A stretch of 32,752 nucleotides of DNA from a virus. This document shows positions 1 through 32,752 of this stretch, piece after piece (position 1 is the stretch's first letter; every line of letters starts with the position of its first letter). Below the pieces are notes generated by a model. It had not been told where the DNA came from. It ran no database searches and saw nothing but the letters and a program-made list of their open reading frames with translations. A program made the position numbers and the translations under genes. The stretch lies in IMG/VR virus record IMGVR_UViG_3300042301_001462, positions 1-32,752 of that record; one strand, written 5' to 3'.

Positions 1-2507
1 TGCTCTAAGGACAAACTTGTATTTGTGCCATGCCAATAAATTTGAACGTAGTCATTGGCACTAGTTGAAGTTCCAGTAAAAGTAAGAGTCATTAACTGGA
101 AAGATGGCTCACTTGAAGATTTGCGAGGCTGCAAGGTGATTGTAGTTGCAGAGTTCGGGTAGTCGTTGTTGTTTAGTTTTAGCCAGAACGTTGCTTCTTG
201 AACGGAGTTTGCGTCATTAGATACCCTTGCAATAACCGTCATTGTGTAGGTTCCTGGATTAGCAATAGTTACTTTGCTACCGTCAAGAACTGAAATTCCG
301 CTATAACCGTTTGGATAGACTGAGTTTATTGTGACTACTTGAGCCACGGTCGGTGTGACTATTCGTTGGTCTGTAGTGTCAAAGAAAGACCCGTAGTATC
401 CCTGAGATCCACCAGCACCTGGAGTTCCGTCTACACCCTGAAGACCTTGAATTGAGATACCTTGCGTACCTTGGAATCCAACTAGCCCCTGAAGACCAGT
501 CTGGCCGGTTGTACCCTGTGAACCAACCACACCTTGTAGACCCTGGATACCCTGAGAACCTGTAACGCCCTGTAGACCGGTTAGACCTTGGGCTCCCGTG
601 TTTCCGGTGGTTCCTTGTGTTCCTTGAGCACCTGTAGCACCGATCGTTCCTTGTGATCCAGTGAGTCCTTGGTTTCCAACTAGACCCTGAAGTCCAGTTA
701 CTCCTTGAACTCCCTGGATGCCTTGCTCTCCGGTTGTACCTTGAGAGCCGACTACACCCTGCTCGCCCTGGAAGCCTTGTGCTCCCGTCGATCCCTGGAT
801 GCCCTGATCACCCTTAATTCCCTGAACGCCCTGCGTACCTTGAGATCCCACAGAACCTTGAATACCTGTAAGACCCTGTGACCCGATTTGTCCCTGGATA
901 CCAACTAGACCCTGAGATCCAACTACACCTTGAAGGCCGGTTGTTCCTTGAGAGCCTGTAATTCCTTGAATGCCAGTAAAACCTTGAGCACCGGTGGCTC
1001 CTTGTAGACCTTCAACACCCTGAGTTCCTGTGGTTCCCTGAGCACCAATTTCTCCTGTTGTTCCTTGAGACCCTGTTGTGCCTTGAGTACCATTAGTTCC
1101 TTGAGTTCCTGTAGCACCCTGGATGCCAGTCGTGCCTTGAACTCCTTGAACTCCTTGTAGACCAGTCTGACCTGTTGCCCCCTGAGTACCTGTTGTACCT
1201 TGTAAACCTGTTGTCCCCTGAGCTCCAGTCAGACCAGTGGCACCTTGTGCACCTTCATGTCCTTGTAGACCTGTCTGTCCAGTAGCACCCTGAGTTCCTT
1301 GCGAACCTGTAGCTCCTTGGGTTCCAGTATTGCCTTGAATACCTACAATACCTTGGGCACCTGTTGTACCCTGTGCCCCTGTGATGCCCTGAGAACCTGT
1401 TGTTCCTTGGATGCCTGTGATTCCTTGTGTCCCTGTAACACCTTGGATGCCTGTGATTCCTTGGACACCAGTAGTGCCTTGATTTCCAACACTTCCTTGA
1501 ATACCAGTGAGGCCTTGAATACCCGTCACACCTTGGGAACCATTAGGTCCTTGAATGCCCTGAAGACCTAATGTACCTTGAGTTCCCTGAGCACCCTGAG
1601 GCCCAACGATCTGACCAGCGTCATTCCAGCTGCTACCATCCCAAACCCACAGATTTCCGTCAAAGTCCACGATGTAGGCATCATTAACTTGCTGCCCGGT
1701 AATGGCGTTGAGTGCGGTGTAGTCGGTAACGCTACCAGCAAAATTAATGCTTACACCTTGAGGTCCGGTGTTTCCAACTATTCCTTGAGTGCCTTGAGTA
1801 CCCTGTACCCCTTGAGTACCTTGTACTCCTTGGATGCCTTGTATGCCAACTAAACCCTGAACACCCTGCGTACCTTGTACACCCTGAACACCCTGCGTAC
1901 CTTGTGTACCTTGAGTCCCCTGTATTCCCTGAGTGCCTTGAACACCTTGAGTACCGGTGGTGCCTTGAGTCCCCAAAAAGCCTTGAGTACCGGTGGTACC
2001 TTGTACTCCAGTTATACCTTGGGAACCAGTAGTGCCCTGAATACCTTGTACTCCCTGAGTTCCGGTGGCACCTTGAATACCTGTCGTACCTTGACGACCT
2101 TGAACACCTTGAGTGCCTGTTGCCCCCTGTGTACCTACTGCACCTTGAATACCTGTCGTACCTTGACTACCTTGAATCCCCTGAACAGAAAGACCTTGAG
2201 TACCTTGCGTACCTGTTGTTCCTTGTAGCTGTGCATATCCAAAACCTTGGATACCAGTTAGACCTTGGATACCTGTAGTTCCCTGGGGGCCCTGAACTCC
2301 CTGAGTTCCTTGTGCACCATTAGACCCAACAAAGCCTGCGGATCCTTGAATACCTAGTAGACCTTGGACACCTTGGATACCTGGAGCACCCTGAGGACCT
2401 CCAATACCGATTTCGATATGGTTTGGCTCTTCCTGAACAATTACCTTGTTCAGGTCATATGGGTTAACCGAAACTTTATTCGGGTTGTCTCCGAAATCGA
2501 CTGCCAT
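1..2507 (-). CDS. Collagen-like phage tail/host-recognition fibre, C-terminus cut by the window edge
   Basis: An open frame runs on the minus strand from ATG 2507 to the left edge (835 codons, no stop). Residues 1-36 are a non-repetitive start. A Gly-X-Y repeat follows, dominated by GTQ, GVQ, GIQ and GTT triplets, and is very poor in proline. At about residues 246-302 the repeat is interrupted by a compact domain ([19 protein letters not shown]) of the kind found inside phage collagen-like fibres. From about residue 703 the repeat gives way to a beta-rich domain ([12 protein letters not shown], then alternating Thr/Ser-rich strands) resembling C1q/TNF-type trimer heads. The start directly follows the upstream stop (TAAATG), so translation is probably coupled. 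A trimeric host-recognition fibre is inferred; the fold assignment is by eye. Confidence 0.85.
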
Positions 2508-2864
2508 TTATCGAGTTACCTCGGCCTTAACCTTGAAGTTTCCTTCAATTATTCGACTTACAACACCAGCCCCGGAGACGAGTTCTAGGTCATATACATA
2601 TAAACCTGGAGTGAGATTTGCAGTGTCGGTAGCAGCAATAGTTAGGGTAATTGTTCCGGCAGTGCCGCCAAGTGCGATTCTTGAGTTTGAGGTTGTCAAA
2701 GTTGTAATGGTGTTTGCTGCGTCTGCAGTTTCACGAACATGCATTCGAGCTGTGTATCCAGTGATATTGTATGGATTACGTGCGGAATCGGTCCAGGTGA
2801 TACTACGAGAAAAGGTAGCACCTTGGTCACAGGTGATGTTGTAAGTTCCGGCAATGCATGTCAT
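2508..2864 (-). CDS. Small virion structural protein, likely tail/fibre-associated
   Basis: This 118-residue protein begins MTCIAGTYNITCDQGATF and has a beta-sandwich look, with 'ITGYTARMHVRE' and 'LTPGLYVYDLEL' segments. That pattern is common in phage baseplate or fibre-adjacent proteins of the BppU N-terminal type. It lies directly upstream of the collagen-like fibre gene, which starts on its stop codon, so the two are co-transcribed. GAGGATC, seven bases before the ATG, is a plausible ribosome binding site. The role as a fibre adaptor is inferred from position; the family match is tentative. Confidence 0.6.
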   Translation of the reverse strand: MTCIAGTYNITCDQGATFSRSITWTDSARNPYNITGYTARMHVRETADAANTITTLTTSNSRIALGGTAGTITLTIAATDTANLTPGLYVYDLELVSGAGVVSRIIEGNFKVKAEVTR

Positions 2865-2898
2865 AGGGAGATCCTCTAGATAATAGTATCCGCACCTT

Positions 2899-2910
2899 TA
2901 ATTTTACCTT
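2899..2910 (-). promoter_or_regulatory. Putative promoter -10 element (GGTAAAATT type)
   Basis: The minus strand reads AAGGTAAAATTA about 36 bases before the start of the structural gene at 2864. The same core occurs upstream of genes at 6423, 14246 and 19000 (minus), with close variants at 17321, 24733 and 22081. No convincing -35 box sits 17 bases upstream here. Confidence 0.4.
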
Positions 2911-2931
2911 ATTTACGGTCAAGTCAGTTGG

Positions 2932-2943
2932 TATACTTGAAGG
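2932..2943 (+). promoter_or_regulatory. Leaderless promoter -10 (TATACT) for the GH130-like gene
   Basis: TATACT at 2932-2937 is followed by exactly six bases and then ATG 2944. Transcription would start at or next to the initiation codon, giving a leaderless mRNA. The same spacing recurs at several other genes in the window. The -35 region (TTATTT) is weak. Confidence 0.5.
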
Positions 2944-3885
2944 ATGACAACGCCACTTTTCACTGATTTAGGGGGAGAAACTTGGCGTATCTGCCGCTTT
3001 GTAGACGAGTCCGACAAACGTTGGTCGGCTTTCAACCCCTCCGTGGCCTACTCCCCGACGGAGGGTTCCGTAGTTCTAATTCGTGCCAGCAACTACTTCT
3101 TTGACCCGAAGACTGGCGATACCGTAGCCACCATTGGAACAACGGTAAAAAATAGAATGTTTCTTGGAAACCTGACTTCTGATTGGAAGTTGGCTCCGGA
3201 TTCACTACGTGAAATAGACTTTTCTGGAGTCGGTAACTACCTACGCGGACCTGAAGATGGACGCCTCTATTGGAGAGACGGCGGCTGGGAGATTCTCTCC
3301 GTAATGAGGGAGCCGCATATAACGAATGACATTCCTAGACTTGCCACCTATAAAATCAACGGCACTAAAGCGACACTAGTAAAGATACACACCGAGGGTG
3401 ACATTCAGCCGATAGAGAAAAACTGGATGCCAACCTACGAAAAGAATCCAAACTTTGATTTTATATACAGTGCGACTTCTGTTTATAACGTAGGTTCTGG
3501 AAAAGTCAGACTACGCGAAGCCACGGAAGAAGCTGGAAACAATATCAGGGGCGGTAGTTGCCTATGGGATATTGGAGATAAGTATTTAGCAATCACTCAT
3601 GAAGCAATTATTAAAACGGAGAAAGTATACACTCAGCGTATTTTCGGCTATCGAGATAAAGTGATTCGTACATATATGCACAGATTTGCCTCGTATGACA
3701 AAACAGGAAAACTATTAGAAGTGTCCGATCCATTCTCGTTTCAGGGAGCTAACGTCGAGTTTGCCGCTGGGTTGGTTTTGTCGGAAGATGACGTTATCGT
3801 CTCATATGGCTACAAAGACGTTGCCGCATATCTTGGTAAAATTAAACTAGACGCAGTTATTGCGATGTTGAAAGCAGTCAAATGA
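2944..3885 (+). CDS. GH130-like five-bladed beta-propeller (glycoside phosphorylase/hydrolase fold)
   Basis: The 313-residue protein has the signature layout of GH130/GH43-like propellers: an early 'FNPSVAYSP' blade, 'RGPEDGRLYWRDGGW' resembling the family's E-D-x-R motif, a middle 'EKNWMPTYEK...FIYS', then 'RGGS...ITHEA' and 'YMHRFASYD'. It ends with 'FQGANVEFAAGLVLS' and 'VIVSYGYKDVAAYLGKI', typical of the closing blade. Related proteins act on mannose- or glucose-containing glycans or accompany glycosyltransferases; the substrate here cannot be told. The gene diverges from the fibre operon, and its likely leaderless promoter ends six bases before the ATG. Its stop overlaps the next start (ATGA). 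Confidence 0.7.
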   Translation: MTTPLFTDLGGETWRICRFVDESDKRWSAFNPSVAYSPTEGSVVLIRASNYFFDPKTGDTVATIGTTVKNRMFLGNLTSDWKLAPDSLREIDFSGVGNYLRGPEDGRLYWRDGGWEILSVMREPHITNDIPRLATYKINGTKATLVKIHTEGDIQPIEKNWMPTYEKNPNFDFIYSATSVYNVGSGKVRLREATEEAGNNIRGGSCLWDIGDKYLAITHEAIIKTEKVYTQRIFGYRDKVIRTYMHRFASYDKTGKLLEVSDPFSFQGANVEFAAGLVLSEDDVIVSYGYKDVAAYLGKIKLDAVIAMLKAVK

Positions 3886-4109
3886 GTACCGACGTTTTAG
3901 AAAAACCCGACGTAGATATTGAGTCTAAAGAGGATGAACCGTTAGCCCACTATACGGATGCCGCTAGTGCTACCGAGGGCTACGTCATGGGCACACCTGT
4001 TACTGCCCTGTGCGGCATAGTTTTCATCCCTACCCGTAACCCTGAGCGACTAAAGATTTGTCCGATTTGCCAAGAGATCGTTGACGCTGTATTCTTCTTT
4101 AGTGAGTAA
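3882..4109 (+). CDS. DUF3039-family small protein
   Basis: This 75-residue protein has an acidic N-terminus, then 'AHYTDAASATEGYVMGTPVTALCG' and 'CPICQEI'. The order (His, G-T-P-V-x-A-L-C-G, then C-x2-C near the end) matches the actinobacterial DUF3039 family, whose function is unknown. The three cysteines and the histidine could bind a metal. It overlaps the preceding gene by four bases, so it is probably translated from the same mRNA. Its presence supports an actinobacterial host. Confidence 0.7.
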   Translation: MSTDVLEKPDVDIESKEDEPLAHYTDAASATEGYVMGTPVTALCGIVFIPTRNPERLKICPICQEIVDAVFFFSE

Positions 4110-4129
4110 AATCGCATTTCGTTATTTCA

Positions 4130-4186
4130 GTTATACTGGTATAACGTCCGCTCCTGTGGCTCGATTAAATCGATTCTTCGCAGGAG
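4130..4186 (+). promoter_or_regulatory. Palindrome and nested hairpin in the nrdH leader
   Basis: GTTATAC-TG-GTATAAC (4130-4145) is a perfect palindrome overlapping a -10-like TATACT (4132-4137). Downstream, CTCCTG (4151-4156) pairs with CAGGAG (4181-4186), enclosing a smaller TCGATT/AATCGA stem. The gene-free stretch 4110-4219 thus looks like an operator/promoter plus a structured leader for the ribonucleotide reductase genes. It does not match the NrdR box as I know it. Confidence 0.45.
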
Positions 4187-4219
4187 TTCTCTCTATCTAG
4201 TTAGGAATCTCTCCCCCAA

Positions 4220-5813
<1,594 letters not shown>

Positions 5814-5825
5814 TAGACTTTAGAC
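5814..5825 (+). promoter_or_regulatory. Leaderless -10 (TAGACT) for the FmdB-like gene
   Basis: TAGACT at 5814-5819 is followed by six bases and then ATG 5826, the recurrent leaderless arrangement of this window. There is no Shine-Dalgarno sequence before this ATG. A -35 box is not evident. Confidence 0.4.
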
Positions 5826-6014
5826 ATGCCTACCTACGAATATAAGTGTGCCGAGGGCCACGTCTACCTGGAAGTGCGTAGCATTTCTGCTGAAGATACG
5901 GTCTCGATTTGCAAAGAAGAAGGCTGTGGACTAGAGTTAAAACGAGTGTTTACCGCTCCGCCTATTAATTTTAATGGGACTGGGTACAGCACTGGAAATA
6001 ATACCTGGCGATAA
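5826..6014 (+). CDS. FmdB-family zinc-ribbon protein
   Basis: The 62-residue protein begins MPTYEYKCAEGH, the hallmark of the FmdB regulatory-protein family, and continues with 'ICKEEGCGLELKRVFTAPP'. C8, H12, C29 and C34 would bind zinc. The Gly/Asn-rich tail is also typical. FmdB-type proteins are proposed regulators, but the role in phages is unknown. No SD is seen, and a TAGACT box sits six bases before the ATG. Confidence 0.8.
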   Translation: MPTYEYKCAEGHVYLEVRSISAEDTVSICKEEGCGLELKRVFTAPPINFNGTGYSTGNNTWR

Positions 6015-6029
6015 AAAAGGAATAGCCTA

Positions 6030-6353
6030 ATGGAACTTGACTCGATGAGCATCAGCTATCCAAAGTTTATCGAGGACGAAGCTCCACCCTGTGCTGAAAC
6101 TGATCCAGAAATGTTTTTTTCGGAAGATGTTTCTGAAACCTTCAATCCAAGAACTGGTAGATACACTACGCACACCAGTTACTACAATGCTAAAGCTGCC
6201 AGAGCCGTCTGCAACTCTTGTCCGCTAATCACTGAGTGCCTAAACTACGCCCTAAGTGACTACACTATTCAGGGTATTTGGGGCGGCACGACTGAATATG
6301 ACCGCAGGGTGTTACGAGGCAAGGCGATTCGTAGAGCCAATCGCGGCAAGTAA
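6030..6353 (+). CDS. WhiB-like Fe-S transcription factor
   Basis: The 107-residue protein has the four WhiB cysteines C21, C61, C64 and C70, the 'DPEMFF' segment, the G[I/V]WGG turn ('GIWGGTTEYDRR') and a basic C-terminal tail that would contact DNA. WhiB proteins bind a [4Fe-4S] cluster and associate with the primary sigma factor; they are confined to actinobacteria and their phages. The spacing between C21 and C61 is long and includes an inserted Thr/Ser/Tyr-rich loop. AAGGA lies seven bases before the ATG. A second WhiB protein is encoded at 13403. Confidence 0.92.
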   Translation: MELDSMSISYPKFIEDEAPPCAETDPEMFFSEDVSETFNPRTGRYTTHTSYYNAKAARAVCNSCPLITECLNYALSDYTIQGIWGGTTEYDRRVLRGKAIRRANRGK

Positions 6354-6356
6354 AAT

Positions 6357-6368
6357 GCGGTAAAATTG
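6357..6368 (+). promoter_or_regulatory. Putative promoter element GCGGTAAAATTG
   Basis: This 12-mer is identical to one on the minus strand at 19033-19044 upstream of the endolysin gene, and nearly identical to GTGGTAAAATTG at 14231. It would drive the small membrane-protein gene at 6423, which also has GGGAGA as its ribosome binding site. TAAAAT is the likely -10. Confidence 0.5.
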
Positions 6369-6422
6369 AAGTAGCTCTTGGGAGAGAGGGTCATTAAACC
6401 TACTAGTCTCCCGGGAGAAAAA

Positions 6423-6704
6423 ATGGAAATCATCAAAATGATTCTAAAGCGTACAGTCGCTTTGGTAATCCTCAAGGTCAGCGGTGTTCTAGCCGCTGGC
6501 TCACTCGGTGGCGTTGAGTTGTGGCAGTCCGCACTTATCGCTGCTTTCGTTGGTATCATGGAAGTTGCTGAGTCTCTAGCACGTGCCTACGTTGTAGACG
6601 GTGTTCTTGACAAGGACGAAATCAATATTGCCTTCGCGTCCTCTGCTGAAGCTGCACTTGCTGACAGCAAGAAGAAGACAACAACTGAAGAGTCAAACTT
6701 CTAA
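6423..6704 (+). CDS. Small membrane protein, possible holin-type
   Basis: I place the start at ATG 6423 because GGGAGA lies just upstream; an in-frame upstream start would lack a ribosome binding site. The 93-residue product has a basic start (MEIIKMILKR), a hydrophobic segment about residues 10-28, a second apolar segment 'ALIAAFVGIMEVAESLARAY' and a charged tail 'LDKDEINIAF...KKKTTTEE'. This resembles small actinophage membrane proteins sometimes called holins, but it is distant from the endolysin gene. A terminator follows directly, so it forms a one-gene unit. Confidence 0.7.
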   Translation: MEIIKMILKRTVALVILKVSGVLAAGSLGGVELWQSALIAAFVGIMEVAESLARAYVVDGVLDKDEINIAFASSAEAALADSKKKTTTEESNF

Positions 6705-6716
6705 TAATTAAATACC

Positions 6717-6758
6717 AACAGATCCCTCAAAGAAATTTGGGGGATTTGTTGCATTTTA
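6717..6758 (+). terminator. Intrinsic terminator after the membrane-protein gene
   Basis: AACA-GATCCCTCAAA pairs with TTTGGGGGATTTGTT across a GAAA tetraloop and is followed by a T-rich stretch (GCATTTT). Confidence 0.75.
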
Positions 6759-6825
6759 AAAAGTTCTTTGATACTCTGTTCTTGTTGCAATCCCGCAGCA
6801 AATAAAAACATACAAATCGTCGTAT

Positions 6826-6889
6826 GGGGTTAGAAATAACCGGTCTGGCTGGTTGCCTGTTTAGGGTTCAGGCAGCCAGGCCAGACAAT
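6826..6889 (+). promoter_or_regulatory. Structured 5' leader: two hairpins before the gene at 6905
   Basis: GGTTA-GAAA-TAACC (about 6827-6840) is a perfect tetraloop hairpin. A longer imperfect hairpin follows, starting GTCTGGCTGG and ending CAGCCAGGCCAGAC, roughly 6843-6889. Both lie between a possible promoter (TTGTTG...GATACT, 6747-6777) and the SD of the next gene. An ATG at 6824 could extend the downstream frame through this region, but the strong SD at 6895 favours the later start, leaving this as untranslated leader. Confidence 0.45.
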
Positions 6890-6904
6890 ACAGTAGGAGA
6901 CAAC

Positions 6905-7147
6905 ATGGATTTTGAAGAATGGCTTCGCATCGGTATTGAAAACAGCTGGGCTGGCCCTGCTGTGTGCTACACGCATGATGGACTGCCTCTCAGCGAAGCT
7001 GAAGATGAGGAGTTCTCCGAAGGAGATCCCTGCATCCACGTTATCCGTTTATATGATGACGAGGCTCACAAAAAAGATGTAGAATCTAACCATGCCCCTA
7101 GTGTGTGGCGTGCGACCAATCGCGGAATTGAAATTGAGGAGAACTAA
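6905..7147 (+). CDS. Hypothetical acidic phage protein
   Basis: The start is taken at ATG 6905 because GTAGGAGA lies seven bases upstream. The 80-residue product (MDFEEWLRIGIENSWAGPAV...) is acidic, with 'CYTHDGLPLSEAEDEEF' and 'DPCIHVIRLYDDE', a pattern seen in small unassigned actinophage proteins. Function is unknown. Its stop overlaps the next start by one base (TAATG), so it heads a three-gene operon ending with the HAD phosphatase. Confidence 0.75.
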   Translation: MDFEEWLRIGIENSWAGPAVCYTHDGLPLSEAEDEEFSEGDPCIHVIRLYDDEAHKKDVESNHAPSVWRATNRGIEIEEN

Positions 7148-7287
7148 TGGCAAAAGGTAAAGGTGGAGGCTCTCAGCCATCCAAAAGCTCTAACGATGAT
7201 CGGCTGAGCTCGAAGAAAAAGGCAAATAAAAAGCGTCCGAAGATTTTTGATGCAATCAAGCGTCGTCTAGTTACCAAGAAAGACTAA
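7147..7287 (+). CDS. Small lysine-rich basic protein
   Basis: This 46-codon frame begins MAKGKGGGSQPSKSS and ends KRPKIFDAIKRRLVTKKD. It overlaps its neighbours by one base at each end (TAATG), as expected for a translationally coupled gene. About a third of the residues are Lys or Arg, suggesting nucleic-acid binding. No family is recognised. Confidence 0.75.
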   Translation: MAKGKGGGSQPSKSSNDDRLSSKKKANKKRPKIFDAIKRRLVTKKD

Positions 7288-8033
7288 TGGGAATCAAACT
7301 AGTTGCTTTTGATTTGGATGGGACTCTTGCACCAAGCAAGGGTCCTATTTCCAATAACATGGCAGAAGCTCTGAAGAGCCTGTTGGATATTACTCAGGTT
7401 TGTATTATTAGCGGTGGAACCAGAAAGCAGATTATGTCTCAGGTTGTCGACCGACTTCCTGCCAAGGCTAATCTTCGCAATCTCCATGTCATGCCTACCA
7501 GTGGTGCTCAGTACTTGAAACGTCACATGGGCGGTTGGCGTGTTGTCTACTCTAGAGACTTAACCGAAGAAGAGTCCAGCAAGATCATTAGTGCCATTCA
7601 CGTTACTGCTGGTTTGCTGGGTTATTGGCCAGAAGACCCTTATGGCGAGGTCATTGAACATCGTGGTTCTCAGATTACTTTCTCGGCACTCGGGCAAGAC
7701 GCCCCTATTGATTTAAAGCAAGCATGGGATAAAAGCGGAGACAAGAAAGATCGCTTCCGTCGAACCTTGGCTTCATTGCTTCTTGAGTTTGATGTTCACT
7801 CTGGCGGGTCTACTAGCATTGACATTACAAAGGTGGGGATTGATAAGGCTCATGGTATTGACGAGCTAGTAAAACGCTGCCACTTACTGCCTGATGATGT
7901 TCTCTTTGTCGGTGATCGGCTGGAGCCTGGCGGTAATGACTATGCAGTTGTGCGAACTGGCGTAAACTGCTATCCTGTAGATAGTCCAGAGGATACTCTG
8001 CAGATCATAAAAGATTTGCTAAAAGCGGTATAA
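7287..8033 (+). CDS. HAD-superfamily phosphatase of the phosphomannomutase-like (Cof/PMM) type
   Basis: The 248-residue protein has HAD motif I 'FDLDGTLAP' with D9 and D11, motif II 'CIISGGT', a cap domain between them, and motif IV 'VLFVGDRLEPGGND' near residue 208. The 'KVGIDKAHGIDELV' segment matches eukaryotic-type phosphomannomutase and sucrose-phosphatase relatives. It probably handles a phosphorylated sugar. With the mannose-phosphate cupin at 14918 and the nucleotidyltransferase at 11568 it suggests phage-encoded sugar activation; the substrate is not shown. Confidence 0.8.
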   Translation: MGIKLVAFDLDGTLAPSKGPISNNMAEALKSLLDITQVCIISGGTRKQIMSQVVDRLPAKANLRNLHVMPTSGAQYLKRHMGGWRVVYSRDLTEEESSKIISAIHVTAGLLGYWPEDPYGEVIEHRGSQITFSALGQDAPIDLKQAWDKSGDKKDRFRRTLASLLLEFDVHSGGSTSIDITKVGIDKAHGIDELVKRCHLLPDDVLFVGDRLEPGGNDYAVVRTGVNCYPVDSPEDTLQIIKDLLKAV

Positions 8034-8052
8034 ACTGTGCTAATATAGAAAT
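8034..8052 (+). promoter_or_regulatory. Promoter for tmRNA (extended -10 TGTGCTAATAT)
   Basis: TGTGC followed by TAATAT (8041-8046) forms an extended -10. The TGTGCTAA core recurs before genes at 26217 and 28588. Initiation near 8053 would leave a leader of about 24 nt to be removed by RNase P before the mature tmRNA 5' end. Confidence 0.55.
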
Positions 8053-8076
8053 ACACAATTCCATAGTGACAAACAA

Positions 8077-8416
8077 GGGGATGACTGGTTTCGACAGTGA
8101 TCTTGATGTTGGTGAAGCAAGCCGAGATGGCGGAGTCTCGTAAAACCGCTAAATAAAATAAATGCTGAATCTTGTTCTGCATTCGCTCTAGCCGCGTAAT
8201 CTTAGGATTCGCCGTTAGGCCCCTGACAAAGCAGTAGTTCTAGCTGGGCAGTCAGGTTCTAAATAAGTAGGACAACTTGTAGTACGTCGATGCTGTGGAC
8301 GTTAAACCCCAGCACCACAGGATGTGGCAGTTCGGTCCTGGAAATATAAATTGCCTAAGCTTGTAGAAGAACGATTGAACGGTTATTGGACCGGGGTTCG
8401 ATTCCCCGCATTTCCA
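8077..8416 (+). ncRNA. ssrA: Phage-encoded tmRNA (ssrA)
   Basis: The 5' end GGGGATGACTGGTTTCGAC and the 3' end, with T-arm GGGGTTCGATTCCCC then CATTTCC, are diagnostic of one-piece tmRNA. The acceptor stem pairs 8077-8083 with 8409-8415 and includes a G3-U wobble, the identity element for alanyl-tRNA synthetase. CCA is not encoded. The tag frame begins at GCT 8164 and ends at TAA 8197-8199, encoding AESCSAFALAA, with the ALAA degradation end. tmRNA rescues stalled ribosomes and marks nascent chains for proteolysis. Some large actinophages carry one. The cysteine in the tag is unusual. Confidence 0.95.
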
Positions 8417-8429
8417 CGGATTTGATTTG

Positions 8430-8450
8430 ACACGACGGGAGAGGTCGTGT
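8430..8450 (+). terminator. Hairpin just after tmRNA
   Basis: ACACGAC (8430-8436) pairs perfectly with GTCGTGT (8444-8450). There is no U-tract, so it may be a processing or stability element rather than a terminator. Confidence 0.45.
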
Positions 8451-8456
8451 TAGATT

Positions 8457-8720
8457 GATCTTCTGGCCTGGACCATGCAGCAGACGCATGACCCATCGCA
8501 ACCCCCAAGCAATACCAATGCACGCGAAGACCGATGCCTATAAGGCGGGAGCTAGTACCGAGACGTGAGCCTGGGTGAGCATCGGATTTGAGACTCGCGA
8601 CTCAATTCAGGTCTTATACGAGAAAGAATAGCAATACATAGGTTGGCTACTAACCCGCGAGTCGATAAGTAGCAAGCAAGATAAACACCTGCACCTCTGT
8701 TCGTAAGTTCATGTGCAGGT
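8457..8720 (+). ncRNA. Candidate structured RNA between tmRNA and tRNA-Asn
   Basis: No open frame is convincing in this stretch, but it has several perfect pairings: CCGATGC 8531-8537 with GCATCGG 8579-8585; GACTCGCG 8592-8599 with CGCGAGTC 8656-8663; and ACCTGCAC 8687-8694 with GTGCAGGT 8713-8720. A competing local stem TTGAG/CTCAA also exists. The last hairpin ends five bases before tRNA-Asn. I do not see the conserved cores of RNase P RNA, SRP RNA or 6S RNA. It may be an independent RNA or part of a tmRNA-tRNA precursor. Confidence 0.5.
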
Positions 8721-8725
8721 TCTCT

Positions 8726-8797
8726 TGACCACTAGCTCAACGGCAGAGCGTATCCCTGTTAAGGATTTGGTTCTTGGTTCGAATCCAAGGTGGTCAG
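8726..8797 (+). tRNA. tRNA-Asn (anticodon GTT)
   Basis: Acceptor TGACCAC pairs with GTGGTCA (8790-8796). The D-arm is GCTC/GAGC. The anticodon loop CTGTTAA places GTT at 8758-8760, and the T-arm contains GGTTCGAATCC. The first anticodon-stem pair is a T-T mismatch. CCA is not encoded. Confidence 0.93.
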
Positions 8798-8799
8798 CT

Positions 8800-8866
8800 A
8801 AAGGTCGACAGCGGTAAGTGGCCACTGATGCTGTGACAAAGGCTGGGTTGGACCTAGTGACCTTTA
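8800..8866 (+). ncRNA. Structured element downstream of tRNA-Asn
   Basis: AAAGGTC (8800-8806) pairs with GACCTTT (8859-8865). The enclosed stretch holds an ACAGC/GCTGT stem capped by the perfect 10-base palindrome AGTGGCCACT (8817-8826). It may be a separate small RNA or the 3' end of the cluster transcript. Confidence 0.45.
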
Positions 8867-8875
8867 TTACATTAG

Positions 8876-8902
8876 ACCCGTCACTTTGGTGGCGGGTTTT
8901 TT
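8876..8902 (+). terminator. Terminator of the RNA cluster
   Basis: ACCCGTCAC pairs over nine positions with GTGGCGGGT around a TTTG loop, followed by six T residues. It closes the tmRNA-tRNA cluster. Confidence 0.88.
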
Positions 8903-8959
8903 GTTTCTAGGGGTTTCGGAAAATAGTCTTATACAAACTTAGGATATAAAGTTAAGTGA

Positions 8960-8971
8960 TATACTTAATAT
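8960..8971 (+). promoter_or_regulatory. Leaderless -10 (TATACT) for the GIY-YIG gene
   Basis: TATACT at 8960-8965, then TAATAT and ATG 8972: the six-base leaderless spacing seen elsewhere. No SD is present. Confidence 0.5.
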
Positions 8972-9565
8972 ATGAGCTCTGTTTATGTTCTAGTTTCCAG
9001 TGGAGAAATCACTAGTATCCGCTATGTTGGAATTAGCCGATACAACGATCCGTCGGTTCGACTGGCATCGCATTTAGAAAATTCACTAAATAAAAACCAC
9101 GTTGGATATGATTGGCCTATCTATCGATGGATACGTAAACATCAGTCAAATGGTTACATAATCAACTGTATTACTTTGGCTCATGGTATTTCCTGGGAAG
9201 ATTGTTGCTCCATGGAAGTACAAAAAATTAAAGAGTTTCGTGATCAGGGTCATGATTTGCTAAATATGACTAGTGGTGGGGAGGGTACTCTTGGATTCCT
9301 GCATAGCGAAGAATCTAAATCTAAGATGAAAGATGCTGCCAAAACTAGGCATAAGTTATTGAGAGCTAGGGGGCTAGTCTGGGGAAAAGATATTGGTCCT
9401 CAGGATAAAACTCCTGAAGAACTTAAGCAAAAGATATTAGGTCTTAGAGCATCTGGATTAAGTTATGGGGCTATAGCTAATTATCTAAATGACTCTAATA
9501 TACCTACGCAGCAAGGCAAAACCTGGTATGCAAGCACAGTAAAAAACATCTGTGATAGATTTTAA
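8972..9565 (+). CDS. GIY-YIG-type nuclease with a recombinase-like C-terminal DNA-binding module
   Basis: The N-terminus 'SVYVLVSSGEITSIRYVGIS' corresponds to the paired strands of the GIY-YIG fold (YVL ... RYVGIS), followed by 'RLASHL' with the conserved Arg/His region. Residues 133-197 form a separate module, running from 'RGLVWGKDIGP' to 'IPTQQGKTWYASTVKNI'. It is closely similar to the end of the serine recombinase at 10138. GIY-YIG enzymes cut DNA and many are homing endonucleases. The gene sits right after the tRNA-Asn cluster, with a likely leaderless start. Its base use is more AT-rich than its downstream neighbours, suggesting later acquisition. Confidence 0.75.
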   Translation: MSSVYVLVSSGEITSIRYVGISRYNDPSVRLASHLENSLNKNHVGYDWPIYRWIRKHQSNGYIINCITLAHGISWEDCCSMEVQKIKEFRDQGHDLLNMTSGGEGTLGFLHSEESKSKMKDAAKTRHKLLRARGLVWGKDIGPQDKTPEELKQKILGLRASGLSYGAIANYLNDSNIPTQQGKTWYASTVKNICDRF

Positions 9566-9640
9566 AAAAACTAAGTCATATAAAGCTGTGGTTAAATTTA
9601 TATAAGAAGTGGTACCATATAAACAGAGAAAACGTAACTT

Positions 9641-9658
9641 TATACAAAAGGAGAGGTA
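9641..9658 (+). promoter_or_regulatory. Shared 18-base leader AACTTTATACAAAAGGAG
   Basis: The same 18 bases occur on the minus strand before the endolysin gene (about 19009-19026). It combines a -10-like TATAC with a strong SD, AAAAGGAG. This identity between two unlinked genes suggests a common regulatory cassette. Confidence 0.5.
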
Positions 9659-10138
9659 ATGCGTGTTGTTCTAAACAAATATGAGATGCTTATGGCTTCT
9701 CAGGTCGGTCTTCAGCGTCAGGTTGATGCGAAGATCGGCGGAGCTATGGACGGCCACGGGCTGGTCGGACCTGGCTGGAACGAAAACATGGAAGGCTCTG
9801 CTGCAGAACTGGCAGTTGCTAAAGCATTGGACATTCACTGGGGTGGAGGGATGGACGGGTTCAAGACACCAGACCTTGGTAAGAACCTACAGATCCGCTC
9901 GACCATCAGCCACAACTACAGCCTTATCGTTCGACCTGTCGATCCATCCGAAGACTTCTACATCTTGGTGACGGGGACTGCCCCCGACTACTGGGTGCGA
10001 GGCTACATTCTCGGAGCCGCTGCCAAGAACGACCGCTGGTCGCGAGACCCGAATGATCGACCCGATGCGTTCTTCGTACCAGCGGAAGCCCTACTTCCAA
10101 TCGAAGACCTAAAAGAATCTATCAAGAATGCGAAATAA
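9659..10138 (+). CDS. PD-(D/E)XK-like phage protein
   Basis: The 159-residue protein contains 'EGSAAELAVAKAL', a candidate catalytic Glu on the first helix, and 'KTPDLGKNLQIRST', resembling the D-x(n)-[E/Q]-x-[K/R] core. These are followed by 'LIVRPVDPSEDFYILVTG' and 'YWVRGYILG', an order seen in small phage nucleases of the PD-(D/E)XK group. Q-x-R in place of E-x-K means activity is uncertain. AAAAGGAG precedes the ATG. Its stop overlaps the recombinase start (TAATG), so the two are probably co-expressed. Confidence 0.55.
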   Translation: MRVVLNKYEMLMASQVGLQRQVDAKIGGAMDGHGLVGPGWNENMEGSAAELAVAKALDIHWGGGMDGFKTPDLGKNLQIRSTISHNYSLIVRPVDPSEDFYILVTGTAPDYWVRGYILGAAAKNDRWSRDPNDRPDAFFVPAEALLPIEDLKESIKNAK

Positions 10139-10830
10139 TGGACGCCCCTAACCCTGGTAAAGCCCTACTGTATGCCCGAGTCTCGACGCAACTTCAAGTA
10201 AATGATGGAGTTTCGTTGGATGTTCAGGAGCGAACCCTAATTACCGCCGCCGAGTTCCATGGGTTCATCGATTGGGAAGTAATTAGGGAGGAGGGTCGCT
10301 CGGGGAAGAGCATCAAGGGTCGACCAGTATTAACAGACGCCCTTACTAGATTAGAGTCCGGCGAAGCAAACGCCCTTATTGTTACACGAATCGACCGACT
10401 TGCTAGGTCAACTACTGACTTCTTGGACATTGTGGACCGAGCAAACAAAAGAGGTTGGCGTCTGATCATGCTGGACCTAAATCTGGACACTTCGACCTAC
10501 CAAGGACGCTTCGTTGTGACTGTAATGAGTGCTTTGGCCGAAATGGAGCGTGGAATTATCGCCGCGAGACAAAAAGACGTCCACAAGGACCGTAGAGACC
10601 GTGGCATAGTTTGGGGGGTAGATATGGGGCCGAAAAATCGCACTTTACCCGAAATCAAGGAAAGAATCGTGGCTGAGAGGGCCGCTGGGAAGAGTTTTGG
10701 CAAGATAGCCGACGGATTAAATGCAGATGGTATACCTACACAGAACAATAGAAAGTGGTATGCTTCGACCGTAAAGAATATAGTAGACGCCCTTATTGAA
10801 GGAGAAGCCGATGGCAAGACGGAAATCTAA
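10138..10830 (+). CDS. Small serine recombinase (resolvase/invertase family)
   Basis: The 230-residue protein has the catalytic segment 'LLYARVSTQ' with S16, 'EGRSGKSIKGRP', 'VTRIDRLARSTTDF' and 'SALAEMERGIIAARQK', the canonical resolvase domain and E-helix. A short C-terminal module (about residues 156-220, 'GIPTQNNRKWYASTVKNI') matches the end of recombinase-type DNA-binding domains. It is too short to be a large serine integrase. It may promote inversion, resolution or integration. It lies 1.3 kb after tRNA-Asn, and its DNA-binding module is shared with the GIY-YIG protein. Confidence 0.9.
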   Translation: MDAPNPGKALLYARVSTQLQVNDGVSLDVQERTLITAAEFHGFIDWEVIREEGRSGKSIKGRPVLTDALTRLESGEANALIVTRIDRLARSTTDFLDIVDRANKRGWRLIMLDLNLDTSTYQGRFVVTVMSALAEMERGIIAARQKDVHKDRRDRGIVWGVDMGPKNRTLPEIKERIVAERAAGKSFGKIADGLNADGIPTQNNRKWYASTVKNIVDALIEGEADGKTEI

Positions 10831-11143
10831 GTTTCCTGAGGGTCCGAAGCCAAATGATGGCTGGACTGTTGTAACCGAGATGCAAATCAATGGGCGACAT
10901 GTGACTAAGGGGACAGAACTTAAGATCAGCAAGGAGCGAGGACGCTTTCGCTTCGTAAAGCACGTCACTACTGAAAATGGTACTGAGTGGGTAGATGTGT
11001 GGGGTGGGCCAAAGGGGATGCCTTGCCTTCGTAGCTTTCGACTAGATCGAGTGAAGCGAGTTCACTACAAGAACCAAACGGATGAGAATCTGGCACTAGA
11101 GTACAAACAGAAGCAGAAAGATAAGAAAGAGGAAGAACAGTAA
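10811..11143 (+). CDS. Hypothetical basic actinophage protein
   Basis: ATG 10811 is chosen because GAAGGAG lies upstream; it overlaps the recombinase end by 20 bases. The 110-residue product (MARRKSKFPEGPKP...) contains 'NGRHVTKGTELKISKERGRFRFVKHV' type beta-strands, then 'EWVDVWGGPKGMPCLRSFRLDRVKRVH' and a Lys/Glu-rich tail. This resembles a conserved actinophage family of unknown function. The basic ends would suit nucleic-acid contact. Its stop overlaps the next ATG. Confidence 0.75.
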   Translation: MARRKSKFPEGPKPNDGWTVVTEMQINGRHVTKGTELKISKERGRFRFVKHVTTENGTEWVDVWGGPKGMPCLRSFRLDRVKRVHYKNQTDENLALEYKQKQKDKKEEEQ

Positions 11144-11475
11144 TGGACGACAACGAAGAAACTACATTTGAGAACAAGTGTGGAATCCTGGCGGAGCTTT
11201 GGATTTCTGAACGCGATGACGTGAACCTGAAGGACCTGTTTGACTACGGAGACCTGGGATTCCCTCTTGCCTACTGCATTGTCAACGGCATTGTGGAAGA
11301 GACCGACAAAGCCCGCAGTTTTGTAGAAGAGACCTTTGACCTACTAATCTCCAGCTACGGTCTGGAAGACGAAGGCTTCGAGGACTATGAGGACATCATA
11401 TTCGCTACCGGAATTGAGATGGACGAAGATGAAGACGAAGAAGAGGAAGACGGGGATGAAGAGACCGCAAAATAA
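11143..11475 (+). CDS. Hypothetical acidic phage protein
   Basis: The 110-residue protein begins MDDNEETTFENKCGILAEL and ends with an extreme acidic run around 'MDEDEDEEEEDGDEE'. The middle is helical, with 'DLFDYGDLGFPLAYCIVNGIV'. Such acidic tails occur in phage proteins that mimic DNA or bind basic partners, but nothing specific is shown. It is coupled to both neighbours by overlaps. Confidence 0.75.
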   Translation: MDDNEETTFENKCGILAELWISERDDVNLKDLFDYGDLGFPLAYCIVNGIVEETDKARSFVEETFDLLISSYGLEDEGFEDYEDIIFATGIEMDEDEDEEEEDGDEETAK

Positions 11476-11575
11476 TAAACGCGGCTATCCCTGTAGAAAA
11501 CATCGAATCAGGTTTCTAGGGAGCTACTGCCCGAAGTGTTACAAAGAACGCCGCGATAAGGAACGACATGGCTAA
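11456..11575 (+). CDS. Tiny zinc-ribbon protein
   Basis: A 39-codon frame starts MKRPQNNKRGYPCRKHRIRF and contains C-x2-H (CRKH) and C-x2-C (CPKC) pairs, a minimal zinc ribbon in a very basic protein. It overlaps the acidic gene before it by 20 bases and the nucleotidyltransferase after it by eight. A longer in-frame extension upstream exists, but it lies wholly inside the previous gene. Confidence 0.65.
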   Translation: MKRPQNNKRGYPCRKHRIRFLGSYCPKCYKERRDKERHG

Positions 11576-12035
11576 GAAGATTGTTTTGGTAACGGGTGGG
11601 TTTGATCCTGTCCACTCTGGACACGTTGCCTATATCCGTGCTGCACGAAAGTTAGGAGACGCCCTTATTGTAGGAGTAAACTCCGACTCATGGTTGGTAC
11701 GCAAAAAGGGAGAGCCGTTTATGCCACTGGACGAGCGTGGGGCAATTGTGGAGGAGTTCAAATCTGTAGACGCCGTTATTGTATTTGATGATGGGGACGG
11801 AACTGCAATAGACGCCATTAATCAGGTATTGGAAGCGTATCCAGAGGATGAAATTATCTTTGCAAATGGTGGGGACAGAACACTTGACAATATCCCGGAG
11901 ATGGTGGTAGAGTCAGAAAGACTTCACTTCGTCTTTGGCGTAGGTGGGGAAGATAAGAAGAACAGCTCTAGCTGGATTCTTAAGGACTACAAGGAAAGAG
12001 TGACGAATGACAAAAAAGATAGAGAAGACCGCTGA
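11568..12035 (+). CDS. HIGH-motif nucleotidyltransferase (cytidylyltransferase/RfaE-like)
   Basis: The 155-residue protein begins MAKKIVLVTGGFDPVHSGH, with the nucleotide-binding H16-S-G-H19 motif, then 'LGDALIVGVNSDSWLVRKKG' and, near the end, 'KKNSSSWIL', equivalent to the family's second signature. Relatives transfer CMP or AMP to sugar phosphates, glycerol phosphate or pantetheine; the 'G..KK.NSSS' ending is closest to RfaE-type heptose adenylyltransferases. The product is uncertain. It fits with the HAD phosphatase and the cupin as sugar-activation genes. Confidence 0.8.
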   Translation: MAKKIVLVTGGFDPVHSGHVAYIRAARKLGDALIVGVNSDSWLVRKKGEPFMPLDERGAIVEEFKSVDAVIVFDDGDGTAIDAINQVLEAYPEDEIIFANGGDRTLDNIPEMVVESERLHFVFGVGGEDKKNSSSWILKDYKERVTNDKKDREDR

Positions 12036-12201
12036 GCAAAAGCTAGTGGCAATCAAGCGTTTTCTTAATCGCGAAATCAAGTACCGCAAGGGTATCCTTG
12101 ACGATGAATTCTTGCAGAGCAATATGCAGGAAATGGAGCTGAGCTACTATGCTCTACAGCTTTCGGTATACGAGAAAGTCCTAAAGGAGTTGAACAAATA
12201 A
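12007..12201 (+). CDS. Hypothetical helical protein
   Basis: The 64-residue product (MTKKIEKTAEQKLVAIKRFL...) is predicted helical with heptad-like spacing. It overlaps the nucleotidyltransferase by 29 bases and the next start by one. Function is unknown. Confidence 0.65.
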   Translation: MTKKIEKTAEQKLVAIKRFLNREIKYRKGILDDEFLQSNMQEMELSYYALQLSVYEKVLKELNK

Positions 12202-12404
12202 TGCGTGACTTTAAGAACCCCTACTATGACGGACCAGACTGCGTGTGTTGTAAGAAGACCGCTGAGGCTGAACGCGAACGCATCATAAAACTACTTGAAG
12301 AAAACGCTAAAGACATTTCTGATGCATATGCTTCTGGTCTGTTTCTTGTAGCAACTAAATCTCTAATCGCTCTTATCAAGGAAGATAGCAATGGCACTAA
12401 GTAG
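12201..12404 (+). CDS. Small zinc-knuckle protein, paralogue 1
   Basis: The 67-residue protein has 'DCVCCKKTAEAERERIIKLLEEN' and ends 'KSLIALIKEDSNGTK'. The C-x2-C followed by an ERERIIKLLE helix and a terminal 'ALIK' is shared with the genes at 12391 and 12614. One member of this type is usual in small-gene clusters of environmental phages; three in a row suggests tandem duplication. AAGGAG precedes the ATG. Confidence 0.75.
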   Translation: MRDFKNPYYDGPDCVCCKKTAEAERERIIKLLEENAKDISDAYASGLFLVATKSLIALIKEDSNGTK

Positions 12405-12630
12405 TGAGTGCGAAGTGCACGAGTGGTTCTGGGACCCTACTGACGACATGGGTTGCCCTGTATGTCATGGAATCCAGACTGAGCGTGAGCGTGGGTTGTC
12501 TATTCTAGAACGCAAGCAATCTGAAATGATAGACGCCCCTAACGGAGTACTATCAATCAACGACCTGAATGACCTGATTGACGAAATTGCTTTCTCGGAC
12601 AGGGTGGAGTTTGATGGTAAAAAAGAATGA
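12391..12630 (+). CDS. Small zinc-knuckle protein, paralogue 2
   Basis: The 79-residue protein has 'GCPVCHGIQTERERGLSILE' and 'INDLNDLIDEI'. The CPVCHG motif followed by an ERER helix ties it to the genes on either side. It overlaps both. Function is unknown. Confidence 0.75.
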   Translation: MALSSECEVHEWFWDPTDDMGCPVCHGIQTERERGLSILERKQSEMIDAPNGVLSINDLNDLIDEIAFSDRVEFDGKKE

Positions 12631-12826
12631 AGTAGCGGAACGTCCTGTAAACGAAAAGCGTTTCTGCAAGAAGTGTGAGTACTACTACTCAGAGTTCTTT
12701 ACTTGCCCTATCTGTTATGGAGAGAAGCGAGCTGAGGAACGCATTATCAAACTGCTAGAAGATAACTGGGTTGAGCCTATGGACTGGCTATCGGTTATCG
12801 CTCTTATCAAGGGAGAGACCAAGTAA
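12614..12826 (+). CDS. Small zinc-knuckle protein, paralogue 3
   Basis: ATG 12614 is chosen because GGTGGAG lies four bases upstream. The 70-residue product has two pairs, 'FCKKCEYY' and 'TCPICYGEK', so a complete zinc ribbon, then 'EERIIKLLEDN' and 'VIALIKGETK'. The end is almost the same as paralogue 1 ('LIALIKED'). Confidence 0.75.
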   Translation: MVKKNEVAERPVNEKRFCKKCEYYYSEFFTCPICYGEKRAEERIIKLLEDNWVEPMDWLSVIALIKGETK

Positions 12827-12997
12827 GTGAATGACGGACAGCGAGAAGGAGCACTACGCCTAGCCTTAGGGTTGGCGTTCCTTGGGCTGGGGTTTGTACT
12901 TTTGTATGGGTGGCAACCAGGTTCCGTCTTCTTACTATTCCTCTCGGTAATGTTTGTCCTTGTCGCGAGGACTCCTGACGGAGACGACGAAGAATGA
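12827..12997 (+). CDS. Small two-helix membrane protein (GTG start)
   Basis: The frame begins GTG immediately after the preceding stop (TAAGTG), with GGGAGA upstream, and encodes 56 residues (VNDGQREGALRLALGLAFLG...). Two hydrophobic segments, about residues 12-30 and 34-48, are separated by 'YGWQPGS', and the tail is acidic (DGDDEE). It overlaps the next gene by four bases. Confidence 0.7.
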   Translation: MNDGQREGALRLALGLAFLGLGFVLLYGWQPGSVFLLFLSVMFVLVARTPDGDDEE

Positions 12998-13350
12998 GCT
13001 ACGCGAGATTTGATGACTACAGTGATGTCTACATGTATCACCACTACATGGGATTCATCGAGTGCTGTGGTTGTTGGATCTCAGACAAGATTCCAGACGG
13101 GTACGAGGATGTACCTGCATCTCGCTTGGAAACACCGCGTCGTGCCATCCGACACTTGATGGAGCACATAAGCAGAGGCTATAAGGTTTCCGAAATAACC
13201 TTTGAAAGAATCTACGGGGAGTACGCGGATTGCATGGACGAGCCACTAGAGTCGTTTGTTAAAACTGAGGAGCAAGAAGCTCGTCAGAAGAGACGTCTTG
13301 ACAAGCTACGTGCTGCTTGGAGAGCACAGATGGACGCAGACGAGAGTTGA
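12994..13350 (+). CDS. Conserved actinophage hypothetical with CCxC motif
   Basis: The 118-residue protein begins MSYARFDDYSDVYMYHHYMG and continues 'FIECCGCWIS', then 'RRAIRHLMEHISRGYKVSE'. The D-V-Y...C-C-x-C...H-L-x-x-H layout is a recurring actinophage family of unknown function; the cysteines and histidines may bind a metal. The C-terminus is a Lys/Arg/Glu helix. Confidence 0.75.
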   Translation: MSYARFDDYSDVYMYHHYMGFIECCGCWISDKIPDGYEDVPASRLETPRRAIRHLMEHISRGYKVSEITFERIYGEYADCMDEPLESFVKTEEQEARQKRRLDKLRAAWRAQMDADES

Positions 13351-13402
13351 CTTTTAGCACCGATTCCTGGAGAATGGTAGTAGTGCCAATTAAAGGAATC
13401 CA

Positions 13403-13936
13403 GTGCTCGATTACTCGCAAGCAAGCTGCTTAGATGCAGACCCAGACATGTTCTTCTCCAATGATGATTATATCTATGACAAGAAAATTGTTGCTCAGGC
13501 GAAACTAATCTGTCGGGGATGCCCTATTGTGAGTGCTTGTTTAGCCGAGGCCATGGAGGGCAAATACCAAGGCATCTGGGGTGGACTAACTGAAGCGGAC
13601 CGAACTCGACGAGCAAACGGAACGGACCATCTGTCTCTTACTGCTGCAGAGTTGGCCGCGAGACGCGAGAACAACGCAAAGCGAACTGCATACGCCAGTG
13701 CAAAGATTGAGCCTTATCTGAAGAAGGCATTGGTTATTTTTGCAGACACCATGCCAAAAGAAACTGTAGAGATTATTAAAGCTAGACTTGCCAATCCAGA
13801 TGTATCTCTAGGGCAGCTAGGCAACTATACTTCCATTAAGCTATCTAAAGATCGAATCTCTGGACGTCTTCGTAGAGCCGTTGATGATGTAAAGAAGTTC
13901 GAAAAGAAACAGAAAGAAGAAGCAGATGCAAAATGA
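13403..13936 (+). CDS. WhiB-like protein fused to a WhiA-type helix-turn-helix
   Basis: A GTG start follows AAAGGA by seven bases. Residues 1-70 are WhiB: C9, C37, C40, C46 and 'GIWGGLTEADR'. After a helical linker, residues about 120-165 read 'IKARLANPDVSLGQLG' and 'KLSKDRISGRLRRAV'. This matches the C-terminal HTH of the actinobacterial regulator WhiA (NPdaSLxELG...xSKxxVxxRLRR). WhiB proteins usually end soon after a short basic tail. In actinobacteria WhiA and WhiB co-operate at the same promoters, so one chain carrying both elements could replace the pair. Assignment of the HTH is by eye. Confidence 0.8.
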   Translation: MLDYSQASCLDADPDMFFSNDDYIYDKKIVAQAKLICRGCPIVSACLAEAMEGKYQGIWGGLTEADRTRRANGTDHLSLTAAELAARRENNAKRTAYASAKIEPYLKKALVIFADTMPKETVEIIKARLANPDVSLGQLGNYTSIKLSKDRISGRLRRAVDDVKKFEKKQKEEADAK

Positions 13937-14060
13937 AGTAGACGCCGCTATTGATTCTGTCGGAGAACGAATCGAACTGGTTGGAATTGCTCTAGCCGTT
14001 TATCGAGAAAAACTTGATGAACTTGATAGAAAGCTTAGTGATCTAGAAAAGATCTGCTAG
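13926..14060 (+). CDS. Small coiled-coil protein
   Basis: A 44-codon frame starts inside the end of the WhiB fusion (overlap 11 bases), with AGAAGAAG upstream. The product MQNEVDAAIDSVGERIELVG... ends 'LDELDRKLSDLEKIC', a clear heptad repeat. Function is unknown; it could pair with the WhiB-HTH protein. Confidence 0.6.
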   Translation: MQNEVDAAIDSVGERIELVGIALAVYREKLDELDRKLSDLEKIC

Positions 14061-14071
14061 GATAAATCTTG

Positions 14072-14151
14072 AACCAGGCGTCTTATTGTTGGTCTTTATA
14101 ACGCCTTGCCGGAACGGTTCCGGACATGCCAGTCAGGGTTCGCTGGCAATT
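14072..14151 (+). promoter_or_regulatory. Three-hairpin leader before tRNA-Thr
   Basis: AGGCGT/ACGCCT, CCGGAACGGTTCCGG and TGCCAG/CTGGCA are three successive stems in 80 bases before the tRNA. They may be processing signals or a small RNA. Confidence 0.4.
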
Positions 14152-14227
14152 GCCCCTGTAACTCAGTTGGTAGAGTGCGATACTTGTAATATCGAAGTCG
14201 CAGGTTCGAATCCTGTCGGGGGCTCCA
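14152..14227 (+). tRNA. tRNA-Thr (anticodon TGT), CCA encoded
   Basis: Acceptor GCCCCTG pairs with CGGGGGC. The anticodon stem CGATA/TATCG encloses CTTGTAA, giving anticodon TGT. The T-arm is GCAGG/CCTGT around TTCGAAT. TCCA at 14224-14227 encodes the CCA end, unlike tRNA-Asn. Confidence 0.95.
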
Positions 14228-14230
14228 AAC

Positions 14231-14245
14231 GTGGTAAAATTGAGT
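14231..14245 (+). promoter_or_regulatory. Leaderless promoter GTGGTAAAATTG
   Basis: TAAAAT at 14235-14240, five bases, then ATG 14246. This links the GGTAAAATT motif to the leaderless spacing seen elsewhere. Confidence 0.55.
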
Positions 14246-14473
14246 ATGAAAGAACCGCACTCTCCCGCGGGGCTAGAAGACATCGACTCTGAATTAGAGA
14301 GCATAGAAGCCTACGCCGTGGACCACATACGCCGAGCCGAGCAGTTGGGTGAGGACAGGCAACGCGTCGAGTTCTTCGAGAAGCTTCGCTCGTTGATTGC
14401 TGAGAAAGATCAGGCTGGGGACACTATGGCAGTTGAGGTAATTTCTTGGGTATACGAAAAGCTTGCGGAGTAG
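14246..14473 (+). CDS. Hypothetical helical protein
   Basis: ATG 14246 is preferred to the in-frame GTG at 14231, which lies within the promoter motif. The 75-residue product (MKEPHSPAGLEDIDSELESIE...) is helical and charged throughout. Function is unknown. It begins 18 bases after tRNA-Thr, probably on a leaderless mRNA. Confidence 0.65.
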   Translation: MKEPHSPAGLEDIDSELESIEAYAVDHIRRAEQLGEDRQRVEFFEKLRSLIAEKDQAGDTMAVEVISWVYEKLAE

Positions 14474-14508
14474 TTGATAAACTAACTGCTTGGTGCTACC
14501 GTTGTAGC
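14474..14508 (+). promoter_or_regulatory. Promoter TTGATA-17-TACCGT, leaderless
   Basis: TTGATA (14474-14479), a 17-base spacer, TACCGT (14497-14502), then six bases to ATG 14509. This is a complete promoter with leaderless geometry. Confidence 0.6.
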
Positions 14509-14652
14509 ATGAAGAACGAAGAGCTAGAGCGAATCCTTAAAGAGGTTCGCTACAATCGCCAGATGCAAAAGAAGCGTCTCTATGAGCAAGCTCGCAAAGA
14601 ACAACGCAGAGCCAAGCGGGCGGCTACCGCGAAAAAAGAAATTAGCGAGTAG
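14509..14652 (+). CDS. Small basic helical protein
   Basis: A 47-residue protein: MKNEELERILKEVRYNRQMQ, then Lys/Arg/Ala-rich to the end (KRAATAKKEISE). No SD precedes the ATG. The highly charged helix may bind RNA or DNA. Function is unknown. Confidence 0.6.
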   Translation: MKNEELERILKEVRYNRQMQKKRLYEQARKEQRRAKRAATAKKEISE

Positions 14653-14661
14653 ACTTACAGC
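14650..14661 (+). promoter_or_regulatory. Leaderless -10 (TAGACT)
   Basis: TAGACT at 14650-14655, six bases, ATG 14662. It has the same hexamer and spacing as the box before the FmdB gene at 5826. Confidence 0.45.
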
Positions 14662-14925
14662 ATGCTAAATAACAACGACTTCGAGTACTCCGAAGAACCA
14701 GATATCATGGACGCCCTTACTAGTGAAACAGCAAAGGTGACTGCACGTTATCTGGACGCTAAGGAAAGACTGGAAGTTGTTTCTTCAGACGCCGTTAATG
14801 CTGCCTATGACTTTGGGTATCTAATTGGTGGGATGGACAAGGCACGAGAGTTTATTACAATGCTTGAGTCGCTTGGTCAGGAAGATGCCGCGGTGATTCT
14901 GAAAGGGTACGTGGGCGATGAGTGA
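14662..14925 (+). CDS. Hypothetical protein
   Basis: An 87-residue protein (MLNNNDFEYSEEPDIMDALT...) with 'AAYDFGYLIGGMDKAREFITMLESLG', a Gly-rich turn between helices typical of small phage proteins. Its end overlaps the cupin gene by eight bases. Function is unknown. Confidence 0.7.
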   Translation: MLNNNDFEYSEEPDIMDALTSETAKVTARYLDAKERLEVVSSDAVNAAYDFGYLIGGMDKAREFITMLESLGQEDAAVILKGYVGDE

Positions 14926-15268
14926 TGGGTTTGTTGAACGCCCTTGGGGTGGCTATCAGATCATTTATCAAGACTTTGGTATTGTTGTAAAAATTCTTAC
15001 AGTCAAGCCTGGTGCTCGTTTGTCTCTACAGAAGCATGCGTTCCGCTCGGAAGAGTGGTATCTCGCTGCTGGTGAGATGTTGGCAATGGTCGACGGGGAA
15101 ACAATCGAAATGGAATTCGGCGAACCAGTTAAAATAGACGCCGGTATTATTCATAGACTCGCGAACGTCGGGTCGGAAGTTGGAAGAGTTGTGGAGATTA
15201 TCTCTGGCAACTATGATGAAGATGACATCGTTCGTTTGGATGATGACTTTGGGAGAATAAATGATTAA
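14918..15268 (+). CDS. Cupin of the mannose-6-phosphate isomerase type II (ManC C-terminal) family
   Basis: The 116-residue protein opens 'VERPWGGYQIIYQDFGIVVK' and carries the cupin signature 'VKPGARLSLQKHAFRSEEWYLAAGE', then 'IDAGIIHRLANVG' and 'DDIVRLDDDFGR'. These match the isomerase domain of bifunctional mannose-1-P guanylyltransferase/mannose-6-P isomerases. The metal-binding positions (Q-x-H, E, H) are present. It would interconvert mannose-6-P and fructose-6-P, fitting the HAD and nucleotidyltransferase genes. It overlaps thyX by eight bases. Confidence 0.85.
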   Translation: MSDGFVERPWGGYQIIYQDFGIVVKILTVKPGARLSLQKHAFRSEEWYLAAGEMLAMVDGETIEMEFGEPVKIDAGIIHRLANVGSEVGRVVEIISGNYDEDDIVRLDDDFGRIND

Positions 15269-15950
15269 GTATCGTACAGACATGACCGTTGAGTTAGTTC
15301 AGTCCATGGCTTCGGATGCATCGGTAGTTCAGGCTGCTCGAGTATCAACGGGTGCAAGCAGTGATGAAGATCGCAACACTGGTCTAATCAACTACCTTAT
15401 GCGTGAGCGTCACGGTTCTCCGTTCGAGCACAACGCGTTTACCTTTTACATCGAGGCACCTATCTTTGTGTTCCGTGAGTTCCAGCGACACCGTATCGCG
15501 TCTTACAACGAAGAGTCTGCTCGCTACAAGCAACTAGAGCCTATGTTCTACGCTCCTAATCTTGAACGCAACTTGGTTCAGACTGGAAAGGTCGGGGCCT
15601 ATGTGTTTGAGCCTGGAACCTTGGAGCAGTTGTCAGTTGTCTATCGTGCAACTTACGAAGCAAATCAAGCCGCGTACGACTCGTACGAAGATATGCTGGA
15701 CGCAGGTATTGCTAGAGAAGTTGCTCGCGGAGTATTGCCAGTGAACATCTACTCGTCAATGTACGTTACGATGAACGCTCGTTCGTTGATGAACTTCCTA
15801 TCACTTCGCACTTCGCGTGAGGGTACGCAGTTCCCATCGTATCCTCAGCGTGAGATCGAAATGGTAGCCGAACAGATGGAGTGCTTCTTCGCAGAGAAGA
15901 TGCCTGAAACCTATAAATCATTTAACAAGAACGGACGTGTGGCACCATAA
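15261..15950 (+). CDS. thyX: Flavin-dependent thymidylate synthase ThyX
   Basis: The 229-residue protein has the ThyX signature 'RHRIASYNEESARY' (RHR-x7-S), plus 'MRERHGSPFEHNAF' and, at the C-terminal side, 'MNARSLMNFLSLRTS' for substrate binding. It makes dTMP from dUMP with FAD, NADPH and methylene-tetrahydrofolate. GGGAGA lies before the ATG. ThyX is common in actinobacteria and their phages. It supplies the same pool as NrdI-NrdF and the dNMP kinase downstream. Confidence 0.97.
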   Translation: MIKYRTDMTVELVQSMASDASVVQAARVSTGASSDEDRNTGLINYLMRERHGSPFEHNAFTFYIEAPIFVFREFQRHRIASYNEESARYKQLEPMFYAPNLERNLVQTGKVGAYVFEPGTLEQLSVVYRATYEANQAAYDSYEDMLDAGIAREVARGVLPVNIYSSMYVTMNARSLMNFLSLRTSREGTQFPSYPQREIEMVAEQMECFFAEKMPETYKSFNKNGRVAP

Positions 15951-16177
15951 TGGATTCCTATGGCGTAGTTACTATTGGCAACCACCTACTATCAATCCCT
16001 GGGTTGGTGCTCTATCTTCTAGTTGTTGCTGGAGGTGTTGCATTGGTTGGTCGATTGATTGACGGAGTTCCTATGCGTTTCCGTTTGCTCAATCTGATGA
16101 TGTATGGGCTAAGCGTTGCAGCGATTGTTGGCTGGATGTTTATTGCACTCGGTCTTAGCTTTTACGTGGAGGCATAA
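15950..16177 (+). CDS. Small membrane protein
   Basis: A 75-residue protein with hydrophobic segments at about residues 14-36 and 46-70, separated by 'RLIDGVPMRFRLLN'. It overlaps thyX and the next gene by one base each (TAATG), so it belongs to the operon. No function is recognised. Confidence 0.7.
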   Translation: MDSYGVVTIGNHLLSIPGLVLYLLVVAGGVALVGRLIDGVPMRFRLLNLMMYGLSVAAIVGWMFIALGLSFYVEA

Positions 16178-16506
16178 TGTCAGTACTAGATGTGAATGGC
16201 CTAGACCAATTTACTAACACAATCATGATTCAGGATGGTCTGGTTGTTTTTGCAACATATGCTGACTGGTCAACGCCTTCTAAAGAAATGATGGAGAATC
16301 TTGAATCAATCTCGGATGAGTTCCGTGGAAGTATTCGATTCGCAAAGATGAACGCCGATACCGAGGGTTCAGTGGAAATGTTCCGAGATCTTGGCATCAG
16401 TGCAGTTCCTTCGTTTGTTGTTATCAAGGACCGAGTTCCAGTGAATGTCGTAAGCGGACTTGTTGATGCAGACCGACTTCGTACATACTTGACTGGGCTT
16501 CTATGA
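16177..16506 (+). CDS. Thioredoxin-fold protein lacking both active-site cysteines
   Basis: The 109-residue protein has thioredoxin length and order: 'LVVFATYADWSTPSKEM', 'IRFAKMNADTE', then the cis-proline loop 'ISAVPSFVVIKD'. The usual W-C-x-P-C is W31-S32-T-P-S35, so both redox cysteines are serine. The protein cannot do thiol-disulfide exchange. It may act as a scaffold, as thioredoxin does for T7 DNA polymerase, but no partner is shown. It overlaps the dNMP kinase gene by four bases. Confidence 0.85.
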   Translation: MSVLDVNGLDQFTNTIMIQDGLVVFATYADWSTPSKEMMENLESISDEFRGSIRFAKMNADTEGSVEMFRDLGISAVPSFVVIKDRVPVNVVSGLVDADRLRTYLTGLL

Positions 16507-17039
16507 TTTTAGCCCTGTCAGGAACAGCTCGATCTGGTAAAGATACAGCGGCTGATTACCTAGTAAAGAACCACGGATACGTGAAGATGTCTTTTGCTGA
16601 TCCAATTCGTGAAGCCCTATATAACTTAAACCCAGACATTCGAGATATGACTGGACTTGTCTATGGGTTCCAGCAGGCAGTAAACCTATTCGGCTGGGAA
16701 GATATGAAAGAGTATTTCCCGTCATACCGAGGACTGATGCAACGCATGGGAACTGAAGTTGCTCGTGACATGTTTGGTCAAGACTTTTGGGTAGACGTCG
16801 CTATGAAACGTATCGGCAGTCTTGAGAACGTAGTTTTTGCTGACTGTCGCTATCCTAATGAAGCAGACGCTGTTCGTGCTTTGGGCGGAAGAGTCTGGCG
16901 AATCGAACGTGATGGCGTAGGTCCTGTAAATGAACACTCTTCGGAACACGCGATGGTCGGATACAAGTTTGATAACCAACTTGACAATTCTTCTGGCATC
17001 AATGTATTGTATGAACTAGTAGATAAAAACCTTATCTAA
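16503..17039 (+). CDS. Deoxynucleoside monophosphate kinase (T4 gp1-like)
   Basis: The 178-residue protein begins MILALSGTARSGKDTAADYL, with a P-loop at G7-T15, then 'SFADPIREAL', 'LMQRMGTEVAR' and 'NVVFADCRYPNEADAVRALGG'. This matches phage dNMP kinases that phosphorylate dNMPs for replication. Placement next to thyX supports nucleotide supply. Confidence 0.88.
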   Translation: MILALSGTARSGKDTAADYLVKNHGYVKMSFADPIREALYNLNPDIRDMTGLVYGFQQAVNLFGWEDMKEYFPSYRGLMQRMGTEVARDMFGQDFWVDVAMKRIGSLENVVFADCRYPNEADAVRALGGRVWRIERDGVGPVNEHSSEHAMVGYKFDNQLDNSSGINVLYELVDKNLI

Positions 17040-17054
17040 CCTAACAGGAGAAAA

Positions 17055-17216
17055 ATGAGCATTTATGCCTATGACTATGGGATACAAGATGGTCGTCAAG
17101 AGCGTGAAGAAGAGATTGTAAACGCCCTTAAGAGTCTAAAAACCGGAAATGAACTGGATAATCTCTATCTAGACGCCATTATTAAGGTTGTTATCGACAG
17201 CGGAAAGGCAAAGTAG
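17055..17216 (+). CDS. Small protein related to the zinc-knuckle group but without cysteines
   Basis: A 53-residue frame with CAGGAG seven bases upstream: MSIYAYDYGIQDGRQEREEE, then 'IVNALKSLKTGNELD'. The G-x3-G-R-x-E-R-E helix and terminal hydrophobic strand recall the genes at 12201-12826 without the zinc ligands. Confidence 0.65.
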   Translation: MSIYAYDYGIQDGRQEREEEIVNALKSLKTGNELDNLYLDAIIKVVIDSGKAK

Positions 17217-17321
17217 ATGGATATATCCTCAGCTTTAATCCTTTTATTGGTCGGTGGACCTATCCTTGTCGGGATTCTCAACGCAATGTTGGACAAAAAC
17301 GACGAAAACTCTGGAGAGTAG
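17217..17321 (+). CDS. 34-residue single-span membrane peptide
   Basis: The ATG directly follows the preceding stop (TAGATG). The product MDISSALILLLVGGPILVGI... has one hydrophobic span (residues 5-24) and a charged tail (DKNDENSGE). It resembles the many tiny phage membrane peptides of unknown role. Confidence 0.6.
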   Translation: MDISSALILLLVGGPILVGILNAMLDKNDENSGE

Positions 17322-17332
17322 CAGTAAAATTA
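17321..17332 (+). promoter_or_regulatory. Putative promoter GCAGTAAAATTA
   Basis: A variant of the GGTAAAATT motif, 30 bases before the next ATG and just after the membrane-peptide stop. Confidence 0.4.
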
Positions 17333-17361
17333 CAAATAATCAAGAGGAGTTTTCGGCAGAA

Positions 17362-17571
17362 ATGCTGAAAGCTATCGAGCAAGAGACCTTAAAAGCCAAA
17401 AAAGAACTGTTAGATCGTCTAGTTTTCCTAGAAGTTCTGAACTATAGCACCTTTGATGAGGTTTATTTTCTTTTCAAAGGCGGAGATATTTACTTTATTT
17501 CTCCAAAAATTGAATTGGAAGACGAAAAAAGCGTTATGATAGAAGAAAGCAAGGAGATTTTTGATGAATGA
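17362..17571 (+). CDS. Hypothetical protein
   Basis: A 69-residue protein (MLKAIEQETLKAKKELLDRL...) with 'VYFLFKGGDIYFISPKIEL' beta-strands and an acidic end. The start is uncertain: AAGAGGAG is 14 bases upstream of this ATG, so an upstream non-ATG start is possible. Confidence 0.55.
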   Translation: MLKAIEQETLKAKKELLDRLVFLEVLNYSTFDEVYFLFKGGDIYFISPKIELEDEKSVMIEESKEIFDE

Positions 17572-17857
17572 ACGCCACCTACTAAAGATTCAAAAGCAAC
17601 GCCACATGTCCAATATTCGTATTATGCTCCTAAACAACCCCATGTTTAAGAACCTAAGCGAGCGAGACCAGAAAAAGATCTCCAAACTCATCTACAAAGC
17701 TGAGATGATTGAGATGCATGCCCGTGATAAGAGCATCATGCGTATCAATAACTCCTTTGAGGACATTATTACTGCCATGATGAATCAGATTGAAGAAGAT
17801 GGATTTGCTGAAGATCAAGACCCTCGCGACGATGATGACCGCGACACGGATCGCTAG
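17564..17857 (+). CDS. Hypothetical protein
   Basis: AAGGAG precedes ATG 17564, which overlaps the previous gene by eight bases. The 97-residue product (MNERHLLKIQKQRHMSNIRI...) is basic and helical, with an acidic tail (DPRDDDDRDTDR). It is the last plus-strand gene before the convergent lysis module. Confidence 0.65.
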   Translation: MNERHLLKIQKQRHMSNIRIMLLNNPMFKNLSERDQKKISKLIYKAEMIEMHARDKSIMRINNSFEDIITAMMNQIEEDGFAEDQDPRDDDDRDTDR

Positions 17858-18017
17858 TCTCTACACACCTTCAGGCTATTTGTTATAGAATGAACTTGTC
17901 ACTCAAGATAGTTATGCTTTCGACTTGAATGACTCTCCTTTCTGTTGGGTAATAGGAGAAGCCCCCTCGGTTTCGTGATTGTCTGAGGGGGTTTCTTCGT
18001 TCCCTGGGTAAAAGGAA
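17858..18017 (+). terminator. Intergenic stretch with a plus-strand terminator
   Basis: CCCCCTC (17962-17968) pairs with GAGGGGG (17985-17991), followed by TTTCTTCG. Just upstream, TCTCCT and AGGAGA (about 17935-17959) can also pair. A TATAGA box near 17883 could start a short RNA, but there is no good -35. Otherwise the stretch is empty. Confidence 0.7.
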
Positions 18018-18044
18018 ACCCCCTGGTTGTTAGAACCGGGGGGT
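18018..18044. terminator. Bidirectional terminator between convergent operons
   Basis: ACCCCCTGGTT pairs with AACCGGGGGGT around GTTAG. T-rich sequence follows on both strands (TCTCTTTCT on plus, TTTCCTTTT on minus). It ends the plus operon and the minus lysis operon. Confidence 0.75.
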
Positions 18045-18109
18045 CTCTTTCTAGGGGTTTTGATTACACGCTATGAATATTACAATGAGTGAGCGTCTTT
18101 ATACCTTAT

Positions 18110-19000
18110 CTAGTCTTCTAGGGCGTTCCAGGTAGCTGGACCAACTACGCCCTCGGCCTTGAGGCCATGCTTGAGTTGGAAGGCAATAACAGCCTTCTTT
18201 GTGTTTGGACCGAAGTCTCCGTCGGCAACAAGTCCACCTAGCTGCTTCTGAAGAATCTTTACAGCACTACCCTTTGAACCCTCTTTGAGGATAGGCATTG
18301 CGTCGAAGTCTTCCTTAGCAGCAACAGGGGCAGGGGTTGGGGCAACTATAGCTGGAGTAGGTGTAGCTACAGGTGCTTCGTCTTCATCCTTGTGATCGAC
18401 AACGATTGGGTCATCTGGTTCTTCCTGGGTAGGAATCTCTGGAACTGAGTGGGAAGGTGCAAGAGTTGCTGGAGCAGTTGCAGGGGTTTCCTTTGCTGCT
18501 TCAACGTGGGCTCTCTCGAACTCAATAACAGCCTTGCAGAACTCCATTGGGTTGTAGTAGCCCTTACCATTGTGGAAGCCTGCCATTGGCTGACCCTTGA
18601 TGTGACCTGCCCAGATCTCCCAGTGGAGGTGTTTACCTGTAGCGAAACCAGTCATACCCATCTTGCCAATGATTGTGCCAGCTTCAATACGCTGACCCTT
18701 CTTGACTTTGATTGAGCCCTTGACCATGTGGAAGTAAGTCCATGTGACTTTCTTGCCCATAACGGTTGACTGGACGATTACTGAGTGACCGCCAGAGGTT
18801 GGTGAGTCATTAGGCTTAACGGCAATAACTTTACCGTCTGCCCATGCTTCTAGATAGGTCGGTTCTCCGCCCTTCCAAATGTCAACACCATTGTGGTGCT
18901 TCTTGGTCTTCTTGATTGGGTGTACACGCCAACCGAATGGGCTGGTGACCTTCCAAGACTTGCCGGGCTTTCCATCGACCGGCCACTGTGACTTTGCCAT
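18110..19000 (-). CDS. Endolysin: M23 (LytM) endopeptidase with C-terminal peptidoglycan-binding domain
   Basis: The 296-residue protein has the zinc site H36-x3-D40 ('HHNGVD') and H124-L-H126 ('KHLHWEI'), with H91 in 'YFHM', the full M23 set. A Pro/Thr/Ala/Glu-rich linker spans about residues 165-225. Residues 230-296 are a PG_binding_1 repeat (LKEGSKGSAVKILQKQL...GDFGPNTKKAVIAFQ). It cuts peptide bonds in cell-wall peptidoglycan. No signal peptide is seen, so it would depend on a holin. AAAAGGAG precedes the ATG within an 18-base leader shared with 9641. Confidence 0.93.
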   Translation of the reverse strand: MAKSQWPVDGKPGKSWKVTSPFGWRVHPIKKTKKHHNGVDIWKGGEPTYLEAWADGKVIAVKPNDSPTSGGHSVIVQSTVMGKKVTWTYFHMVKGSIKVKKGQRIEAGTIIGKMGMTGFATGKHLHWEIWAGHIKGQPMAGFHNGKGYYNPMEFCKAVIEFERAHVEAAKETPATAPATLAPSHSVPEIPTQEEPDDPIVVDHKDEDEAPVATPTPAIVAPTPAPVAAKEDFDAMPILKEGSKGSAVKILQKQLGGLVADGDFGPNTKKAVIAFQLKHGLKAEGVVGPATWNALED

Positions 19001-19032
19001 TTTGGCTCCTTTTGTATAAAGTTTGTGTACTA

Positions 19033-19044
19033 CAATTTTACCGC
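19033..19044 (-). promoter_or_regulatory. Promoter motif GCGGTAAAATTG upstream of the endolysin
   Basis: Identical over 12 bases to 6357-6368 on the other strand. TAAAAT would be the -10 for separate endolysin expression. Confidence 0.5.
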
Positions 19045-19057
19045 GGGGTGGGGGAGC

Positions 19058-19285
19058 CTATTTTTGAGCTAGATGTTCGGCGTAGCGACGTTTTGCGTAG
19101 GCATTCAGGTATGAGTTGCAGTACCGCAATGTGTGGACTGTAAACGTGTTCTGGTACTCAGAGGACCAGTTAGGTACTCCTCGACGCTTAAAGTAGTCCT
19201 TAGTCCACTCGACTGCTTGATTGTAGAGGGCAGTCTTGTCTACTTCTTTTTTGAACTGGCGATAGAGTCTAAACTTCTTGAACAT
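19058..19285 (-). CDS. Hypothetical basic protein of the lysis module
   Basis: A 75-residue protein (MFKKFRLYRQFKKEVDKTAL...) rich in Lys, Arg and Tyr, with 'YFKRRGVPNW' and 'YLNAYAKRRYAEHLA'. Its start overlaps the upstream stop (TAATG). Function is unknown; position between a membrane protein and the endolysin suggests a lysis or tail role. Confidence 0.7.
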   Translation of the reverse strand: MFKKFRLYRQFKKEVDKTALYNQAVEWTKDYFKRRGVPNWSSEYQNTFTVHTLRYCNSYLNAYAKRRYAEHLAQK

Positions 19286-19470
19286 TAGTCTTCGTCCTTG
19301 TCGCGACGTAGTGGGTAGGTTAGGACCCAGATGGTGAGGGTAATCAGGATTAGGTTTCCAGTTAGCTCTTTAGCGGAGCCCTCTAGAACCAACCATGCGA
19401 CTGCCATACCTAGCAGGGTCCACGCCTGTTCGATGATGTCTTTTAATAGTCCTACTAAGAACTTTTTCAT
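19285..19470 (-). CDS. Small membrane protein, holin candidate
   Basis: A 61-residue protein with a basic start, hydrophobic segments at about residues 15-30 and 37-52, and a charged end 'RRDKDED'. Size, two spans and position upstream of the endolysin fit a class II holin. AGGAAAA precedes the ATG four bases after the upstream stop. Confidence 0.65.
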   Translation of the reverse strand: MKKFLVGLLKDIIEQAWTLLGMAVAWLVLEGSAKELTGNLILITLTIWVLTYPLRRDKDED

Positions 19471-19473
19471 TTA

Positions 19474-22047
19474 TTATTTTCCTGTTCTTCTTGAACCGCC
19501 AGAGCTGGATGCCCCTGCGGAAGCTGTACTGGCAGCGGCGGCTGCACTTTGAATGGCTGCTCCAGCGGCAACAACCGCTGTAACAACAATCTTTTCTGAC
19601 TCTTCACGAACTTTTGGAGACATGTCTGCTCCTGCGTTTCCAAGGAAGTTTAGAGCCTCTACCGCTCCAGCAAGACCTGGGATGGCAGCAAGACTTTCAT
19701 CTAGAACAATGTCGTCCTGTTCGGCTGCGAGGTAGAGGGCATCAAGAGCCTGTTCGTATTCGGCAGAGCCTTCTTCAGCAGTCTCGAATGTTTCGAGGGC
19801 TGCTTCCTTTAGTTGGTCTGCCTGTGCTTCGGTAAGTTCTGTAGGATCAACGGAATCGAGGTCAACTTCCATCAAATTGTCGGAAGATAGATCTGCCGGG
19901 ATCTCCTTTGCTCCTTCAGGTTCTGGCTCTGGGGTTGCTTCGATGACGGCAACTCTCTCCTTTAGAGTCTTTACCTTGGTCTCTTGGACAACGATCTCTT
20001 TCTTAGTTTCTACAACGGTTGATTCAACAGAAGTTAGTTGGTTGTTCGTTGTTTCTAGAGCTGCAGCTTTGGCAGCCTTGTCTGCTTGAGTTGTTGATGC
20101 GAACTCTTCCGAAGTTGCTACCAACTCGGTGGCAGTCGCGAGTTCTTGTTCGGTTGTTGTCTTGATCGCGGCAACTTCTTCATAAGATGTTGTCTTGGTA
20201 AGAAGCTGGGACTCCGCGGAAGTTACGCTGCTGCGTGCAGATAGCAAGTCTGCTTCTGCAACTTGGAAGTTGGTTGACGCTGATTCGTAAGAAGTTTGTG
20301 CTGCAGTTTGTGCTGCAGAGGCATTGTTGTATTCATCAAGGGCGGCATCATATTCTTCTTGGGCAGAAGCTATTGCAGGCAGCAATGATGCGTCATTGAT
20401 GAGGGGAGCAGTTGGTTGACCTAGGTAGGAGATGGTTCCAACGATTCGTTTCTGCCAACCGCCACAAGGGTCGCCGTAGACTGAGTTGAGTGCTCGTAGG
20501 GTAACGGTTGAAAGTCCATTTACGCTAGGTGAGATGTTTGAACCGCAGTTTGGTCGTGCGATTGCTTCGTAGCGTAGGTTGCTAGATACAAAGGTTGCAC
20601 CCTCTGGAGCAGTGAATGTCGCCTGACCACCTTCGCCAATGTTTACGTTGAGGGTTCCCTCGGTCTTTACCAGTTCGGTGGTATAGTAAGTCTCGTAGGT
20701 GTAGTAAGTTTCTTCCTCGTAAGTGATGACTTCTTCGTAGGTTGTTTCAGTTACATACTCTCCGTGAGTAACCTTTAGTGCTGGATTTTTCATACGAGGT
20801 CCATACATGCCATACCAAAAACCGTGATCTATTCCAGAGAATGAAACAGTTATGTAAGAAACAGGTCCCGTGGCTGTGAGGGTTACACTTCTATTTGTCC
20901 AGTCATGTGATGTTCTTGTGTTGGTGTATGTGGCAGTTCCAACTGGGTTTCGGTTGATGTCTTCTGCTGTGACAGTCATCGAGTAGCTGTCGGCGGTCCA
21001 GTCGCTGAACCAGTCGGCAGATAAAGTAAGTGTTGCGTTCTCGAAGGGACCAGAGAAGAGTCCTTGGCTGACTGTTTGGTCCATATAAGAGAAGGTAATC
21101 TCTCCATCATACATACCGGGCTGTGAGCCTTGCCACCCTGGGTAAACTCCGCTCCAACCCTCTGTGGTGGTTAGTGTTGGGTTAGGTAATAGGTTTGGGA
21201 TTACCTGCTCTTGGAAAGAAGTAGTTGTGGTTGGAACAAGGGTCTTGACTTCTACTTGTCTGGTGTTTGTGATTGTGCGTATGTGTTCTTTTTGATAAGT
21301 AGGTGCAGTCCACGTTGGGTCTGGGATGAGGTTGTTGTCGTAGTTGTACTGTGCCTGCTGAAGGACCGCGTACTTTTGATTCTTCGTTAGAAGTGCTGCA
21401 GCTAGTGATACTTCGCTTGAGTTGAGCGTGCCTAATGCTAGGTCTTTGGCTGCAATGGCTTCATCGAAAGTTTGCTGTGCGGCATACCTGATTTGTGTCT
21501 GCAGGATTAGTTCATTGTTGGCAGCATTCTTATCTGCTAAAGCGTTCTCGTAGATGCCATTGATTCTTAGTGCTTCTTGGGTGGCTGCTTCCTTTTGAGA
21601 CTTAGCGGCTTCGAGGTTAGCAGATGCAGTTTCTAGATTGGAAGTGGCAGCGTCGTAAGCTTTCTGGGCGTCAGAAACTTTTGTATTAAGTGTGTTGAGT
21701 TCTGCGAGAAGATCTGCTAGTCTTGTCTTGATGTTGTTGTAGGCAGATTCGGCTTTGGCTAATTCTGCTTGGGCATCAATTAAATCCTGAGGAGAAGAAT
21801 ATGGAAATCTCGTTTGTACTAAGCTGGGCATCGTTTTGGATTGGTGCTGTGGCAACAGTCCTAGTGGGCTTCTTTGCCCTGCTATTTGTTGCTGGCTCCC
21901 GTTACGCAAAGCAGCAGAAGAAGTCTGTAGGCCGTCGCTAGACGCCCCTAAAGCCTCTTGGGCTATCCAAACTGGGTAGCATGAGATGAGGGCCACTGTA
22001 ATAAACAGTGGTCCTTTTAGCTTGCTGTGCTTGCTTTTCTTCGACAA
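19474..22047 (-). CDS. Large coiled-coil structural/surface protein (857 residues)
   Basis: A TTG start is chosen because AAAAGGG lies six bases upstream and a CTGCTAAAAT promoter box sits at 22081-22095. Residues 1-35 could be a signal peptide or membrane anchor (MSKKSKHSKLK, then an apolar stretch). Two long Ala/Glu/Gln coiled coils (about 85-230 and 555-700) flank a beta-rich centre (about 280-540) with a Tyr/Glu/Thr repeat 'YEEVITYEEETYYTYETYYT'. The end is Ala-rich, then 'SSSGGSRRTGK'. It is probably a virion or tail protein, from its size and neighbours. Residues 36-82 lie opposite a plus-strand gene and look atypical, so the N-terminus is uncertain. Confidence 0.75.
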   Translation of the reverse strand: MSKKSKHSKLKGPLFITVALISCYPVWIAQEALGASSDGLQTSSAALRNGSQQQIAGQRSPLGLLPQHQSKTMPSLVQTRFPYSSPQDLIDAQAELAKAESAYNNIKTRLADLLAELNTLNTKVSDAQKAYDAATSNLETASANLEAAKSQKEAATQEALRINGIYENALADKNAANNELILQTQIRYAAQQTFDEAIAAKDLALGTLNSSEVSLAAALLTKNQKYAVLQQAQYNYDNNLIPDPTWTAPTYQKEHIRTITNTRQVEVKTLVPTTTTSFQEQVIPNLLPNPTLTTTEGWSGVYPGWQGSQPGMYDGEITFSYMDQTVSQGLFSGPFENATLTLSADWFSDWTADSYSMTVTAEDINRNPVGTATYTNTRTSHDWTNRSVTLTATGPVSYITVSFSGIDHGFWYGMYGPRMKNPALKVTHGEYVTETTYEEVITYEEETYYTYETYYTTELVKTEGTLNVNIGEGGQATFTAPEGATFVSSNLRYEAIARPNCGSNISPSVNGLSTVTLRALNSVYGDPCGGWQKRIVGTISYLGQPTAPLINDASLLPAIASAQEEYDAALDEYNNASAAQTAAQTSYESASTNFQVAEADLLSARSSVTSAESQLLTKTTSYEEVAAIKTTTEQELATATELVATSEEFASTTQADKAAKAAALETTNNQLTSVESTVVETKKEIVVQETKVKTLKERVAVIEATPEPEPEGAKEIPADLSSDNLMEVDLDSVDPTELTEAQADQLKEAALETFETAEEGSAEYEQALDALYLAAEQDDIVLDESLAAIPGLAGAVEALNFLGNAGADMSPKVREESEKIVVTAVVAAGAAIQSAAAAASTASAGASSSGGSRRTGK
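21801..21941 (+). CDS. 46-residue membrane protein nested antiparallel in the coiled-coil gene
   Basis: TGAGGAGAAGAAT-ATG is one of the best SD/start pairs in the window. The product MEISFVLSWASFWIGAVATV... has one long hydrophobic span (residues 4-32) and a basic tail 'SRYAKQQKKSVGRR', a classic small phage membrane protein. A strong plus-strand terminator follows 49 bases after the stop. The antisense residues in the large protein look like low-complexity filler. Both could be real; I cannot exclude that the large gene starts further in. Confidence 0.55.
   Translation: MEISFVLSWASFWIGAVATVLVGFFALLFVAGSRYAKQQKKSVGRR
21990..22018 (+). terminator. Plus-strand terminator after the nested gene
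   Basis: GGGCCACTGT pairs with ACAGTGGTCC over ten positions (one G-U) around AATAA, then TTTT. It lies within the predicted signal-peptide codons of the minus-strand gene. Confidence 0.65.
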
Positions 22048-22080
22048 CGAGACCCTTTTGATTAGAAATGGTCTCTCCCT

Positions 22081-22095
22081 CTACTATTTTAGCAG
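22081..22095 (-). promoter_or_regulatory. Putative promoter CTGCTAAAATAG for the coiled-coil gene
   Basis: An extended -10 (TG-C-TAAAAT) on the minus strand, 34-40 bases before the TTG start. The same TGCTAAAAT occurs at about 24732-24740. Confidence 0.45.
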
Positions 22096-22108
22096 GGTGT
22101 AGAGGAGT

Positions 22109-22342
22109 CTACTCGTCTTCTTCTTCCTCTTCCTCGCCCCAGACATAACGCTTGGTAGTCTGGAGGAGGTCAAGAATCTCGTATGTAAGGGCTTCTACAG
22201 CAATAAGAAGGTCTGCTTTGTCGTCTGGCGTTTCAGGGTCTTCTAATTCGTAGTGAGCCTCTTTTATTGCGAGCGTACAGAGTTCAACCCGGTCGAGAGT
22301 TCGACGGATTGGGGTTCTTTCAGATAGATCTCTGTACTCCAT
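22109..22342 (-). CDS. Hypothetical acidic protein
   Basis: A 77-residue protein (MEYRDLSERTPIRRTLDRVE...) that is helical and ends in an acidic run (EEEEEEDE). TACACT lies six bases before the ATG and there is no SD, the leaderless pattern again. It is the first minus-strand gene after the AT-rich control region. Confidence 0.7.
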   Translation of the reverse strand: MEYRDLSERTPIRRTLDRVELCTLAIKEAHYELEDPETPDDKADLLIAVEALTYEILDLLQTTKRYVWGEEEEEEDE

Positions 22343-22755
22343 GAGACAAGTGTAAGTGGTCTTTTGGGGGCTGATTTGGGCTTTGAACTATAGCATGGTG
22401 GGCTGGACCTTAGCAGGGTTTTGGCGTAGAGGCAAAAAAGGTATTAGCAGAAAAAAGTAGTGGCAGGCACTATTTTCTTGCTAATGAAATGGAGAGGTAT
22501 TAGCAGAGAAATAAAGTATGTGCAGGGAAATTCTTGCTAATACAACTAATTAACTTATATCTATATGAATTAAGTCAACTATATTTACAGTACGCGTATG
22601 GAATTTACTACCCGGGGTAACCGAAACAATAGTTGACTTAATTGAATAAATGATTTTAAGTGTGTATTTAGTTGTAGATAAGTGTGTTAGTATGGAGGCA
22701 CTTGACAAATCAAATGTCAAGTCCGAAAATGGATTATGAGAGAAAGTAGGTTCGA
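22343..22755. promoter_or_regulatory. AT-rich divergent control region with tandem and long inverted repeats
   Basis: This 413-base gap between diverging genes holds no convincing frame. GTATTAGCA (22441-22449) faces TGCTAAT (22479-22485), and GTATTAGCA (22497-22505) faces TGCTAATAC (22535-22543). The two units are 56 bases apart with identical 29-base gaps. A perfect 15-base inverted repeat, AATTAAGTCAACTAT (22568-22582) and ATAGTTGACTTAATT (22629-22643), contains outward-facing TTGACT boxes. CTTGACA/TGTCAAG (22701-22721) is a further operator-like palindrome. It may be a replication origin or a switch region. Confidence 0.65.
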
Positions 22756-23217
22756 ATGTTGAATGACGCATTTGAATTCTTTGACTTCACAGAAGATGAA
22801 GCAGAGGAAGTAGCAAAAGAAATTAAGGAAACCGAAGGACTCCATGTTCGAGACGGACGGATATGTCTTTGCGGGCATCCAATGACTCGACACAGTGAGT
22901 TCTCAGGAATCATGTCTTGTTCACCAACTCGTTTAGTATGTCCATGTAAGAAATCGCGACCAGTGATTGATGTGAGCGATACTCGTGTGTTCTTGCGTAA
23001 GACTCGTGGGTCAGGAACTGCTCATGCTTTGACACAGGGAGTGTTGGCATCTGCAAAGGCAGGACACAAGGTTGACTGGCTGATTGAGCAGAAGTGTGAC
23101 AAGTGCGATGTGGCAGGCAAAGTAAGCCCAGTGTCAGTAACTCAGCATGGAGTGATTGTGGATGGGGCAACAGGCTTTGATGTATTGTTGTGTGCAACCT
23201 GTCGAGAAGGAAACTAA
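22756..23217 (+). CDS. Double zinc-ribbon phage protein
   Basis: The 153-residue protein has an acidic N-terminus, then a first ligand set 'CLCGHPMTRH...SC...CPCKK' (residues about 37-65) and a second 'KCDKCDVAGK...LLCATCREG' (about 113-151). Such two-ribbon proteins occur in actinophages with unknown roles, possibly binding nucleic acid or protein. It is the first gene rightward from the control region, so it may be early expressed. Its stop overlaps the glycosyltransferase start. Confidence 0.75.
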   Translation: MLNDAFEFFDFTEDEAEEVAKEIKETEGLHVRDGRICLCGHPMTRHSEFSGIMSCSPTRLVCPCKKSRPVIDVSDTRVFLRKTRGSGTAHALTQGVLASAKAGHKVDWLIEQKCDKCDVAGKVSPVSVTQHGVIVDGATGFDVLLCATCREGN

Positions 23218-23882
23218 TGGGAGACAAACCACACTATGACGTACTGATTGCGACTCCTGGAAAGTTGTTGCATGCTGAGTACGTAATGTCTTTGGTTGAT
23301 ACGATTCGTTGGATGGAGACTAAGGGCATGACCTATAAGTTCCTGAACAAGCAGAGTTCATTCATTCCTAGTGGACGAGAGCTAGTGGCAACTGATACTT
23401 ACGAACACAACTGGGCAACCAATGAGGTTGGGTCAGGCGAGTTTACTTATGGCAAAATCTTTTGGATTGACTCGGATATCGAGTGGAGCGTCGAAGACTT
23501 CGCACGAATCCTTGCTAGTCCATTTGATGTCGTAGGCGGAATGTATGCAACGGCTCCTGATGGAACGGTTGCAGTTGCACGGTTCGATGAAAAGCGTCGA
23601 CCAAAGAAAACCAACGAGATCGATTTCTTTATGAACGAAGAAATGACAGAAGTCTTTGGATTGGGCTTTGGGTTCTTGGCAGTCAAGAGTGGCGTCTTTG
23701 AAAAGATGGAACGACCTTGGTTCAAGATTGAGCAGATGCAATGGGATGAAGTTCCATTCACTGTCAATGTGGGCGAAGACTATTCATGGTGTATGAACGC
23801 ACGACGGAACGGCTATAAGATTTGGGTCGACCCTGGAGTGAAAGTCAAGCACCACAAAGAAACGACTTACTACCTACCATGA
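23217..23882 (+). CDS. GT-A-fold glycosyltransferase
   Basis: ATG 23217 follows GAGAAGGA and overlaps the preceding stop. The 221-residue protein has 'DVLIATPGKLLHAEYVMSLV' at the start, the metal-binding D-x-D within 'FWIDSDIEW', 'VGGMYATAPDG', 'GLGFGFLAVKSGVF' and 'GEDYSWCMNARRNGYKIWVDP'. This is the usual arrangement of phage family-2-like glycosyltransferases. It would transfer a sugar to a host glycan, phage DNA or virion protein; the acceptor is unknown. Confidence 0.8.
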   Translation: MGDKPHYDVLIATPGKLLHAEYVMSLVDTIRWMETKGMTYKFLNKQSSFIPSGRELVATDTYEHNWATNEVGSGEFTYGKIFWIDSDIEWSVEDFARILASPFDVVGGMYATAPDGTVAVARFDEKRRPKKTNEIDFFMNEEMTEVFGLGFGFLAVKSGVFEKMERPWFKIEQMQWDEVPFTVNVGEDYSWCMNARRNGYKIWVDPGVKVKHHKETTYYLP

Positions 23883-24049
23883 ACAAGAATACGAGTGGCA
23901 CCATAAAGTGTGGCTGGTGCATAACTGGCGAACACGAAGAATGTAGATCAGAAATCAAATACTATGACAAAGTGTGGCACTGTAGTTGCGAAACCTGTCA
24001 TGGTGATGTACAATCAAAAGTCCAAGAACAAGGAGAATCCAATGAATAA
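23879..24049 (+). CDS. Small zinc-binding protein
   Basis: The ATG overlaps the glycosyltransferase stop (ATGA). The 56-residue product contains 'KCGWCITGEHEECRSE' and 'WHCSCETCHG', seven Cys and two His in a zinc-finger-like pattern. Function is unknown. Confidence 0.7.
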   Translation: MNKNTSGTIKCGWCITGEHEECRSEIKYYDKVWHCSCETCHGDVQSKVQEQGESNE

Positions 24050-24305
24050 AAAGCAGGCAGCAACTGAGGTAGACAACCTCATCACAGTTCTAACCAACTA
24101 TGGCGTCATCACAACTGAAGTCGGCGAGATGTTGTTAGAAGACATCGAACTAATCATCAACGAGATTACAACTCTCGATGCCGCACCAGTCTGGAAGAAC
24201 CACCCATCGGCACAGAACAAGACTAAGAAAACTGACGCCGAGAATGTGACCGACCTCTGGGATGCACTCAAGGCACACAAGGACGATGATGAGGACTTTC
24301 ACTAA
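24042..24305 (+). CDS. Hypothetical protein
   Basis: AAGGAGAATCCA precedes ATG 24042. The 87-residue product (MNKKQAATEVDNLITVLTNY...) is helical with an acidic tail (KDDDEDFH). It overlaps both neighbours, so it is part of one operon. Function is unknown. Confidence 0.7.
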   Translation: MNKKQAATEVDNLITVLTNYGVITTEVGEMLLEDIELIINEITTLDAAPVWKNHPSAQNKTKKTDAENVTDLWDALKAHKDDDEDFH

Positions 24306-24586
24306 TGAATAAGAAACTTGTGACGATTGAGTTCGCGGCTAACTCACTTGAAATGCCACCGAAGATTATTACGGATTGGATTAAGGCAGGGCTACTTGAA
24401 ATGCCAGAACCAGGGATGGTCGACCGTGACGAAGTCCTGAGAGTTTACGAAGAAGTCTTCCGCAAGCGAACGGAACTACCAAAGCGGTTGTCTATCAACA
24501 ACATGATGCGAGACCGAAACGGTCGATTCATACCAAAAGGCAAGACCAAGTTCTTCATGCCAAGTCTGCCTAAAGACCCAGACTGA
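24305..24586 (+). CDS. Winged-helix/MerR-like DNA-binding protein
   Basis: In this 93-residue protein 'VTIEFAANSLEMPPKIITDWIKAGLLEMP' followed by 'MVDRDEVLRVYEEVF' resembles the helix-turn-helix and wing of MerR/excisionase proteins. A basic 'KRLSINNMMRDRNGRF' tail follows. It ends the 22.7-24.6 kb operon and precedes the repeat-rich block, so a regulator of one or the other is plausible. Confidence 0.55.
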   Translation: MNKKLVTIEFAANSLEMPPKIITDWIKAGLLEMPEPGMVDRDEVLRVYEEVFRKRTELPKRLSINNMMRDRNGRFIPKGKTKFFMPSLPKDPD

Positions 24587-24870
24587 ATCGGACTATAGCA
24601 ACAGGCACGGATTCTTCAAGCATTTTGTTGTTAATGTAAAGAGAAATAGGTAGCCGTCCCTCTCTCCTCGCACAACAAAACTTTTCAACTTCCAACTTTC
24701 CGAAATCAAAAAAACTCGTAGGACTTGACGGCTGCTAAAATTAATAGGAGCGTCGGTCATCTTACAAGCCCTCTCCCCAGTTAAGGTGGCCGGCGTCTCA
24801 TCCTAAGCCTTGGTTAAAAGTTGGAAGCTCGGCCTGGATCCAATCAACTTCCAACGAAGGTAGATTACAC
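24587..24870 (+). promoter_or_regulatory. Intergenic boundary: promoter motif and first AACTTCCAAC repeats
   Basis: No frame is evident. CTGCTAAAATTA (24732-24743) is a likely -10, preceded closely by TTGACG. The repeat core AACTTCCAAC occurs forward at 24687-24696, in reverse as GTTGGAAG at 24820-24827, and forward as AACTTCCAACGAA at 24846-24858. The last two could pair. The final copy supplies GAAGG as an SD-like site before ATG 24871. Base usage changes here. Confidence 0.5.
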
Positions 24871-25800
24871 ATGTTCGAAGTTACCGGAAGCGATTCCCCA
24901 GAAACCCGTGCCGAATATCAGATCGACGAACCGGTCGACCTCAGGCCTGACCTTAGTACCCTCGGAATAGAAGAAGCCGATAAGGGCGTCTGCGAAGACA
25001 ACTACATCAACCGTGCTATATTACGGCGTGCACGTCTTTCGTGGGATCCTGTTTACTCGACCAACGGAGTCCCTACCGGACTGATCCGAGCTCGATCAAA
25101 AGAGTCAACGGTTGAACGACGTCTAATGTCTTTAGCCGAGAAGCGTCCGATCATGCTCGATCCAACTTCCAACAACTCAGACTTCCTAACCGGCCTGGAT
25201 CTTCTAGCGGAAGAAGCATCGGACTACCTCGTTCCACCTTGGGTTGTACACAGTACCCGCCTCTACCTGAAGGAACAGGAAGACGGTGGTCCAAAGTCCG
25301 AGAAGCGTAAGCCGCTAGCTCAGCCTCACCGGTGCCGCCAAATCAAAGATGACGGTATTCGTTGTATGTTGTGGAGCTCCGGGCGTCCGAAAGACGACGG
25401 CCTGTGCCGGATTCACTTACGATCAACGCAGCACAAAACGTCCGACGACATCGAACGGGCTCGTGCGAAGTTAGTCCAGGCAGCTCCTTACGCCGTCGAC
25501 ATGCTCGAAGATCTGATGGAGAACGCGGAGTCAGAACCGGTGAAGCTCAAAGCTGCAACGGAGATCCTGGACAGAGCCGGCGTGCGTGGCGGCGTGGAGA
25601 TCGACACGAATGTTAATATCGACGTCCGGCCTGCTGCTAGTGTTATCGCAGAGCGTCTCGACCGACTCGCTCAAGGAGCCATCCAAACTGCTGCTAAGCT
25701 TGCTCAAGCGGGTCTGATCGTAGAACCGGACAAAGACATCATCGATGCTGAAGTCGTTGAGGATAAGAAAGAGATCGAGACTGATGTCGAAGACAATTAA
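24871..25800 (+). CDS. Terminase small subunit-like protein with zinc-binding motif
   Basis: The 309-residue protein has a variable N-terminal half, then 'HRCRQIKDDGIRCMLW' and 'DGLCRIHL' (about residues 150-180). This C-x8-C...C-x2-H element resembles one placed in actinophage terminase small subunits and relatives. It is followed by 'AKLVQAAPYAVDMLEDLMEN' and 'AATEILDRAGVRGGVEIDTN', a helical stretch typical of those proteins. The role would be DNA recognition for packaging, but no large subunit is in view. The start is preceded by the repeat AACTTCCAACGAAGG, whose GAAGG may serve as SD. Confidence 0.55.
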   Translation: MFEVTGSDSPETRAEYQIDEPVDLRPDLSTLGIEEADKGVCEDNYINRAILRRARLSWDPVYSTNGVPTGLIRARSKESTVERRLMSLAEKRPIMLDPTSNNSDFLTGLDLLAEEASDYLVPPWVVHSTRLYLKEQEDGGPKSEKRKPLAQPHRCRQIKDDGIRCMLWSSGRPKDDGLCRIHLRSTQHKTSDDIERARAKLVQAAPYAVDMLEDLMENAESEPVKLKAATEILDRAGVRGGVEIDTNVNIDVRPAASVIAERLDRLAQGAIQTAAKLAQAGLIVEPDKDIIDAEVVEDKKEIETDVEDN

Positions 25801-26065
25801 CGAACTAGTCGAAGCGGCCCGCACACACTTCGAAAACGTTCAAGCGGACATAGTAAATGCGTCTACCAGGATCGAACACATCCGGATCACGACCCTAGCT
25901 CAGGAAGCTGCCCATCTTCTAACGGATCTTGAGAAGTTCGCAACCGGGAGCCCGGATCTCGAAGATCTCGAAGGGCCTGCACCAACTTCTAACGAACCGT
26001 TGGTTGCTTCTGGATGCTGCGGTGGATCCAAGACTTCCGACGAAGGATGTCACTGCTCCCGTTAA
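25784..26065 (+). CDS. Hypothetical protein with Cys-rich end
   Basis: ATG 25784 lies inside the end of the preceding gene (17-base overlap). The 93-residue product (MSKTINELVEAARTHFENVQ...) is helical, with 'SGCCGGSKTSDEGCHCSR' at the C-terminus that may bind metal. One copy of the 13-mer repeat lies within the coding region and is translated as PTSNE. Confidence 0.65.
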   Translation: MSKTINELVEAARTHFENVQADIVNASTRIEHIRITTLAQEAAHLLTDLEKFATGSPDLEDLEGPAPTSNEPLVASGCCGGSKTSDEGCHCSR

Positions 26066-26180
26066 AAGTTGCAACCGGGAGAATCCGCACGTTCACGCGG
26101 AATTCCAGGAGCTCAGCTCGAGCTAACTTCCAACGGACCTTCATTCGAAGTTGGCGGCCCCGGACCCTACAGTCCCTGGC

Positions 26181-26216
26181 TTGCTGCCGTAGTTAACATG
26201 TGCTAAGATCAGAATC
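26181..26216 (+). promoter_or_regulatory. Promoter TTGCTG-17-TAAGAT, leaderless
   Basis: TTGCTG (26181-26186), 17 bases, extended -10 TGTGCTAAGAT (TAAGAT 26204-26209), then seven bases to ATG 26217. Confidence 0.6.
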
Positions 26217-27065
26217 ATGACTAAACAGAATCCTGCAGCATTCATTGCAACGGCACGCAAGTACCTGGGATATACATCAGAACTTCTGGGACGCAATGCA
26301 TTTGGTCAACGGGTTGGATATGACTCCGCTCCATGGGCCGGTGCCTTCATTGACGTCGTCGCTCGAGAAGCTGGCGTGCGTCTTCCATCTTTCACTTACG
26401 TGCCCGCAGGCCTAGCCGAAGCTATTCGAACCGGTAACATCTCACGGACCCCGCGGCCTGGTGACATTGCGATCTTCAACTTCGCATCAACGGGTACCGA
26501 CGGCATGGCGGCGAGCTCGTTTGACATGCCAGCTGCCGGGATTGTTACCGACGTCCGGGAACTTCGAACGAACGGTCGCTTCATTACGATCGAAGGTAAC
26601 TCGACCGGGCCCACTTCCTACCAAGACAAAGACGGCGTGCATCAACGTATTCGCCATCTGACGGATGTCATCATCTTCGTTCGACCTGAGGAATTCGACG
26701 GACGAGTCCTGGCCCGCATTGCTCAACTTCTAACGAACCTTATTAAGAAGCTAACGGGCATGTCCCCAGGTAAGCTCGAGCTCGACGCGATCCAGGAAGC
26801 GACGGACTCGAAGGTTGAACTTCGCACGAAGAACTTGAAACCAGGTACCCGTAACCGATCGATCGAACTGCTTCAGCTAGCTCTGTCACAAGTAACGGAT
26901 CTCCAGGGAGCCGAACGTGGGAAGTTAGACGCCGCGACTACCGCTGCCATCGCACGCTTCCAACGAAACATTGGACGCGTGGGTCCTGGTGCTCAAGGGA
27001 CCTTGGACCTTCCAACATTGCAACGGCTTGCCAAGGAGACCGGACTGTTCACAGTTAGTGAATAG
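26217..27065 (+). CDS. CHAP-fold protein with catalytic residues lost, plus peptidoglycan-binding domain
   Basis: Residues 5-145 follow the CHAP amidase/endopeptidase pattern (ARKYLGY, 'SAPWAGAFIDVVAREAG', 'RPGDIAIFNF', 'AAGIVTDV', 'FITIEGNS'). The usual P-W-C-A-x-F is P-W-A41-G-A-F, and the usual H-V-G-I-V is A106-A-G-I-V, so both the nucleophile Cys and the His are Ala. E126 and N128 remain. Residues 205-275 form a peptidoglycan-binding repeat. The protein probably binds cell wall without cutting it, as a virion or adhesion factor. A working endolysin is encoded separately at 18110. The start is leaderless. Confidence 0.8.
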   Translation: MTKQNPAAFIATARKYLGYTSELLGRNAFGQRVGYDSAPWAGAFIDVVAREAGVRLPSFTYVPAGLAEAIRTGNISRTPRPGDIAIFNFASTGTDGMAASSFDMPAAGIVTDVRELRTNGRFITIEGNSTGPTSYQDKDGVHQRIRHLTDVIIFVRPEEFDGRVLARIAQLLTNLIKKLTGMSPGKLELDAIQEATDSKVELRTKNLKPGTRNRSIELLQLALSQVTDLQGAERGKLDAATTAAIARFQRNIGRVGPGAQGTLDLPTLQRLAKETGLFTVSE

Positions 27066-27194
27066 TTGACGCCGGATCCGAGTCCGGCAACTTCCAACGA
27101 AGAACTCGAGCTCAGCTCGGAAGCTGAAGGTCCGGTTAACTTCCAACGAATGCTCATGAGAAGTTCTGATGTCCGGCACGCAGGGTACCCTTAC

Positions 27195-27229
27195 TTGACA
27201 AGACGGCTCGCATGTGATTTACTACATTC
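27195..27229 (+). promoter_or_regulatory. Promoter TTGACA-17-TTTACT, leaderless
   Basis: TTGACA (27195-27200), 17 bases, TTTACT (27218-27223), six bases, ATG 27230. It has a consensus -35 and the recurrent leaderless spacing. Confidence 0.75.
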
Positions 27230-27547
27230 ATGAGCCTTTATTCACCATCACTATTCGGAGACGCACAGATTCTCCTGGATTCACTCGGCGTGCAAATCGT
27301 TACCGTACGTTACGTGTATCGAGATGACACGGGCATGGAACCAGCCATTGGGTACCTTGCAGTCTTCCCAACGGACACGTCCTACTACAAGTACATAAAG
27401 GGCGTGGAAGAGGGTGACCGACTGTGGGGGCACATCGACTCCAAATTCATGTATGAAGTCGCAGGCTTCCGCGGCGAGACCGTAGCCGATTTGACGACGC
27501 TGGAACGCAATGGCTCGGACTTCATCGTTGTTGACATTCTTGACTAA
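27230..27547 (+). CDS. Hypothetical protein
   Basis: A 105-residue protein (MSLYSPSLFGDAQILLDSLG...) of alternating strands and helices, with 'VFPTDTSYYKYIKGVEEGDRLWGH'. No family is recognised. A promoter for the next gene lies within its last codons. Confidence 0.65.
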   Translation: MSLYSPSLFGDAQILLDSLGVQIVTVRYVYRDDTGMEPAIGYLAVFPTDTSYYKYIKGVEEGDRLWGHIDSKFMYEVAGFRGETVADLTTLERNGSDFIVVDILD

Positions 27548-27559
27548 CCGTGCTTTAAT
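27531..27559 (+). promoter_or_regulatory. Promoter TTGACA-17-TTTAAT
   Basis: TTGACA (27531-27536), 17 bases, TTTAAT (27554-27559). It overlaps the end of the upstream gene and serves the gene at 27586, which has its own SD (AGAAAGGA). Confidence 0.75.
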
Positions 27560-27585
27560 AGAACTACTACAGAAAGGATTCACCG

Positions 27586-27750
27586 ATGCCCATCTACCGA
27601 ATCACCGCCCAGAAAATCATCGACCACGTCGACCTAGTAAACGCGGCTTCCCTCAAAGAAGCGGAAGCACTCATTGCCGATTGGATTTCTGATGACTTCT
27701 CGGAAGTCGACTCTTCAGCATCTTGGACAATCGACATCGTCGAGGAGTAA
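27586..27750 (+). CDS. Small hypothetical acidic protein
   Basis: A 54-residue protein MPIYRITAQKIIDHVDLVNA..., then 'EALIADWISDDFSEVDSSAS'. A strand-helix-strand layout is likely. AAAGGA lies eight bases before the ATG, and a terminator built from the 13-mer repeat follows. Confidence 0.65.
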   Translation: MPIYRITAQKIIDHVDLVNAASLKEAEALIADWISDDFSEVDSSASWTIDIVEE

Positions 27751-27776
27751 CGGCTAGCCATCGACCGAGTCAACCT

Positions 27777-27805
27777 CACTTCCAACGAAGTGGGGTTTTC
27801 TTTTT
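27777..27805 (+). terminator. Terminator formed from a repeat copy
   Basis: CACTTC-CAAC-GAAGTG is a perfect six-base stem, then GGGTTTTCTTTTT. The stem and loop are the repeat core with outer bases adapted to pair. Confidence 0.75.
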
Positions 27806-28018
27806 GCCTGGGCTCAGCGGCGTGCGAAGATCCGGAACTTCCAACGGACGTTGATGAGAAGTAGTGAAGGCCCGCTTCCGGGAACTTCTAACGAAGATTG
27901 ATTCGAAGTACGGATCGAGCTCAGCTGCGAGCTCAGCTGCAACTTCCAACGAACGGCTCGTTCGAAGTGCGGATCGCGGCGTGCTTCCGCTGCTCAAATC
28001 ACTAATAGAAAATCGGGG
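27806..28018 (+). repeat. Dense repeat cluster between genes
   Basis: Three 13-mer copies (27836, 27883, 27941) lie in 106 bases. The last two extend into closely similar ends TTCGAAGTRCGGATCG. A 12-base tandem pair GAGCTCAGCTGC (27917-27940) also lies here. No frame is evident. Confidence 0.7.
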
Positions 28019-28030
28019 TATGCTAACGGT
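28019..28030 (+). promoter_or_regulatory. Leaderless -10 (TATGCT)
   Basis: TATGCT at 28019-28024, six bases, ATG 28031. No SD and no clear -35. Confidence 0.45.
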
Positions 28031-28339
28031 ATGAGACACATCGAAGTACACGTAATTGAGTCGGAGACTGACGTCGCGACTGCACTGTCAAGCGGCCTGC
28101 TTGAGGTGACGGACATTGACGAGGACGTCCACTGTAACCACTGCTCCGACAGGGTCGCGTATGTAGACGGAGAGTTCGTTGCGTTCGCGGTTGCGATTGA
28201 CGAGATGGACGAACCGTGGTTTGTGTGCTTGGTGTGTAGTGAACCCGTAGTCGAACCCGAAGACACTACTCTCTCATTTATTGACCTACTCATTGCGGAC
28301 GAAGAACTTGATGACTTCGACTTGGAAGATGACAACTAA
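28031..28339 (+). CDS. Acidic zinc-ribbon protein
   Basis: A 102-residue protein with 'HCNHCSDRVAYVDGEFVAF' and 'WFVCLVCSEPV', two C-x2-C pairs forming a zinc ribbon, and a very acidic C-terminus (DEELDDFDLEDDN). Function is unknown. Repeat copies follow its stop immediately. Confidence 0.7.
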   Translation: MRHIEVHVIESETDVATALSSGLLEVTDIDEDVHCNHCSDRVAYVDGEFVAFAVAIDEMDEPWFVCLVCSEPVVEPEDTTLSFIDLLIADEELDDFDLEDDN

Positions 28340-28587
28340 CTTCTAACGGACACTGGTAAGAAGTTTTCTCCAACCCCCTTGATAAAAACTTCCAACGAAC
28401 ATTGGTGAGAAGTTTGATGTCGCCTTCACCACTTTTGATGTCTTTTCGGGGCTAAACGAAAAAATGAAAAATTGTCATCTGAACGCACGCACACGCGTAT
28501 AAATAAAAAGCCAAAACTAAATGTTGCGTGATTGTCGAAATCTGTGCTAAGTTCCTCTTGTAATACTTTTCTACGAGAGGACACACC
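28340..28587 (+). promoter_or_regulatory. Junction region: two repeat hairpins, then promoter TTGCGT-18-TAAGTT
   Basis: Two extended repeats (28338-28370 and 28387-28418) can each fold by AACTTC/GAAGTT; the first is followed by TTCTC and could terminate. From 28441 the sequence style changes. TTGCGT (28524-28529), 18 bases and the extended -10 TGTGCTAAGTT (28548-28553) form a promoter for the gene at 28588. Confidence 0.6.
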
Positions 28588-29124
28588 ATTCACACGATAC
28601 AACTAATCCTTGTTGAGGCAGACAGCCCACAACAGGCTTTCACAGAAGTCGCTAACGCCTGCGAGGACATTCGCTGGTCAGATTGGCACAACGCTGTTCA
28701 CGACCAAGTTGATGAACTCAACTTCTCTGGTCGCTGGACAGGTGGCGTTTTTGTAAACGACCCAGATAGCCAAACCACTCAACTCAACTACCTACGCTGG
28801 TCAGATGATGAGGCACTAGGCGACATTGTGTTACAGCGTTTCATCAACTACCGAATGGACGAGATTGCGAGCCTACGCAAAATAATTACTGATAAAGGCA
28901 CAGACCTAACTTCACTCTCATACTCACCACTAGAACAGAACTTTGATAAGAGTATGGACATTTACTATGTCAAGAAGTTAGCCAACATACTTGGAAACGA
29001 TTGGGTCGCTGAAACTGCGTTCTATGACATTACTGCTTGGGACGCGACACTTCACTACTTCACACAGCGTGTGGCACTTGCCCCTGAAAAGCAATACCTA
29101 ATCGCTGTGGACTTCCACCACTAG
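28588..29124 (+). CDS. Hypothetical protein, probable ATT start codon
   Basis: The open frame extends up to a stop at 28561-28563 but has no ATG, GTG or TTG before 28828. GAGAGGA lies seven bases before ATT 28588 and a promoter lies just upstream, so AUU initiation is likely, giving 178 residues (IHTIQLILVEADSPQQAFTE...). The upstream part has protein-like composition and joins smoothly to the rest (RFINYRMDEIASLRKIITDK). No family is recognised. It is the first gene of the AAA/VWA block. Confidence 0.7.
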   Translation: MHTIQLILVEADSPQQAFTEVANACEDIRWSDWHNAVHDQVDELNFSGRWTGGVFVNDPDSQTTQLNYLRWSDDEALGDIVLQRFINYRMDEIASLRKIITDKGTDLTSLSYSPLEQNFDKSMDIYYVKKLANILGNDWVAETAFYDITAWDATLHYFTQRVALAPEKQYLIAVDFHH

Positions 29125-29168
29125 GATTTCGCTCTAAGCGAACAAGCAAAAAAACTTCTCATTAGAAC

Positions 29169-29198
29169 TTGACATTACAAAAAGAACCCCTGTAAAGT
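29169..29198 (+). promoter_or_regulatory. Promoter TTGACA-18-TAAAGT
   Basis: TTGACA (29169-29174), 18 bases, TAAAGT (29193-29198), serving the gene at 29248. AGGACGG is the SD. Confidence 0.65.
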
Positions 29199-29247
29199 CA
29201 GAAGTGTTAGGAAACCACCTAGCAAATAACCAATAGGACGGAAAACT

Positions 29248-29757
29248 ATGAACCCAGAGTTCGGAACTCTAACTGGTGATGTAGCAGAGGCAGTAGCAAC
29301 TGCTGACGCATTACCAACTGGCAACACTGCCAAAGTCATTGGCAAAGGTATTTACCTAGAAATGCCAAACGCTGATGAAACCCAGACGACCCAAGTTTTG
29401 ATTACCCCAGAGGGTATCAGCGAAACTGGTAAGCCTGTGGCTATGGCAATCACCTATCGCACCATTTCAGATTGGTCGCCTCGCAAGCAGTGGCGAACCC
29501 AATTCATTCGCAAGGCAGAGGACAAGTCTGCGAGCGATAATGTAACTGCTATGGCAGAGCAGGTTGAGAACTGGCTGAAACGCCAGATGAACTATGGACT
29601 AACCTCCATTCGCAACTCAACTCCATTAGTGTTTGAGGTAACGAACCTTGACCTAAATGATGTTCTGGATTGGAAAGTTCCAGCCCCAGCACTTCGCCGA
29701 ATTATCAAAGCACGAACCACCATTGGTTTCCCTGCTGACCTTTACAAGACCAAGTAG
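29248..29757 (+). CDS. Hypothetical protein of the AAA/VWA block
   Basis: A 169-residue protein (MNPEFGTLTGDVAEAVATAD...) with central 'YRTISDWSPRKQWRTQFIRK' and 'WLKRQMNYGLTSIRNSTPL'. No known motif is seen. It ends 20 bases before the AAA+ gene and is likely co-transcribed, so it may be a partner or substrate of that system. Confidence 0.75.
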   Translation: MNPEFGTLTGDVAEAVATADALPTGNTAKVIGKGIYLEMPNADETQTTQVLITPEGISETGKPVAMAITYRTISDWSPRKQWRTQFIRKAEDKSASDNVTAMAEQVENWLKRQMNYGLTSIRNSTPLVFEVTNLDLNDVLDWKVPAPALRRIIKARTTIGFPADLYKTK

Positions 29758-29777
29758 TAACGAAAGGACAAATCAAA

Positions 29778-30779
29778 ATGACTACTACTACTGAACTAGA
29801 AATCACCTCTCTACACCCAGAGATGAAAAACCTCGTCTGGGGTGTGGCAATCCACTCCGCAGACCCAACTGCTATCCCTGCTATTATGGATACGCTAATG
29901 CCAACTTCGGCACGAGCCAACCTGCGAGCAAAGGCTGGCACAGCAACTAAGACACCAAAGGCAGTGAAAATGGTAGACGCTATTCAGGGATTAGAGAAAT
30001 ACTCTCGTCCAAATGGACAGGACTACTACTCTCGTGCTTGGGGTGAACACACTGACATTGAGGTTCTACGCAAAGCACGAACCAACAAGCAGTATGTCTT
30101 GCTTTATGGCAATCCCGGCACTGGCAAAACTGCTTGTGTTGAGGGTGCTTTCCCAGAGGAACTTTACACAATCATTGGAACTGGCGACACCGAAACTGCT
30201 GACTTCGTTGGTGGCTACATTCAGACCCCAAGTGGAGGTTTTGAGTGGGTGGACGGAGTTCTCGTAAAGGCTATGGAGGAGGGCAAAGTCCTACTGATTG
30301 ACGAGATTGGTTTGATTGACCCAAAGGTTCTCTCACTGGTCTATGGTCTTATGGACGGACGCAACGAGATTACGATTACCCAGAACCCAGAGCGTGGAAC
30401 TATCCAAGCCAAAGAGGGGTTCTATGTAATCTCGGCGACCAACCCTAACGCACCTGGCGTTCGCCTATCAGAGGCTCTGCTATCTCGTTTCTCTGTTCAG
30501 GTGGAAATGACCACTGACTTTACACTTGCTAAGAAGTTGGGCGTTCCAGCACCAGCAGTTTCAGCGAGCGTGAACCTATCCAAAAAGCAAGTAGCAGGTG
30601 AAGTTTCTTGGTCGCCTCAAATGCGAGAACTTCTAGCGTTCCGCGACTTGTCTGAAATCTTTGGTGCGAAGTGGGCTGTTCAGAACTTGCTCGCCTCTGC
30701 CCCAGAGATTGACCGAGTGGTTGTGGCTGATGTGTTCACTCGCGTCTTTGGTGAGGAAATCAAACCAGCAAAGATTTAG
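29778..30779 (+). CDS. MoxR-type AAA+ ATPase
   Basis: The 333-residue protein has Walker A 'GNPGTGKTA' (G111-A119), Walker B 'VLLIDEIGLID' (D175, E176) and a 'VISATNPNAPGVRLSEALLSRFSV' segment with sensor 1 and the arginine-finger region. These match AAA_5/MoxR ATPases, which act as chaperones with VWA-domain partners. The VWA gene follows. An N-terminal helical domain of about 100 residues precedes the ATPase. CGAAAGGACAA before the ATG is the same leader as the VWA gene. Confidence 0.9.
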   Translation: MTTTTELEITSLHPEMKNLVWGVAIHSADPTAIPAIMDTLMPTSARANLRAKAGTATKTPKAVKMVDAIQGLEKYSRPNGQDYYSRAWGEHTDIEVLRKARTNKQYVLLYGNPGTGKTACVEGAFPEELYTIIGTGDTETADFVGGYIQTPSGGFEWVDGVLVKAMEEGKVLLIDEIGLIDPKVLSLVYGLMDGRNEITITQNPERGTIQAKEGFYVISATNPNAPGVRLSEALLSRFSVQVEMTTDFTLAKKLGVPAPAVSASVNLSKKQVAGEVSWSPQMRELLAFRDLSEIFGAKWAVQNLLASAPEIDRVVVADVFTRVFGEEIKPAKI

Positions 30780-30799
30780 TAGTCCGTCCTACTAAAAAT

Positions 30800-30841
30800 G
30801 GGAGGTGTCAAAAAAGTTGCGAAATGGATTTGACACCTCCC
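30800..30841 (+). promoter_or_regulatory. Perfect 13-base hairpin overlapping a -35 box
   Basis: GGGAGGTGTCAAA (30800-30812) pairs fully with TTTGACACCTCCC (30829-30841). The right arm contains TTGACA (30830-30835); TTTACT follows 17 bases later (30853-30858). The same element could end the AAA transcript and carry the promoter or operator for the VWA gene. Confidence 0.75.
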
Positions 30842-30889
30842 CCAAAATCTGCTTTACTAAATAGGTAGTCAAACGAAAGGACAACCCAA

Positions 30890-32710
30890 ATGGCTCACCA
30901 CAAATCACGACTAGACACTCGCACCAGCACCACTCCCCCAGAATGGTTACAGACCTGTTCCCAGATTGGGGAGGTTGTAAACTCGTGGGCTGGACGAAAC
31001 GACCTAGTTGTTTACGCTGGCTCTGACGCTGGCATTGGACACACTGCTTGCTTTATCAAAGACACTGCTGAAATAGAACTCAACACTGGTATCGCTTTTG
31101 GTGGTGGCGTATCCCCAGCAATCGTTGGCGACTTCCGCGAGCGTGGCACTCAATACGATTGGTCTGCTGTAACTGGCGTGGTCTACCACGAGGCACTCCA
31201 CGCTCGCTATTCAGAGTGGAACACTGACGCTCTACGCTCTATGAACCCTTATGTGTTTGAAACTTTCCAACTACTAGACGAGGCTCGCATTGAGCGTAAA
31301 GGCGTAGTCGCTATGCCAGAGAACCAGATTTTCCTACGCTCGTCTGCTTTGGAACTTTGTCTAGGCGACCTTGATGATGAGGCTGTTTCTAAAATGTCTG
31401 ATGTTCGTATCTCTGCGAATGTCGCTGGTCTGGCTTTGGCTCGTGTGGACGCTGGCGTTCTCAAACTTGCTGATGTGAAGTCCACCTACGAAAAAGTTTT
31501 GGAACTTATGGGCGAGGAACTATTCACGAAACTTCGTGCTATCTGGTGCGAGTTCCAGCAACTCTCAACTGGTGATGTTGCTCGTGGCGAGCAACTTGCT
31601 ATCAAGTGGAATGAACTTCTAAACGAGGCTGACCCAGAGGGCGACCCAGAGAACCAGCAAGAGGGCTGTTTCCCACAGGGAGGGGGCGAGGCTGGCGAGG
31701 GCGAGGGCGAGCCAAAGGGTAAGGGCAAAGGCTGGGGCGAACTTATGGACGCTCTGGGCGAGGACGCTGATGAAACCACCACCTCTGTTGCCAAAGACCT
31801 AGTAGACCAGCAGACCAAAGAGGAAAACGAACAGGAACTCAAAGAGCGTGGCTCAAAGTCAAAGCGACAGCAACAGACCAAGAACGAGGCTGGCAAGGTT
31901 TTCTCAAAGGCTACTGGTGCTGGCGAGAGCGATAGTGGTTCACGCCTGATTGAGCAACGCAAGCCAACTGGTAAAGAGCGAGCAAGTGCTGTAACAATCG
32001 CAAAGATGTTGGAAAAGGCAAAGTATGTGGAACGCTCTGTAACTGAAATCAAGAGCGTATTGCCACAAGGTCGCCTCAACACTCGTGTCGCAATCCAGAA
32101 CCAAGCACTCAAATCAAAGGGAGTGTTTGAGCAAATGCCAGCGTGGCGAGCAAACAAGCGTAAGCACACTGACGACCCAACTCTGAAAATCGGAGTAATG
32201 GTGGACATTTCAGGCTCTATGGGTTCGGCTATGGAGGCTATGGCAACGACAGCGTGGGTTCTATCAGAGGCAGGTCGCCGAGTTCAGGCTAAGACCGCTA
32301 TGGTTTACTATGGCTCTGATGTGTTCGCCACTCTCAAAGTCGGACAGCACCTAGACCAAGTTTCGGTTTGGTCTGCCCCAGACGGAACTGAAAAGTTCGG
32401 GCGAGCATTTGACGCTTTGGACGGAACGCTTGACCTCGTTTACGGACAGGGCGTTCGTATGTTGGTAATCGTTTCGGACGGACACTACTCAGGCGAGGAA
32501 ACCCAGAAAGCCAAAAACGCAATCAAGATGTGTGCGGATAATGGCGTGGCTGTTCTCTGGGTAACTCCGAAAGAGTGCTATTCGGGAATGGGCGAGCGTT
32601 TGGTCGGAAAGAATGGCGTGGTTCTTGACGGAATGGACACCAACCAAATCGCACTAGCGATTGGTCGTTCAGCAACGGACGCACTCAACAAAGTTTCGGG
32701 AGGAATGTAA
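30890..32710 (+). CDS. VWA-domain protein with N-terminal HExxH metallopeptidase-like motif (CobT-like)
   Basis: The 606-residue protein has 'VVYHEALHARYSEW' (H100-E101-A-L-H104) followed by 'FQLLDEARIERK' (E131), a putative zinc site. A Gly/Glu/Lys-rich linker spans about residues 245-330. The VWA domain has a MIDAS 'VDISGSMGS' (D439, S441, S443) and later 'LVIVSDGHYSG'. The layout resembles CobT and VWA-like metallopeptidases that work with MoxR-type ATPases. It probably binds a client through the MIDAS and is driven by the neighbouring ATPase; peptidase activity is unproven. It has its own promoter. Confidence 0.88.
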   Translation: MAHHKSRLDTRTSTTPPEWLQTCSQIGEVVNSWAGRNDLVVYAGSDAGIGHTACFIKDTAEIELNTGIAFGGGVSPAIVGDFRERGTQYDWSAVTGVVYHEALHARYSEWNTDALRSMNPYVFETFQLLDEARIERKGVVAMPENQIFLRSSALELCLGDLDDEAVSKMSDVRISANVAGLALARVDAGVLKLADVKSTYEKVLELMGEELFTKLRAIWCEFQQLSTGDVARGEQLAIKWNELLNEADPEGDPENQQEGCFPQGGGEAGEGEGEPKGKGKGWGELMDALGEDADETTTSVAKDLVDQQTKEENEQELKERGSKSKRQQQTKNEAGKVFSKATGAGESDSGSRLIEQRKPTGKERASAVTIAKMLEKAKYVERSVTEIKSVLPQGRLNTRVAIQNQALKSKGVFEQMPAWRANKRKHTDDPTLKIGVMVDISGSMGSAMEAMATTAWVLSEAGRRVQAKTAMVYYGSDVFATLKVGQHLDQVSVWSAPDGTEKFGRAFDALDGTLDLVYGQGVRMLVIVSDGHYSGEETQKAKNAIKMCADNGVAVLWVTPKECYSGMGERLVGKNGVVLDGMDTNQIALAIGRSATDALNKVSGGM

Positions 32711-32742
32711 CCCGACAAAAGAACTCCGTTGGGATTGAGCAA

Positions 32743-32752
32743 CCCCCCCCCC
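32743..32752 (+). other. Terminal 10-C tract, probable contig-end artefact
   Basis: A run of ten C residues ends the window, right after ordinary sequence, as left by tailing during library preparation or by assembly failure. It should not be read as biology. Confidence 0.6.

Follow-up and report, generated by a model that had tools for sequence, protein, structure and literature searches.

The window, a stretch of 32,752 bases that makes up an entire virus record, is probably a fragment of a phage genome. Toward its right end lies a block from which four-base palindromes are nearly absent (referred to here as a desert) and which is cut off by the end of the record. The following features were located in this part of the window.

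28190..28590, no strand: left edge of the desert, covering the last part of a small Cys-rich ORF (28031-28339) plus the next intergenic region; placed by the drop in palindromes, with a change-point at 28188
28441..32752, no strand: visible part of the desert, from palindrome counts and shuffles; ends with the contig
29248..29757, + strand: 169-aa ORF inside the desert, matching DSL-LC01 hyp26688 in position, ahead of the AAA gene
29778..30779, + strand: AAA_5 (CobS/MoxR-type) ATPase of 333 aa (Pfam AAA_5, E 4e-20)
30890..32710, + strand: CobT-like (VWA) protein of 606 aa, with 44.5% identity to the DSL-LC01 "cobalamin biosynthesis protein"

The 169-aa ORF had no match in a Pfam search. In the 606-aa protein, DxSxS (MIDAS-type) and HExxH motifs were read directly from the sequence. 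This partner of the AAA_5 gene matched annotated CobT-like phage proteins, yet it gave no Pfam match at 1e-3, VWA included, and no relatives were found when it was queried against cellular genomes. The proteins nearest to those of the window came from the Actinomycetia phage DSL-LC01, followed by Microbacterium and Gordonia phages. DSL-LC01 is a lake phage whose genome was put together from metagenomic data, with Actinomycetia as its predicted host, and the hosts of the desert-bearing family of large viruses are probably freshwater Actinobacteria. A 3289-aa protein of DSL-LC01 was considered as a virion RNA polymerase and set aside, as Pfam and PHROG gave no support.

Between positions 28441 and 32752, the words ACGT, AGCT, ATAT, CATG, GATC, GCGC, GGCC, GTAC, TGCA, and TTAA were all absent. 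TATA, TCGA, and CCGG occurred once each, AATT 4 times, CGCG 5 times, and CTAG 14 times. The expected count per palindrome was 15.7 to 17.6 from base composition and 1.6 to 22 under a maximal-order Markov model; the lone CCGG site is uninformative, because its Markov expectation was just 1.6. The original prediction had described a near-complete absence of palindromes, and its counts for the eight words listed as absent or single were exactly right. The depletion proved stronger than claimed, but CTAG, unmentioned there, was the sole four-base palindrome at a clearly normal frequency. The predicted extent of the block was likewise right apart from its start, which lies slightly earlier (about 28190 to 28340); its end is the contig end. 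Palindromes numbered 16 to 49 per 500 bp over the 4 kb before the block and fell to 1 to 4 beyond 28.5 kb, and GCGC was missing across the whole window. Codon usage, which had been put forward as the test of the depletion, did not remove it: the three genes of the block contain 16 palindromes, whereas shuffles that keep codon usage gave 166 ± 10 (n = 500; lowest shuffle, 128). With CTAG excluded, the AAA gene had 3 palindromes versus 47 in codon shuffles (z = -8.0), and the VWA gene had 1 versus 87 (z = -11.6).

A search of IMG/VR with the AAA protein retrieved 68 loci, in many of which palindrome density fell immediately upstream of the AAA gene. Observed/expected ratios (O/E, without CTAG) at these loci reached down to 0.04 to 0.05 (L018 and L007), with every intermediate up to 1.1. 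In the longer contigs, the desert extended over ∼14 kb (G001), 22 kb (G002 and G004), 24 kb (G007), or 31 kb (G003), with a near-random palindrome density elsewhere in the genome. Both of its edges were sharp, mostly <200 bp wide, and change-point analysis placed the left edge at the same position in the relatives, 1.3 to 2.3 kb upstream of AAA. Gene order was conserved, running from endolysin through the left edge, AAA, VWA, many small ORFs, and the right edge to terminase/portal, capsid, tail, and replication genes; DSL-LC01 and G011 have the identical order, and in them the desert is absent. From this comparison of sequences, the block in the window appears to be the left end of the 14- to 31-kb desert seen in the longer related contigs. 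Strongly acidic small proteins were commoner in deserts (19% versus 8%), a weak point in favour of the entry mechanism proposed below.

The AAA/VWA module, for which the original prediction had considered a different origin, is not the unit of depletion, as the desert in the relatives runs well beyond it. The adjoining palindrome-rich block that it described is present, but this strip belongs to the endolysin region and also occurs in the desert-free DSL-LC01 and G011 (O/E 1.1 to 1.2); it is therefore not specific to the desert and was rejected as part of the system. An impression, gained from 1-kb bins, of an entry gradient running smoothly inward from the left edge was also discarded, as the change-points outlined a block sharply bounded on both sides and G007 was free of any gradient; the density trends left inside deserts may reflect newly acquired genes. 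In G004, the desert is broken by a palindrome-normal stretch overlapping TerL, after which it resumes. A search for direct or inverted repeats common to both edges found only short AT-rich motifs.

At the right edge, a conserved single-copy element of 85 bp was found, with the consensus core TCTCACccgcCAAAAGCAgTtnacGntaAggta. It scored 46 to 87 bits, a range that includes the training sequences, against ≤11 bits for the next best position in the genome. In G001, G002, G003, G007, and G009, the element coincided with the right edge or lay no more than a few hundred bp from it. It marked the end of the resumed desert in G004 and was close to the end of the weaker desert in G012, whereas the desert boundaries of G010 do not fit it. 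In several phages, a gene encoding an HTH protein, which had weak terminase-type matches only, came next within 40 to 200 bp, and then TerL. For a test of the step in palindrome density, contigs were retrieved with the HTH protein and TerL and reduced to 41 that were non-redundant, a few of which had already been used. Median O/E was 0.45 to the left of the element and 0.91 to the right, with the left side lower in 38/41 contigs (p 1e-8). In contigs picked because their left side was low, the pooled palindrome density per 100 bp rose at the element from ∼1.3 to 5. Of 28 left-truncated HTH loci, 12 started <1 kb from the HTH gene. This pile-up of contig starts fits a terminus, but it was not relied on as proof of one because hard-to-assemble repeats there could break contigs likewise.

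The identity of the avoided words was then compared with known restriction specificities. When seven deserts were pooled, the 15 palindromes other than CTAG were the 15 most depleted among all strand-merged 4-mers, and non-palindromic 4-mers had a median O/E of 1.02. Odd palindromes had a median O/E of 0.36 when they were known restriction sites and of 0.83 when they were not (p 7e-4). Among asymmetric 5-mers, the seven with the strongest depletion were without exception known restriction sites (GTCTC, O/E 0.10). Known asymmetric sites taken as a class were not depleted in deserts (median 1.03), and therefore only some specificities count. Avoided words matching known enzymes included the odd palindromes GGWCC, GCWGC, CCWGG, and GANTC and the Type IIS sites GTCTC and GGATG. 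Outside the deserts, these words were close to their expected frequency: O/E was 1.01 for GTCTC, 0.97 for GGWCC, 1.09 for GCWGC, 1.09 for GANTC, and 0.80, the lowest, for GGATG.

The avoided set was specific to the phage. GCGC and CATG are spared in G001, and AGCT, TCGA, and GCGC in G009, while the G007 desert has AATT at 0 of 93 and CGCG at 76 of 105. CTAG, a known restriction site, was never strongly avoided in any desert. Some words are missing across a whole genome or contig, and these too differ: CCGG in G001, GATC and CCGG in G003 and G012, ACGT, AGCT, and GATC in G010, and ATAT and TTAA in DSL-LC01. Apart from these few words, avoidance is confined to one segment, unlike the usual whole-genome description. 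The restriction avoidance put forward in the original prediction is thus strongly supported, since the avoided words, odd palindromes and Type IIS sites included, match known specificities and the set varies by phage. The conclusion that selection has cleared the segment of the target words of numerous Type II and Type IIS enzymes is well supported.

Partial parallels were found in cultured phages. In T5, the 10,219-bp terminal repeat is annotated as first-step-transfer DNA and contains no EcoRI, HindIII, or BamHI sites. The likeness to the desert, which would be terminal and first-entering as well, is one of layout only: the T5 repeat carries early genes and is poor in restriction sites. Its four-base words are mildly depleted (e.g., GGCC at 12 of 26 expected), whereas here nearly all are gone over 14 to 31 kb. 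Entry in two steps has been demonstrated for T5, while for the desert phages we only infer it. The terminal redundancy of SPO1, a host-takeover module carrying host-shutoff genes, is likewise a long repeat (∼13 kb) rich in small early genes, beyond which lie small genes and terminase, but it is no more depleted than the adjoining DNA, with GGCC and CGCG missing both inside and outside the repeat. The cultured Microbacterium phage Pumpernickel, a distant relative with related AAA and VWA proteins, has a long terminal repeat in a comparable setting: an exact 19,963-bp repeat that begins 2 kb past the VWA gene and contains endolysin and about 50 small ORFs. It differs in that some 30 kb separate its AAA gene from its VWA gene and its repeat has no desert, and the 85-bp element was not found within the regions of Pumpernickel that were sampled. 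As neither has a regional desert, SPO1 and Pumpernickel were not accepted as further cases. In conjugative plasmids, the leading region, which is the first DNA to enter, is enriched in anti-defence genes (PMC11602122); it enters single-stranded, and in the parts of that account that were consulted a comparable regional site desert is not reported.

We consider it likely that the restriction-purged segment of 14 to 31 kb is a genome end that enters first, carries host-takeover genes, and shields the DNA entering later. The simplest account of why one segment should face much stronger restriction than the remainder is that it arrives before early proteins can shield the other DNA. The HTH and terminase genes and the single-copy element at one edge, together with the relative that has a 20-kb repeat, make the desert a candidate genome end. 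It would probably be a long terminal repeat, and a collapsed repeat of this kind would explain both the two sharp edges and the contigs that run through them. Terminal location, entry first, host-takeover content, and an early protection factor would together make up the following sequence of events. The terminal desert would enter the cell first and present few sites to host enzymes. Once inside, it would be transcribed, and its small proteins would neutralize restriction before the remaining DNA arrives. The later-entering ∼100 kb or more, protected by these early proteins, would be free to keep its sites. Enzymes that escape this protection would be those whose sites are missing genome-wide, such as GCGC in the window and CCGG, GATC, or ATAT/TTAA in other phages.

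Other explanations were weighed against this one. Chance, or an artefact of base composition or codon usage, could be argued for CCGG only, given its low Markov expectation; for the rest it is refuted by the codon shuffles, the Markov expectations, and the step in 41 contigs, and we give it practically no credence. The original prediction had also allowed a different origin for the AAA/VWA module, in which case the desert would be a module from another replicon with strong site avoidance. The sharp edges would suit such an acquisition, but orthologous and syntenic genes occur without a desert in DSL-LC01 and G011, where AAA and VWA have 50 to 70 palindromes per kb as against 0 to 25 per kb in desert phages. 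Because the same genes are undepleted in these relatives, a foreign module was rejected as highly improbable. Desert strengths also span all intermediates, and phages with the same genes differ in the avoided set. On the AAA tree, moreover, desert strength clusters, with strong deserts grouping together, at least 7 changes of state, and the window placed with L018 and L007, the deepest deserts. Taken with the palindrome contrast between relatives, this clustering suggests that the desert behaves as a heritable property of the phage lineage that can be gained or lost.

Two further explanations accept that the avoidance is real. Regional avoidance by itself does not tell why a region is exposed, and the segment might be excluded from a base modification or a compartment that protects the other virion DNA, with entry order irrelevant. 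Some desert-free relatives do encode a C5 DNA methyltransferase (DSL-LC01, G011, G019, and G023), as does G028, whose desert is weak. Among strong-desert contigs, this gene was found only in G016; QueC and D12 methyltransferase were found in none of 26 contigs and N6/N4 methyltransferase in none of 6, and we know of no precedent for phage genome modification that skips one terminal block. This explanation is considered unlikely. The occurrence of C5 methyltransferase genes mainly in phages with no or a weak desert lends weak support to the preferred reading, as though modification could take the place of the desert. The words might instead be avoided owing to early nucleases of the phage itself, e.g., degraders of host DNA, and an HNH endonuclease gene does lie inside the G002 desert. 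Self-cleavage should, however, clear sites genome-wide rather than in one block, and the avoided set is broad, varies among phages, and corresponds to numerous specificities of unrelated Type II and Type IIS enzymes, which makes this origin very improbable.

Several observations count against the preferred reading of a first-entering genome end. No known anti-restriction family was found for 61 desert proteins among the 25 listed of the 29 Pfam families that they matched. CTAG is spared, and the asymmetric sites as a class are undepleted. In addition, the Pumpernickel repeat has no desert, the SPO1 repeat is undepleted, the G004 desert is interrupted, and the boundaries of G010 do not fit the element.

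Genome-wide avoidance of Type II sites in phages (PMC6286503) and a pre-early region without EcoRI sites in a T5-like phage (PMC13250531) are already known. The former has in common with the present data a selection against Type II sites, which here acts on one sharply bounded segment and against many specificities, with near-normal frequencies elsewhere. In the open-licence papers searched, no account was found of a sharply bounded, near-complete regional desert involving many enzymes, nor any use of such a desert to locate the DNA that enters first.

We tentatively propose, at somewhat less than even confidence, that the desert is a footprint of entry order in an uncultured phage family with stepwise DNA entry, in which a site-free first 14 to 31 kb passes into hosts with many enzymes and encodes broad protection against unrelated Type II and Type IIS enzymes; the known anti-restriction proteins of phages mostly act on Type I systems. 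If so, sequence alone would reveal in what order the DNA of uncultured phages enters and where their genomes end, and the avoided set of each phage would record the restriction enzymes that its population has met. The small early genes of the desert would then be a compact place to seek a broad inhibitor of Type II restriction. It would further suggest that, with its first segment inside the cell, a phage can keep the greater part of its genome safe from Type II restriction, so that the rest of the genome could keep near-normal site densities.

Among the palindromes, GCGC alone was absent from the whole window (1 to 32752), with no occurrences against about 53 expected outside the restriction-site-poor block, or desert. 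In other phages of the family, different words were found to be missing from whole genomes. For the sub-group of the longer related contig G010 (loci L083 to L089) and the related loci L032, L034, L038, and L042, at least three palindromes were missing throughout, and most of the remaining palindromes were more mildly avoided across much of the genome, with this mild avoidance being weakest in the structural genes. Palindromes were also depleted in the window ORF at 4446 to 5813 (37 versus 70, z = -5.2), a depletion for which the missing GCGC accounts only partly. The DNA at 5024 to 5811 is 73% identical to a gene of Mycobacterium phage Myrna that encodes class Ia ribonucleotide reductase beta.

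Two motifs can be read directly in the VWA-like protein encoded within the desert (30890 to 32710, + strand): HExxH (YHEALHARY) close to the N terminus and DxSxS (DISGS) close to the C terminus. It is possibly a metallopeptidase plus VWA protein. The record closes with a run of ten C residues (32743 to 32752), 33 bases past the stop codon of this gene, which is probably an assembly artefact. In the distantly related cultured Microbacterium phage Pumpernickel (NC_073468), an exact direct terminal repeat of 19,963 bp was found at 1 to 19963 and 166133 to 186095; no repeat feature was annotated in the regions of the record examined.

Within the desert of the related contig G004, the segment from 34.5 to 38.5 kb, which overlaps TerL and lies ahead of the conserved 85-bp right-edge element, exhibited normal palindrome density and looks like a recent rearrangement with sites still to be purged. 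Desert genes in the family encode Api92-like (DUF1281_C) proteins (L099, 12746 to 13558; L101, 10953 to 12026) as well as DUF3846, DUF2958, and DUF6011 proteins, all candidates for an early anti-defence role. C5 cytosine DNA methyltransferase genes were carried by the lake Actinomycetia phage DSL-LC01 (L071, 48374 to 49618) and by contigs G011, G019, G023, and G028, in all of which the desert was absent or weak; the only strong-desert contig with such a gene was G016. Perhaps, then, the methyltransferase provides another route to restriction survival, in place of the desert.
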